Source: Pyropia yezoensis
Taxonomy: Eukaryota; Rhodophyta; Bangiophyceae; Bangiales; Bangiaceae
Reading direction: 5' to 3'
DNA: 64,000 bases
Assembly: GCA_009829735.1 (NCBI GenBank)
Contig: CM020618.1
Location: 24,165,346-24,229,345 of the forward strand
Positions 1 to 64,000 of this stretch are shown one piece after another (position 1 is the stretch's first letter; the number at the start of each line of letters is the position of its first letter). The notes under the pieces were generated by a model. That model saw nothing but the letters and a program-made list of their open reading frames with translations. It was not told the origin of the DNA and searched no databases. A program made the translations under genes and the position numbers.

Positions 1-1572
1 GGCGGTGGCGGCGGTGGCAGCGGCGGTGGCGGCGGCGGAGGTGGGCCCTTCCCCGGGTCGCCCGCTGACGTGGCCGCCCACCAAGGAGGTGGTGGCGGGT
101 GGCCGGTGGAGGAGTGCCCCCTGTGGGGGGTACCCGCGGGTGCGCCCAAGGCGCCCTCGACAGACCCGTCCACAAGCACCACGACCGAGTCCTCCGCGTC
201 CCGCGCGGCAGCGTCGGGCGGTGGCGGCAACGGCGGCAGCAACGGTGGCGGACACCGCGGCGTCGCCGGCCTGTCGGCGCTGCTGCCGCCGCCGCCGCTG
301 CCGGCACCACTGCCCCTGCCGGCGGTGACGCCGGTGGCGGCCGACGCGGCGGCGGTCGCGGCGGCCGCGTCGGTGCCGCCGCTCGACTTCCCCACCCCGC
401 CCTTCCTCGCGCAGCGGTGGGCAAGCCCGTCCCCGTCGCCGACGGGGCGGCCGGCGTCGGCGTCGGTCGCGTCGCTGACGCCCTCCCCGTACGGAGGGGC
501 GCTGGGCACAAGCGGCAGTGGTGGCGGCGGCGGCGGTGGCGGCATCGGGCCGGCGTCTGCCCCCGCGTCGGCGCCTCCGGGGGGTGGCCTCCGTGGCGGG
601 TGGGGCGGCCGGCCGTCGGACAACGGCCCGCCGATGGTGGTGGTCCCCAGGCCGCGGGCGTCTGAGCCGCGGGACCCCCCGCCCCCCCCCCCGCCCACCA
701 CCACCACCACCCCCCGCCCGCGGGTGCCGTGCATCCCCTGTGGCCGCACCTTTTCCGGCGTCAGCAGCCTCAACCGCCACATTAGCCGGGTGCACCAGCA
801 GCACCGCCCCTTTGGCTGCCCCGCCTGCGCGGCCGCGTTTGGCCAGCGCGGCTCCCTCGCCCGTCATGTGTCGTCGGTCCACGCGCGGGAGCGGCCGTAC
901 GGCTGCTCCTCGTGCGCGCGTGCATTTGGCCGCAAGGACAACCTGGCTGTCCACGTGGCGACGGTGCACGAGAAGCGGCGGCCGTACGGGTGCGGGGTAT
1001 GTGGCGCGGCGTTTGGGGGCAAGCGCCCCCTCCGCATGCACCTCCGCGCGGTGCACGGGGGGGAGGGTCTCCAGGGGGGGGGGGGGGACCCGTCCCCGTC
1101 CCCGTCCCCGTCGCCGTTGCCGGCGCCGTCGGCGTACGGCGTGGGGGCGGTGGCCAAGGGGGAGGCCACTCTCGTGGCCCAAGGGGGGGCGGGCGCCCAC
1201 CCGCTGCTGCCGCCGCTGGGCATGCCGGCGGCGGCGGTGGGTGGCGGCGGCGGCGGGATGGCGCCGCCGCCGCCCCACTGCCTGCTGCCCGCGCCTTCGC
1301 GTCACGGTGGCGGCGCCTATGGCCCCGTCGGGGGTGCCTGGGCGGCCGAGTGGGGGGGAGGGAATGCGGGAGGGGGTGGCGGCGGCGGCGGCGGTGGCGC
1401 GGCCATGCCGCCCGCCGAGTATGGGGTGCCCCTCCCCGCCGTGGGCGACGCCGGCGGCGGCGGCGGCGGGTGGCGCGGGCGGGATGGGCGGGCGGGGGAC
1501 ACGTGGGGGGTGTCCCTCCACCTGGGGGGGGAGCGGGAAAGCGGGGGAGTTGCTACCGCCCTGGGTCTCTAG
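1..1572 (+). CDS. C2H2 zinc-finger protein, 5' end outside window
   Basis: Frame 1 is open from the first base to a TAG at 1570-1572, so the start lies upstream and at least 523 residues are visible. Four consecutive C2H2 fingers are encoded at 730-1056. Each has the spacing C-X2-C-X12-H-X4-H, and they are joined by seven-residue linkers ending RPFG or RPYG, close to the classical TGEKP-type linker. Tandem fingers of this kind normally bind DNA, so a nuclear transcription-factor role is likely by family. Flanking regions are low-complexity Gly, Ala, Pro and Ser, with G and C homopolymers (for example around 676-690), and are probably disordered. No other domain is recognised. The coding frame is clear from the fingers, but homopolymer length errors could shift the flanks. 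Confidence 0.85.
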   Translation, partial: GGGGGGSGGGGGGGGPFPGSPADVAAHQGGGGGWPVEECPLWGVPAGAPKAPSTDPSTSTTTESSASRAAASGGGGNGGSNGGGHRGVAGLSALLPPPPLPAPLPLPAVTPVAADAAAVAAAASVPPLDFPTPPFLAQRWASPSPSPTGRPASASVASLTPSPYGGALGTSGSGGGGGGGGIGPASAPASAPPGGGLRGGWGGRPSDNGPPMVVVPRPRASEPRDPPPPPPPTTTTTPRPRVPCIPCGRTFSGVSSLNRHISRVHQQHRPFGCPACAAAFGQRGSLARHVSSVHARERPYGCSSCARAFGRKDNLAVHVATVHEKRRPYGCGVCGAAFGGKRPLRMHLRAVHGGEGLQGGGGDPSPSPSPSPLPAPSAYGVGAVAKGEATLVAQGGAGAHPLLPPLGMPAAAVGGGGGGMAPPPPHCLLPAPSRHGGGAYGPVGGAWAAEWGGGNAGGGGGGGGGGAAMPPAEYGVPLPAVGDAGGGGGGWRGRDGRAGDTWGVSLHLGGERESGGVATALGL

Positions 1573-1916
1573 TCGGCCTTGTAGGAGGAGGGCAGGGGGG
1601 GTAGGCAGCAGAGGAGGGAGGAGCGCGTAGGGAGCGGCGGGTGGGGGTGCGTCAACTTTCGTAGGGTGCCCAGCTCGCCAACAGAATCATCGTGACGTTG
1701 TTTGGATTTCCCATCACGGCAAGGTGGTCGCCCGCCTCGTCCCCCACATGTCCGCTTTCGTCCCCGTGCGTTTGATTCGCCTCCGCGTGCTCTGCACATG
1801 AACAAGCACGCCTGTCGCGGCAGCACAGAGCACGTCAAGGCCATGTGGCCAAGCGCAGCGGCACAAGCCGCACCCCCCCCGCACTCCCCCCCCACCACAA
1901 ACACCCCGGTCCCTCC
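1573..1916. other. Intergenic, 3' ends of convergent genes
   Basis: This lies between the stop of the zinc-finger gene and the stop of the minus-strand membrane-protein gene. It is G-rich at its left end and C-rich at its right end. I see no gene, repeat or clear terminator signal in it. Confidence 0.6.
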
Positions 1917-2743
1917 TCACTTCCAGCTCCCCCAGTCCAGCCACCGCAGCCACCCCCGGATCTTGACCTCCTCCGTGTCCTTCCCCCCTCCCTCCCCCCC
2001 CCCCGGCAGCACCACGTACCACACAAACAAGGCCACCATGAACGTCACGTCCGCCCCCCAAATGAGCGCCGGGTCACGGCTCACAAACGGGGCGGCCACG
2101 TTGAGGAGGGGCATGCCCACAAATGCCACGTTCCACGCGCTCTTCTCCGCCTTGGACGGCTTGCGCGCCCGCAGCGCGGGAACCGTGAACAACCACAGGA
2201 GCCAAAAGCCGAGAACCCGCCCGACCAGCGGCACCCCGTCGTCCCCCCACCACCCAGGGCACGTGCCCGTCGCGAGCAGCCCCGACACGACCGCCGAGAT
2301 TGCGGCTTGGCCCAGAAAGACGCGCTTCAACCACAGCTGCATCACCTGCCGCTTCTCCTTGACCACCTGCGCCGTCCATCGTGTAATGTCCCGCTCGTGG
2401 GCGGCCGCGTCGCCGTCGCCGGTCGCGAGGGCGGCGCGAGCCTCATCGAGCTTGCGCTCCAGCTTGATGACCAGCGACGGGTTAAGGAGCTGCTCCAGCT
2501 CCACCCCGTTGGCGTCCAGCTCGGCCCGCACGCGGGCGGTGACGGGGTCCTCGGGGGGGGACTCGACCGGGGGGGGGGGGGGGCGGGGGGGGCCGCCTTC
2601 ATAGACGCCGTTCTCCGCGGCCGCCGTCCAGCTACCGTCACTGGCCACGACACGCCTCGGGAAGGGACGCGATGGGCACGACTGGTAGACGACAGCACCG
2701 CGGGGGATGCCACGGGGGCGAGGAAAGCCACCAAGGTAGCCAT
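1917..2743 (-). CDS. Probable plastid-targeted multi-pass membrane protein, apparent frameshift
   Basis: Two overlapping minus-strand frames together make one sensible protein. The ATG at 2743-2741 opens about 50 residues rich in Ala, Ser, Val and Arg with almost no acidic residues (it begins MATLVAFLAPVASPAVLSST), which resembles a plastid transit peptide. That frame becomes meaningless beyond the G15 tract at 2569-2583. From there another frame, open down to the TGA at 1917-1919, encodes a charged helical segment (RAELDANGVELEQLL and following) and about four hydrophobic segments (FLGQAAISAVVSGLLATG; VLGFWLLWLFTVPAL; NVAFVGMPLLNVAAPFV; DVTFMVALFVWYVVL). The total is 827 nt, not a multiple of three, so one base appears lost or two gained. 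The downstream frame has no ATG upstream of the tract. I do not recognise the family; an envelope or thylakoid membrane role is inference. Confidence 0.6.
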
Positions 2744-2916
2744 CGTAAGGTGGAGCGGCGACAGAAGGGGGAGGGTGAGAGGGCAACGCGGGCTGGGGGA
2801 AAAAGGGCAGGAGGCGAAGCCGGGGCAAGCCGTCCGGCGTCGTCAACTTTGAAGGCTGACAGCAGGTCGCGGGTGAAGGCGGCCAGCACCGGCCGCAGTG
2901 TGTGTGCAGGCTAAGG

Positions 2917-2922
2917 TATATA
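2917..2922 (-). promoter_or_regulatory. Candidate TATA box for the membrane-protein gene
   Basis: TATATA stands out in a very GC-rich context. It lies 174 bp upstream of the ATG at 2743 on the minus strand, a reasonable core-promoter distance. The motif is palindromic, so the strand is inferred from the neighbouring gene. Confidence 0.35.
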
Positions 2923-3107
2923 GCGGTGCACCACGCCCTGGTCGAGGGGTATGCGATAGCGACGACCGGCGTTGGAGCCGACGTGGGGAACGGCCAGCCT
3001 TTGTCACAGCGGCCCGAGCCTGCGCTCGTGCTCAAAGAGGCCGTGGAAAGCGTTTGTGGTCCTCATCGCGTGCCACGATCCCTCAAGGTCCACAATTACT
3101 GGGTGGC

Positions 3108-3171
3108 GTGAAAGAGTCTGCAACTTGGCCACGGATGTCGTGAGAGAGTCTGCGACTTGGCCACGGTGAGC
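3108..3171. repeat. Two tandem copies of a 32-bp unit
   Basis: Two adjacent 32-bp copies (3108-3139 and 3140-3171) share GAGTCTGC.ACTTGGCCACGG with a few substitutions, and GTGA starts a partial third. It lies upstream of the divergent genes. A regulatory role is possible but not shown. Confidence 0.7.
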
Positions 3172-4985
3172 GTGACTTTTTTCGGTTCCCAAAGCGCACA
3201 TTGACATAAAGTACATGAAGCTCGGGAATTCCAGTACTGTCACAGCAGAGTGGCTTTGTTGCAACCTGGAGCTCGCTCGGCGGCACCGCGGCTCGTCATC
3301 TCTCGTCTCCCACGAGACGAGAGGTGATCCCGCTTCGGGTGTCATTCCCTCACTCGGGCCCCTTGTGGGCGTCTGCCGTCCACTGTGGCGGTCGGCACCC
3401 GCTCCCCACTGTGCGCTCCCCCCAACCCTCGCCCTCCCGTTGCCGGCGAGTCCCCGCGCTGGGTCTCCTGCGTGGATGCGGCCGGCTGGCGGCGGCGGCG
3501 GCCGCCCCCCTCCATGTCCCCCCCCTGCTCTCCTCGTCTCCCTGCTTCTCCTCACTCTCCTCCATCGGCCGCGCACGGGGGGGGGGGCTGGGTGGACGCC
3601 ATTGCCGGCTCGCGGCCGCCGAGCTCCGCAAGGTCCCTGCCACCTACGCGTGCGCCACCCCTCCACGTCCCCCCCGTGTTTCTACCCGTCGAAAGGCAAC
3701 CATGCCTTGAAGGCAAGCACCCCACTCCCGCTGCCCTCCACTTTCCCCCGCCCCGCCCCGCCCGTGCCCTCCCCGCCTCCATCCACCGTAGCCACGCCGT
3801 GGGCCTGGCATGGCCGCGTGGCTGGAACCACGCGCTCCGCGAAAGCGGCCTGCAAGGGTGAGGAGGAGGCGGGAGGGGGGGGTACGCCTGGAGCTTGGAG
3901 GTGCGGGGGGGGGGTGCTCACTGGGCAAGCGCCGCCGCCCGCCGGGGGTAGGAGCGGCGGTTTGGTCGGCCACGTCCCCTCTCGACCCTATTTCTCAGGG
4001 GTCGCCCACGGCGGAGTCCAAGTCCCGCTTCCTCTTCTTTCAGTCTGTGGCCCCTCTCGGAGCGATGCGGAGCACGGGGGTGTGTCCCGTCTGACCGTGA
4101 CATGCGTTGAGCATTCTTTGTGTGCGGGGTGTGCCCTCCCCCCCCTGCCCTCCCCCCTCCCCACCAACCGTCTGCCTCTGCCTTCCCCGTCGGTCTGAGG
4201 CAAGAAGGGGCGGCCGCGGTGGCCACGATGGTAGGCAGCGGCGGCAGTGGGGGCGGTTGCGGCCTCGTCAGCAACCGCAGCAGCGACCTGTCGTGGCGCC
4301 GGCTGCGGGGGAGATATGGGCAGGGTAGTCTTTGACCCGCCGCTGGTGGGGGTGGAGAGTGCGGGCACACGCCATTGCGATCGTTTGCTTGCTTGGGGCA
4401 GAAGCTGAGTGGGCGGGCTGCGTGGAGGAAAAGCGGATGGGCTGGGGCGTGGGGTGCACGCTGTTCCATTGCGAGAGATGGGATGGAGGGGGGGGTGTGG
4501 CGGCCGCCCCCCGATGCCGGTGCCACCTCCGGGTGGGGCATGGCGTGAGATGTGCCTGGGCGTCGTCCTGGCATTGAGATAGCCGCGTGAGGGCGCCATG
4601 GAGGGGGGGGGGGGTCTGCTGTCGCGCCGTCTTTCGCTTTGGTCAAGGGGACGCGGAAAGGCGGCGCGGCGACGCGGGCGCGGGGAGGCGGCGCGGCGGC
4701 GTGCTGCGGGCCCGCTGCGCAACTGGCACCCGCCAGGGAGCTCACAGCTGGCGAGGAAGCATCGTGGACGCGGCGAGGCAGGGGCGGGGCGGAAGGGGAG
4801 ATGCAGGGGTGCTTAAGAGGGCGCCCGCCTATCCGCTAAGAGGACCTTCGAGGCCCCCCAGACGCGTTGACAACGGCGTCGGCCAGCTTTCCAGCGGCGC
4901 CTTCCTCCCTTCCCTCCCTCCTTCCCCACCTTCACCAGTCCCCCCATCTGTTGGAAACTTGCCCGACCCTGCTGTGCTATCCACC

Positions 4986-7900
4986 ATGGCCACCGCCCGA
5001 TGCGCCGTCGCTGGCTTCTACCGCCGCCGCGACCGCGCAGGGGCGCGCCGCGGCGGCGGCAGTTGGAGAGACTGGCGGTTGCCAGTGACGGCGGTGGCGG
5101 CTGCGGTTACGGCGGCAGTTGTGGCCATCCTCCATGGCATGTCCATGGTGGCCGCGGTCTCCCCTGGTGGGGACGTGGAGGCCCCCGGTGGATACGTGGC
5201 GGCAGCCGTCGCCGGCGACGATAATGGGGTTTTACTGCAGGCGTCGGTCGCGCCGCCGCCGCCACCGCCGCTGTCGGTTTGGGCGGCGCTGGTGGGGGCG
5301 TTACGACAAGAGAAGCGGGTGACCATCACGCGGCCACCCACGCCAGGGGACCCTCCGGTTGCTTCTTCGACCGTCGCGCCGCCGACAGAGACGCCCACGG
5401 CGACAGCCTCCCCGTCACCAACGGCGACAGCCTCCCCATCCCCAACGCCGACGGCATCTCCCACGCCGACGCCAACCGAGCCGCCGACAGAGTCTCCTAC
5501 AGAGCCGCCGACAGAGCTACCGACTGAGCCACCGACTGAGCCGCCAACGGAGCCGCCGACGGAACCTCCGACGGAGCCGCCAACGGAGCCGCCGACGGCG
5601 CCCCCAACGGAGCCTCCCACTGAACCTCCCACGGAGCCCCCAACGGAGCCGCCTACTGATCCTCCTACTGAGCCGCCGACGGAGCCGCCGACGGAGCCGC
5701 CGACAGAGCCTCCCACGGAGCCGCCAACGGAGCCGCCGACGGAGCCACCGACTGAGCCACCGACTGAGCCGCCAACAGAGCCGCCGACTGAGCCACCGAC
5801 TGAGCCGCCAACGGAGCCGCCGACGGAGCCTCCGACGGAGCCGCCAACGGAGCCGCCGACGGCGCCCCCAACGGAGCCTCCCACTGAACCTCCCACGGAG
5901 CCCCCAACGGAGCCGCCTACTGATCCTCCTACTGAGCCGCCGACGGAGCCGCCGACTGAGCCGCCAACGGAGCCGCCGACGGAGCCTCCGACGGAGCCGC
6001 CAACGGAGCCGCCGACGGCGCCCCCAACGGAGCCTCCCACTGAACCTCCCACGGAGCCCCCAACGGAGCCACCTACTGATCCTCCTACTGAGCCGCCGAC
6101 GGAGCCGCCGACAGAGCCTCCCACGGAGCCGCCAACCGAGCCGCCGACGGAGCCTCCAACTGAGCCGCCGACGGAGTCGTCGACGGAGCCGCTGACAGAG
6201 CAGCCAGCCGAGCCGAGTGAGGAGCCGAGTGAGGAGCCGAGTGAGGAATTGATCGAAGAACCGGACGAGGAGCCGACTGACGAGCCGACTGAAGAGCCGA
6301 CCGAGCCACCGACCGAACCCCCGACAGAGCCTCCGTCAGAGCCGACTGGCGAGCCAATCGAGGAGGCTACCGTGGAGCCCAGTGAGGAGCCGACTGAGGA
6401 GTTCACCGTGGAGCCCAGTGAGGAGCCGACTGAGGAGTTCACCGTGGAGCCCAGTGAGAAGCCCGGTGAGGAGCCGTCGGAGGAGCCGACGGAGGAGCCG
6501 ACGGAGGAGCCGACGGAGGAGCCGACGGAGGAGCCTACGGAGGAGCCTACGGAGGAGCCTATGGCGGAGCCGACCGAGGAACCAGAGGCTGAGGCGACGC
6601 CCAAGGTGGACGGCTTTGTCCCCCGAACGGGCCTGCCTCCGCCGCCGCGCACGCTCCTCGGCGGCGAGTACTCGCCCAACTATCCCATGTGGCAGGGCAC
6701 GCCGCGCAACGCGCCCCGCCGCTTCTCCGCCCTGCCTCCCACTGGTCAGCACCCCCGCCTCTTCTTCACTGCCGAGGACTTGCCGGCGATGCGGCGGGAG
6801 TTGCTGGGCGCAGACCTGGCCGGTCGGGAGGGGGAGATCCCCGGCGGGTGGGTATTCAACGACGTGGCCCTCCGGGGGCGGGACCCGGTCGGCCTGCTGG
6901 CCGTCACCAGCTTCCTCTTTACCCGGGACGCGGTGGAAAAGTCCTACCCCTACGGCCCGCCGCCGCTCTTTACCGGCCCTGTGGCGCCCGTATATGAGCG
7001 CCTCGCCGCCGGGGACACGAGCGTTGACATCCGCAGCGTCAAGCTGTACGGCACCAACGTGGCGTCCGCCGGCCAAGGCCGAGATGGGCTGTATGGCAAG
7101 CTGGCGGGCGCGGGCTTTGTAGCGCTCATCCGTGAGGGCGGCAACTTTGACCGGACCAAGCTGGCCACCGCCCTCGGCACCGCTTGTGCCCTTCACGACC
7201 AGGTGTACGTGCAGGGAACGACCGGGGGCTTCCTCCACGACATTAGCCCCGACCTGGGCATTGCCTATGACTTTCTTGCGAGTGCCATGTCCGCCGACCA
7301 GCGGCGGGCGTGCGTGACGCTGATGGGCAACATGGTCCGCGGGCGGACGGAGCTAGGGACGGGGAGCTTCCAGCGACGGCCATGGATAAGCAACTACAAC
7401 CAATTGGGCTGGCACGCCCACATCCACGTGCTGACGCACGCGATGGAGGGGGAGGCGGGCGTGGCGGGCGACGAAGGTGAGATCTGGCGCGTCACGCAGC
7501 CGATCGGGGTTGACATCCAAAGAAAGATCATTGAGCACACCATCACGGAGGGCGGCCTTGGGCGCGAATCGGGGGGCTACTTTTCCATGGGCTGGTACTG
7601 GGCGCTTCCCGTCAACGTGATCTTTTCGCGGCGCGGGTTTAACCCGTTTACCGACCCGGTGCTGGGCCCCCGCTTTTACCGCGCCCTCCTCTTTTTCTTC
7701 AACGCGCAGGTCCCCCTGACGGCGCCCGAGAACAACTGGGACGGGAGGCACCACGATGACCTTGTATCGACGCAGCGCCCCCGCTACCAGTGCATGCTCG
7801 TGTGGCTGTATGGGGACGATGAGCTGGCGCAGCGGCTGTTGGCCAACTCGGGCCCCCACCAGGCGCCCCCCTCGGGGGAGTCCATGATGTGTGCCATGTT

Positions 7901-9032
7901 TGCCGCCGTCAACAGCCGCGGCCGCATCACCGCCCCAGAGGCGGCGGCGGCCAAGGGCATCCCCCTCACCCACTTTGACCGTGACAAGGGGGAGCTCACC
8001 GTCCGCAACTCGTGGGCCCCCGACGCGTTTACGGTCAACTTTGAGTCCCGCCTCGACACGTACCGTGTCGGCCACATCCACGCCAGCCGCAACAGCTTTT
8101 ACGTCTACGCCGGCGGCCGGTCGTGGGTGGTGGACCAGCATGCGGCGGATACGGAGAATGAAGGCCACTCGACGGTCCTCATTGATGGCGTAGGGCAGGC
8201 GGGGGGCGGCGACGCGGCGGGCCGCAACTTTTGGCCCAGCTTCCCCGCCCTGTGGAACCAGTTTACCGACAGTGGCCGCCTGACCGTCGCCGCCGCCGAC
8301 GCACAATACGCGTATGCCTACTCGGCCATGTGCCGGCCGCACGCGGGGTATCCGGCGTGCGTGGCGAATGGGTTCCGGCCCAACCAGTTTGGCTTCCTCC
8401 CCGACCCGTATGTGCCCGCGTGGATGGCGAGCGAACAGTTCCTCGGCCGCCGCACCATCAACGTGTTCAACCCGGTGGCGCGCGCCTTCCGGACGGTGGC
8501 GGTGGCCAAGGGCGCCCGCCCCTTCCTCCTGGTTGTGGACGACATCCAAAAGGACACCGCCGCCCACACGTATGAGTGGGTGGCCAACGTGCCCCGGTCG
8601 GGCGCACACTATGGCCACGAGCGGGACGATGTGGTGGTCGACGCGGCCGCGTCGGCTGCGCCCACCGACCTGGTCCTCCGCTCGTCACAAGACCCGGTCG
8701 GCGGCACCCCGCGGCTGCTGGTGCGGCTGCTCAGCTACACGGGTACCTTGTCGGACGCCGGCGTGGCGCTGCGCGACCGCACCGTCCGCATCCGGAACGA
8801 CAAGGTGTCGAGCGGCAGCGGCGGCTACCGCTCCACCGCCGCCACCCGCACAATTAGCATCTCGGTGCGGTCGGTGGAGCCGGGCTTTGTCGTCCTTTGC
8901 TGGCCGTTTGTGCAGGGCGACCCGCTGCCAGTGACGACCGTGTCGGGCGACCGGAATACCGTGGTGGTCGACGGGCGCCGCTTTTCGCTCACCCGCAGCA
9001 CCGACGGCCGCACTCGCGTGTCGGAGCAGTGA
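4986..9032 (+). CDS. Secreted or membrane-anchored heparinase II/III-like polysaccharide lyase with PT-rich stalk
   Basis: The ATG at 4986 sits in a strong context (CCACCATGG), giving 1348 residues; the frame is open further upstream, but only with near-cognate starts. Residues about 32-57 are hydrophobic (LPVTAVAAAVTAAVVAILHG) after a basic N-terminus, suggesting a signal anchor or signal peptide. Residues about 165-406 are EPPT tetrapeptide repeats, followed to about 535 by acidic EEPT/EEPS repeats, a likely extended and glycosylatable stalk. From about residue 583 (QHPRLFFTAEDLPAMRRELL) to the TGA at 9030-9032 the protein resembles heparinase II/III-type lyases: a helical N-terminal part, then the beta-rich region with DTYRVGHIHASRNSFYVYA and HSTVLIDGVGQ. 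Lyases of this fold eliminate across uronic-acid-containing or sulfated polysaccharides, so extracellular-matrix turnover is likely. The substrate cannot be told from sequence. Confidence 0.8.
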   Translation: MATARCAVAGFYRRRDRAGARRGGGSWRDWRLPVTAVAAAVTAAVVAILHGMSMVAAVSPGGDVEAPGGYVAAAVAGDDNGVLLQASVAPPPPPPLSVWAALVGALRQEKRVTITRPPTPGDPPVASSTVAPPTETPTATASPSPTATASPSPTPTASPTPTPTEPPTESPTEPPTELPTEPPTEPPTEPPTEPPTEPPTEPPTAPPTEPPTEPPTEPPTEPPTDPPTEPPTEPPTEPPTEPPTEPPTEPPTEPPTEPPTEPPTEPPTEPPTEPPTEPPTEPPTEPPTEPPTAPPTEPPTEPPTEPPTEPPTDPPTEPPTEPPTEPPTEPPTEPPTEPPTEPPTAPPTEPPTEPPTEPPTEPPTDPPTEPPTEPPTEPPTEPPTEPPTEPPTEPPTESSTEPLTEQPAEPSEEPSEEPSEELIEEPDEEPTDEPTEEPTEPPTEPPTEPPSEPTGEPIEEATVEPSEEPTEEFTVEPSEEPTEEFTVEPSEKPGEEPSEEPTEEPTEEPTEEPTEEPTEEPTEEPMAEPTEEPEAEATPKVDGFVPRTGLPPPPRTLLGGEYSPNYPMWQGTPRNAPRRFSALPPTGQHPRLFFTAEDLPAMRRELLGADLAGREGEIPGGWVFNDVALRGRDPVGLLAVTSFLFTRDAVEKSYPYGPPPLFTGPVAPVYERLAAGDTSVDIRSVKLYGTNVASAGQGRDGLYGKLAGAGFVALIREGGNFDRTKLATALGTACALHDQVYVQGTTGGFLHDISPDLGIAYDFLASAMSADQRRACVTLMGNMVRGRTELGTGSFQRRPWISNYNQLGWHAHIHVLTHAMEGEAGVAGDEGEIWRVTQPIGVDIQRKIIEHTITEGGLGRESGGYFSMGWYWALPVNVIFSRRGFNPFTDPVLGPRFYRALLFFFNAQVPLTAPENNWDGRHHDDLVSTQRPRYQCMLVWLYGDDELAQRLLANSGPHQAPPSGESMMCAMFAAVNSRGRITAPEAAAAKGIPLTHFDRDKGELTVRNSWAPDAFTVNFESRLDTYRVGHIHASRNSFYVYAGGRSWVVDQHAADTENEGHSTVLIDGVGQAGGGDAAGRNFWPSFPALWNQFTDSGRLTVAAADAQYAYAYSAMCRPHAGYPACVANGFRPNQFGFLPDPYVPAWMASEQFLGRRTINVFNPVARAFRTVAVAKGARPFLLVVDDIQKDTAAHTYEWVANVPRSGAHYGHERDDVVVDAAASAAPTDLVLRSSQDPVGGTPRLLVRLLSYTGTLSDAGVALRDRTVRIRNDKVSSGSGGYRSTAATRTISISVRSVEPGFVVLCWPFVQGDPLPVTTVSGDRNTVVVDGRRFSLTRSTDGRTRVSEQ
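5478..6204 (+). repeat. In-frame 12-bp minisatellite (EPPT)n with higher-order copies
   Basis: The basic unit is 12 bp, GAG-CC.-CC.-AC., and about 60 units run without a frame break. A larger block carrying the variant codons for APPT and DPPT recurs three times, with its Ala codon near 5598, 5862 and 6018. The spacings of 264 and 156 bp are multiples of 12. This points to array growth by unequal exchange of blocks while the frame was kept. Confidence 0.9.
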
Positions 9033-9599
9033 GGAGGGGGGATGGGGAGGAATCGGATGAGGGGGAGGGGGCGTTGACGGAGTGGCGTGCTGCTGCCGGT
9101 CGGGTTTTGGTGGTCAACGAGGAGACCGTGCCACTGCCGGTCGGGTTTTGGTGGTCGACGAGGCGACTGGTCTGATGCGTGGCGGCCCGTCGCGCGTCAC
9201 CGTGGGGCAACCCCCTCAGATGGCTTTTTTGGTGTGGTGTCGACAGCTTTTGCGAATGATAATCGCGCTATAAACGGTCATCGTGAGCCGCTGGTCTCGA
9301 CAGGGGACGACGGACAATGCGCGTCCGATCCTGGGTGGGCGTCGGCGCCGGGGCGGCACCCGCAGCTCCTGCTGCGTCTGGGCTGGCCCCCACACCGGAC
9401 GGGCCGTCTTCCGCCCCGCTCTATCCCCTTCCTCTTCAGCGATTGCAGCCAGCTCAGTGGTTGCAGCCAGGGTTCCCCCTGTCCCTACGGTACACTCCAA
9501 GTTGGATGGAAAGAAAAAGGGGTGGTAAGCTACAACCACGAGGGGAACAAGCATGATCAAGCAGGGAATCTCCAAAACGGCGGCGCCGGCCTCATCACT
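9033..9599. other. Intergenic between convergent genes
   Basis: The 3' ends of the heparinase-like gene and the M16 protease gene face each other across this stretch. Apart from the 41-bp direct repeat at 9093-9170 I see no gene or RNA. Short AT-rich stretches near 9255-9275 and 9540-9575 may hold polyadenylation signals, but none is clear. Confidence 0.5.
9093..9170. repeat. Two tandem copies of a 41-bp unit
   Basis: CTGCCGGTCGGGTTTTGGTG occurs at 9093 and again at 9134, and the similarity extends through GGTC.ACGAGG.GAC. It is just downstream of the heparinase-like stop codon. Confidence 0.75.
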
Positions 9600-12500
9600 T
9601 TATCGTCCCGGGCCACTGTGGTAGCCCACCACCGGGTACAGCGGCTGGGAGTTGCGGAACGCCAGCACCGCCGCCGAGCCCGTCTCGGCGTCTCTGACCA
9701 CCAGCGGCGGTTCGCCATCGACGCCGGCGCCGACCGTCCCCGCCTCCTCTGCCTCCACCGGGTACTTTGTCGAGTGCACCGACGAGATGAGGACGCGCCG
9801 GTCGGGCGCCGCTGCGGGCATGAAGCGGTTCCAGATGGTGATTAGGTCACCGTGCGTCAGCTGCCGCAGCGCGGCGAGCTCCGACTCGTGCCGCCCGTAC
9901 TCGTACGTGCCGGCCGAGATTTCGCCCCAAAATCGTGACGTCTGCTGCATCAGCCGCTTGTCCGTCTCTTGCAGCGCCGCCGCCAGGGCGGAAACGTACT
10001 CGCGGAACTGCGGCTCTTCCATCTGCGGCAGGGTGGTGGTGCCAAACGTCTCTAGGCACGCGTCGATGCGACGGATCACCTCGGCGGGCGCCGCAACCGT
10101 CGACTGCACAATGACGCGGAGCGCCTGCACCCCGTGGGTGCGCTTCATGCCCGAGTAGACCATGTAGCCCAGCTGCTGCTCTGTGCGGAGGGTGTGGAAA
10201 ACGGGCTTGTTGAGCATCGACTGGAAGAGCGACACCGCCACGTCCATCCGCGGGTCCCCCACCAAACCTAGCTGGTATAGGACCTGCACCGCCGAGTTGA
10301 CGTCCCCAAGGTTGGGCCCGGGGACCCGCGCCAGCACCGGCCTCGTGCGAGGCAGCTGCACCACCCGCTGGTGGGGTCGCTGCAACGCACACAACGGGGC
10401 GTAGCCGAGAGTCGTTTCCAGCTGCCGCGCCAACGTCATCGCCGCCCCCGCGCGGATATTGCCGTGCACGAGCATCTCCACGTGGAGAGAGGCGCGGAAG
10501 GCGGCCACAAACGCGTCCACGTCGGCAGGGGTCAAGCGAGCGGGAGCGTCTTCTTCCAGGTAGCTCATGTAGTCTGACACGTGCCACCGAGGGGACTCAG
10601 TAAGCATACTAGCAACGTAGATGGCGTGGGTGTACGGCTGCTCCTTGAAAAAGTTCTTGTACTCCCGGCGGAGGAGATCGCTAAGAAGCACAAACCGGGC
10701 ATGCGAGGCACGGAAGGTGACAAGCTGCTCGGTGATGGCCGACAGCAACACCGGCACCTTGTGGCTGTAGCCCCGCACAGAAAGATAAAAGCCCGTGGGC
10801 GAATGGTGCAGGTCGTAACGCAGGCCAGCAAGGTTGGCGTCATACGCGTACTCGTTGAGGGCGTCCCCAATCATCATGGCAGACAGGTACGCGAGCACCG
10901 CATCGCGCGGACTCGAATAAGCAACGGGGGAGACCAGGTTGAGCATCACGTTAACGGTCGGCCGCCGGAAAGTCCGGTCCAGCTTGAAGTGCAACCGCAT
11001 CGACGGGTCGTCGCGGAGGACCTGCGGACGGGGCACGTCTGAACCGGTGCTGCGCTGCTGGCCGGACTCGTCCGCCATCTCTGAGGCGGTGCCACACTGG
11101 TCGCCAGCAGCAGCGGCAGCCGCACAGGTCGGCGCCGCTCCTCCCGCGGCTTCACCAGAACTCTCACCAGAGTCAACGGCAGGGTCCTCTGCATCGCCGC
11201 CGGTTCCATTGGTCGTCATCGTTGCCTCTGCAGGGGCGCCAGCAAACGCTACCCCTCGAACTTTCGCGTCCTCGCGCTGCGCAGCGGCCACATCCGCCTC
11301 CTCTTCAGCTAGCGGGAGCTCGTCCGCCACAAGATCAAAGTCGGTTGGAATAAACGCGTTGGGCTTGGGAATGGCCAGGCTCGGAAGCGGGGTCGCGGCG
11401 GCCCACCGCGCCAGCATCTCTGGCTCCACCACCTCGGCGCGATACGGTGTACCGTACCACTGCTCAACGGAGTCAGCGGTGTCCGCAACCCCCTTGTCCA
11501 CATACAACACGGTTGCAGCGGCGGGAGTGAGGAGCGCCAGGAAGTCACGGATGCCCCCCTCGTCATAGTCAAAGAAAAGGCGCCCTGCTGAAAGCACGTG
11601 CTCGTCGGGAAGCAAATGCATGCTGTCCGATACGCTGACGGCCAGTGACATCGGGTCCTCCCGCTCCTTGAAACGCCACGCCATGTCGGCCAGCGCGGAC
11701 GCCTCGTCGTGGATCCACCGCTGTACGCCCTGCTCCCGCACAAGTGCCAAGTACCCATACACCGCTTCGATGACGTCGTTGGCCGCAGCGGTGCCCGCTT
11801 CGGTCAGGTCGACGCTCACCTCGAAGGCCTCCCAGTGGAGGGTCGCCTTCCCGCCGCCCGCCGAAAGGCCATCGGCCCAGCCGCGGGCCTTGAGCTCACT
11901 TAGCAGCGAGCCAGGGCCCTCGTGGCCCAGGAGGTGCGACACGTAATTGCTGGGCTTGGTGCGGTAGACGGCGTGGAACGGTGGCACAACCCACAAAATC
12001 TCCAGCGCCCGCATGTCCTTGATAGGCTGCACCCGGTAGATGCGGCCCGTCTGCTTGGGCCCAAACGCCACCACGTCAGCATAGGCGGCCGCCGGCGATG
12101 GGGCGTTGTGGTTGGGGATGGCTGAGAACAGCTCCGCCGCCCACCTCACGAGCGTGTCCAGCGACGCTGGCGCCACCAGCGTCAGGCACATGAGGTTGGC
12201 CGAGTAGTAGGTGGCGTGGAAGCGGAGCAGCGCCGCGCGCACGTCAATGCCCTTCTCCGCGGGGGTGTCGCGCAGCGTCACGGCCGTGCCGGTACCAAAC
12301 TTGGAGTAGGGGTGAGACGTGCTTGCTGCCGTTTTGTGGAGCTGGTACATGCGGTGGGGATCACTCTGCAGGTTGTTGGCGTGCTCACTGTCCACCGCCT
12401 TGAGCTCCCGGGCGGTGGCGGACTCGGTGAAGAGCGGGTGGATGAAGAACTGGGCGAACCGGTCGAGGGCCTCGTGGTAGCGCGACAGCCCGCCACCGCC

Positions 12501-13316
12501 AGCACCATCCCCGCCGCTGCTACTATCGTTGGTTGTCGGGGACGCACCACTGTCACCGGCCGGTGTGCCCGACGACGCCATAGCTGCGGCCGGCGCTGAG
12601 GCGTCCGAGGAATTGGCCGCTGCGCTGGCGGCGGCATCCCCGCCCGAATCCCCTCCCCCCGCGCCTTCCGCAGAGTGGCCGTCCGCAGCCGGGGCAGCCC
12701 CCTTGGACACCATCATACTGAAGTGATAGTTGGTGTTCTCCGACGCCGTAAACGCGTTGCTGTGCCCCCCGTTTTCAGCCAAAAACGCATTGTACGACGC
12801 CTCGTCCGGGTACTTCTCGGTGCCCAGGAAGAGCATGTGCTCGAGGAAGTGGGCCAGTCCCGGGATGTCATCGGGGTCGCTAAACTGGCCTACCGCCACG
12901 TCCAGCGACGCCGCCGCCTTGTCCGCCGCGGGATCGCTGACGGCCATGACGCGCAGGCCATTGGCCGGCAGCGTCACAATGCGGTAGCTCCGGTCGTCCA
13001 GGGGGGATGTCTGCACGGTGCCGCCCTCAATGGTGGCGTCTGTACCAGCCGACGCGGCGACCGATGCCGCCCCCACCGCCGCCCCATGGCTCCCGCCGAC
13101 GCCGCCGATGCTGCTGCCGCCGCCACCGCCACCGCCACCGCCACCGCCACCGCCACCGCCACCGCCGTCAACGACGCTGGCAACGCCGACGCCAGCCGTC
13201 GCTGTTGACCCAATACCGCTTGTCATGCCGGCGGTAGGATCCAACGTAGCTCCCAACACGACCGCAGCGGCGAGCAGCAACGTGCGTGACGCCGCCGCGC
13301 GCCAGGGCCAAGACAT
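9600..13316 (-). CDS. M16 family zinc metalloprotease, insulysin/IDE-like, with signal peptide
   Basis: The protein is 1238 residues from the ATG at 13316-13314 to the TAA at 9602-9600. This start gives a good signal peptide (MSWPWRAAASRTLLLAAAVV); the frame is open upstream but only with near-cognate codons. The inverted zinc motif HFLEH is at residues 156-160, followed by the family signature around NAFTASENTNYHF, and the distal glutamate region appears as ELKAVDSEHANN. The C-terminal half keeps insulysin features such as LGYMVYSGMKR and VLISSVHSTKYPVE. Insulysins are about 1000 residues. The surplus here lies in a Gly tract before the catalytic domain, an Ala/Ser/Gly-rich insert of roughly 80 residues after NYHFSMMVSKG, and another low-complexity segment in the middle. 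Known members degrade peptides inside a closed chamber. Secretory or ER entry is inferred from the signal peptide. Confidence 0.9.
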   Translation of the reverse strand: MSWPWRAAASRTLLLAAAVVLGATLDPTAGMTSGIGSTATAGVGVASVVDGGGGGGGGGGGGGGGGGSSIGGVGGSHGAAVGAASVAASAGTDATIEGGTVQTSPLDDRSYRIVTLPANGLRVMAVSDPAADKAAASLDVAVGQFSDPDDIPGLAHFLEHMLFLGTEKYPDEASYNAFLAENGGHSNAFTASENTNYHFSMMVSKGAAPAADGHSAEGAGGGDSGGDAAASAAANSSDASAPAAAMASSGTPAGDSGASPTTNDSSSGGDGAGGGGLSRYHEALDRFAQFFIHPLFTESATARELKAVDSEHANNLQSDPHRMYQLHKTAASTSHPYSKFGTGTAVTLRDTPAEKGIDVRAALLRFHATYYSANLMCLTLVAPASLDTLVRWAAELFSAIPNHNAPSPAAAYADVVAFGPKQTGRIYRVQPIKDMRALEILWVVPPFHAVYRTKPSNYVSHLLGHEGPGSLLSELKARGWADGLSAGGGKATLHWEAFEVSVDLTEAGTAAANDVIEAVYGYLALVREQGVQRWIHDEASALADMAWRFKEREDPMSLAVSVSDSMHLLPDEHVLSAGRLFFDYDEGGIRDFLALLTPAAATVLYVDKGVADTADSVEQWYGTPYRAEVVEPEMLARWAAATPLPSLAIPKPNAFIPTDFDLVADELPLAEEEADVAAAQREDAKVRGVAFAGAPAEATMTTNGTGGDAEDPAVDSGESSGEAAGGAAPTCAAAAAAGDQCGTASEMADESGQQRSTGSDVPRPQVLRDDPSMRLHFKLDRTFRRPTVNVMLNLVSPVAYSSPRDAVLAYLSAMMIGDALNEYAYDANLAGLRYDLHHSPTGFYLSVRGYSHKVPVLLSAITEQLVTFRASHARFVLLSDLLRREYKNFFKEQPYTHAIYVASMLTESPRWHVSDYMSYLEEDAPARLTPADVDAFVAAFRASLHVEMLVHGNIRAGAAMTLARQLETTLGYAPLCALQRPHQRVVQLPRTRPVLARVPGPNLGDVNSAVQVLYQLGLVGDPRMDVAVSLFQSMLNKPVFHTLRTEQQLGYMVYSGMKRTHGVQALRVIVQSTVAAPAEVIRRIDACLETFGTTTLPQMEEPQFREYVSALAAALQETDKRLMQQTSRFWGEISAGTYEYGRHESELAALRQLTHGDLITIWNRFMPAAAPDRRVLISSVHSTKYPVEAEEAGTVGAGVDGEPPLVVRDAETGSAAVLAFRNSQPLYPVVGYHSGPGR
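13117..13167. repeat. CCACCG hexanucleotide microsatellite coding for poly-Gly
   Basis: CCACCG repeats on the plus strand are read as a Gly run by the minus-strand protease gene, upstream of its catalytic domain. The repeat length can change in steps of three without breaking the frame. Confidence 0.9.
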
Positions 13317-13636
13317 GGGACTCCAGACGCCGCTGCGCAGCGCAGACACCAGCGCTGAGTCATCGTTTGCGCCCCGGGCCCAATCTCCGCCCCGCTTTTG
13401 TGCACTTTGTGCAAGACCCGAGCAGCTGACATGCACCTGCGAAGGGTTCTGGTGTCTGGTTGGCCGACTGTTTGCCCGGAAACTTGAAAGTATGTGGGAC
13501 AGAACAGTGAGAAGACGGGACAGCGTGACTGACGTGTTGCCAACATTGGAAAGTAAAAGACGCAAGAAAGCGCGAATGCACGACGGTGTGGAAAGGGTGC
13601 TACTTTAGCGTCCCCCATTGTGTGCTGAAGAATGTA

Positions 13637-13642
13637 TTTATA
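13637..13642 (-). promoter_or_regulatory. Candidate TATA box for the M16 protease gene
   Basis: On the minus strand this reads TATAAA, about 320 bp upstream of the chosen ATG, in a locally AT-richer pocket. The distance is long, so the 5' untranslated region would be extended or contain an intron. Confidence 0.3.
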
Positions 13643-14269
13643 CCGACTAAAGACCGCCGAAATTGTAGTTAAAAGTGACTTTTCTGGAAGCGACCGTCGA
13701 CATTCCATGTCTAAACCCCCTGTCTGCTGTCCCCCAAAGGGAACACGCTATCTTGGGATATCTGGGTGCGCCCCCCAGTCGCGGACCCCCCACACCGCCA
13801 CCAGCACGCGCACGGCACGGCACAGGGCTGCACCGCGGCCGGCCGCGCTCGCTCCACAGCACCGCAAGACTTTATCGTGGCGAGCGTGCAATGTATCTGG
13901 GCTCACCGGATGTCCCCCCCGGCTGTTTATCGCTCGTGACAACATCTACACAGTTTTTTTGTCGTCTACGCAGGTCTCTTTCCCAAAGAATACCTTCCGG
14001 TCGATCTTGACATCTTTTACGCTGGACACTCTTCGACAAACTGGCCTGCGTTCAGCATGGGCGACCGAACTCCCGCCGACCCAGTCTGCTGCATTCGTGT
14101 CGTCGCAGCGTGCCATCTCTGGGCCCTCTCCTCTCCTGCCCCATCCTGCCTCCTCCTGCACCCATGTGCCTCCCACGGCGTTTGCCTCCCTTTGCCCGCC
14201 CGTTCTGCCACGGCCGTTGCCTGGTGGGCGTCACCGGGCGTGTCCAGCTTCTCCACCGTCCGCCTGCGG

Positions 14270-14274
14270 GTCGG
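14270..14274. repeat. Target-site duplication of element A, left copy
   Basis: GTCGG directly precedes the 5' LTR and is matched by GTCGG at 25025-25029 directly after the 3' LTR. A 5-bp duplication is normal for Ty3/gypsy integrases. Confidence 0.85.
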
Positions 14275-14637
14275 TGTAGCAATATGGTTGGCCGTATTGT
14301 AACCCTAATATTAGGGGGGCTACTTCTAACCCTTAACTTTCAATTTGATAGTTCGTACTGGTCACGGTATCTATAAGTTACGTATGACCAGAGGGACTTG
14401 CATCTTGGGGTGGAGGGTAGTTAGTAGTGTCTCCGAGGGTTTATAACGTGGGGGCCGGCGGCGAATCCACCGCCGGCCAAGGTAGAACAACAAACCCCTC
14501 CCATTTGGGCTCCCATCTTGGTCCCGTGGCTTGCGCTCCAAGGACAGCAACCTTGGCCTCCCGGTGACGTTGGTGCCGATCCCCCTTGGTGAGTGTTCCC
14601 TGAGAGTGGACGTGCGACGGATCCCTATTGTGCTACA
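14275..14637 (+). repeat. Element A 5' LTR
   Basis: This is 363 bp, TGTAGC to GCTACA. It contains a perfect palindrome CCCTAATATTAGGG at 14303-14316, a TATA-like TATAAC at 14442-14447, and a GC hairpin just downstream (GGCCGGCGG at 14453-14461 pairing with CCGCCGGCC at 14470-14478). That order suggests U3, core promoter, then a structured start of R. It differs from the 3' LTR at 13 positions and resembles the LTR of element D at most of them. Confidence 0.93.
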
Positions 14638-14638
14638 T

Positions 14639-14655
14639 TGGTGGAGCAGCAGGGG
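14639..14655 (+). promoter_or_regulatory. Primer-binding site of element A
   Basis: TGGTGGAGCAGCAGGGG starts one base after the LTR. The same 17 bases follow the LTRs of the unrelated elements C and E, and of B, which marks it as the tRNA primer site. The primer would end CCCCTGCTGCTCCACCA; I cannot name the tRNA. Confidence 0.85.
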
Positions 14656-14862
14656 ACGGGTTTCCGTCACCCTTGTGGTGACGCCGTCTTCGGCCCTGGC
14701 ACACGGATAGGGATCCGGTCCTTTTCTTGTACTCGTGGTGTTGCGACCTGATCGATTGTGTTGAGTTTTTACCTTTGACTGTGATCTACTGTTACTCTCC
14801 CCAATCTACCCCCTCGCTCTCTTATTCGTGGTGATTGTTACGTCGGTTGACTGATTGTGACT

Positions 14863-17046
14863 ATGTCTACCCAAGAGACGGGGAACGTTCAAGATGACGG
14901 ATCGGCGTCGACGCCGACTCCGGAGGTGACTACGGGAGCCGGGATCGGGAACCCGATCGACAACGTTGAGACGCCAATGCTTTCCGGTGCCGGATCGACG
15001 TTTGGCACGGCTCGGACGGCAGGAGGCGGGGGCCCGCCTCAACTGTCGTCGACCGACCTCACTCCGCCGCCTCCTTCACCAGGGGATTCCCTGATGGCAT
15101 CAATGGCCCGCATCGAGGCCCGGTTTTCCGGACTCGACGCTCGCCAGGAGCGGACGGAGGACGCGATGGCAGTGTTGATGTCAACACGCCACACGACGGG
15201 ACCCCGTCGTGTTCCTCCCACACCAGTACGGTTCGAACCGGCCGGACTACTTTCGGAGTCCACCAGGGTCAACCCCGGTGTTGCTACTCCTGGACAACCC
15301 CCGGACACAATGGGGTATGGATCCGACTCGTCGGCAGAGTTGGAACGGAGCCACACGGAGCGATACGCTCGGAGCACCCGAAGCGGACTCCGCGGACACG
15401 ACCCGGCGGATACTTACGCCGGTGGAGAGTCGGTTATTGGCGGAGGGGGTACCCTCTCACAGTATCCCCACGACGAAGGAGGCCAGGCAACTCGGGTTCC
15501 CGAAGTGCCGACGCCTGAAGTACCATCTTCAGTGGTGGAAGCTATGACCGCGCAGGTAACTGCGAGCCTACTGAAGCGGATGGAGTCCGATGAGTTTGCT
15601 CATCAACTGGCTAAGCGACTGGATATCCAGGACGCTGACACGGAGATCGTCAACGAAGTCTTCAGGTCGGTACTGACTCCCGAACGTTATCGTTTGGAAG
15701 ACCGATCTACCACCGTATCGGAATCGATGCGTAATACGTCGCACCGAGCGATCCGCTCTATGCAGACCCTTATGAAGGGAGTCCCTATGTTCGGGGGCCC
15801 CAACGGACGTCCGTTGGCAGTCATCGGCTTCTTGACTAGCTTCAAGGCAGCCGCGGACAAGGCCCTCGTTAACGAGGGGCTGGCCCTGGAGATCCCCCCG
15901 TTCTTTGTTGATGAACGGGTGCGAGGCATCCTTCGCCAGGCATCCCCAATGCCGGGAATGAGGGTCGCGGCCACCCCCATGGATTACCGTGGGATCCTCA
16001 AGGAGCTGCTGAGCAGTTACCTCAGTGAGGACAAGTGCGAGGACCACTACCGGGCCCTGCGCACTGCCACCGCCCAGAGCTGGGAGGATGAGGAGATGTT
16101 CGGACGACGGATTCAAGAGCTCGACTACGAGCTGGGGAAGCTCCTCGGAGAAGGGGAGCTACGGGCCATCCTGTTCGCAGGAGTACCCAACTACGTGCGG
16201 ATATCCGCTCGGGGAGCCAATACGGCCCGGACGAACTTCAGTCGACTGATGCATATGTGCAAGTCCCTAGGGGACGCCTACCGGGTTCTACACCCGGAGT
16301 GCGCCTTGGCCCCGAAGCCCAAGGGTGAGGGAGGCAAGCCCAGTCTTACCCCGGTACCGAGGCAAGAGAAGGTGGAACGTAAGGCCGCACCAGTACTGGT
16401 GGCGACCGAACATACCCCTACGGGCGAGGATGAACCTCTAGTTGACCAACAGGGCCACCTGTTGCTACCGGCGACGCCGGTGATTGATGAGCACGGTACG
16501 GTAGCGTACATCGCCCCGGCTGGGACCCAGTTCCAGGTCAACGAGGGAGCGGGACGGCGCGTCCCGTATGTGCGGACGACGGGGTATGCCCCGGTTACGG
16601 GTAACCCCCACCAGCCCCTGCCTACATGGGCAGTACGTACGGAGGCACCTCCGCAGATTGCGGGCCGACCCAACCGGTTGGGGGAGTCCATGTTCCGGTT
16701 GACCCAAGGACCCCAGGCCTACCAGGGAGCAGGCACTCGGGCGCCCGAGGGAGGCAACCGCAGCTACGGGGCTACCCCGATGCGAACTCAAGGAGGGACC
16801 GGCACGTCCGGATGTATGTTGTGTGGGGATCCCCAGCACTGGGTGTCTTCCTGCCCACTCATCCCCGAGGAGTCTCGGCGGGCAGCGGCGCACCGCAAGG
16901 CATCCACCGGGGGGTATCCCGCCAGAGCACCCGGACCCGCACCGGATAGGCAGCCAGCCCCAGGTGGAGTACTGGCCGTCGAGGAGGCACCTCCGCAGCC
17001 GGAGGTCCCGGCGGACAGCACCCTACCAAGGGCGGGAAACGAGTAA
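14863..17046 (+). CDS. gag: Gag polyprotein of element A
   Basis: The ATG at 14863 gives 727 residues ending at the TAA at 17044-17046. A Ser/Thr/Pro-rich N-terminus is followed by a helical stretch (MARIEARFSGLDARQERTED) and a capsid-like region from about residue 225 to 475. The C-terminus carries one zinc knuckle, C-MLC-GDPQ-H-WVSS-C, of type CX2CX4HX4C, for RNA binding. Gag forms the particle that packages element RNA. The ORF is intact. Element B carries a close copy broken by one nonsense codon. Pol lies in the -1 frame and begins nine bases after this stop. Confidence 0.93.
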   Translation: MSTQETGNVQDDGSASTPTPEVTTGAGIGNPIDNVETPMLSGAGSTFGTARTAGGGGPPQLSSTDLTPPPPSPGDSLMASMARIEARFSGLDARQERTEDAMAVLMSTRHTTGPRRVPPTPVRFEPAGLLSESTRVNPGVATPGQPPDTMGYGSDSSAELERSHTERYARSTRSGLRGHDPADTYAGGESVIGGGGTLSQYPHDEGGQATRVPEVPTPEVPSSVVEAMTAQVTASLLKRMESDEFAHQLAKRLDIQDADTEIVNEVFRSVLTPERYRLEDRSTTVSESMRNTSHRAIRSMQTLMKGVPMFGGPNGRPLAVIGFLTSFKAAADKALVNEGLALEIPPFFVDERVRGILRQASPMPGMRVAATPMDYRGILKELLSSYLSEDKCEDHYRALRTATAQSWEDEEMFGRRIQELDYELGKLLGEGELRAILFAGVPNYVRISARGANTARTNFSRLMHMCKSLGDAYRVLHPECALAPKPKGEGGKPSLTPVPRQEKVERKAAPVLVATEHTPTGEDEPLVDQQGHLLLPATPVIDEHGTVAYIAPAGTQFQVNEGAGRRVPYVRTTGYAPVTGNPHQPLPTWAVRTEAPPQIAGRPNRLGESMFRLTQGPQAYQGAGTRAPEGGNRSYGATPMRTQGGTGTSGCMLCGDPQHWVSSCPLIPEESRRAAAHRKASTGGYPARAPGPAPDRQPAPGGVLAVEEAPPQPEVPADSTLPRAGNE

Positions 17047-17054
17047 GAGGAAGG

Positions 17055-20000
17055 ATGACCGGGGGGCGCTGGGGTAACCCAAGCAAGCCACCCCGGAGTA
17101 CCGCGGGGAAAGCCCCACGGAGAGCGCGGTTGAGCCGACGCCGCATCAACCCCCGGGTACACCTTCCGGCCCCGACGACACGGCGTCAGGGGATTGATGA
17201 CCAACCACCAAGGTTGGGAGGAGAGGACGGGAAGCCCCGTCACATGGAACCAGACAAGGGTCCTGTTCAGGATGCCCGAGCTACACCGGATATCGGTGTA
17301 GGCCACGTGCTGTTTACCTTGGAGAACTTCAAGGTATCAGCCACACTGGGGGTTGACCCCCAGTCGACACGATCGTACTACCCTGTACTGGATACAGGGG
17401 CTGGACCCAACCTTATCCGGAAGGATACCCTCCCGGACAAGTGGCTTCCGCGAGTCAGAGTGACTCGGGGACCCACCATCAAGGACGCGAATGGTCGCCT
17501 CATTCGTACGACCGCAGCGATGTCGCTGCGGGTGACCATCGGGGAACTCACCACGGAAGTCGACTTCCTGGTGTGTGAGACCCTATCGGTGCCCTGCATA
17601 CTGGGGTGCACCTTCATCAACGTTCACGTTGATGCAATCCGGCCAGGCCGGAGGACCGTTGAGCTTCAAGAAGCCGACGGGACGAAGCGAGGACACACGG
17701 CTATCGTCAGGGACCTGACGCTACAAGGGAGCCACGTTAACGTGGCTGAGGTGTACGCAAGTGTCGAGCCGAAGACACTTCGGTTGGCCAAGCGAACTCG
17801 CTTTGAGCCGTTGTCGGAGACAGTCCTCCCGGTTAACTGTGACCTCGCAGGCATCTGCAGAGTCAAGTCCAACTTGCGGACGTACAAGCGCCATGGGTTG
17901 ACCATGGCCAACGGTCTCATAGACCTCCCATCAGGAGGGTCGTCCCTCCTAGTGATGGCGAACTATCGCCGTAAGGCAGTCACCCTCCCGAAGGGAACTA
18001 TCCTCGGGATTGCCGAGCTCTACGAAGGAGATATCCTTACCCCTGACAAGGAAGGTCAAGTGGACCCACTTGAGGTGCTGGCGGTCGCCGAGACCACCGA
18101 GCGACAGCAACCCGATGACGGGAAGCCTAACCCATCGGCGGCGCCGGCGGACCTGCCGCCAAAGGACCAAGAGGCCTTGAAGGCACTGGCCGAGGCTGAC
18201 CTCGACCACCTTCACCCTTCGGTAGCCGAAGGGGTACGACGGATGCTAAGAAAGCATGACGTTATGTGGACAGGCGGGGCCTTGGGGACCATTGGGGCAA
18301 CCCAACATCGTATAGACCTGGTACCAGGCGCACGACCCGCCCGCTCACAACCGCACCGAGCGGGACCTATGCAACGAGAGATCGTTGATGGAGAAGTGAA
18401 GAGGATGAGTGAAGCTAAGGTGATCCGACCTTCGATGTCGGAATGGGGTGCCCCAGTCGTTATTGTGCCGAAGAAGGATCAAACTCCTCGGTTTTGCATC
18501 GATTATCGACGCCTTAACTTGGTTACCAAGAAGGACTCATACCCTTTACCAAGGATGGATGAATGCATCGACTCCCTGGGGGAAGCTACGGTGTTTACCA
18601 CCATCGACTGCAATGCCGGATACTGGCAGATCCCGGTGGCGGACGAGGATATCCCCAAGACGGCATTCGTCTGTCACAGTGGAGTGTACGAGTTCCTAAG
18701 GATGCCCTTCGGATTGTCCAATGCCCCCGCTACATTCCAGCGGGCTATCGACATTATACTGTCGGGGGTGAAGTGGCGTAACTGCCTAGTGTACCTCGAT
18801 GACGTTATCGTCTTCTCGCGTAACATGGATGACCATGTGCAACATGTGGACGAGGTACTCACCCTCTTGCGGAACGCCGGGGTAACCCTGCGTCTGAAGA
18901 AGTGCGCCTTCTTCCAACAGACGGTCGAGTATCTGGGCCACCAGATAACCCCTGGTAAACTAGGGGTACTCGAAGCCAATACCCGGGCACTCCGGGATGC
19001 CCGGTTCCCTAACACCCAGACACAGCTCAAGAGCTTCCTGGGAATGTGCCATGTATACCGACGGTTCGTCAAGGACTTCGCTCGGATAGCTAAACCGTTA
19101 ACGGTTCTTACGAGCAGTACCCTGCCCAAGGTACTCCAACCCCCTTCGCCTAGCGAAGAGGAGGCATTCGAGTCGCTGAAGCGAGCCCTACTATCCCCAC
19201 CCGTCCTTGCGTTACCGCACCGACGGGGTACCTTCGTCATCGATGTTGATGCGTGCGACACCCAAGTGGGATGCACCCTGCTACAGGGGGAGACGTTGAT
19301 CGGTACCGATAACGTTATCCCGGACCTACGTCCGGTAGGATACTTCAGCCGGACACTCAACCCGGCTGAGCGTAACTATAGTGCCACCGAGCGTGAATGC
19401 CTCGGAGTTATATGGGCAGTGCAACTGCTCCGTCCATACCTGGAGGGCTCCAGGTTCATCGTGAGGTCCGACCACGAACCCCTACGATGGCTCCTCAACC
19501 TTGGTGACAAGGATTCCGATAGCCATGGGAGGCTAGCCCGATGGAGGCTAAAAATGGCCGAGCACGACTACCGTACCGTGTATAAGGCTGGGTCAACCCA
19601 CCATCTCGGAGACGCATTGTCTCGACTCGACACCCCGAGCGGGGATACCCGCCCGGTGGACGAGGACATCCCGGTGGTACCGGTCTGCATGGTGGGTAAC
19701 GCTACCCAAGGTATGGTTGACCATACCATGGCACACCGAGCATGCCCACTAACCCTCGCGGACTTCCGCGAGGCACAAGCCAATGACGACGACTGTAGAC
19801 GTCATCGCGCTAACCTCCTGGCCGGCACGGCCGGCATCTTCTCCAAGAACGAAGACGGACTCATATACCGGCGGGCACCCGCCGATGGACGACATCAAGT
19901 CGTGGTTCCCGTGTCCTTACGGCAAGCCGTCATGGAACGAGAACACGAGAACCCCACAGCCGGACACCCGGGGGGTTCACGTATGTTCGCAGCAATGCGA

Positions 20001-21221
20001 AGGTTCTTCTACTGGCCAGCAATGGCCGTCGACGTGGTCGACCACGTAAGGGGATGCCACCCCTGTGCACGTAACCGCATGAGTCTGCATAGGCAGGCGT
20101 CTGCCATGAAGCTTTTCCCACCTGATGGGCCCAACGAGCAGGTCGCTATCGACATACTCGGGCCACTTCCGGTAACGGAAGAAGGGAACAGGTACATCCT
20201 GGTCATGTCTGACCGGTTCACTAAGCTGTCACGAGCGGCAGCCATCCCGAATGATACGGCATACACCATCATGAACGCAGTGGTTGACCACTGGATCAGT
20301 GCATACGGAGTCATGAAGCAACTCCTCTCCGACAACGGAGCAAACCTTACGTCAGCATTCTGCACTAAGGTCCTGGGCATGCTCGGTATCGAACCACGTC
20401 GGGCATCCGACTACCACCCGCAAACCAACGGGCAGGTGGAGCGGTTCAACCGCACCATCGTAAAGATGCTACAGTGCTACGTGGCCGAGCACACGAACAC
20501 TTGGGACAGGCTTCTGTCCGTACTCACCCTGGCATACAATGCCAGGCCACATCGGAGCACAAACATCGCTCCGCTGGAGTGGGTCATGCCACTAGGCGTC
20601 GGTAACCTGACGCTGCCACCAGGCAGGTGCACTCGGTATGATACACCGAAAGGCCGACCGGCCGAACGTATCGACCTAGCTTGGTTGGCCAAGCTATCGT
20701 GGATGATTCCTAAGCTCAAGGGTGCCCTTGACAGAACACAACTTCGATATAAGAAGAACTTCGACGCCCGACTACGGGTGCGCAACGCTACCTTGGTAAC
20801 AGGTGACTGGGTCTATATCAGACACCAGAAGTTCCGGGGGAACAAGCTCATGCTACCGGTCAAGGGACCGTACCAGATTCTCCACAGAGATGACCACTCT
20901 GTTATCTTACACTCCGATACGGAGATCCAACGCATCAGTGTGAATGATGTCACACCTGCTCCGAAGCCGGAACAGCCTCTGCCGGTACCGGCTGGGTTGC
21001 TACATGAAGCTCTTACAACCCACCGGTCAGATGACCCGGTGGGACCGGATGGGATTCCATACCAAGTAGAGAGCGTGGTCGGACACACCGACCCGGACCT
21101 ACGAGGACCCTGGTACGTCAAGGTTATGTGGGTCGGATACGACTCACCCACCTGGGAACAGGCGGCAAATATACCCCGCCAACTCCTCATGCCTTACATG
21201 AGGCGACGACGCCTACTGTAA
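17055..21221 (+). CDS. pol: Pol polyprotein of element A: protease, RT, RNase H, integrase, chromodomain
   Basis: The ORF has 1388 residues without interruption. The protease motif is DTGAGPNLI at residue 113. Reverse transcriptase has the catalytic YLDD at residue 580. RNase H starts near DVDACDTQVG (about residue 729) and ends near LGDALSR. Integrase has an HHCC zinc domain (EHENPTAGHPG to GCHPCARNR), then the DDE triad at D1033 (AIDILG), D1093 (LSDNG) and E1129 (NGQVER), a DD35E spacing. The C-terminus (YQVESVVGHTDP to VMWVGYDSPTWEQ) reads as a chromodomain, which in chromoviruses steers integration to marked chromatin. Pol follows gag by eight bases in the -1 frame. Expression could be by -1 frameshifting or re-initiation; the sequence does not decide. 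Confidence 0.95.
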   Translation: MTGGRWGNPSKPPRSTAGKAPRRARLSRRRINPRVHLPAPTTRRQGIDDQPPRLGGEDGKPRHMEPDKGPVQDARATPDIGVGHVLFTLENFKVSATLGVDPQSTRSYYPVLDTGAGPNLIRKDTLPDKWLPRVRVTRGPTIKDANGRLIRTTAAMSLRVTIGELTTEVDFLVCETLSVPCILGCTFINVHVDAIRPGRRTVELQEADGTKRGHTAIVRDLTLQGSHVNVAEVYASVEPKTLRLAKRTRFEPLSETVLPVNCDLAGICRVKSNLRTYKRHGLTMANGLIDLPSGGSSLLVMANYRRKAVTLPKGTILGIAELYEGDILTPDKEGQVDPLEVLAVAETTERQQPDDGKPNPSAAPADLPPKDQEALKALAEADLDHLHPSVAEGVRRMLRKHDVMWTGGALGTIGATQHRIDLVPGARPARSQPHRAGPMQREIVDGEVKRMSEAKVIRPSMSEWGAPVVIVPKKDQTPRFCIDYRRLNLVTKKDSYPLPRMDECIDSLGEATVFTTIDCNAGYWQIPVADEDIPKTAFVCHSGVYEFLRMPFGLSNAPATFQRAIDIILSGVKWRNCLVYLDDVIVFSRNMDDHVQHVDEVLTLLRNAGVTLRLKKCAFFQQTVEYLGHQITPGKLGVLEANTRALRDARFPNTQTQLKSFLGMCHVYRRFVKDFARIAKPLTVLTSSTLPKVLQPPSPSEEEAFESLKRALLSPPVLALPHRRGTFVIDVDACDTQVGCTLLQGETLIGTDNVIPDLRPVGYFSRTLNPAERNYSATERECLGVIWAVQLLRPYLEGSRFIVRSDHEPLRWLLNLGDKDSDSHGRLARWRLKMAEHDYRTVYKAGSTHHLGDALSRLDTPSGDTRPVDEDIPVVPVCMVGNATQGMVDHTMAHRACPLTLADFREAQANDDDCRRHRANLLAGTAGIFSKNEDGLIYRRAPADGRHQVVVPVSLRQAVMEREHENPTAGHPGGSRMFAAMRRFFYWPAMAVDVVDHVRGCHPCARNRMSLHRQASAMKLFPPDGPNEQVAIDILGPLPVTEEGNRYILVMSDRFTKLSRAAAIPNDTAYTIMNAVVDHWISAYGVMKQLLSDNGANLTSAFCTKVLGMLGIEPRRASDYHPQTNGQVERFNRTIVKMLQCYVAEHTNTWDRLLSVLTLAYNARPHRSTNIAPLEWVMPLGVGNLTLPPGRCTRYDTPKGRPAERIDLAWLAKLSWMIPKLKGALDRTQLRYKKNFDARLRVRNATLVTGDWVYIRHQKFRGNKLMLPVKGPYQILHRDDHSVILHSDTEIQRISVNDVTPAPKPEQPLPVPAGLLHEALTTHRSDDPVGPDGIPYQVESVVGHTDPDLRGPWYVKVMWVGYDSPTWEQAANIPRQLLMPYMRRRRLL

Positions 21222-21699
21222 CCACCCAACCGACACCGACTTCGGCTGTTGGGGGGTGAGGCTTATACCTACTAAGTAGGGTGTGACATGGTTACGGCAG
21301 ACTTAGGTTTCTAAGTCAAATCAGACTTAGGTTTCTAAGTCGAACCAAGGTTAGGCAACTAAGTAGAGTCAAGCTTAGGTAACTAAGTAAAACCTGAACC
21401 TTAATAAGTTAACTTAAAGGTAAAGGCTAACTTCGATAATATCGAAGTAAATAGGGGGCTTACACGGGAGGATGACCTCCCCAAGCCAAGACACAAAGTG
21501 AGGGAGGATGACCTCCCCAAACAGGAACCAACCGGAAGAAGTTGGGCGGGAGGCAAGGCACCACTGAGCCAGAAGGGGTACTCCCCAGGGCAGCAAACAG
21601 AGGCAAGCAATGCCCCCAAAGGGGATGAGTTTATACTCACTACTACCCGGCTACCATAAGGGTCACCGGGGCCCTCTCCCTCACAACCAATAGCACTCC
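21222..21699. promoter_or_regulatory. Convergent intergenic interval of element A with hairpins and 24-bp array
   Basis: This separates the pol stop from the antisense ORF stop. It is strikingly AT-rich compared with the rest. It holds a CCTACT-A-AGTAGG inverted repeat near 21268-21280, four tandem 24-bp units at 21300-21395, a perfect hairpin ACTTCGAT-AAT-ATCGAAGT near 21430-21448, and two GGGAGGATGACCTCCC hairpins near 21466 and 21501. A bidirectional 3'-end or transcription-stop region is the simplest reading. Confidence 0.55.
21300..21395. repeat. Four tandem 24-bp hairpin units
   Basis: Units start at 21300, 21324, 21348 and 21372. The first two each contain the inverted repeat GACTTAG-GTTT-CTAAGTC; the other two keep the CTTAGG...CTAAGT core with changes. 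Element D has a matching four-unit array and B a two-unit remnant. Confidence 0.85.
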
Positions 21700-24069
21700 T
21701 CAGTGGGTAGACCCACTGCCCGAGGGAGGCCACTCACGCGTAAGCGCGTATACCTCCGTGCTCCACCGGTCGGCAATCTCACGACGGGCAATCACCCGAG
21801 TTACCTCGGTGCATAGCTGGACGAGGGTGCTGCGGCCAGCCTCCACGTCCTCCAGAGCTTTCTGGAGGCGGTCCAGCACGCCACCGAAGCAACGCGCTGA
21901 CCCAACTAGCGCAGCACCTGGGGGGATATCCCCCCAGCTAACAGAGAGACCCTCCCGCATTGCGCGGGCAACAAGGGCGTCAACGCCCTCATACCAGAGA
22001 CGGGGACCCCGGTCTTGTATTACAGGGGCGGGAGCGGACACTGGCGCAGCCAGAGGAGCCAAAGGAGCCGACACGGCTACCACCGGAGCCGGTGGCACCT
22101 GATACGAGGCTCGGTAGGACCCTACCGAAGGGGCTCCACCGTAACCCCGGCGGGGCTCCGCCCGACGACGGGACACCTCACGCTCCCCACCAGCGGAGCC
22201 CCACTCTCGGGGACGACGGCCAACCGCCGCCGGTATCGGGTTACCGAACCACGGGGCAAGGACCTGAAGAGGGTCATGGATAACCATGGGAATACCCAGG
22301 TCAGGAACGGCCTCGGTGGACGCCCACCCATGGCAACTAGGCTCACCCGGCTGAGTACGCCGGATACGCAACGAGTGACGAGGCAAGGGGGTAGCTTCAG
22401 CCTGCGGGTCCCGGTACGGGGGAAGGGCCAACACCCCAGCCCAGTTCACGGCATCGTGAACAGCCAGCAGGGCCTCGAACTCCCGGGCCAACCCGGTCTT
22501 GGCAGCTATCAGGTCCACGCCCAACTGCGCGATGTGCCGACGGACACCCGTCGGAAGATGAAACAGGCGCCCCTGCCGGCGGACGGACAGCAAGAAGGAG
22601 GAAGCCTGCCCGAGGGTAACCTCAAGGGTGAAGGTACCCTGCAACGGGTGGACCGGCCGGGAGGCCAACACACTCCCGAAGTATCGGAGACAGGGACCGG
22701 TGTCAAACCGGAAAGCAGGGGCGGGTTCCCACTCCTCCTGCCACAGAGGCGGGCGCACGGCAGTGTAGACCGGCGCGCGACCGTTACCGGTCTGCAACGC
22801 ACACGTTATATCGGTGCGGAACGCATCCGCCATGACACCATGGTTGCGTCGCCAGCTCGACGCTGACTTCAACCCCGCCATAGGCGGGTACGGAGCCGTC
22901 AACGTCAGGTACGGGGATACCCCCGGGAAGTACTCGAACCCGGGATACCGGCCGGTATCACCCACCGTCTTCCCAAATGCAACTGGCTCCGCCGCCGCCG
23001 CAATCCCCCGAGCACTAGCCGGGTAGTCAACCTCCCGCGGCAACGCGGGGGCAATCAAGTCGCATATTCCGAAGGTGGAGTCGAGGTAGACCTCACCCCG
23101 CCCAATCCGGGAGCGCCAGAGCTGCGCATGCCGGTCATCCGGCTGGCTCAGGATCCAATGGTGTTCCACTCGCACCGCGTTCGGCTGGTTGACCAGCCGC
23201 ACCAACTCCCGCTCCCAACTCGGGTCCACCTTGACGCGCCGGGAGGACTCTCCACGGGGATGGGGCAGGTGGAAGTCCACCCGCATCCGCCCATCGGACT
23301 CCATTGACTCTTGCACAGTCAGGCCTCGAACCCGAGCCACCAAGTCGAACATCGACATGGCGGGTTGACCCGCCGCCACGGCGACGCCGCCACCCAACGA
23401 GGCAACCCGGGCAGGTCCAGGAAGAGTCGGGGGTGCCGGGGGATGCCCCACCGGCACATGGGCCGTTGCCGGCGGTGCCCGAGGCCGAGGAGGAAGAAGA
23501 AGGACGGGCGCCCGCCCGGAGTAACTACCGGAGTCCACAGCCATCGGTGTAAACCCACCTTGACCACCAGACGCCCGCGGCACCGCGGGCAGAGCATCGC
23601 CGCCACCCGGACCCGACGTGGGTACCACGGGGGCAGCACGGGTAGACCCGCTACCCGCCGCAGCGGACACACCAACCGGGCGGGCACCCGCGCCGTCTTG
23701 ACCCGCCAGACTGGACGGGGTGCCAACACCACCATCCGCCACGCCGGCGACACCGTCTTGAGGTAGAGCCACGCCGGTACCGGCCACAGAAGCCATCCGG
23801 GCCGCCGGAGGAGAAGCGGTAGAAGCCACCGCTGCACGCGGTTGTCCGCCACCCGACGGAGCCGTCGTGCCGCTACACACAGACGACAACCCGCCCGGCG
23901 CGCCGTCCGGGGCCACACGAACGGTCACCCGGTCGTCCTCGTCCTCCGACGAGCTCGCTAGGAAGCACTCGGCGGCGGTGGCGGAGACGGGAACGTCGTC
24001 CACCATCACCTCTTCCCCCTCTTCAGGCAGGAGGTCGTCCTCGCCCCCGGGTACCTGGGGATCCGACAT
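21700..24069 (-). CDS. Antisense ORF protein of element A (unknown family, 789 aa)
   Basis: A minus-strand ORF of 789 residues runs from the ATG at 24069 to the stop at 21700, convergent with pol. The first 250 or so residues look disordered: an acidic start, a cluster SSSEDEDD at about 39-46, then Ala/Gly/Pro-rich sequence. A compact region follows with PSWERELVRLVNQP, HHWILSQPDDRHAQLW, DYPASARGIAAAAEPVAFG and FLLSVRRQGRLFHL. The C-terminus is helical and charged. I recognise no enzyme motif, membrane segment or signal peptide. Elements B and D carry full-length copies. Antisense ORFs between pol and the 3' LTR are known from some plant Ty3/gypsy clades such as Tat/Retand and Grande, mostly of unknown function. 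A role in regulating, packaging or localising the element is only conjecture. Confidence 0.85.
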   Translation of the reverse strand: MSDPQVPGGEDDLLPEEGEEVMVDDVPVSATAAECFLASSSEDEDDRVTVRVAPDGAPGGLSSVCSGTTAPSGGGQPRAAVASTASPPAARMASVAGTGVALPQDGVAGVADGGVGTPSSLAGQDGAGARPVGVSAAAGSGSTRAAPVVPTSGPGGGDALPAVPRASGGQGGFTPMAVDSGSYSGRAPVLLLPPRPRAPPATAHVPVGHPPAPPTLPGPARVASLGGGVAVAAGQPAMSMFDLVARVRGLTVQESMESDGRMRVDFHLPHPRGESSRRVKVDPSWERELVRLVNQPNAVRVEHHWILSQPDDRHAQLWRSRIGRGEVYLDSTFGICDLIAPALPREVDYPASARGIAAAAEPVAFGKTVGDTGRYPGFEYFPGVSPYLTLTAPYPPMAGLKSASSWRRNHGVMADAFRTDITCALQTGNGRAPVYTAVRPPLWQEEWEPAPAFRFDTGPCLRYFGSVLASRPVHPLQGTFTLEVTLGQASSFLLSVRRQGRLFHLPTGVRRHIAQLGVDLIAAKTGLAREFEALLAVHDAVNWAGVLALPPYRDPQAEATPLPRHSLRIRRTQPGEPSCHGWASTEAVPDLGIPMVIHDPLQVLAPWFGNPIPAAVGRRPREWGSAGGEREVSRRRAEPRRGYGGAPSVGSYRASYQVPPAPVVAVSAPLAPLAAPVSAPAPVIQDRGPRLWYEGVDALVARAMREGLSVSWGDIPPGAALVGSARCFGGVLDRLQKALEDVEAGRSTLVQLCTEVTRVIARREIADRWSTEVYALTREWPPSGSGSTH

Positions 24070-24441
24070 GGTGCAACCGGGGTGGCAGGGGCGCCCCTTG
24101 CAGAAAAGCCGAGGCCGGCTCGACCCGGTACGAGGAACGCTCGCGCGGACGAGCCAGGGAAGCGCGGGCGCCCGCGCTTATGACCACAAACGGCCACGAG
24201 AAGCGCCGCAGGCGCGCGGGTCGACCCGCGCCCCACGAGGCTACGAACGGGCTCCACCCAGGCACCTGGGCGGGCCGGGGCCACACCCCCGTACGGGGCA
24301 ACCAAGAGGGGTTCACCCCGAAACCGCCCCCGCGAAAAGCGGGAGCGGCCGCCCCCATTCACTCGGTAACACGAGAGGGGCTCCCCTACCACCAGACACC
24401 TGGTGGCGGATCCGCTTGCACCACCCCTCGGAAAGGGGGGT

Positions 24442-24486
24442 CGTGAACAGAAACCCGCATCGGGAATTTAACGGTCCGGAAAACGG
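24442..24486 (-). promoter_or_regulatory. Conserved block upstream of the antisense ORF (element A)
   Basis: This 45-bp block, with GACCGTTAAATTCCCGAT on the minus strand, is almost identical in A, B and D. It lies 366-373 bp upstream of each antisense-ORF ATG, so it could be part of a promoter for that ORF. It is also within the stretch before the 3' LTR and might serve replication instead. Confidence 0.35.
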
Positions 24487-24649
24487 ATCGTGTGTGTACC
24501 ACACAAAGGGGGGCACCCCCCTCAGACAACCTCGAAAAGGGGTGTCTGTCGCGACAGGGCGCAAAGCCCCACCCGACTGGTAAACGGTCACGCGACCCAC
24601 TTACATTCGGAACCCCAAATGCAACTCGACCCGAGGACGGGCCGAATCT

Positions 24650-24660
24650 AAGGGGGGGAT
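24650..24660 (+). promoter_or_regulatory. Polypurine tract of element A
   Basis: AAGGGGGGGAT immediately precedes the 3' LTR. The same purine run borders the equivalent LTRs of B and D. It would prime plus-strand DNA synthesis. Confidence 0.85.
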
Positions 24661-24661
24661 A

Positions 24662-25024
24662 TGTAGCAATATGGTTGTCCGTATTGTGACCCTAATATTA
24701 GGGGGGCTACTTCTAACCCTTAACTTTCAATTTGGGAGTCCGTACTGGTCACGGTATCTATAAGTTACGTATGACCAGAGGGACTTGCATCTTGGGGTGG
24801 AGGGTAGTTAGTAGTGCCTCCGAGGGTTTATAACGAGGGGGCCGGCGGCGAATCCACCGCCGGCCAAGGTAGAACAACAAACCCCTCCCATTTGGGCTCT
24901 CATCTTGGTCCCGTGGCTTGCGCTCCAAGGACAGCAACCTTGGCCTCCCGGTGACGTTGGTGCCGATTTCCCCTGGCGGGTGTTCCCTGAGAGTGGACGT
25001 GCGACGGATCCCTATTGTGCTACA
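24662..25024 (+). repeat. Element A 3' LTR
   Basis: This is 363 bp, collinear with the 5' LTR without gaps but with 13 substitutions. Most of the variant bases match the LTRs of element B rather than D. Confidence 0.93.
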
Positions 25025-25029
25025 GTCGG
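25025..25029. repeat. Target-site duplication of element A, right copy
   Basis: GTCGG follows the terminal CA of the 3' LTR and matches 14270-14274. Confidence 0.85.
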
Positions 25030-26905
25030 TCTCCTCTCAGACCGCTGCCTCCCGTGTCCCCTCCTCAAGAGGTGCTTTCCCCTGCCTCCCCTTGCCTCCT
25101 CCTGCCTTCCCCTGCCTCCCGCTGCCGTCCCCTGCCCCCCGCTGCCTTCCACTGCTGCCCTTTGCTCCCCCCGGCACCATGTCTGCCTCTCCCTGCCCCC
25201 CCCTGCACCATGTATGTCTTCCCCTGTCCTCCCCTGCACAACGCCTGCCTCCCTCTTCTCCCCCTTCCTGTCATAGCCGTTGCCCAGTGGCCACACCGGG
25301 CGCCACCCGCTCCTCCACCCGTCCCCTGTGATTGCGTCTCCTCTCAACCGCCTGCTCCCCCCGCCTTCCTCTTCGCCGAATGCCGCTGACTTTGGGGTCC
25401 TTCGTCAGCTCTCGGCAGGATGTGGCGGTCGTCGGTGAGTGGTGGGGGGGTACGGGACGTGGTGGGGGCGGCAACGGATCTGCAGCAGCTCTGGTACCGA
25501 CCGGGGTGTCGGTCCCTATTGCAGTGGCGCTGCCGTAGCCGCTGTGGTGCAAGGTCTTCTGGCCGGGCCTCGGTTGGGGGCGGCGAGGGGTGGGGTGACG
25601 ATGGGCGGGGTCTTGTGTGTGGCGTGGGATGGAAAGGGGTCGAGCATGTAGTGAGAGGCGGCGAGGAATGGGGCGACGAGGCCAGAGTGGCGTGGTGTGG
25701 CCGTCACTGGAGCTCTGGGACTGGCTGATGTGCCGTTCACCTCGGCGGAGGCGCTGCCTTGACCGGCTTGGCACAAGGTACGTCGGGTCTGGCCCGTTTG
25801 GGGGCGGGGACGGGTCTGGTGGCGATAGGGGGGGTCATCGTCGGCGACCGGAACCACGCGCGATGCGTTGCATGTTGGAATTTCAACACTGCAACTGACT
25901 GCAATTGCTGCAATCTCCTGCAGTACAAAAAGGTGCACCGAGTACGACTCAACGGACTTCGGTACTGCAATGCATGCATTTCATTGAACTGCCGTGTGGT
26001 TCTGTGCATGTCAGTGCGATGCAAAATTCCCAGCCTCGTAGCCACGCAGCCCTACGTCTTGTGGATGACTGGAGAAAGGCAGGCTGCGGCCTCGGGCTCT
26101 ACCAAAACGAACTCCTCCACAACGAGCATTGAGCGGCCCCTTTATTAAAAGTACCCTTCCAACTTGGTTGAACCCGTCCGATAATGTGCTCCAGTGCTCC
26201 CAGTTCTCGTCGTCGGGGCGATTCGTGCTTGAGCGACGTCACCGCACCGCGTCCAAAGCTCAATACGCATGGGCTACTTGGCGGCACCCCGTCCAGGCTA
26301 CGCAGTTCCCCGCGCCCGCGCTCACACAGAGCTGATTCACGACAGAGGTCCTCTCCGTCAGCTCTGATTCTCTTCTCTTGCCATCAGAGCAGTGGATCTT
26401 GCCACAAGATCGCACTTGACGCACGTTGAGAATAACGGAACCCCCCTCAGAGCTCTCATGGTACCGGGTCCGACCGATTCTGCGACCAAGTCAGAGCATA
26501 ATCGACTTGGTACCACCAACACACAACAACGGCTCACTCCGTGATCTGACAACGATTTAAGATTTTCTTTCACCGCCCCGTCTCCAGGTACCACGAGCGG
26601 TTCCCACCACACATTCCTGAGATCGCTCTCCGTCTCTGTTCAATCACGGCTTAACAGGACATCAACGCTGCCTCTCACCGCCAGGTACCATTTTTGTCGA
26701 GACCAAGTCACAGTTGAGCACCTCTCTAGACGGAAAAAGAGCAACGGGAAGAAGAAGCGTATCACACATGCAAAGCGAACCAACACACGACACTGATCAA
26801 GGCAAGGAAAGAATAACAAGAGAAGACAATGCGAATACAAGGCAATACAGACGATATCACGCATACAGAGGCAGTGTCCTTCAGGAGTACAGGAAACACT
26901 CAGTT
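25025..26905. other. Right flank of element A, no gene recognised
   Basis: 25030-25330 is a polypyrimidine tract built on imperfect CCCCTGCCTCC units. 25480-25840 seems to be a diverged direct duplication with a period near 222 bp (compare GCAGTGGCGCTGCC near 25521 and GCGGAGGCGCTGCC near 25745). From about 25860 the base composition becomes much less GC-rich and stays so through the transposase remnant, so 25860-26905 probably belongs to that DNA transposon. I could not identify its terminal repeats. Confidence 0.4.
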
Positions 26906-28932
26906 CTACTGCACGAACGCATTGATTATAAACCGCCGCTGCTCGAGATCATCGGCATCTATCGGATGCGTGGACGGGAAGTCGTCGAGGCTATGCCGGC
27001 TCAACCAAATTTTCCAGTCATGCTCCACACAGAGCACCTTGGGGACGACGCCCAAGTCGATGGCCTCAAGCTCAACAGCAGCAGAGCCCGGCTGAAGTTC
27101 CCAGCGCAACCGCGTGCACCCATACGCGGCAACTGGACAGTCAGGGCGGGGTGTCGCAACCTTGGCTCGTTCAACGACCACCTATCGACGCACAGAACCA
27201 GCTAGACTGGCCACTAAGACCCGGACCCGACCGTACTGCTCCGTCCCGTCAGACCTCCGATAGCGCGCCCAATCAAACCAAGGACGACCTCTAAGATTAT
27301 CAGCCACCTACACGGTTGACCTACGCCCGTCAGCCTTGCGATAGGCCGCATTGGACAGCCAAGCGCCCGACTGCAGGACGACACTGGCAGATGCATCACA
27401 CTGCAAGGCATCGCAGAGCTTAGGCAAGTTCAGGTCCTCTGCAAGAGCACCAGCGACAAATGGCCTGCCTCGGACCCTGACACGTCGGCGACGATTTCCC
27501 TCGCGCCTCCCTTCCTTCTGCTCCACTTCGAGGGGGGCGATAAGCGTAGAGATCTGCTCTGCCAGCACCATCTGCAACGCTGCATGTTGCTACGTCTTAT
27601 TTGTGAGTTGGAAAGCCCGCTTGACGAACTTGTGCAGCGCCTCGCTCAGCCCAGTGTTGCCATCATACACATTGCCACGCAGAAGGAACTCATCTTTGAG
27701 ATGAGATACAGTCCGATGCACCTTGGTGGTGTTGGTCTCACCAAAAAGCTCGTCAAAGTCGTTCTCAATCCACTCGGAGAACCGCTCGCACAAGATCTTA
27801 GCACGCCGCCATGTCATCGGGCTTGGGTTGAAGATGTCCCGCAGAAGCGCGGCCAGCTCACAGAGGCTCCAGGTCAAAATCCCATGGTACCGTCGGCCTG
27901 GTGCATCGCGACCGAAGAGTCCTGCCATCGCGAACGGCAGAAAGTGCACGGCATCGCGGTGCTCCTTCCCCTTGAGAGTTGCTAGCAGAACCCCAGGCTT
28001 AATGAAATAGCCGGGTGAGACAGATGGGACATGATGAGTGCGGCAAGCATAAAGAAATCTTTTGTTTGCGTGCCGGACAGTTTCCGTGTCCGTCCCATGA
28101 AGAAGAAGGCTTTGGCGCGCAGTCGCCTTGGAGTAATTGTAGACGCCCTTGGTCAGCTCGCGACACACACCAAGATCAAGCACCTGTCAAGCAAACGTGA
28201 CACCAGTGTCCAGGTAGCGCACACAACAAAACACCAACCGAAACGTCAACAACACAGACAATGATGCACGATCACACACACTCGTACAGAGACATGCAAA
28301 CAATCACAAAAAGACATAACATCCAATACATTGCGTGACACATAACAAACACACTCGAGTCTAGATCGTACATGTAAACGATCGAAGCCAAGGATCTGGT
28401 ATAGAAGAAGGCAGCCGGACCCGAGGCCTGCCCAGGCCGCCAGAGCTCGCACGATGCAGTGAATGCTGTATTTCATCTCCATCGCATCGATGACAACGCC
28501 TGTGCCATACGTTCCCCGCATCCTTCCTCCCTTGAGGTGCTTGCCCACCATCTTCAGCACGTTGCGCTTCTTCGGCGGCACGCCAGAACGTCTACCGCAG
28601 GAGCTTGCTGGCGCCATACAGGGCGTACAACCAAATGCCGTTCCTTGGCGCTTCAGGCACACAATGTCTCGCTCCTCAGGCTGGTCACTCACATACAGTA
28701 CGACGCGAGGCGATACAGTACCTTGCGTGCCATCCATCATTGTCACAGTCACGCCAAAGTGGCTTGCCTGCATCAGCTCCTTGAAAGCCAGGTTGAGCGT
28801 GTGTTGAAGCACCTGTGCGCGAGCAGTGGCGGCGTTGTCGCCGGACGTTTTTTGAAAGTCAGCCCACACCTGTGGAACGTACGCAACAGTGACCCAGACG
28901 GGCACACGGGACAACTGGTTCATGATTCTCAA
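26906..28932 (-). pseudogene. CACTA-superfamily (Plavaka/KDZ-like) transposase, decayed, one intron
   Basis: The minus strand reads through three blocks. The block at 28923-28372 has RVVLYVSDQPEERDIVCLKR and a C-X2-C pair (FGCTPCMAP), and ends ILGFDRLH. A 188-bp GT-AG intron (28371-28184) joins this in phase to VLDLGVCRELTKGVY. The block 28183-27590 contains the typical KVHRTVSHLKDEF...TGLSEALHKFVKRAFQLTN pattern. A TAG at 27592-27590 then interrupts a frame that continues without shift to 27308 (LQMVLAEQISTLI). After another frame change, 27181-26906 resembles the C-terminal region, ending FIINAFVQ. Proteins of this type are cut-and-paste transposases. The N-terminal part is missing. Local composition is far less GC-rich than the host genes, in keeping with a foreign element. 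The family call rests on motif resemblance. Confidence 0.6.
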
Positions 28933-29036
28933 TCGTAAAGGATATGCAGAGACACTTCAGGACAGCAAATCATACGATATGAAGCGGACATACAGTCAGC
29001 GTCTGCCTCACTGATCTACAATGCACATAGGGACAC

Positions 29037-29506
29037 TGTGGCAGTATTGACCCCCAGGTAGGGGGGGCAGCACGTGCCATGCAAGGGGCGGCAGGCCACT
29101 AGCCTGATCCGTTCCTCCCCCTGCATTTGGGTCCATATTCCCTAAGTTTGGGATAGTTAGGATAGTAGTAAATCCAACTTGGATTTGAGGGTTTTCTGCA
29201 TTTATCGTCTTGAATTTTCGTGTGGCCCGGTGGGCAGGTGCTGGGGTGGGAGATTCTTAGTGGCGAGATTCTGAGGGGACCCTGGGGGGATAAGGGGAGG
29301 GACAGCGGGGCTTGGCCCTGCGTCCCCGTCCTGACCAAGAAACTATTGGACCACACACCATCTTCTTGTTTGTCAGTGGGGGGATTGCCCCACAACAGGG
29401 ATAGAGTGTGTGCGACTTGCACTTCTTCCGGTTCCCCCGACACGGGAGGCAGCCCTTGTACACCGCCCCAACTTGGGTGCCGTGTGTGTAAGTGGTTTTT
29501 GCCACA
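29037..29506 (+). repeat. Element C 5' LTR
   Basis: It begins TGTGGCAG and ends TTTGCCACA, an inverted TGTGGC/GCCACA pair that parallels the TGTAGC/GCTACA ends of the A family. The primer-binding site follows two bases later. There is no second copy in the window, so the left boundary rests on this terminal symmetry. Confidence 0.65.
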
Positions 29507-29508
29507 TT

Positions 29509-29525
29509 TGGTGGAGCAGCAGGGG
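29509..29525 (+). promoter_or_regulatory. Primer-binding site of element C
   Basis: TGGTGGAGCAGCAGGGG, identical over 17 bases to the site in A, B and E. Confidence 0.85.
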
Positions 29526-29625
29526 ACAGAGGTAAACTTTACCTCCGGGTGCACCCGGGTGTAGGGGGCCCTCTGTCTCAGAGGAACGGTGGACTTGGAC
29601 CGTGTTATACGGATCGTCAGCCAAC

Positions 29626-31581
29626 ATGGCTAGTTCGGACCCCCCGTCGTCCGGGGAGTACACGGGTGACGCACGTACTTCAGTGCCTTTGAATACTGGT
29701 GAGACACACAGGTGGGTTTACCTGGGGTCGCAGAGGGACTAGAGGTCCCCCAAGCCAGCAGGACTGGAAGTGCGGGCGGGCAACAGGCCACCCCGACTCA
29801 GTCGGGAGTTCGCTCGGGTGACACTTCTGATGTGGGTGGGCCGAAGTCTGGCCACCGTGTGGTACACTCAACGGGAACTTCCCAAGGGGTGAGGCCTGTC
29901 CCCGCGGGTTCCACTCGGGTTGGAGCCAACTTTGGCTTGGAGCCGTCGCCAACTAGGCTTTCGGAGGACGGCGGACCTCCGTTGGTCGGCGATGGGCTCG
30001 CGCCCATGCCCCCGGTTGAGACCCCTGAGGAACGTGGTTACCCCTCAGGTGGACTCCCGGAGGCGGACCGAGACTCAACTGGAGTCGACAATCCACTCCT
30101 CGCGGAAACTGTCCGTCGGGAGGCGACCAATGTGTTGCGGCAGACTTTGCCGGACCTGGTGGTCACGATGACGAATACTATTCTGAATCAGATTGTGGCG
30201 AGTTTGCCAGATGGCCTTAATGTCCAGACCGGATCGGGGCTTTCGAGCCCGCAGGCGCAGGGGGAATCCCTCCTTACGCCTATCTCGGGTCGCCCCGAAC
30301 AGGGGGCGACACCTGTGACTCCCAACATGGGAGCCACACCATACTCGGTGGGGCGTACGCCATTCATGGGGGATTTCCCCCCGGAAACGTCGGCGGCTAC
30401 ACCAAGCGTGCCGCGCCAGACTATGGGCACTGAGGGTGAACTTGCCCCAGTGCCACAGCGGCTGTTCCCTCAACGTGAGGTGCCGCCCAAGATCCAGGTA
30501 GCCAACCCGGTCTACCAGAGGATCTTTGACTGTGAGACCTACGCCCTCCACAACAAGTCGGTGGCGTATGATCCTGACCAGGCCCAAGCCATGGGCCGTG
30601 CCAAGAAGAATGCACTTCACTCTTTTTTTTTTGGGCACAAAGCGGAGTGGGATGGAACTCCCCCCCCTCCGCGTCTTTGAGTTTCTACGTCGTTTCACAA
30701 AAGCCTGTGACGACAATGCCATAAGTGAAAGCATGGCTTTCTATATGCTACAGGAATTCACGAAGGGCGACCTGCGGACAGAACTTATGTCCGTCATGCC
30801 CAGCTCCTCAAGGGGAGGCGCTGGTGAGGTGACGTCCTATTTGGAGCTCGTCAACTGGTTGTTGAGAGCCATGGTTGATGATGCGGCGTTGGCTTCTCAA
30901 GTTGAGGAGTTTACGCAAGCCCATCAGGAAGAGGCGGAGGACGAGTTGTCCTCTGCCGAGCGAGTTCGTAAGCTCAACAATCTTTGTGGGTTTCTTCATC
31001 CACAAGCTGTGGTGAAGAGTCGGTTTGTGGAGGGACTCCATTGGTCAGTCCGGATGAAGACCCGGGGGCATAACACTGCCCGGGCGACCCTGGCCGAGTT
31101 GGCTAGGTTCGCTTACCGCAGAGGTGAGGCCTACCGCAAGTTGCGGGAGGAAGAACGCCAGGAGCTTCAGGCCGAGTTGGCCAAGGAACGTGAGGAGGCG
31201 CGCCAGGCCAGAGAGCTGAGGGAGGCGTGCCGAATCCGCAAGGAGAGGGTGGTAGCTGCCGTGGGAACTTCCCAGGGTACCTCTTCGTCTTCCCCAGTCG
31301 GGAAGACCCCTCCGGGAACAGACAATCGGTGTTGGAACTGCAACTCCGATGGACACTGGGCATATGATTGCCCCAAGTTGAGTAAACGCATCCAACAACT
31401 TGTTAGGAATGCGAGTAAGAAGTCGGCTACGAACGAAGTACGTTCACGCCGCGAGGGTGGGTCTCGACCGGTGGTGGCGGTCGCCACACCCTCGGCGGAG
31501 GGGGCGGACACGTCGTCCTCGGACTCGTCGTCTTCCCCTTCGTCCTCAGATTCGGACGCCAAGTCGGCGGGAAACGAATGA
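29626..31581 (+). pseudogene. gag: Gag of element C, frameshifted
   Basis: The likely ATG is at 29626 in GCCAACATG, the same context as the gag start of element E. The frame shifts near 29690-29745, then runs to about 30660. A second shift occurs near a T10 run (30623-30632) and a C8 run (30660-30667). The third frame continues (VFEFLRRFTKACDDNAISES) to the TGA at 31579-31581. This part has a charged coiled segment (REEERQELQAELAKEREEAR) and one zinc knuckle, CWNCNSDGHWAYDC, of type CX2CX4HX4C, then a Ser/Asp-rich tail. The capsid region resembles that of E. Homopolymers make sequencing error a possible cause for the second shift. Confidence 0.8.
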
Positions 31582-33579
31582 CCGTTGGAGCTGGTCGTCC
31601 GAAGCTCACAACGGCAGCCTCGGCCAAGTGGGTCAAGAGGACGAACCAACCGTGCCGGATACTGCGGCGACCTAAGAGAGTCCGCCCACCTCGGTTAGGA
31701 CTCCCCAAGAACGTAAACCCACGTCGGGTCATCGCGGTGCTGACGGGTGAGAGCTTCCAGGTGGCTGGACGGGTGCAACTTGCCCCCGGCCGCGCCTGTT
31801 GTGCCCGTATCGTACTCGATCCCGGGTCAGGAGCCTCCTTGATACGCAAGTCGCTATTACCAAAGGAGATGAAGCTCCAACGCTGGAAGTCTAAAGCTGA
31901 CCATCTGATCGATATCAATGGTGGGGTACTTCCCATCGTTGGTGCCGTGACCCTACCAACTAGGTTGGGGACCCATGAGGTCGACGTGACCTATGGAGTA
32001 GTTGAGAATATATCGGTACCCTTGCTTCTGGGTACCCCTTATGTTGTAACTCAAGTGCCTTTGATTTGTGGCCCTGAGTACTGGGTCAAGTCGATGAATG
32101 GGGAAACCATCCCCCTCCTTGGTAAGGGAAAGTCTGTGGCTCCTGTGACAGTCTCACAGTCGAAGCCTGTTTGCTCTGTGAGGGAAGGGTTTACTGCTAC
32201 CCTGCGTCTAGCTCGTAAAGTCACGTTGCCCCCCAACTCGGTGGCGCACGTTGACGTTGTAACTGATTATACGGGGAACGGGTTGGTGCACCCTCACCCC
32301 CGTCTTGCTCGCAAGCACCACGTGCATGTTGCCTTTGGCACGATGGACTCCAAAGCCGGATTCCCGTGGAGGATCCAGGTTATGAACCTGAGCTCGTCGC
32401 CCAAGTACTTCAAGTCGGGAGCCAAGTTCGGCTATATCGACCAACATGAGGGACCGGTAGTAGCGGTCACCCTCAACGCGGGCGCGAGTAGCAACCCGAA
32501 GTCCGGAAAGGAGAAGCATCAAGCCAAGTCGGCCGCCTCTCCTCGGCCCCATGTGAACATGGAGGGTGTTCCACCCAGGTTGAGGGTTCAAGTTGAACGC
32601 CTCTTGGACCAATACCACAGGTTGTGGGATGGTCAATTGGGACTCATGAGAGCCACCCAACACCGGATCGAGTTGAGGCCCGGTGCACCCCCTATACGCC
32701 AACAACCGTATAGGGGAGGACCCCGTTCAAGGGCCCTTTTTAAGGAGCAAGTTGCTCGCATGGAGGCCCTCGATGTGATCGAGGCCAGTAACGCCGAGTG
32801 GGCGAGTCCGGTGGTTGTCGTCCCCAAAGTTGATGGGACCCCACGGTTCTGTATCGACTACCGTAAGCTCAACGAGAGCACGGTGAAGGACAGATATCCC
32901 CTACCTAGGATGGACGACTGTCTGGACTTTCTGGGGGAGGCAAACGTGTTCTCTACCCTGGACTGTAACGCGGGGTACTGGCAAATTCCCATTGCCCCGG
33001 AGGACAGGCATAAAACTACCTTTACCTGTCACTGTGGTACCTACCAGTGCAAGCGCCTACCGTTTGGACTGTGCAACGCGCCGGCATATTTCCAGCGCGC
33101 TATGGACATGATTCTGGCCGGAGTACGGTGGCAGATCTGTCTCGTGTACCTAGACGATATCATTGTGTTCTCCCGAAGTCCGGAGGAGCACATTGGCCAT
33201 CTTGGCCAGGTGTTCAAGCTACTTGCTGACGCCGGTGTATCACTGAAGGCGAGTAAGTGCCACCTCTTCACTCAAGAGGTGGAGTACTTGGGACATGTTG
33301 TCCGTCCGGGGCGTCTCAGTGTCATCGAGAAAAACTTGAGGGCCATCCGTAAGGCTCAGTACCCCCGGACACAGACCCAGATGAGGAGCTTCCTCGGGAT
33401 GTGTAACGTGTACCGACGTTTCACCTAGGGCTTCGCCAAGGTGGCGAAGCCATTGAATGAGCTAGTTAGCTCAACGCTACCGAAGAACCTGCCTCCCCCA
33501 AGTCGGGTGGAGCAGGAATCCTTTGAGACTCTTCGGGACCTTCTGCTGAAGCCCCCCATCTTGGCTACTCCCAGGTTGG
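31578..33579 (+). pseudogene. pol: Pol of element C, first part: protease and reverse transcriptase
   Basis: The ATG at 31578 overlaps the gag stop in an ATGA, in the -1 frame. Protease shows LDPGSGASLIRK. Reverse transcriptase is well kept, with FCIDYRKLNEST, the catalytic YLDDIIVFSRS, and YLGHVVRPGRL. A TAG at 33426-33428 replaces the lysine codon found in element A (FVKDFA against FT-stop-GFA). The frame then continues to LLKPPILATPRL, where element B is inserted after base 33579. Without B and one GTTGG copy, the reading frame joins exactly to GGHYILDVDASYDQLG at 42024. Confidence 0.88.
33575..33579. repeat. Target-site duplication of element B, left copy
   Basis: GTTGG, matched by 42020-42024 on the other side of B. 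Removing B and one copy restores the codons of element C. Confidence 0.92.
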
Positions 33580-33944
33580 TGTAGTACAATAGGTATCCGC
33601 TGCACGTCCACTCTCAGGGAACACCCGCCAGGGGGGATCGGCACCAACGTCACCGGGAGGCCAAGGTTGCTGTCCTTGGAGCGCAAGCCACGGGACCAAG
33701 ATGAGAGCCCAAATGGGAGGGGTTTGTTGTTCTACCTTGGCCGGCGGTGGATTCGCCGCCGGCCCCCTCGTTATAAACCCTCGGAGGCACTACTAACTAC
33801 CCTCCACCCCAAGATGCAAGTCCCTCTGGTCATACGTAACTTATAGATACCGTGACCAGTACGGACTCCCAAATTGAAAGTTAAGGGTTAGAAGTAGCCC
33901 CCCCCTAATATTAGGGTCACAATACGGACAACCATATTGCTACA
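33580..33944 (-). repeat. Element B 3' LTR
   Basis: This is 365 bp, with TGTAGT instead of TGTAGC at its outer end on the plus strand. It differs from the other B LTR by several substitutions and a 2-bp length change in a C run. Confidence 0.92.
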
Positions 33945-33957
33945 TATCCCCCCCTTA
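33945..33957 (-). promoter_or_regulatory. Polypurine tract of element B
   Basis: On the minus strand this reads TAAGGGGGGGATA, directly before the 3' LTR, as in A and D. Confidence 0.8.
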
Positions 33958-34119
33958 GATTCGGCCAGTCCTCGGGTCGAGTTGCATTTGGGGTTCCGAA
34001 TGTAAGTGGGTCGCGTGACCGTTTACCAGTCGGGTGGGGCTTTGCGCCCTGTCGCGACAGACACCCCTTTTCGAGGTTGTCTGAGGGGGGTGCCCCCCTT
34101 TGTGTGGTACACACACGAT

Positions 34120-34164
34120 CCGTTTTCCGGACCGTTAAATTCCCGATGCGGGTTTCTGTTCACG
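34120..34164 (+). promoter_or_regulatory. Conserved block upstream of the antisense ORF (element B)
   Basis: It matches the block at 24442-24486 of element A (minus strand) almost base for base, with GACCGTTAAATTCCC. It lies 366 bp before the antisense-ORF ATG. Confidence 0.35.
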
Positions 34165-34530
34165 ACCCCCCTTTCCGAGGGGTGGTGCAAGCGGATCCGT
34201 CACCAGGCGTCTGGTGGTAGGGGGGCCCCTCTCGCGAGACGATTGAGTGGGTGGCGGGGGTTGCCCGCGTTGCGTGGGGGCGGTTGGGGGTGACCCCCCT
34301 GGTTACCCCGTGTGGAGGGGCGTGGCCCCGTTCCAGGTGCCTGGGTGGAGCGCCCTCGTAGCTTGGCTGGCGCGGGTCGTCCCGCGCTGCCGTATCGCTC
34401 GTGCCGAGCTGTGTTGTTATAAGCGCGGGTGCCCGCGCTTCCCAGGCTTGTCCGCGCGAGCGTTCCTTGTACCGGGTCGAGCCGGCTGCGGCTTCTCGGC
34501 ACGGGTTGCCCCTGCTACCCCGGTTTCACC

Positions 34531-36900
34531 ATGTCGGACCCCCAGGTACCCGGGGGCGAGGACGACGTGCTACTTGGGGAGGAGGAAGAGGTGATGGTGG
34601 ACGACGCTCCCGTCTCTGCCACAGCCGCCGAGTGCTTCTTAGCGAGCTCGTCGGAGGACGAGGACGACCGGGTGACCGTTCGTGTGGCCCCGGAAGGAGC
34701 GCCGGGCGGATTGTCGTCCGTGTGCAGCGGCACGACGGCTCCGTCGGGTGGCGGGCAACCGCGCGCAGCGATGGCCTCTACCGCTACTCCTCCGGCGGTT
34801 CGGATGGCTTCTGTCACCGGTGCCGGCGCGGCTCTACCTCAAGACGGCGTCGCCGGCGTGTCGGATGGTCGTGGCCGCACCCCGGCCGAGCCGGCGGGTC
34901 AAGACGGCGCGGGTGCCCGCCCGGTTGGTGTGTCCCCGGCAGCGGGTAACGTGTCTACTGCTGCTGCCCCCGTGGGGCCCGCGTTGGGCCCGGGTGGCGG
35001 CGGTACTATACCCGCGGTGCCGCGGACCCCTGGTGGTCAAGAAGTATCTACCCCGATGGCCGTGGACTCCGGGAGTTACTCCGGGCGGGCGCCCGCCCTT
35101 CTTCTTCCTCCTTGGCCCCGTGCTCGGCCGGGGCCGGCCCGTCTGCCGGTGGGGCTTCCCCCGGCGCCCCCTATTCTTCCTGGTCCTGCCCGGGTTGCCC
35201 CTTTGGGTGGCGGTGTCGCCTTGGCGGTGGGTCAACCCGCTATGTCGATGTCCGACTTGGTGGCTCGGGTTCGAGGCCTGACTGTGCAGGAGTCGATGGA
35301 GTCCGCTAAGCGGATGCGGGTGGACTTCCACCAGCCGCGTCTTCCTGGAGAGACCTCCCGGCGCGTCAAGGTGGACCCGAGTTGGGAGCGGGAGTTGGTG
35401 CGGCTGGTCAACCAGCCGAGCGCGGTCCGGGTGGAGCATCATTGGATCCTGAGCCAGCCGGATGACCGGCATGCGCAGCTCTGGCGCTCCCGGATTGGGC
35501 GGGGTGAGGTCTACCTCGACTCCACCTTCGGGATATGCGACTTGATTGCCCCCGCGTTGCCGCGGGAGGTTGACTACCCGGCTAGTGCTCGGGGGATTGC
35601 GGCGGCGGCGGAGCCAGTTGCATTTGGGAAGACGGTGGGTGATACCGGCCGGTATCCCGGGTTCGAGTACTTCCCGGGGGTATCCCCGTACCTGACGTTG
35701 ACGGCTCCGTACCCGCCTATGGCGGGGTTGAAGTCAGCGTCGAGCTGGCGACGCAACCATGGTGTCATGGCGGATGCGTTCCGCACCGATATAACGTGTG
35801 CGTTGCAGACCGGTAACGGTCGCGCGCCGGTCTACACTGCCGTGCGCCCGCCTCTGTGGCAGGAGGAGTGGGAACCCGCCCTTGCTTTCCGGTTTGACAC
35901 CGGCTCCTGTCTCCGATACTTCTGGAGTGTGTTGGCCTCCCGGCCGGTCCACCCGTTGCAGGGTACCTTCACCCTTGAGGTTACCCTTGGGCAGGCTTCC
36001 TCCTTCTTGCTGTCCGTCCGCCGGCAGGGGCGCCTGTTCCATCTTCCGACGGGTGTCCGTCGGCACATCGCGCAGTTGGGCGTGGACATGATAGCCGCCA
36101 AGACCGGGTTGGCCTGGGAGTTCGAGGACCTGCTGGCTGTTCACGATGCCGTGAACTGGGCTGGGGTGTTGGCCCTTCCCCCGTACCGGGACCCGCAGGC
36201 TGGGGCTTCCCCCTTGCCTCGTCACTCGTTGCGTATCCGGCGTACTCAGCCGGGTGAGCCCAATCGCCATGGGTGGGCGTCCACCGAGGCTGTTGCTGAC
36301 CTGGGTATTCCCATGGTTATCCATGACCCTCTTCAGGTCCTCGCCCCGTGGTTCGGTAACCCGACACCGGTGGCGGTTGGCCGTCGTCCCCGAGAGTGGG
36401 GCTCTGCTGGTGGGGAGCGTGAGGTGTCCCGTCGTCGGGCGGAGCCCCGCCGGGTTTACGGTGGAGCCCCTTCAGTGGGGTCCTACCGGGCCTCGTATCA
36501 GGTACCACCGGCTCCGGTGGTAGCCGTGTCGGCTCCTGTGGCTCCTCTGGCAACGCCCGTGTCACCTCCCGCCCTTGTCATGCCTGACGGGGGTCCCCGT
36601 CTCTGGTATGAGGGCGTTGACGCCCTTGTTGCCCGCGCGATGCGGGAGGGTCTCTCTGTTAGCTGGTGGGACATCCCGCCAGGTGCTGCGCTGGTTGGGT
36701 CCGCGCGTTGCTTCGGCGGCAAGCTGGACCGTCTTCAGTCCGCTCTGGCGGACGTGGAGGCCGGCCGCAGCACCCTCGTTCAGCTATGCACCGAGGTAAC
36801 TCGGGTGATTGACCGTCGTGAGATCGCCGACCGGTGGAGCATGGAGGTGTACGCGCTTACGCGTGAGTGGCCTCCCTCGGGCAGTGGGTCTACCCACTGA
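34531..36900 (+). CDS. Antisense ORF protein of element B (789 aa, intact)
   Basis: The ATG at 34531 follows TTTCACC and opens a 789-residue frame ending TGA at 36898-36900, exactly the length in element A. The N-terminal 250 residues differ from A at many places but keep the acidic SSSEDEDD patch and the PMAVDSGSYSGRAP motif. The core from KVDPSWERELVRLVNQP to about VYTAVRPPLWQEEWEP is essentially identical. It is uninterrupted although B's gag has a stop and its pol a large deletion. It runs opposite to the rest of B. No known domain is recognised. Either B is young or this ORF was under longer selection than gag and pol. Confidence 0.85.
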   Translation: MSDPQVPGGEDDVLLGEEEEVMVDDAPVSATAAECFLASSSEDEDDRVTVRVAPEGAPGGLSSVCSGTTAPSGGGQPRAAMASTATPPAVRMASVTGAGAALPQDGVAGVSDGRGRTPAEPAGQDGAGARPVGVSPAAGNVSTAAAPVGPALGPGGGGTIPAVPRTPGGQEVSTPMAVDSGSYSGRAPALLLPPWPRARPGPARLPVGLPPAPPILPGPARVAPLGGGVALAVGQPAMSMSDLVARVRGLTVQESMESAKRMRVDFHQPRLPGETSRRVKVDPSWERELVRLVNQPSAVRVEHHWILSQPDDRHAQLWRSRIGRGEVYLDSTFGICDLIAPALPREVDYPASARGIAAAAEPVAFGKTVGDTGRYPGFEYFPGVSPYLTLTAPYPPMAGLKSASSWRRNHGVMADAFRTDITCALQTGNGRAPVYTAVRPPLWQEEWEPALAFRFDTGSCLRYFWSVLASRPVHPLQGTFTLEVTLGQASSFLLSVRRQGRLFHLPTGVRRHIAQLGVDMIAAKTGLAWEFEDLLAVHDAVNWAGVLALPPYRDPQAGASPLPRHSLRIRRTQPGEPNRHGWASTEAVADLGIPMVIHDPLQVLAPWFGNPTPVAVGRRPREWGSAGGEREVSRRRAEPRRVYGGAPSVGSYRASYQVPPAPVVAVSAPVAPLATPVSPPALVMPDGGPRLWYEGVDALVARAMREGLSVSWWDIPPGAALVGSARCFGGKLDRLQSALADVEAGRSTLVQLCTEVTRVIDRREIADRWSMEVYALTREWPPSGSGSTH

Positions 36901-37350
36901 GGAGTTCTATTGTTTGTGAAGGAGAGGGCACCGGTGACCCTTATGGTGGCCGGGTAGTAGTGAGTATAAACTCATCCCCCGCTGGGGCGTTTGCATGATA
37001 CCAATGCCTGCCATTGGGGAGTACCCCGTCTGACTTAGTCGTGGCTTGCCTCGGTTCTTTCCTGCATCCCCCAACCCATACTGGTTGGTTAACACTCATG
37101 AAGGTCAACCTTCTTGGTCCGTCCCTTGCCCCATGGATGAAGGTTTACCTTGGTGTAAGCCTTAGGTTACTTTGAAATTATCGGAGTTAGTCATCTCCAT
37201 CAAGTAAACTTGTAAAAGTCAGTAGCTTACTTAGTTTGCCTAAGTCCGCTCCAACTTAGTGAACCTAAGTCTTGCCGAGTCCATGTGACACCCTACTTAG
37301 TAGGTATATGCCCCACCCCCCAGCAGCTGAAGTCGGTGTCGGTTGGGTTG
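36901..37350. promoter_or_regulatory. Convergent interval of element B
   Basis: This equals 21222-21699 of element A: AT-rich, between the antisense-ORF stop and the pol stop, with CCTACTTAGTAGG near 37291-37303. Only two of the tandem hairpin units remain. Confidence 0.5.
37224..37271. repeat. Two-unit remnant of the 24-bp hairpin array
   Basis: Two units with ACTTAG...CTAAGTC cores match the arrays of A and D. The sequence is more diverged, so some stem pairs are lost. Confidence 0.65.
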
Positions 37351-39240
37351 TTACAATAGGCGTCGTCGCCTCATGTAAGGCATGAGGAGTTGGCGGGGTA
37401 TATTTGCCGCCTGTTCCCAGGTGGGCGAGTCGTATCCGACCCACATAACCTTGACGTACCAGGGTCCTGGTAGGTCCGGGTCGGTGTGTCCGACCACGCT
37501 CTCTACTTGGTATGGAATCCCATCCGGTCCCACCGGGTCATCTGACCGGTGGGTTGTTAGAGCTTCGTGTAGCAACCCAGCCGGTACCGGCTGAGGCTGT
37601 TCCGGCTTCGGAGCAGGTGTCACATCATTGAGGTTGATGCGTTGTATCTCCGTATCGGAGTGCAGGATGACAGAGTGATCATCTCTGTGTAAGATCTGGT
37701 ACGGTCCCTTGACCGGTTGCATAAGCTTGTTCCCGCGGAACTTCTGGTGTCTGATGTAGACCCAGTCACCTGTTACCAGGGTTGCGTTGCGTACCCGTAA
37801 CCGGGCGTCAAAGTTCTTGTATCGAAGTTGTGTACGGTCAAGGGCACCCTTGAGCTTGGGTATCATCCACGATAGCTTGGCCGACCAAGCTAAGTGGATC
37901 CGTTCGGCCGGTCGGCCCTTCGGTATGTCATACCGAGTGCACCTGCCCGGCGGCAGCGTCAGGTTCCCGACGCCCATTGGCATGACCCATTCCAGTGGTG
38001 CAATACTGGTACTTCGGTGGGGCCTGGCATTGTATGCCAGGGTGAGTACGGACAGAAGCCTGTCCCACGTCTTCGTGTGCTCCGCCACATAGCATTGCAG
38101 CATCTTGAAGATGGTGCGGGTGAACCGCTCCACCTGCCCGTTGGATTGCGGGTGGTAGTCGGAGGCCCGACGGGGCTCGATGCCGAACATGCCCAGGACC
38201 TTAGTGCAGAATGCTGACGTAAGGTTTGCTCCGTTATCGGAGAGGAGTTGCTTCATTACTCCGTAAGCTCTGATCCAGTGGTCATCCACCGCGTTCATGA
38301 TCGTGTAGGCCGTATCGTTCGGGATTGCTACTGCCCGTGACAGCTTAGTACCAGCCGTGATGACCCCCCCGCTGGGAGGTCTACGATACCATTGGCCATG
38401 GTCAACCCATGGCGCTTGTAGGTTCGTAGGTTGGACTGGACTCTGCAGATGCCTGCAAGGTCACAGTTAACCGGGAGGACAGTCTCCGATAGCGGCTCAA
38501 AGCGAGTCCGCTTGGCCAGCCGGAGTGTCTTCGGTTCTACGTTGGCGTATACCTCAGCCATGCTAACGTGGCTCCCTTGTAACGTCAGGTCCCTGACGAT
38601 AGCTGTCTGTCCTCTTCGTCCCGTCGGCCTCTTGCAGCTCGACGGTCCGCCGGCCCGGCCGGATTGCATCCACGTGGACGTTGATGAAGGTGCACCCCAG
38701 TATGCAGGGCACAGATAGAGTCTCACACACCAGGAAGTCAACTTCCGTAGTGAGCTCCCCGATGGTGACCTGCAGCGACATCGCTGCGGTCGTACGAATG
38801 AGACGACCATTTGCATCCTTGATCGTGGGTCCCCGAGCAACTCTGACTCGCGGGAGCCACTTGTCCGGGAGGGTATCTTTCCGGATCAAGTTAGGTCCAA
38901 CCCCTGTATCCAGTACGGGGTAATACGACCAAGTCGACTGGGGGTCAACCCCCAGTGTGGCTGATACCTTGAAGTTCTCCAAGGTGCACAGTACGTGGCC
39001 TACACCGATATCCGGTGTGGCTCGGGCATCCTGAACAGGGCCCTTGTCTGGTTCCATGTGACGGGGCTTCCCGTCCTCTCCTCCCAACCTTGGAGGTTGG
39101 GCATCAATCCCCTGACGCCGTGTCGTCGGGGCCGGAAGGTGTACCCGTGGGTTGATGCGGCGTCGGCTCAACCACGCTCTCCGTGGGGCTTTCCCCGCGG
39201 CCGTCCGGGGTGGCTTGCTTGGGTTACCCCAGCGACCCCG
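37351..39240 (-). pseudogene. pol: Pol remnant of element B: protease plus C-terminal integrase
   Basis: Reading on the minus strand, the expected pol ATG is changed (GGACGAC against GGATGACC in A). Protease is recognisable (LDTGVGPNLIRKDTL). A 2-bp deletion near 38625 shifts the frame at TKR. The second frame runs to GGSSRLV and then joins, near 38360, to the sequence for KLSRA of the integrase core in a wrong frame. RT, RNase H, the HHCC domain and the first catalytic Asp region are absent. From 38298 to 37351 the integrase core and chromodomain continue (LSDNGANLTS, NGQVERFTRTI, VMWVGYDSPTWEQ). No functional Pol can come from this copy. Confidence 0.9.
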
Positions 39241-39254
39241 TGTCGTCCTTCCTC

Positions 39255-41432
39255 TTACTCGTTTCCCGTGCTTGGCCGGGTACTATCTTCCGGGACATCC
39301 GAGAGAGGGGGTGCCTCCTCGACTGCCAGTACTCCTCCTGGAGCTTGCTGCCTACCCGGTGCCGGGCCTCGGGCGGGATACCCACCCATGGATGCCTTGC
39401 GTTGCGCCGCTGGATGTCGAGACTCCTCCGGGACGAGTGGGCATGCGGAAACCCAGTGTTGGGGGTCTCCGCACAACATACATCCAGACGTGGCGGCCGT
39501 CCCGGGCGTCCGCGTCGGGTTGGCTCCGTAGGTCCGGTTGCCTGCCTCGGGCGCCCGAGTGCCCGCCCCTTGGTAGGCCTTGGGTCCCGGTGCCAACCGG
39601 AGCATGGACTCCGTCAGCCGGTTGGTTCTACCAGCGATGTGCGGAGGTGCCTCCGTACGCACTGCCCATATCGGCAGGGGTTGGTGGGGGTTACCCGTAA
39701 CCGGGGCATACCCCGTAGTCCCCACATACGGGACGCGCCGTCCTGCTCCCTCGTTGACCTGGAACTGGGTCCCAGCCGGGGCGATGTACGCCACCGTACC
39801 GTGCTCATCAATCACCGGCGTCGCCGGTAGCAGCAGGTGGCCCTGTTGGTCCACTAGAGGTTCATCCTCCCCCGTAGGGGTCTGTTCGGTCGCCACCAGT
39901 ACTGGTGCGGCCTTACGTTCCACCTTCTCTTGCCTCGGTACCGGGGTAAGACTGGGACTGCCCCCCTCACCCTTGAGCTTCGGGGCCAAGGCACATTCCG
40001 GGTGTAGCACCCGGTAGGCGTCCCCTAGGGACTTGCACATATGCATCAGTCGACTGAAGTTCGTCCGAGCCGTATTGGCTCCCCGAGCGGATATCCGCAC
40101 GTAGTTGGGTACTCCTGCGAACAGGATGGCCCGTAGCTCCCCTTCTCCGAGGAGCTTCCCCAGCTCGTAGTCGAGCTCTTGACTCCGTCGTCCGAACATC
40201 TCCTCATCCTCCCAGCTCTGGGCGGTGGCAGTGCGCAGGGCCCGGTAGTGGTCCTCGCACTTGTCCTCACTGAGGTAACTGCTCAGCAGCTCCTTGAGGA
40301 TCCCACGGTAATCCATGGGGGTGGCCGCGACCCTCATTCCCGGCATTGGGGATGCCTGGCGAAGGATGCCTCGCACCCGTTCATCAACAAAGAACGGGAG
40401 GATCTCCAGGGCCAGCCCCTCGTTAACGAGGGCCTTGTCCGCGGCTGCCTTGAAGCTAGTCAAGAAGCCGATGACTGCCAACGGACGTCCGTTGGGGCCC
40501 CCGAACATAGGGACTCCCTTCATAAGGGTCTGCATAGAGCGGATCGCTCGGTGCGACGTATTACGCATCGATTCCGATACGGTGGTAGATCGGTCTTCCA
40601 AACGATAACGTTCGGGAGTCAGTACCGACCTGAAGACCTCGTTGACGATCTCCGTGTCCGCGTCCTGGATATCCAGTCGCTTGGCCAGTTGATGAGTAAA
40701 CTCATCGGACTCCATCCGCTTCAGTAAGCTCGCAGTGACGTGCGCTGTCATCGCTTGCACCAGTGACGCTGGAACTTTCGGCGTCGGTGCGTCGGGTACC
40801 CGAGTTGCATGGCTCCCTTCGTCGATGGGGTAATGCGAGACGGTACCGCCTCCCCCCATCGCCGACTCTGTTCCGGCTTAAGTACCCGCCGGATCATGTC
40901 CGCGGAGCCCGCTCTGGGTGCTCCGAGCGTAGCGCTCCGTATGGCTACGTTCCAACTCAGCCGACGAGTCGGATCCATAACCCGCCGTGTCCGGGGGCTG
41001 TCCAGGAGTAGCAACACCGGGGTTGACCCTGGTGGACTCCGAAAGTAGTCCGGCCGGTTCGAACCGTACCGGTGTAGGAGGGACACGACGGGGCACCGTC
41101 GTATGGCGTGCTGACATCAGCACAGCCATTGCGTCCTCCGTACGCTTTTGACGGGCGTCGAGCCCGGTGAACTGGGCCTCGATGCGAGCCAATGATGCTA
41201 TCAGGGAGTCCCCTGGTGGAGGTTGCGGCGGCGTGAGGTCGGCAGAGGACAGTTGCGGCGGTCCGCCGCCCCCGGCCGTCCGTGCCGTACCAAACGTCGA
41301 TCCGGCACCGGAGAGCATCGGCGTCTCAATGTTGTCGATCGGGTTCCCGATCCCGGTTCCCGGGTTCAGTTCCGGGGTCGGCGTCGACGCCGATCCGTCA
41401 CCTTGAACGTTCCCCGTCTCTTGGGTAGACAT
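39255..41432 (-). pseudogene. gag: Gag of element B with one nonsense codon
   Basis: The ATG at 41432-41430 corresponds to the gag start of A. The same frame is kept throughout, with a single TAA at 40880-40878, where A has TAC (HDPADTYAG in A, HDPAGT-stop-AG in B). Downstream the protein is nearly identical to A, including the zinc knuckle CMLCGDPQHWVSAC. A downstream ATG at 40859 would give a 534-residue product with the whole capsid and knuckle region, so partial function cannot be excluded. Confidence 0.9.
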
Positions 41433-41638
41433 AGTCACAATCAGTCAACCGACGTAACAATCACCACGAATAGGAGAGCGAGGGGGTAGTTGGGGGGGAG
41501 TAACCGTAGGTCGCAGTAAAACGCAATCACTCAAAACAATCAACAGATCGCAGCACCACGAGTACAAGAAAAGGACTGGATCCCTATCCGTGTGCCAGGG
41601 CCGAAGACGGCGTCACCACAAGGGTGACGGAAACCCGT

Positions 41639-41655
41639 CCCCTGCTGCTCCACCA
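41639..41655 (-). promoter_or_regulatory. Primer-binding site of element B
   Basis: The minus strand reads TGGTGGAGCAGCAGGGG, one base inside the LTR at 41657, as in A. Confidence 0.85.
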
Positions 41656-41656
41656 A

Positions 41657-42019
41657 TGTAGCACAATAGGTATCCGCTGCACGTCCACTCTCAGGGAACA
41701 CTCGCCAGGGGGGATCGGCACCAACGTCACCGGGAGGCCAAGGTTGCTGTTCTTGGAGCACAAGCCACGGGACCAAGATGAGAGCCCAAATGGGAGGGGT
41801 TTGTTGTTCTACCTTGGCCGGCGGTGGATTCGCCGCCGGCCCCCTCGTTATAAACTCTCGGAGACACTACTAACTACCCTCCACCCCAAGATGCAAGTCC
41901 CTCTGGTCATACGTAACTTATAGATACCGTGACCAGTACGGACTCCCAAATTGAAAGTTAAGGGTTAGAAGTAGCCCCCCTAACATTAGGGTCACAATAC
42001 GGACAACCATATTGCTACA
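41657..42019 (-). repeat. Element B 5' LTR
   Basis: This is 363 bp with standard TGTAGC/GCTACA ends. It shares the A 3'-LTR variants at most diagnostic sites, with private changes such as ACATTAGGG inside the central palindrome. Confidence 0.92.
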
Positions 42020-42024
42020 GTTGG
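42020..42024. repeat. Target-site duplication of element B, right copy
   Basis: GTTGG, matching 33575-33579. Confidence 0.92.
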
Positions 42025-43785
42025 GAGGCCACTACATCCTGGATGTTGACGCTAGCTACGACCAACTTGGTTGTGTGTTGCTTCAGCAGCAGCCGGACAA
42101 GGAGTACTTGTCGGTAGGATACTTCAGCAAGGGGCTGAACTCGGCCAAGAAGAACTACGGAGTCACGGAGTTGGAAGGACTCGCAGTGGTGTGGGCGGTG
42201 ACGTCACTTCGTCACTACCTAGAGGGTGAGAAGTTCCTCATCCGCTGTGACCACCGCGCGTTGCAGTTCATCCTCAAGACGGATTGTACGAACACTCGTC
42301 TCAACCGGTGGAGGGTGCGACTGGCACCCTTCAACTTTGATATTGAGTACCGACCTGGCAGGCAACATGCCCTTGCCGACGGCCTCTCCTGGGTACCTAC
42401 CGAGGGGCTGGACACTAACCCAGTTGATGAGGACATCCCCATCGGGGGGGTAGTCACGCGCTCAGGTCAGGCGTTGAACCCCGAGGCGCCCGGGAACAAG
42501 AAGTACTTTCCCCTGTCCCTGGACGAGGTGGTGAAGGCCCAGGCCTTGGATCCCTTCTGCAAGTCGCACAGAGATACAATGGATACAGTGGCGGAGACGC
42601 GGTTCTTTCTGGGAGACGATGGCCTCCTCATGAGAAGGGGGGTATTCCAGGGGACTGAACAACTTGTCGTCCCCGCGTCCCTCAAGGACAGTATCCTTGA
42701 GAGGGAGCATAACGCTCCCACAGGTGGACACCTGGGGTCTAGTAAACTGTACCAGACCCTGAGGACCAGGTACTACTGGCCGTCCATGGTGGTGGGCATC
42801 TACAGTTGGGTGGCTGCCTGCACAAGTTGTGCGCAGAACCGTCTGATGGAACGGCGGCCTACTACGGCTATGCCATTGTTCCCGGCGAAGGAGCCTTTTG
42901 CCGCGTTGGCGATGGACATCCTTGGGCCACTGCCAGTGACCGAGGAGGGCAACCAGTACCTCCTGGTCATCTGTGACCGCTTCACGAAACTTACGCGAGC
43001 GATCCCACTGGCGGAGATCACGGCCATGTCGGTCGTGTCAGCCTTCCTAGATCACTGGGTTGCCGCGTATGGCATTCCGGATAGTACACTATCGGACAAT
43101 GGACCGCAATTTGCGTCTGTACTGTTTCAGGGAGTGCTGGATGTGTTGGGGGTGTGGGCAAACTATGCCACCCCCTACCACCCACACACTAATGGACAGG
43201 TGGAGCGCTTCAACAAAACTATTGTTCGGCAGCTGCGCCACTACGTGAGTGAGCACGTGCAAACGTGGGACCAATACATTTCTATTCTTACCACTGCCTA
43301 CAATTTGCAGGTTCACTCATCTACCGAGGAAGTACCCCTCGCTTTTGTGACCCCCCATCGCGTGCGGTCTATTGCCGTGCGGCGGCCGCTCCCAACTAGG
43401 GAGGATGGTGGCAGTACGCCTACTCCTACTCAGAGTAAGGCGGAGTTCGCTGCTAGGCTTGAAAACCTCATCCTTAAAGTCAGGGCTGAGATGGACAAAG
43501 CACAAAAACGCTACAAGCGGACCTTTGACAAAAAGGTGCGCAACGCCAAGCATGTCCCCGAGCAGGGTGACTGGGTATTGGTTCACTCACACACCCAAAC
43601 TGGGGGTAAGTTGGTATTCCAGACGAAGGGGCCGTACCAGGTCCTTCGTACTGATGGGCGGCGCTTCACCATCGAAGGTGACGATGGGGTCCGCACAGTG
43701 AACGGACAGGACGTGGTCAAAGTTGCACCACCGCTTGCAGGCGACCCAGCTTGGGCGCGTGCGTTGGAAGCGTGGCGCCTCCCCT
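42025..43785 (+). pseudogene. pol: Pol of element C, second part: RNase H and integrase
   Basis: This continues the C pol frame after the insertion. RNase H starts ILDVDASYDQLGCVLLQQ. Integrase has the HHCC domain (EHNAPTGGHLGSS to CTSCAQNR) and the triad in AMDILGPLPVTE, LSDNGPQFAS and NGQVERFNKT, all intact. The C-terminal beta domain (DWVLVHSHTQTGGKL, KGPYQVLRTDGRRF) is present, but the expected chromodomain is not. After DPAWARALEAW the frame passes into a protease-RT linker of another element. C lacks its pol 3' end and 3' LTR here. Confidence 0.85.
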
Positions 43786-46167
43786 CGCTGCCTGCGGCCG
43801 TTCAAGTGCGTGGCAACTTTCAAGGCCACGGATACATCCGTGGCAAGAGCGCATTGCACTCCATTCATGGAGCGCAACTGGCCGAGGGGCCCGCCACCCT
43901 GAAGCCTGGCGAGCCAACTACGGTACAGGTTATGAATCCGACCAAGCGGCCGGTACGTTTACGTGCCGGCATGGCCATAGGACACATTACTGTGTTCAAT
44001 GGCGTCAGCCAAGGGGCGTCCACCGAGGAGTTGAAGGATCCGGAGCCGAAACCGGCTCCGAAAAAATCCTCCCTCGCCACAGGCATAAACCTGGGGACGG
44101 TGCCCGAAGGCCTACGAGCTGAGCTCACGGCGCTTTTAGAGAGATATAATTCTATCTGGGATGGCACCCTCGGGACAATCAAAGAGACGGTACACCGTAT
44201 CCGGCTTAAGCCAGGAGCGGTCCCCGTCCGACAACATCCCTACAAGTCTGGTCCTAGGACCCGTCTAGTGGAAGAGGAGCAAGTACGAATAATGGACTCG
44301 CTCGGAATCATAGAACCCTCCCACGGGGAATGGCCTAGCCCCGTGGTAATCGTCCCCAAGCCTTGGGGCGGTAAACGACTTTGCATCGACTACCGTCGTC
44401 TTAATGAGATGACAGTGAATGATGCATATCCTATCCCGCGTATGGACGAGAGCTTAGATTCACTCGGAAACGCCAACGTCTTTTCGACGTTGGATTGTAA
44501 TGCTGGCTACTGGCAAATACCGGTAGCCATGGAGGACCGGCCTTTAACGGCCTTTACGTGCCACTCTGGCACTTGGCAGTGCAAGCGCCTCCTTTTTGGG
44601 CTGTGCAACGCACCAGCCATCTTTCAGCGTGCCATGGACATGATCCTGGCAGGCGTGAAGTGGCAGATATGCCTGGTCTACTTGGATGACGTTATTGTCT
44701 TTTCCAAGTCGGCGGAGGAACATTTGGAGCATCTTGAGACGGTGCTCTCCCTCCTCAAGGCCCATGGGGCTTACCTCGAGACCGACAAGTGCCACCTCTT
44801 TCAAGAGGAGGTCGACTACCTAGGCCATGTCATACGCCACGCTGAGGCGTGGGGTCGACTGGCCCACCATGATTATAGACGTGTACAAACACGTCTCCCA
44901 GATCACAGGGTGTGCTCGAAATAGGCTGGATGAGCGTAGGCATACGTCAACGCTCAAGCTATTCCCAGCTAACGAGCCTTTCGCCAGCCTAGCGATGGAT
45001 ATTCTCGGACCCTTACCCGCTTCTGAAAACGGTAACAGGTTTATACTTGTTATGGTGGAACGTTTTAGTAAGCTCACCCGGGCGGTTCCCATGAAGGAGA
45101 TTACCGCGGTGGCAGTGGCTTCGGCCTTTATTGACGTCTGGATAGCGTCTTTTGGCATACCCGACTCAACGCTGATCGAGAACGGTCCGCAGTTTGCTTC
45201 CGTCCTTTTCCAGGGGGTCTCAGGATTCCTAGGGAGTGAGGCGAAGTATACGACGCCTTACCACCCCCAAACAAATTGGCAGGTGGAGCGATATAATCGC
45301 ACTATTATGAGGCAACTCCGGGCTAATACCGCGGAGCCCCCAAGGGAGTGGGACCGTTATGTCTCACTCCTCACAACGGCCTATAACACTCAAGTGCGTT
45401 CTAGCACTGGGCCGGCCGCCCTCATGTTTGTGAGCCCAAGGCGGCTCCAAACAATGGGGGTCGAGCGCCTCCCGAAGCTCCGTCCCCTTAAGGAGAAGGA
45501 GGACTTGGAAGAAGGCGAGGACGAGGACTCCCAGACCGCAGCCTTACGGTTTGTGGAAGACTTGAAGAGCGTTATCCCCCAGGTCCGTAAGCACCTGGCC
45601 AAGGCGCAGGAGGCGTATGAGAAAACCTTTGACGCCACTGTCGCGGAGAATAATAAGGACCTGCGGGAGGGAGACTGGGTTTTCCTGGCCTCCCATATCC
45701 GTCAGCGGTCTAAGCTCGCTCATAAGAGCGTGGGCCCCTCCATGGTCTTGAGGACCGATGGGCGACGTTTCACTGTGGAGACCCCTTCAGGGATCCAAAC
45801 GGTTACGAGTGACCATGCCACTCGTGCCCCGGCACCCCAAGCAGGCCATCCTGCCTGGGCATGTGCCGAGGCAACACGAGCGAACGTTAAAGTGGCTCAG
45901 CCCTCGCCGAGCACAGGGGATGGCAGAGAGTACGTGTTCCAGAAGTTTGTGGACCACCGCTTTAATGTGGAGGGAGCGCTTGAATTACACATACGCTGGT
46001 TCGGCTATGGCCCCCAGGATGATACCTGGCGGCTAGCAACGGGTCTGCCGGCTGAAGCCGTGCGAAAATATTGCAAAAGAAGGAAGCTTAAAATTCGGGT
46101 TACCCCGAGTGGCATCTTCTTTTACGCGACGGGACTAAGAAGTAAGTGGCAAAAGCTTTTACTCTGA
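43785..46167 (+). pseudogene. pol: Pol of element F with internal deletion
   Basis: The first frame, fused in phase to C, encodes a linker and most of RT (LCIDYRRLNEMT, catalytic YLDDVIVFSKS) and fails after DYLGHVIR at about 44833. Another frame (about 44836-46167) resumes inside the integrase zinc domain (WPTMIIDVYKHVSQITGCARNR). Compared with A, about 1.1 kb covering the RT end, RNase H and the histidines of HHCC is gone. The integrase core has AMDILGPLP, but the second catalytic position reads LIENGPQF (Glu for Asp), and NWQVERYNRT replaces NGQVER. A chromodomain is present at the end (LHIRWFGYGPQDDTWR). The protein ends KWQKLLL with TGA at 46165-46167. Confidence 0.85.
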
Positions 46168-46474
46168 TGGAAGCCGTCTTTACATGCCCTCACGCGGACC
46201 TACGCAAACATTGCCCCTCGGGGTAAACTCCTATTGAAATGATACAAAGCGCCCCGGCTTCAGCCGAGGAGAACAACCCTCAATACCTCCGATAATGAGG
46301 GGATGAAGGGGGGCAGGTGACATACCCAGGGGAACGGTACGGACCTGCCTGAGACTCCTTCCCACGGTCGGTACCCGAAGAGCGGCCCCCCGCTGAAGCG
46401 GAGGCCCAACCATATGCGGCTCCCGCGGCCTCTCCATAAGGAGTGGCCGGTGACGAAGCCCGACCCCGTAGTGC

Positions 46475-48154
46475 CTAGGTGTGGAGGGCTTGCATGTCCA
46501 CCAGGGCCCGCGTCTCAGAAGTCGCGACCCCCAACTCACGACGCATACGCGTCGTGAGATTTTCGGCGGACAGGTCCGCTAATGCGGCCTGGGGTTGAGA
46601 AGGAGGGGCACCCGCCAACACGCCAGCCATGTCGTTGGCCAAGCCTGTATAGGCTCGGAATAACGCCGTAGTCAATACTGACTGGGTGGCAAAGGTAAAC
46701 TCCGCCGGGAGGTCCTGCCCAAAGGAGGCCCTCATCCCGAACAAAAGTTGGGGGGACATAGTGCCCCCCACCGCCAGACGAAGTTCGGGGTTCCTCCGAA
46801 AGGGTGGAAACCTAGGGGGGGCAGCCAAACGGTTACCCCCATAACCCGCATCAAGGCCAGCTCGGCCTAGACCGGGAGCTCCCCGGGGGAACGCCCCACC
46901 CCGGACTTTCCAGGCCGAGGTCGCCGCGGATTGCCCCGCAGTGGTTCCCGCGCCAGCGCGGGGAGCTCCTGCTCCCGGCGGCCGGGCTCGGTCACAGGAG
47001 ATCCGGTCGGATCCCCAGAGGGAGGAGCCCCCTCCCGTATGGGGGGGACGTTCCCCGAGGGGGACAACTTCCCCCAACTCGGGGACGAGCTTTGGGCCCT
47101 CCCGGCACATCTGCACCTTGGGGTTGGAGACCCGAGAGGATGCGGTAACACCCTCACCGTAAGGGAGGGTCGGGATGTCAAGCCCCGCCATAAGGAGGGG
47201 CCGCTGATCCCCGGGGGAAAGCTCCTGAGAGACCAAGACGAGTCCTCGGCGGCCGCCTTGATCGCGGAGGCGCCCGTCAGGTAGGAGCGACCTCACCCGC
47301 CGAAGGAGTTGAAGGGCCTCATCAAAGAGACCCGGCTTGGCATACTTCTCCTCTTAAAAGAGAAGGGAAGTGTCCAACGCAGAAAGAGCGTCCAGGAGGG
47401 GCTCGTTCAAGAGCCACAAGTGGCCATGAAATGAAACGGCGCACAAAAAGATGTCCGCCACCTCCACCAACCAGGAAGTGGAGGCCATGGCATTCTCCTG
47501 CCCCCCTAAAGGGGAGCGGACAAGAAGGCTTCCTCGTAGAAGGAAGAACAACGGAAGACGGCAGGCCATTCCCCGTGGGACCTCCAAGGAGGACCTCCAC
47601 GGGGGCACGGCCGGGTAGAGCCCCCCCCTTATCGGGCCGGGGACGTGATGGTATTCCTTCTGCTCCCGATTAATGCGGAATCCAGGAAACTCCCGTAGGC
47701 GCCACTCCGCCAGAGCGCTCCGGGTGTAATACCCGGGGTCGTCCCGGCCGAGAATGGGAATGGGCCCCGTGTAGTACCGGAGGTCAGTGCACGGTCCCTC
47801 TCCTGTAAAGGGGGGGCCCGCCAGTATCTCCTCGACCCCATTAAGAAGGTCTATGTCGAGCAGACCCCTGTAAAAGGGTAGGTCCGATGGCAGTACCTCC
47901 GACACGGTATAAACCGTGCCGTACTGCATGCGCAGATTGCGCCATATGTTAACCATCGGGAGCACACCTACGGCTCGATACCGTAGGTGTGAGATGCTGC
48001 ATGACCGGGGACCCTTGGTCGAGTCGTACCGATCGTCATCGATAGCGATGAGGGGTACGCCCCGGTGGGTGTCCACCCCATCTGGGGTTGACCCACGGTC
48101 ACCCTCCGGTATGTCATCCACCCCCATAGGGGGGTGGTCTTCCGGAGACGACAT
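46475..48154 (-). pseudogene. Antisense ORF of element F, one in-frame stop
   Basis: The minus strand from the ATG at 48154 (MSSPEDHPPMGVDDIPEGDR) reads to a TAA at 47356-47354, then continues in the same frame (EEKYAKPGLFDEALQLLRRV) to 46475. It has 560 codons in all, against 790 in A. It lies downstream of F's pol and converges with it, the same position as in A, B and D. Local similarities to that family run in the same order: YYTGPIPIL for YYPGEPPYLSL, GLYPAVPPW for PVYTPVRPPLW, FLCAVSFHGHLWLL for FLLSVRRQGRLFHL, and GLDIP for DLGIP. Seen by eye these suggest common descent, but the identity is low. Function is unknown. Confidence 0.6.
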
Positions 48155-48548
48155 AGCGGCCGCCCAGAAGGGCGGCCCTGCAACAAGGCAACAGGCGCCC
48201 GCCCACAGCGGCGACGCGTCCGGCCAGAAGTAGCCCGCCCAGAGAGGGGGCGCGACAACAACAGGAGCGCCCGCCCTTTGTGGCGGCGCGACGGGGAGGA
48301 AGAGGTCCGCCGACAGCGGCAGCGCAGCCACGACGACAGCGCCGGCCCGCAGCGGCCGGACAAAGACAACGACGACAGCGCCGGCCCGCAGCGGCCGGAC
48401 AAAGACAACGGCGACCGCCGAATGCGGCGAAGCAAGAAGGACGACAAGGCCGGCCCACAGCGGCCGGACAACAGCAAAGCCGCGCGCCTGCAGCGGCAGC
48501 GCGGCCACGACAACGACGGCCCACAGAGGTCGGACCACAGCAACGGTG

Positions 48549-48675
48549 CCTGCCCGCAGCGGCGGCGCGCCGAGGAAGAGGTGCGTGCCCGCAGCGGCGG
48601 CGCGCCCAGGAAGAGGTGCGCGCCCGCAGCGGCGGCGCTCCCAAGAAGAGGTGCGCGCCCGCAGCGGCGGCAGCA
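48549..48675. repeat. 36-bp minisatellite upstream of the F antisense ORF
   Basis: At least three copies of a 36-bp unit with GCCCGCAGCGGCGGCGC and AAGAAGAGGTGCG follow each other. Looser copies of the GCCCGCAGCGGC core extend left to about 48330. Period 36 keeps any reading frame open, which explains the long spurious frames here on both strands. Confidence 0.7.
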
Positions 48676-48712
48676 CAGAGGAGCCGATGGTGGCCGCCCG
48701 GATGGCCGGCAC

Positions 48713-49849
48713 ACTCCGAGCGGAGGCTCCGCTTTAAAATGGGGTGTGGGGCGAGTACCGCAAAGGGCCAAGGTGCCCCGCCGAGAAACGGTGGGGTCGC
48801 ACAAGGAGGACGGAGGCTCCACCGTATGGTGACGCCAAGGACGAGGTCAACAAGGAGGGAAGGGGTGAAACTGTCTCCCAGAACCCCGCGGTTGCACCCT
48901 CGGATGAGGGTGCGATGAGCAAAGACGCCCGGGAAAACCCGGGTCGCACCAGTTCAGCGCAGGCCCGGTGCCCCTGGATCGGGGCACGTGGGTCTGCCAC
49001 CCCAGGTGAAGAGCGGTAACAAGGGGGTGCGTGTGTGCAGCCCCCGTGCGCTCCGTCTGAGGCCACACCCCTGAAGGGGGTTGCCCAGGGCGGGGAGGGG
49101 GTGCGATGCCCGTCCCAATGCGGCACCCTCTTTGAGGGGAGCGTCACACGACCCCTTCTCGTCGGAGTCGGCATATCCCACACGGGACGCGTGGCCTTAA
49201 GGCGTGGGGAGTGTGAGAGCTTACCGCACCCCTCGGGCTAGGGGCATCCCCTTTCACGGGGAGGTGGATCGTGGCGACCTCTGCCCCTGACCAATCGGGG
49301 GCAGGAGGGGGTCGCTCCTCCCTCGGGAGGAGCACGCCACGTCATCCTCCCTGGATCCCCCCATGAATGGGGGGGGGAGATAAGATAACATCGTGCAGAG
49401 CGATTACGCCCGCCCGATTGGAATTGGCCTTCTGGCCAGGGAAGGGAAGTTACCTGGGGCGGGCTACTTCCGCCCCAATCTCGCCGAGATTTAGTGAGAT
49501 CCCTCCACTGAGCGTGTTTTGCGTGGAGAGATGTGTTGGAGGGTTGTGAGTGTTTTGATTGGGTGTTTAGTGTAGGGAGTGTTGGCCCGCACTCCAGGGT
49601 CCCACAGCGGGCCCTAGACCGGCGGGCCAAAGAGGGATAAATGCGCGTGGGGCTGTGCCCGTTGCTTCCCCCTCACAAAAAATCAACCTTGCGTTACGCT
49701 CGTGTTCACCGTCCCGGACGCTTCCACCTTCGCGTAGAGCTCTCCGTTCCGGCGGTTCTGACTCCAGGGTTTGTACCCCGGATTCCCCACCATCTTCTTC
49801 AGGAGGATAAGGTACCCCGTTGGTGTGGGCCTACGCCCAGATAACCATC
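48713..49849. other. Possible 3' terminal region of element F, no gene recognised
   Basis: The stretch has many short GC-rich inverted repeats, for example GGCCCGC and GCGGGCC flanking 49590-49610, and a TATA-like GGGATAAATG near 49633. It could be the F LTR and its downstream flank. Without a second copy I cannot set boundaries, and I see no coding region I trust. Confidence 0.3.
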
Positions 49850-51177
49850 ACACTGGCGCTACCTCAAGACCAAGCGCGGCCGGCACGCCTTGTACCAATT
49901 GGCGGCGGAGTTCGTCCAGAACTATCACGTCGACAACGCGAAGACAGACTCCATCTGCAAGGGGCGTGTGGTGCGGCGCTTGCGACTGTTTCAGTTGGCG
50001 CTTTTATTGGCGAAGGTACGTTCCTGCGTTTGCTTGTGTCGCATCGTGTGTTTTCGTATGTATTGCCGATTCGCGTATCGCGTGGCTTATGGTTGTATTC
50101 TTGTGCATCGCCCCGCATATCCGCGTGTCTTCTTGTATGGACCTGTAATTCTTTGCCCAACTGGTCCATTGACCTGTGACGTTGACCGGTGACTGACATA
50201 AGACGCTGCAGTGCTGTGGCTTTTCATTGGCAACCATATGTCCTGTTGCTCTTTGTGGTTGTTACGTTGCTCCTGACGTTGGTCTCATGTTGATGACAAA
50301 TGCGCTCCAAGCTATTTTTGAAGGCGTTCACAAAGCAGGGGACACAGGAAGTGCTTGGTGTGTTGACCCCGTCGCAGCGGGCCTACTTTTGCGAGGAGCT
50401 CGCGGCTCTGTTTCAGTCGGCGGGCTCGCCCGATTGTGTCTTGGTGCGGCTATTTTAAGACCGTCGTGGACGAGGACGACTGCGCGTCCCTCAAGGACCC
50501 CGAGGTCACTCTGGGGACGCGGACGTTTTCCTCGCGGCGCAGTGCCAAGCGCAAGTTCAAGGGCGATGAGGGGAAGCAGAAGAGCGCCCTGCGTCCGTTG
50601 GGGGACACCTCCATCGAGGAGGAGTCGGACTTTTACTCTGACGAGGACGTCGTGTTCGCGACGCCACCGTCCGTGGCCGTCGCGTCGAAGTCGCGCGACG
50701 AGCCCCGTCGTCAAAGCCGAATGTGAACCGAGCCGGTGAGTGAAAATGAGCCTGTGGTTAAGGTTGAGCTGGCGGGTGGGAGCGACGATGATGTCAAGAT
50801 CCTCGAGGATGAGGAGGGTGACGATGATGCGTCGTGGGAAGGGGGTGGATCGGAGGAGATCGGAGCGGAGTGTGAAGATGAGGAGGCATCCGGCGAAGGC
50901 AACGAGATGGGGGAGGGAAGTAAGAAGTACGCGGACGACGAGGATGAGGAGGATGAGGATGATGAGGAGGGTGAGGAGGATAAAGGAGGAAGAGGAAGAT
51001 GATGTGGATGAGGAGGGTGAGGTGGATGAAGAGGAGGTAGCAGAGGTGGATGACGAAGAGGACGATGAAAAGCAAGGGAGTGGGGGGGAAAGTGTCGATG
51101 AGGGTTGCGGGGATGTGGAAGAGAGTGGAGATGATGATGAGAGTGAAGCGGGAGAAGAGGATAGTGGTGATGCGTGA
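49850..51177 (+). pseudogene. Decayed spliced gene for a basic-to-acidic protein of unknown family
   Basis: A coding-like exon ends at 50015 (WRYLKTKRGRHALYQLAAEF, then VVRRLRLFQLALLLAK) before a good donor GTACGT. A second block joins in phase if the intron ends at 50311: LFLKAFTKQGTQEVLGVLTP and SQRAYFCEELAALFQSAGSP. It reaches a TAA at 50456-50458, but one base out of frame the same segment continues KTVVDEDDCASLKDPEVTLG. That frame hits a TGA at 50724-50726, then reads on (TEPVSENEPVVKVELAGGSD) into a very acidic tail. Another shift near 50990 extends the tail to 51177. The ordinary codon-like sequence broken by three lesions suggests a recently decayed gene. I do not recognise it. Confidence 0.4.
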
Positions 51178-53154
51178 CGGACGCGATGACCTTCACCACT
51201 TGGTATGTGTGTGTGTTTGATTGTATATCTTCGCAATGGATTGTATCCTTGTTGTGTGTTTTGTTGTCCATCGTTGCAATGGACTGCATCCTGTTGTCCG
51301 TGGTCACATTCTCGTTGTCTTACTATCCCACTTGCCATTCGCCTCCCCCCCCCCCCACCCCCCGCCCCCCCCCCCCCCCTTCCTTGACGGGCCACACCTT
51401 GGCCGCGACTGCAGGTGTCGCTGGGCTGTGACGACAATCACGGTGGCCTGTGCCGACGTGCCCCGCCGGCCTCCATTGGCGCTGTGTGGTGGCCGTCGTC
51501 CCGCCGGCGTGGCGGCGCTGGCGGCCGATAAATGGCCGTAATGGGGAAGGGGTTGCATACCCCTGCTGGCTGTGATGTGGTGGCGGAAAGCGTGTCCCCG
51601 CCCCAGTGACGGTGGCGGGGGGGTGGCGGGCGCTTTTCTCCCAAAAATCCTAGTGATGGGGGCCGGCGGCCGCCGCTTTTTGGTGGCGGCGGCCCAGGCG
51701 GTGGGGGTCGTGGTGGCGGTAGTGGACGCCAGCGGAGGTAGAACCCGCGTCAGCGGTCGTGTACGCCTCCGCGCAGTCCATTGCCGCCGTCTCAGGCGCC
51801 GTGAAAGTGGCCACGAAAGGGATGGAGCGGTGGTGGCGGCGGTGGCGGTTGCGGCTGCGGTGGCGGTGGCGGTGGCTGTGGTGACCGCGTCGGAGGAAGT
51901 TGCGGCCGTCCACGTCACTAAGCTGTTTCAAAACTTCGTCGACAGTGCTCGAGCGGTGCTCTCGGTTGCTTTGCCTGTCCACAGCCTGGTGTACGATGCT
52001 ACGTGACGGTGAGCGCTGTGCTGACGAGGGGTCCCACGCTGGCCGCGTCTTTATTTGGAAGCCTCGACCCTTGCAATGGCGTGCTATGAGTGGTCCAATC
52101 GGGCCAAGTAATTTACGTAACACGTCCAGCGGTTGTTGTGCCGCCCGCCAGCAGCAGCCGGCGATGCGACCGCATTGCTCGCCTGCGTGGCCCCTGGAAG
52201 GCCGCACCTTAATGCCCTCAGGCGTGCACAGATCGCTGCTCTCTGGGTCTCCAACGCTGTCGGTAGGGCTCCACATGGCCGTGGGATCCAGCACCCTGGC
52301 TAAAAGAGCAACCCCCGCTGACCAGCTCGGGTTCCGTCCCGTCTGCGACGTCAATAGCGAGCACCTCTCCGAGATCCTTTACAGCGCATCCTTGCGGCAC
52401 TTTCCCGGCAGCCGCGTCTACTGCATGCGATCCTGTCCCCTTCAATCTCCTACGCGTCGCTGTCGACCAAGAGCCTCAAGTGAGTTATCAACTCTCTTTT
52501 TTGCGCCGAGCTGCACGGCGAGAGGCTCTTGGTGGTGACCGTCTGCCTGTCGTGAGTTATCCACGTTATTTTCGCGCAGAGTTGCACGGCGAGGGGCTGC
52601 TGGAGGTGACCGTCTTCGTGCTGTCGTAGCACATTATCACGGTGGGCGTCTGATTTTTTGAGGATATCTTGCCCTTTTCTCTCGCCGTGAGTGTGCATCT
52701 TCTTGTTCCTTGGATGAGTGTGCGAGTTTGCATGCGCTTTCTTTCTGTGTACCTTCGACTAGTCAGCAGCAATTGTAGAAAGAACCATCCGGCCGGGAGG
52801 CGGCATCCACTCAGACATGCCTTCCGGATGGCGGCCATCCTTCAGGGTCCGCCACGGTGTATCTGGTGGACGCGGTGGAGGTCGCTCCGTCCGGGTTGGG
52901 CGCAGGCCCCTCTCCACCCCCCCCTGCTCTCCCGGCACCCAACACGACCTGCCGGTTGCCACTGTCAGCCGCTCCAGCCGAGGCGTCGGCACGAGGTGCA
53001 TTCCGCCGGTGTCCCGGTAGCACCGCCACCACGAGGTTAACATGTGGCGTGCATCAAGCCAGCGGGTCCAAGCGCAGCCGAAGTGGACGGCCCAAGGACC
53101 CCAAGCTCCCCGGCGGGATTTTAAGTCCGAGCCAAGGATGACCATCATGGCGTT
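51178..53154. other. Intergenic with coding-like fragments
   Basis: It holds a strongly C-rich tract (51340-51382), an Ala/Val low-complexity stretch (51830-51900), and a short coding-like piece near 52325-52420 (LGFRPVCDVNSEHLSEILYS) that ends near a donor-like CAA|GTGAGT at 52480. A 72-bp direct duplication starts there. These may be fragments of one decayed gene; I cannot join them with confidence. Confidence 0.35.
52480..52624 (+). repeat. 72-bp direct duplication with coding-like sequence
   Basis: GTGAGTTATC begins both copies, at 52480 and 52552. Each encodes, in its own frame, AELHGE(R/G)LL(V/E)VTV followed by a stop. The changes are scattered, so the duplication is not recent. Confidence 0.65.
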
Positions 53155-53769
53155 ATGGGTGTCCTTCGTCAATTCAAGACTAGCAAGTCGGGCTCGAGCT
53201 TGCAGCTCTCGTTGGCCAACGCCGCCTCCTGGATTAGCGCGCACTCGCAGCTGCAGGAGAAGTAAGGGCGCATCAACCAGCTGGCGGTCAAGCGCATCTT
53301 GGAGTCAATTAAGGCGCACATGAACAACAGGGCGATGACGCCGACGGTGACGGGCGCGGCCGAGCTTACGGTGGAACGCGAGAACGAGGACGAGGCCCAG
53401 GCCGCGACGTGGAGAATGCCCTGTGAGCAGATGGTCTCGTTGGTGCGCATGGCGACGTCTGACGTCGGCCACACGGGCAGGACCTTGCGGGTGCCCGTAG
53501 TGACGGTCAGGTCGGCGCTTGACAACTCCCCTCCTGAGGCGGCCACGACGCCGCGGACTACGGCTCTCCAGGACCGTGGCGGACCCGTGAGCCCCACCGC
53601 GTCCCCTGCAACGCCACCGCGTCGGCACCGTCGCCTCCATCTCCGCGGCAGTCTGCTTCTGGCGCCAGCGGCGTCGGCAGTGATGGGGACGAACCGAGTG
53701 GCGCCGAGTCTGGTGTGTCCTGCTCAGGGCTGTGCAAGGGTACCGGATTTGGCCAAGCGTATTGTATGA
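53155..53769 (+). pseudogene. Coding-like ORF with in-frame TAA, unknown
   Basis: From the ATG at 53155 the frame reads MGVLRQFKTSKSGSSLQLSL and then ANAASWISAHSQLQEK, and meets TAA at 53263-53265. It continues in the same frame (GRINQLAVKRILESIKAHMN) to 53769. The region around the stop looks helical and like real protein; the last 80 residues become Pro/Arg-rich and are less convincing. There are no recognisable domains. It may be related to the decayed gene at 49.85 kb, but I see no direct similarity. Confidence 0.35.
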
Positions 53770-55500
53770 GACCGCACCGACTAGGTCAGAGTATCAAGCT
53801 GACAGTGGCCTGTGGGCCTGTCAGGTGCATTCGGCTGTGAGGCAAGTGCGAAAGTATGTATCAGGGGTATACGCACGTGCCCTACATCGGCATGTGTATC
53901 GGCAGATTGCGACGGCCAAGTGTATCAGTACCCTTCAGTGGACACGCAGTCGCTGACGTTTGGCCGCCCTGTCGATGGTGGCGCCGCCTGGGTGTAGCGC
54001 AGCCTGCTGGGCAGGCGCTCGTGGCACAGAAACCACTTGCCGCGACCCGTGTCCAGTGGCTAGTGGGTCGCTTCGGGGCTGCCTGGCGGTCTCGTCATCT
54101 ATTGCGGCCGTGTCTGTCAGCGGGGCCTGGATGCCTGTCGACCACAGGGCCTCAGGGGCACGGTATGCATGATAGTTGCGCGCCGTTTCGCATATACAAA
54201 ATTCAAAGAAGCTGCTCGTGCTCGCGAGTGGCTGCGCGTGGTCGGCCGCGTCGGCTTCGGCGCCGTCGTCAGTGCAGGTGGTAGGGCTGGAATGCTCGCC
54301 ACTCCTGCCCCCTCCGGCCTGCGCCCTCGGTTCGACGCGGTCGTCCCCCGCCACCTCCCCGTCCTTGCTGTCCCAGTAGAGGCGGCGGCCGTCATAGTGT
54401 CTGCCCCCACCGCTGCCGCCGCCGTCTCTGCCGCCGCCACGGCCACCGCCGCCATGCCGCCCAGCGTACCTCCGGCAGCCCCTTACCAGTTTTGCACCAC
54501 CTGCGCGCGGCAGGCGTGGCGGGGGCAAGCTGCCGTGCTGGTGCGGGTGCAGACCATCGCGGCCGCCTTACTACTGGTGCCACCGCTGACGGGGGCGGAA
54601 GCGGCGGCGGCAACGCGGCGGCTGTCAGGTCTGGCGGGGTCACTGCCGCCGGCAATGCCGTACCGCCCGCCCGACGAGGTGAGCGGGCGCTGGTGGTGCA
54701 GGTGGTGGGGAGGGTGCTCGTGATGGTAATGGTGGCAGCCGCCGACACCGCAGCGGCAGCGGCAGCAGCGGCAGCAGCCCCCCCCAGAAACGGGAAGCCG
54801 CGGTCCCTTCAATCCCCCCCCCCTACCCCCCCCCCCAAAGAGCACCAGCGGCACCACCGCCGAGTACCCCGTGCGGCGTTCTGGCCTTTGGGGACAAGTG
54901 GGCCCTCGGTGAGGTGACTTGGGACCCGGTCGGCAGTGGTACGTGGAACCCTACGCTGGCCGGGGATCCTTGGCCACGTGGCCCGGTGTTGTGGCGACAC
55001 ACCCGGAGCCCTGATTGGCCCACCCGACTGGAGGACTTGCCCGGGTTGTGGGCTTGCTGACCCCTTTGTGGTGTACTTGATTTTCGTATTTGTTATCCTT
55101 GCGTGATTTGGTGTCTTTCCCCTTTTTTCCCACTGGGTTTTTTCTGGGGATTGACATTTGTGTGTGGGGAGATTTTCGCTTACTTTTCGATAGTTGGCCC
55201 GGTGAGTGGCCGATGCCTTGCTGGCATTAGGCCCGCCGGGGGGCGCCCTCTGGGGGCCCCGCTGTGGGCCCCTGGAGGGGCCAGGGGGGGAGGTTCTTGA
55301 GGGTAGCTCCGGGGTCTCTCCAGGGCCATCTTGTAAAATCAACAGTGCTTTGGGTTCTTGCTCCCTCGGGCTTTTGTCCTTGTTACCTTTACCTCTGACG
55401 GGGTGGGCGAGTGGACCACGCTTGGGCTCTTACCTGTTCCTTCCTGGCCAGTCTGTGGTTTCCTGTGTGTGGTGGTTGTGGGGTCCAATAGGGCCATAAC
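53770..55500. other. Low-complexity region and presumed left part of element E
   Basis: 54370-54800 is rich in GCC/GGC triplets and gives long Ala, Gly and Arg frames on both strands without domains. The less GC-rich sequence after about 55060 probably belongs to the LTR of element E, whose left end I cannot define. Confidence 0.35.
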
Positions 55501-55510
55501 GTTACATTTA

Positions 55511-55527
55511 TGGTGGAGCAGCAGGGG
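55511..55527 (+). promoter_or_regulatory. Primer-binding site of element E
   Basis: TGGTGGAGCAGCAGGGG, the same 17 bases as in A, B and C. Confidence 0.85.
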
Positions 55528-55646
55528 AGGGCTTTACTACCTCTCCCGTATCGGGACAGCCCTTCCCTTTTTTCTGTGGCGTTTGACCCGTTTGGACCCT
55601 CTTGTGACGGAGATCGATTGGGCTAGGTCGATTGCCGCGGGCCAAC

Positions 55647-57100
55647 ATGACGGACCCTACCCCTGGTGGGCGGGGCCGTGGTGCGCCCTCGGACACGTCA
55701 ATGGTGACCCCCGCTGGTCGTGGTCGTGGGACCTCTGTTCCCGGTGGTCGCGGCGGAGGCGGGACTAGTGGCATTCCTCGCCGGGGTACGGCGCCCCCGG
55801 GCGGGATTCGGGCCCCTATGGGCCAGGATTCGCGTCAAGTTACGGGTCCCGCGATGGGGACCCAAGTTCTACCGGTAACCACTTCAACCGGACCCGAAGA
55901 GATTCGTACGACCCTTGAGACGTTCCAAGATGAGATTTTGGCCACCGTGCCCCAGGCCCTGAGTCAGAGCCCTGCTGGCCAGGATGGGTCACGTGATCCG
56001 CGCCGTTCGACCCGTTCGAGATCCCGTCGTCGTCGGTCCCGTCGTCACCGTTCGCATGGGTCCTCCACGTCCTCTATTTCCTCTGGGACCACTCTTTCAT
56101 CTGCTTTCGATGAGGACGACCTGACCACGGTCGGGGACACGACGCGTGGGCCAGATGTTATCAGCTGTTCCGATGATCGCTTTTCCTTGGTGCTGGAGTA
56201 CGGGACGTATCGCTTAAGGAACAAGAAGGCCACTTATGGGACCCGAGAAGCACGGAAGATGGGTCGCGTTGCCCGGAATATGAAGCACTCGTTCGCTGGG
56301 TATCCACATTTCTCGGGTAAAGAGGGCCTGAAGGTGTTCACTTGGCTCCGTAAGCTCGTTAAGGCCTGTACTGATAATGGGGTCTCGGAAGGTATGGCCC
56401 TATATGCGATCCCTCACTTTCTTTCCGGCGACGCTGAGCTTCGGTACACACGGGCCCTCCCTGACTCGACGAGCGCCTCTGGTGGGGAGTCGATCACGAG
56501 CTATCCTGAGGCCATCAAATGGTTCCTGGAGACCTATGCGGAACCCCATGCCCTTGCACTGGCCCAGGATAAGTTTGGCTGGGCCACGAAGGAACCCGAT
56601 GAGACCATTGAAGCCTTTGCTCTGCGTCTCCGGGGCCTGACTGAGATGTGTGGGAACATCCACACGGAAGGGACCATGAAGCAACAGTTGATCCAAGGAC
56701 TCCCGGAATACCTTCGAACCGATGCCTTTGTCTACAACGGGCCCAAGAGAGCCTATCAACAGCTGGTCACGTTCACGGCCGGGAAGTACAAGGCGGCCCG
56801 GGACGTGATCATTATGGCCCAGTCGGCGGGTTCCTCTAGCAAGGCCCCCGTGACGGGACCAGTTCGACGGCCCACTGATCTGAACCCGAAGAAGGTGCTG
56901 GACCCCCCGGCCTTGCTGACTGTGAATCCTATGGCCCCTCCAACGATCCTCAAGGGGCCCCTCGACAAGAAAATCGAGAAGACCAAGGCGGGCCAGACTC
57001 AAGGATTCTATTCGGAGACCCCTCGACTCGTTGGGATCCGGACCATGGACAGTCGCCGACCCTATCGATGCGACCTGTGCTGGGAGTCGGGCCACATGGC
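55647..57100 (+). pseudogene. gag: Gag of element E, truncated by insertion of D
   Basis: The ATG at 55647 in GCCAACATG opens a frame without stops to the insertion point (484 codons). The N-terminus is Gly/Arg/Pro-rich and followed by an Arg/Ser stretch (RSRSRRRRSRRHRSH). A capsid-like domain covers about residues 180-390 (HFSGKEGLKVFTWLRKLVKA; MKQQLIQGLPEYLRTDAF). The C-terminal zinc knuckle starts C-DLC-WESG-H and is cut two residues later at base 57100. The three codons that follow are element D LTR sequence ending in TAG. The portion present is undamaged, so E was probably intact when D inserted. Confidence 0.88.
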
Positions 57101-57463
57101 TGTAGCACAATAGGAATCCGTCGCACGTCCACTCTCAGGGAACACTCACCAAGGGGGATCGGCACCAACGTCACCGGGAGGCCAAGGTTGCTGTCCTTGG
57201 AGCGCAAGCCACGGGACCAAGATGGGAGCCCAAATGGGAGGGGTTTGTTGTTCTACCTTGGCCGGCGGTGGATTCGCCACCGGCCCCCTCGTTATAAACC
57301 CTCGGAGACACTACTAACTACCCTCCACCCCAAGATGCAAGTCCCTCTGGTCATACGTAACTTATAGATACCGTGACCAGTACGAACTATCAATTTGAAA
57401 GTTAAGGGTTAGAAGTAGCCCCCCTGATATTAGGGTCACAATACGGACAACCATATTGCTACA
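57101..57463 (-). repeat. Element D 3' LTR
   Basis: This is 363 bp with TGTAGC/GCTACA ends. At the 13 sites where the two LTRs of A differ, it matches the A 5' LTR at ten and the A 3' LTR at three. Confidence 0.93.
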
Positions 57464-57476
57464 TATCCCCCCCTTA
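57464..57476 (-). promoter_or_regulatory. Polypurine tract of element D
   Basis: The minus strand reads TAAGGGGGGGATA next to the 3' LTR. Confidence 0.8.
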
Positions 57477-57640
57477 GATTCGGCCCGTCCTCGGGTCGAG
57501 TTGCATTCGGGGTACCGAATGTAAGTGGGTCGCGTGACCGTTTACCCGTCGGGTGGGGCTTTGCGCCCCGTCGCGACAGACACCCCTTTTCGAGGTTGTC
57601 TCAGGGGGGTGCCCCCCTTTGCGTGGTACACACACACGAT

Positions 57641-57685
57641 CCGTTTTCCGGACCGTTAAATTCCCGATGCGGGTTGCTGTTCACG
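57641..57685 (+). promoter_or_regulatory. Conserved block upstream of the antisense ORF (element D)
   Basis: It has the same block with GACCGTTAAATTCCC as in A and B, 365 bp before the ATG at 58051. Confidence 0.35.
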
Positions 57686-58050
57686 CCCCCCCTTTCCGAG
57701 GGGTGGTGCAAGCGGATCCGCCACCAGGTGCCTGGTGGTAGGGGGGCCCCTCTCGTGTGGACGATTGAGTGGGGGGCGGGGGCTGCCCGCGTTGCGTGGG
57801 GGCGGTTGGGGGTGACCCCCCTTACTTACCCCGTGTGTGGGTGTGGCCCCGTCCCGCCCAGGTGCCTGGGTGGAGCGCGGTCGTAGCCCCGTGGGGCGCG
57901 GGTCGACCCGCGTGCCTGCGGCGCTTCTCGTGGCCGTTTGTGGTCATAAGCGCGGGTGTCCGCGCTTCCCTGGCTCGTCCCGGTTATCCCACCGTACCGG
58001 GTTGTAGCCGTCGACGGCTTGTGGGCGCGGGAGACTCCGCACCCGTTATC

Positions 58051-60498
58051 ATGTCCTATCCCCAGGTGCTTGAAGAGGAGGAAGACCTCCTGATCGGGGA
58101 GGAGATGGAGGACGACGCGCCTGTCGGTCCCGACGCCGCGCGTTACGGGGTGAGCTCGTCTGACGACGACGGGCCTGCGGTGTCCGTCCATCTGTCGGCC
58201 GGAGGACTGTCGTCCGTGTGCAGCGGCACGACGGTGCCGTCGGCCGGAGGTCAACCCGGCGGTCAACCGCGCGTGGCGGCTTCTACCCCCTCTCTGCCGG
58301 CTGCCCGGATGGAGCCTGGTGCCGGTGCCGGCTCACCGCAGGTACCTCAAGATGGTCCGCCCTGCGGCGGAGGTGGCGACCCGCAGCCGACTCCGGCTGG
58401 TCAAGGTGGTCCGGGGGTCCGGGCGGTGACTCCTCGAGGCAGTCCCGACGTTGACGCGGGTGGTGGTGGCGGTGCGACACCCGGTGCGGTGGGTCAAGAC
58501 GGTGCGGGTGTCCGCACGGCCGGGGCTCCGGCTCCGGAGGCTGTCCAAGTGCCTTCCACTTCCGAGGCGGGGGCTACGCCGACGGGTGGTGCCGGCGCCG
58601 GTACCATACCTGCGGTGCCGCGGGTGTCGAGCGGTCAAGACGCTCCTTCTCCCATGGCGGTTGACACCGGGAGTTACTCCGGGCGGGCGCCCGCCCTTCT
58701 TCTTCCTCCTCGGCCTCGTCCATCTCCGACGTCGGCCCCTCTGCCGGTGGTGCGTCCTCCGGCGCCCCCGATTCTTCCTGGTCCTGCCCGGGTTGCCCCG
58801 TTGGGTGGCGGCGTCGCCGTGGCGGCGGGTCAACCCGCCATGTCGGTGTCCGACATGGTGGCTCGGGTTCGAGGCCTCACGGTGCAAGAGTCGATGGAGT
58901 CCGATGGGCGTATGCGGGTGGACTTCCACCTGGTGCATCCCCGTGGAGAATCCTCCCGGCGCGTCAAGGTGGACCCGTGCTGGGAGCGGGAGTTGGTGCG
59001 GCTGGTCAACCAGCCGAACGCGGTCCGGGTGGAACACCATTGGATCCTGAGTCAGCCGGACGACCGGCATGCGCAGCTCTGGCGCACCCGGGTGGGACGG
59101 GGTGAGGTCTACCTCGACCCCAACTTCGGGGTCTGCGACTTGATTGCCCCCGCGTTGCCGCGGGAGATTGACTACCCGGCTAGTGCTCGGGGGATTGCGG
59201 CGGCGGCGGAGCCGGTTGCGTTTGGGGAGACGGTGAGCCGTACCGGTCGGTATCCCGACTTTGACTACTACCCGGGGGAACCCCCGTATCTGTCGTTGAC
59301 GGCTCCCTACCCGCCCATGGCGGGGTTGAAGTCGGCGTCGAGTTGGCGACGTAACCATGGTGTCATGGCCGATGCGTTCCGCACGGATATAACGTGTGCG
59401 TTGCAGACCGGCAACGGTCGTGCTCCGGTATACACTCCCGTGCGCCCGCCGCTATGGCAGGAGGGGTGGGAACCCGCCCCTGCTTTCCGGTTTGACACCG
59501 GCTCCTGCCTTCGCTACTTCGGGAGTGTGTTGGCCTCGCGACCGGTCCACCCGTTGCAGGGTACCTTCACCCTTGAGGTTACCCTCGGGCAGGCTTCATC
59601 CTTCTTGCTGTCCGTCCGCCGGCAGGGTCGTCTGTTTCATCTTCCGACGGGTGTCCGTCGGCACATCGCGCAGTTGGGCGTGGATCTGATAGCCGCCAAG
59701 ACCGGGTTGGCCCGGGAGTTCGAAGCCCTGCTGGCTGTTCACGATGCCGTGAACTGGGCTGGGGTGTTGGCCCTTCCCCCGTACCGGGACCCGCAGGCTG
59801 GGGCTTCCCCCTTGCCTCGTCACTCGTTGCGTGTCCGGCGTACTCAGCCGGGTGAGCCCAGTTGCCATGGGTGGGCATCCACCGAGGCTGTTGCTGACCT
59901 GGGTATTCCCATGGTTATCCATGACCCTCTTCAGGTCCTTGCTCCGTGGTTCGGTAACCCGATGCCGGCGGCGGTTGGCCGTCGTCCCCGAGAGTGGGGC
60001 TCTGTGGGTGGGGAGCGTGAGGTGTCCCGTCGTCGGGCGGAGTACCGCCGTGGTTACGGTGGAGCCCCTTCGGTAGGGTCCTACCGGGCCTCGTATCAGG
60101 TGCCACCGGCTCCGGTGGTAGCCGTGTCGGCTCCTGTGGCTCCTCTGGCTGCGCCAGTGTCACCTCCCGCCCCTGTCCTACATGACGGGGGTCCCCGTCT
60201 CTGGTATGAGGGCGTTGACGCCCTTGTTACCCGCGCAATGCGTGGGGGTCTCTCTGTTAGCTGGGGGGATATCCCCCCAGGTGCTGCGCTGGTTGGGTCA
60301 GCGCGTTGCTTCGGTGGCGTGCTGGACCGCCTCCAGAAAGCTCTGGAGGACGTGGAGGCTGGCCGCAGCACCCTCGTCCAGCTATGCACCGAGGTAACTC
60401 GGGTGGTCGACCGTCGTGACGTTGCCGACCGGTGGAGCACGGAGGTCTACGCGCTTATGCGTGAGTGGCCTCCCTCGGGCAGTGGGTCTACCCACTGA
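58051..60498 (+). CDS. Antisense ORF protein of element D (815 aa, intact)
   Basis: The ATG at 58051 (MSYPQVLEEEEDLL) aligns with the starts in A and B. The frame is also open upstream to 57769, but that part is not conserved. The disordered N-terminal region is about 26 residues longer and differs strongly, keeping the acidic patch (SSSDDDG), GLSSVCSGTT and SPMAVDTGSYSGRAP. The core (WERELVRLVNQPNAVRVEHH to LFHLPTGVRRHIAQLGVDL) and the C-terminus (VDALVTRAMRGGLSVSWGDI; CTEVTRV) are conserved, with mild changes such as Val/Ile and Phe/Tyr. Function is unknown. It ends TGA at 60496-60498, opposite the pol stop. Confidence 0.87.
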   Translation: MSYPQVLEEEEDLLIGEEMEDDAPVGPDAARYGVSSSDDDGPAVSVHLSAGGLSSVCSGTTVPSAGGQPGGQPRVAASTPSLPAARMEPGAGAGSPQVPQDGPPCGGGGDPQPTPAGQGGPGVRAVTPRGSPDVDAGGGGGATPGAVGQDGAGVRTAGAPAPEAVQVPSTSEAGATPTGGAGAGTIPAVPRVSSGQDAPSPMAVDTGSYSGRAPALLLPPRPRPSPTSAPLPVVRPPAPPILPGPARVAPLGGGVAVAAGQPAMSVSDMVARVRGLTVQESMESDGRMRVDFHLVHPRGESSRRVKVDPCWERELVRLVNQPNAVRVEHHWILSQPDDRHAQLWRTRVGRGEVYLDPNFGVCDLIAPALPREIDYPASARGIAAAAEPVAFGETVSRTGRYPDFDYYPGEPPYLSLTAPYPPMAGLKSASSWRRNHGVMADAFRTDITCALQTGNGRAPVYTPVRPPLWQEGWEPAPAFRFDTGSCLRYFGSVLASRPVHPLQGTFTLEVTLGQASSFLLSVRRQGRLFHLPTGVRRHIAQLGVDLIAAKTGLAREFEALLAVHDAVNWAGVLALPPYRDPQAGASPLPRHSLRVRRTQPGEPSCHGWASTEAVADLGIPMVIHDPLQVLAPWFGNPMPAAVGRRPREWGSVGGEREVSRRRAEYRRGYGGAPSVGSYRASYQVPPAPVVAVSAPVAPLAAPVSPPAPVLHDGGPRLWYEGVDALVTRAMRGGLSVSWGDIPPGAALVGSARCFGGVLDRLQKALEDVEAGRSTLVQLCTEVTRVVDRRDVADRWSTEVYALMREWPPSGSGSTH

Positions 60499-60978
60499 GG
60501 AGTGCTATTGTTTGTGCGGGAGAGGGCCCCGGCAACCCTTATGGTAGCCGGGTAGTAGTGAGTATAAACTCATCCCCCGCTGGGGGCATTGCTTGCCTCT
60601 GTTTGCTGCCCTGGGGAGTACCCCTTCTGGCTCAGTGGTGCCTTGCCTCCCGTCCAACTTCTTCCGGTTGGTTCATGCTTGGGGAGGTTATCCTCCCTCA
60701 CTTTGTGTCTTGGCTTTGGGAGGTCATCCTCCCGTGTAAGCCTCCTAGTTACTTCGATATTATCGGAGTTAGCCTTTACCTTTAAGTTACCTTATTAAGG
60801 TTTAGGTTTTTACTTAGTTACCTAAGCTTAGCTCTACTTAGTTACCTAAGCTTGGTTCGACTTAGAAACCTAAGTCTGATTTGACTTAGAAACCTAAGTC
60901 TGCCGTAACCATGTCACACCCTACTTAGTAGGTATAAGCCTCACCCCCCAACAGCCGAAGTCGGTGTCGGTTGGGTTG
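60499..60978. promoter_or_regulatory. Convergent interval of element D
   Basis: It corresponds to 21222-21699 of A: two GGGAGG...CCTCCC hairpins near 60682-60735, an ACTTCGATATTATCGGAGT imperfect hairpin near 60751-60770, the four-unit array, and CCTACTTAGTAGG near 60921-60933. Confidence 0.55.
60805..60900. repeat. Four tandem 24-bp hairpin units
   Basis: Unit starts are near 60805, 60829, 60853 and 60877. The last two carry GACTTAG-AAAC-CTAAGTC, the reverse complement of the best units in A. Confidence 0.85.
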
Positions 60979-63900
60979 TTACAGTAGGCGTCGTCGCCTC
61001 ATGTAAGGCATGAGTAGTTGGCGGGGTATATTCGCCGCCTGTTCCCAGGTGGGTGAGTCGTATCCGACCCACATAACCTTGACGTACCAGGGTCCTGGTA
61101 TGTCCGGGTCGGTGTGTCCGACCACGCTCTCTACTTGGAATGGAATCCCATCCGGTCCCACCGGGTCATCCGACCGGTGGGTTGTAAGAGCTTCATGTAG
61201 CAACCCAGCCGGTACCGGCTGAGGCTGTTCCGGCTTCGGAGCAGGTGTCACATCATTCATACTGATGCGTTGGATCTCCGTATCGGAGTGTAAGATAACA
61301 GAGTGGTCATCTCTGTGGAGGATCTGGTACGGTCCCTTGACCGGTTGCATAAGCTTGTTCCCTCGGAACTTCTGGTGTCTGATATAGACCCAGTCACCTG
61401 TTACCAGGGTTGCGTTGCGCACCCGTAGTCGGGCGTCGAAGTTCTTCTTATATCGAAGTTGTGTTCTGTCAAGGGCACCCTTGAGCTTAGGAATCATCCA
61501 CGATAGCTTGGCCAACCAAGCTAGGTGGATGCGTTCGGCGGGTCGGCCCTTCGGTGTATCATACCGAGTGCACCTGCCGGGTGGCAGCGTCAGGTTACCG
61601 ACGCCTAGTGGCATGACCCACTCCAGCGGAGCAATGTTTGTGCTCCGGTGTGGCCTGGCATTGTATGCCAGGGTGAGTACGGACAGAAGCCTGTCCCAAG
61701 TGTTCGTGTGCTCGGCCACGTAGCACTGTAGCATCTTTACGATGGTGCGGTTGAACCGCTCCACCTGCCCGTTGGACTGCGGGTGGTAGTCGGATGCCCG
61801 ACGTGGTTCGATACCGAACATGCCCAGGACCTTTGTGCAGAATGCCGACGTAAGGTTTGCTCCGTTATCGGAGAGGAGTTGCTTCATGACTCCGTATGCA
61901 CTGATCCAGTGGTCAACCACTGCGTTCATGATCGTGTATGCCGTATCATTCGGGATGGCTGCCGCTCTTGACAGCTTAGTGAACCGGTCAGACATGACCA
62001 GGATGTACCTGTTCCCTTCTTCCGTTATCGGAAGTGGCCCGAGTATGTCGATAGCGACTTGCTCGTTGGGCCCATCAGGTGGGAATAGCTTCATGGCAGA
62101 TGCCCGCCTATGTAGACTCATGCGGTTACGTGCACAGGGGTGGCATCCCCGTACGTGGTCGACCACGTCGACGGCCATTGCTGGCCAGTAGAAGAACCTT
62201 CGCATTGCTGCGAACATACGTGAACCCCCCGGGTGTCCGGCTGTAGGGTTCTCATGTTCTCGTTTCATGACGGCTTGCCGTAAGGACACGGGAACCACGA
62301 CTTGATGTCGTCCATCGGCGGGTGCCCGCCGGTATATGAGTCCGTCTTCGTTCTCGGAGAAGATGCCGGCCGTACCGGCCAGGAGGTTAGCACGATGACG
62401 TCTAAAGTCATCGTCGTTGGCCTGTGCCTCGCGGAAGTCCGCGAGGGTCAATGGGCACGCAAGGTGTGCCATGGTATGGTCAACCATACCCTGGGTAGCA
62501 TTACCCACCATGCACACCGGTACTACCGGGATGTCCTCGTCCACCGGGCGGGTATCCCCGCTCGGGGTGTCGAGTCGAGACAACGCGTCTCCGAGGTGGT
62601 CGGTTGACCCAGCCTTATACACCGTGCGGTAGTCGTGCTCGGCCATCTTCAGCCTCCATCGGGCAAGCCTCCCATGGCTATCGGAATCCTTGTCACCAAG
62701 GTTGAGGAGCCATCGTAGGGGTTCGTGGTCGGACCTCACGATGAACCTGGAGCCCTCCAGGTATGGACGGAGCAGTTGCACTGCCCATATAACTCCGAGG
62801 CATTCACGCTCGGTGGCACTATAGTTCCGCTCAGCCGGGTTGAGTGTCCGGCTGAAGTACCCTACCGGACGTAGGTCCAGGATAACGTTATCGGTACCGA
62901 TCAACGTCTCTCCCTGTAACAGGGTGCATCCCACTTGTGTATCACACGCATCGACATCGATGACGAAGGTACCCCGTCTATGCGGTAACGCAAGGACGGG
63001 TGGGGCTAGTAGGGTTCGCTTCAGCGACTCGAATGCCTCCTCTTCGCTAGGCGAAGGGGGTTGGAGTACCTTGGGTAAGGTACTGCTCGTAAGAACCGTT
63101 AACGGTTTAGCTATCCGAGCGAAGTCCTTGACGAACCGTCGGTATACATTGCACATTCCCAGGAAGCTCTTGAGCTGCGTCTGGGTGTTAGGGAACCGGG
63201 CATCCCGGAGTGCCCGGGTATTGGCTTCGAGTACCCATAGCTTACCAGGGGTTATCTGGTGGCCCAGATACTCGACCGTCTGTTGGAAGAAGGCGCACTT
63301 CTTCAGACGCAGGGTTACCCCGGCGTTCCTCAAGAGGGTAAGTACCTCGTCAACATGTTGTACATGGTCATCCATGTTACGCGAGAAGACGATGACGTCA
63401 TCGAGGTACACTAGGCAGTTACGCCACTTCACCCCCGACAGTATGATGTCGATAGCCCGCTGGAATGTAGCGGGGGCGTTGGACAATCCGAAGGGCATCC
63501 TTAGGAACTCGTACACTCCACTGTGACAGACGAATGCCGTCTTGGGGATATCCTCGTCCGCCACCGGGATCTGCCAGTATCCGGCATTGCAGTCGATGGT
63601 GGTAAACACCGTAGCCTCCCCCAGGGAGTCGATGCATTCATCCATCCTTGGTAAAGGGTATGAGTCCTTCTTGGTAACCAAGTTAAGGCGTCGATAATCG
63701 ATGCAAAACCGAGGAGTTTGATCCTTCTTCGGCACAATAACGACTGGGGCACCCCATTCCGACATCGAAGGTCGGATCACCTTAGCTTCACTCATCCTCT
63801 TCACTTCTCCATCAACGATCTCTCGTTGCATAGGTCCCGCTCGGTGCGGTTGTGAGCGGGCGGGTCGTGCGCCTGGTACCAGGTCTATACGATGTTGGGT

Positions 63901-64000
63901 TGCCCCAATGGTCCCCAAGGCCCCGCCTGTCCACATAACGTCATGCTTTCTTAGCATCCGTCGTACCCCTTCGGCTACCGAAGGGTGAAGGTGGTCGAGG
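60979..64000 (-). CDS. pol: Pol of element D, N-terminus outside window
   Basis: The frame is open from the window end (RRMLRKHDVMWTGG and upstream) to the TAA at 60981-60979, 1007 codons seen. It contains RT with catalytic YLDDVIVF, RNase H (DVDACDTQVG, RSDHEPLRWLL), the integrase HHCC domain (HENPTAGHPGG, GCHPCARNR), the DDE triad in AIDILGPLP, LSDNGANLTS and NGQVERFNRT, and a C-terminal chromodomain (VMWVGYDSPTWEQ). It is almost identical to A over this length and has no lesion. Gag, protease and the 5' LTR lie beyond the window. Confidence 0.94.
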   Translation of the reverse strand, partial: LDHLHPSVAEGVRRMLRKHDVMWTGGALGTIGATQHRIDLVPGARPARSQPHRAGPMQREIVDGEVKRMSEAKVIRPSMSEWGAPVVIVPKKDQTPRFCIDYRRLNLVTKKDSYPLPRMDECIDSLGEATVFTTIDCNAGYWQIPVADEDIPKTAFVCHSGVYEFLRMPFGLSNAPATFQRAIDIILSGVKWRNCLVYLDDVIVFSRNMDDHVQHVDEVLTLLRNAGVTLRLKKCAFFQQTVEYLGHQITPGKLWVLEANTRALRDARFPNTQTQLKSFLGMCNVYRRFVKDFARIAKPLTVLTSSTLPKVLQPPSPSEEEAFESLKRTLLAPPVLALPHRRGTFVIDVDACDTQVGCTLLQGETLIGTDNVILDLRPVGYFSRTLNPAERNYSATERECLGVIWAVQLLRPYLEGSRFIVRSDHEPLRWLLNLGDKDSDSHGRLARWRLKMAEHDYRTVYKAGSTDHLGDALSRLDTPSGDTRPVDEDIPVVPVCMVGNATQGMVDHTMAHLACPLTLADFREAQANDDDFRRHRANLLAGTAGIFSENEDGLIYRRAPADGRHQVVVPVSLRQAVMKREHENPTAGHPGGSRMFAAMRRFFYWPAMAVDVVDHVRGCHPCARNRMSLHRRASAMKLFPPDGPNEQVAIDILGPLPITEEGNRYILVMSDRFTKLSRAAAIPNDTAYTIMNAVVDHWISAYGVMKQLLSDNGANLTSAFCTKVLGMFGIEPRRASDYHPQSNGQVERFNRTIVKMLQCYVAEHTNTWDRLLSVLTLAYNARPHRSTNIAPLEWVMPLGVGNLTLPPGRCTRYDTPKGRPAERIHLAWLAKLSWMIPKLKGALDRTQLRYKKNFDARLRVRNATLVTGDWVYIRHQKFRGNKLMQPVKGPYQILHRDDHSVILHSDTEIQRISMNDVTPAPKPEQPQPVPAGLLHEALTTHRSDDPVGPDGIPFQVESVVGHTDPDIPGPWYVKVMWVGYDSPTWEQAANIPRQLLMPYMRRRRLL

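What the first reader, a model, noticed from the sequence alone, without database searches (positions are those of the whole stretch)
21700..24069. A retrotransposon family with a long conserved antisense gene between pol and the 3' LTR
Seen directly: elements A, B and D each carry a stop-free ORF of 789, 789 and 815 codons on the strand opposite gag-pol, at the same place, convergent with pol. The protein has a variable acidic and Pro/Ala/Gly-rich N-terminal third and a strongly conserved core. It matches no family I know. Established: antisense ORFs are reported for some plant Ty3/gypsy clades (Tat/Retand, Grande), mostly without known function. Inference: this is a dedicated third gene of a chromodomain-bearing lineage, perhaps for silencing control, trafficking or packaging.
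Basis: partly seen in the sequence, partly recalled or inferred. Interest (0 to 1): 0.88.

Follow-up and report, generated by a model that had tools for sequence, protein, structure and literature searches.

The report
Antisense third gene in algal retrotransposons
In a farmed red seaweed, a large group of retrotransposons carries an extra protein gene written on the strand opposite to its other genes, and that gene has been inherited together with the elements' copying enzyme for a long time, so the elements probably need it, although what it does is unknown.

Summary
A (789 aa), B (789) and D (815) carry it open, under purifying selection. The host is almost certainly Pyropia yezoensis; relatives exist in P. 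vietnamensis (31-52% identity). Of 43 examined A-family integrase copies on one contig, 42 have the gene convergent behind pol; 7 more were not examined.

A second family in the same window (46475-48154, minus strand, one in-frame stop) and at least three others in the genome carry a divergent homologue in the same place and orientation, in 11 of 13 regions fetched. Antisense and RT trees do not conflict; between the most distant types RT is 59-64% and the antisense protein 13-22% identical. I read it as an ancestral third gene that co-descends with pol.

Antisense genes in this position are known from plant Retand, Grande and RIRE2 elements, so the architecture is a known kind. The protein family and the red-algal, chromodomain-like lineage did not appear in my searches. 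No known domain was found and structure prediction never ran. Function (my bet: a regulator of the element's own expression or silencing) is inference.

The parts
14275..25024 (+). Element A (type I), LTRs 14275-14637 and 24662-25024, target duplication GTCGG
14863..17046 (+). gag of element A
   Evidence: weak zinc-knuckle match below cut-off
17055..21221 (+). pol of element A: protease-like, RT, RNase H, integrase, chromodomain-like C-terminus
21222..21699 (.). 478-bp spacer between the convergent pol and antisense stop codons
21700..24069 (-). Antisense third gene of A, 789 aa, type I
24070..24661 (-). Leader between the antisense start codon and the 3' LTR; the part 24451-24661 is 95-100% identical between A, B and D; candidate place of an antisense promoter (inference)
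34531..36900 (+). Antisense gene of element B (33580-42019, minus), 789 aa, open although B's pol has an internal deletion
58051..60498 (+). Antisense gene of element D (starts 57101, minus, runs off the window), 815 aa
44827..46167 (+). Integrase with chromodomain-like C-terminus of a second element family (type II)
46475..48154 (-). Antisense gene of the type II element, convergent with 44827-46167; one in-frame stop at 47354-47356
29712..33428 (+). gag and first part of pol of element C, whose pol belongs to the family carrying type V antisense genes; B is inserted in it and it continues from 42012

Best explanation
An ancestral third gene of a clade of Ty3/gypsy elements with chromodomain-like integrases in Bangiales red algae, placed antisense between pol and the 3' LTR. 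Shown: a gene under selection, almost always present in the A family, with homologues in at least four other families in the same place. Supported: common descent with pol. Inferred: it is transcribed as its own minus-strand mRNA from a promoter in the leader inside the 3' LTR, convergent with the genomic RNA; and its soluble product (acidic disordered N-terminal third, conserved core, C-terminal segment) regulates the element's own expression or silencing, so that an element can make it without making genomic RNA. My odds: selected protein-coding gene 0.97; co-descent with pol 0.9; own minus-strand transcript 0.85; regulator rather than packaging or other role 0.4.
For: Selection and in-frame indels. 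P. vietnamensis relatives with the same kind of acidic start. 65 of 78 scored 560-aa matches without a stop, 150 of 150 over 111 aa, both lists capped and biased to good copies. 42 of 43 examined integrase copies have it convergent behind pol. HMM of types II-V finds 6 of 10 type I proteins at E 5e-8 to 2.5e-5; best of 1000 shuffles 0.99. Convergent pol in 11 of 13 regions. Trees do not conflict. Leader strongly conserved. By analogy: Grande gene23 has its own antisense promoter and a nuclear product (PMC7264820 and PMC11963269, passages).
Against: No transcript seen. No DNA-binding or other domain. Neutral to acidic (pI 5.7-6.6), and a scan for four close basic residues found none in A, D, type II or type V and some only in III and IV. 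Leader conservation could reflect its closeness to the LTR. dN/dS is 0.39-0.85 in 7 of 11 pairs from types II-V, so the constraint is not uniformly strong. Types I and II alone cannot be linked by pairwise or profile comparison. The chromodomain is below Pfam's cut-off.
Confidence: 0.4

Rival explanations
1. Packaging, assembly or RNA-export accessory: the protein works with Gag or with the unspliced genomic RNA rather than on transcription or silencing.
For: Long soluble conserved core and high conservation beside gag-pol fit a structural partner. Some LTR elements encode an export protein (Cer1 CERV, PMC10309623; title and start of abstract in the listing only).
Against: No similarity to the elements' gags (8 sequences, best E 0.054). 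Coded on a separate strand from gag-pol, so its dose is uncoupled from Gag.
Confidence: 0.25
2. Self-limitation or immunity factor: the product damps further copying of the element, as a copy-number control.
For: Convergent orientation would let the accessory gene and genomic RNA compete; the gene is kept at very high copy number.
Against: No direct evidence. Selfish loss would be expected to be favoured, yet 42 of 43 examined copies keep the gene in place.
Confidence: 0.12
3. The antisense RNA is what matters (dsRNA or transcriptional interference) and the open frame is incidental.
For: Convergent genes with a 79-478 bp spacer (six measured) could make overlapping transcripts; the review raises this possibility (PMC7264820, passage).
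Against: dN/dS below 1, in-frame indels and absence of stops; protein-level homology where the types share only about 20% identity.
Confidence: 0.05
4. Env-like gene for passage between cells.
For: Position between pol and the 3' LTR.
Against: Antisense, and no transmembrane-like stretch: highest 19-residue hydropathy mean 1.53 in A and 1.23-1.40 in five others of types I-V. Signal peptides were not predicted with a dedicated tool.
Confidence: 0.03

Closest known systems
Plant Retand-lineage elements with antisense TRP28 ORFs (PMC11963269; abstract and passages)
   Same: Ty3/gypsy; antisense gene between pol and 3' LTR, found lineage-wide there too (97% of clusters, by the abstract)
   Different: Retand is a non-chromovirus lineage; its antisense protein carries Transposase_28 (PF04195), not found here
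Maize Grande gene23 and rice RIRE2 antisense ORFs (PMC7264820; passages)
   Same: Same position and orientation; gene23 is transcribed from its own antisense promoter
   Different: No sequence comparison with gene23 could be made here; host is a red alga and the integrase chromodomain-like
Chromoviruses
   Same: RT, RNase H, integrase order with a chromodomain-like C-terminus
   Different: Carries an antisense third gene; placement in the chromovirus RT clade was not tested
Ogre (plant mobile domain) and Athila extra ORFs (PMC6317226; passages)
   Same: Extra gene outside gag-pol in Ty3/gypsy elements
   Different: No PMD or Athila match here, though those searches rang in none of their 14 control genomes

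Membership tests
LTR elements with an antisense ORF between pol and the 3' LTR | ORF antisense to gag-pol, between pol and 3' LTR | tested here: met
   Element A in full; convergent behind pol in 11 of 13 regions of other families, where the LTRs themselves were not mapped
Retand | TRP28 (PF04195) in the antisense protein | tested here: not met
   hmmscan at E up to 10 of 13 members of A5 and of 10 further proteins; genome search 0 candidates
Retand | Non-chromovirus RT lineage | not tested
   No reference RTs were aligned
Chromovirus | Chromodomain at the integrase C-terminus | tested here: inconclusive
   Pfam Chromo E 0.0003-0.065 in 6 of 8 pol pieces, all under the cut-off of 25.1 bits
Chromovirus | RT within the chromovirus clade | not tested
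   Tree holds only this genome's types
Ogre-type extra ORF | Plant mobile domain (PF10536) | tested here: not met
   No match; the control genomes did not ring either
Env-like gene | Transmembrane segment | tested here: not met
   Hydropathy only, six proteins

The most novel reading that the evidence does not exclude
A lineage-wide, vertically inherited antisense third gene has kept its place and orientation while its protein diverged to about 20% identity. If red algae and flowering plants reached antisense genes behind pol independently, with unrelated proteins, then the convergent position itself is what selection keeps: a built-in switch in which making the accessory protein and making genomic RNA compete.
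Probability: 0.25. Interest if true: 0.82.

Novelty: new variant of a known kind. Interest (0 to 1): 0.6.

Why it matters
A broad survey of plant elements found extra ORFs so heterogeneous within lineages that it asked whether they have any function (PMC6317226, passage); Retand's TRP28 is the main counter-example, and its role is unknown too (PMC11963269). Here one antisense protein family is traced through at least five element families, and its types I and II into a second species, in step with pol and under measurable selection. That makes 'does it matter to the element' answerable, and gives a defined core (types I-V, A6) to fold and assay. My searches of the paper library listed no antisense gene in a red-algal or chromodomain-bearing element; most subscription journals are not in that library.

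Tried and rejected
Chance ORF in GC-rich DNA: rejected. Env-like: rejected on hydropathy. Derived from gag: no similarity in 8 gag sequences. TRP28, PMD, Athila: no match, with the weakness that the PMD and Athila controls rang nowhere and TRP28's only in E. coli below its cut-off. A visual likeness of the core stretch around FHLP to the TRP28 and PMD patterns is recalled from memory, comes from no call, and is not claimed. PDB by profile: A1 gave short-chain dehydrogenases (best E 0.0027) over its low-complexity start, A6 gave leptin at E 0.53; read as noise. Below-cut-off Pfam rows dropped: DUF6214 (E 0.014-0.1), a phage decoration domain (0.23), RING-type fingers in the first 27 residues of one type III frame (0.009). 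PHROGs: nothing for 4 proteins. Viral and prokaryote contig collections: no relative. Type I HMM on the window's six frames: only A, B and D. Type I against type II alone: 12 pairs, z 0.2 to 4.2, shuffles reaching the score 0 to 112 of 300; 53 of 200 column permutations scored as high; hhalign gave nothing. The link appeared only with the wider profile, where P0010, P0011 and P0012 gave no row and P0008 only a weak one (E 2.1).

Full report
WHAT WAS CHECKED. The ORF at 21700-24069 (-) exists, 789 codons, open; B and D carry it at 34531-36900 and 58051-60498. Element A spans 14275-25024 with 363-bp LTRs 96.4% identical and a GTCGG duplication; B spans 33580-42019 with GTTGG on both sides; D begins at 57101 and runs off the window. 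The longest stop-free run in 2000 composition-keeping shuffles was 552 codons. dN/dS is about 0.39-0.41 over the ORF and 0.19-0.41 in the core; 6 of 6 A/D indels keep frame; no stop arose where 4.9 (A/D) and 3.0 (A/B) were expected. B's ORF is open although about 2.3 kb inside its pol is missing relative to A.

HOST. Contigs C1-C3 are 43.59, 34.33 and 29.39 Mb in a 107.5-Mb assembly. The P. yezoensis paper gives chromosomes of 43.6, 34.3 and 29.4 Mb and 65% GC (PMC7423979, passages). The name is my identification from these lengths.

A SECOND SPECIES. One search found 7 relatives of the A protein: 5 from Pyropia vietnamensis (31-52% identity over 37-78% of the query) and 2 from unnamed assemblies (89-93%). 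One search, with one of the former as query, listed 12 including itself: 10 from P. vietnamensis and the same 2. Several begin with a similar acidic start (P0011, P0015-P0017). These records have no genomic context, so their antisense position was not seen. P0017 is a gene model in which the start of this protein runs into a gag-like sequence, as after a nested insertion.

ABUNDANCE AND INTACTNESS. With the 560-aa core 78 places were scored of 2577 first-look candidates, all over the full query, 94-96% identical besides A itself; 65 of 78 have no stop. A 111-residue piece: 150 of 150 scored places without a stop, of 1059 candidates. Integrase control: 120 of 121 without a stop, of 4397. All three lists are capped and favour good copies. 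As a less biased test I took all 50 integrase rows on contig C1 (A and D of the window among them). Thirty have a listed antisense copy on the opposite strand within 4 kb downstream, none another arrangement; 1000 shifted controls averaged 0.3, maximum 4. Of the other 20, 13 were read: 12 hold the gene in place, one (L054) does not. So 42 of 43 examined; 7 not examined. Of those 12 copies, 5 (L047, L049, L050, L052, L056) are open over the roughly 667 residues in view and 7 have stops or frameshifts. Single copies decay; the family keeps the frame.

NOT ONE FAMILY BUT AT LEAST FIVE. A second antisense ORF in the window, 46475-48154, lies behind the integrase of another element (44827-46167); it has an acidic start and one in-frame stop. 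Its first 270 residues have two P. vietnamensis relatives at 54-56% and 142 scored matches in the genome (1509 candidates) at 28-100% identity, 115 of 142 without a stop (tallied). Around such matches I fetched 13 regions of 10 kb. Eleven have a convergent Ty3/gypsy pol, or its end, behind the antisense gene (L032-L036, L038-L043); L031 is interrupted by a type I element and L037 showed no pol. Stop-to-stop spacers are 79-478 bp in six measured. Type V appears in L042 and in L043 continuing into L044, where the pol is of the same family as element C of the window. The HMM of types II-V finds 6 of 10 type I proteins at E 5e-8 to 2.5e-5, colinear over the core; a seventh is weak and three give no row; the best of 1000 shuffles has E 0.99.

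CO-DESCENT. RT identity: I against the rest 59-64%, II-III 79%, IV-V 71-75%, V against II and III 73-74%. Antisense identity: I against the rest 13-22%, II-III 33-34%, IV-V 34-35%. RT tree: (I,((II,III)56,(IV,V)93)). Antisense tree: I apart, (II,III)96, the order of IV and V unresolved (50). Both are unrooted and each well-supported grouping is strong in only one of them; they do not conflict. The simplest reading is that the gene was in the common ancestor and has evolved much faster than RT. dN/dS in other pairs: 0.16 (V), 0.20 and 0.21 (distant III pairs), 0.27 (II), and 0.39-0.85 in the remaining 7 of 11 pairs, several of which include stop-to-stop extensions beyond the likely start.

THE PROTEIN. 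Acidic start, Pro/Ala/Gly-rich N-terminal third, a core with few residues kept across types I-V (W, D, P, R, W, E, GS, G in A6), a Pro/Ala-rich linker and a C-terminal segment. pI 5.7-6.6, no transmembrane-like stretch. Lysine 0.5-0.8% against 4.0% in pol and 2.1% in gag; the plus strand is A-rich over gag, pol and the antisense gene, which leaves the antisense coding strand A-poor. No accepted match in Pfam, PHROGs or PDB. Structure prediction never ran.

KNOWN OR NEW. Antisense ORFs in this place are described for plant Retand, Grande and RIRE2, and in Retand one domain is nearly lineage-wide (PMC11963269, PMC7264820; abstracts and passages). So the kind is known. What I did not find in the searches listed is this protein family, such a gene in a red alga, or in a chromodomain-bearing lineage. 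I read no paper whole; PMC6317226, PMC12477816 and PMC7423979 were seen as passages.

MECHANISM. What is shown ends at a selected gene, antisense, convergent, very probably co-inherited. Transcription from the leader, a regulatory role, and competition between accessory protein and genomic RNA are inferred from position and from the analogy with Grande gene23.

Noticed in passing
window 29712-33579 and 42020 to about 43700: Element C: its pol is interrupted by the insertion of element B and continues beyond it; its 3' part is then replaced by a fragment of another element.
   Followed up: partly
window 55632-57113: A gag-like ORF of a further element ends where element D begins (57101), as if D had inserted in it; no Pfam match.
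   Followed up: partly
window 4587-9032: Long ORF with a 12-bp tandem repeat (63 copies listed from 5302 on; Pro-Thr type disordered repeat) and a weak heparinase-like C-terminus.
   Followed up: no
window 9600-13565 (-): Ordinary host gene: insulinase-type M16 peptidase.
   Followed up: yes
window 14275-25024: Plus strand is A-rich over gag, pol and the antisense gene alike, making the antisense protein very poor in lysine.
   Followed up: partly
window 24451-24661: The leader next to the 3' LTR is 95-100% identical between A, B and D while the antisense N-terminal coding part beside it drops to 61-69% between A and D: promoter, other cis signal, or recombination near the LTR.
   Followed up: no
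L037 2505-4499: Type III antisense gene without a recognisable pol behind it: decayed or rearranged copy, or a non-autonomous element.
   Followed up: no
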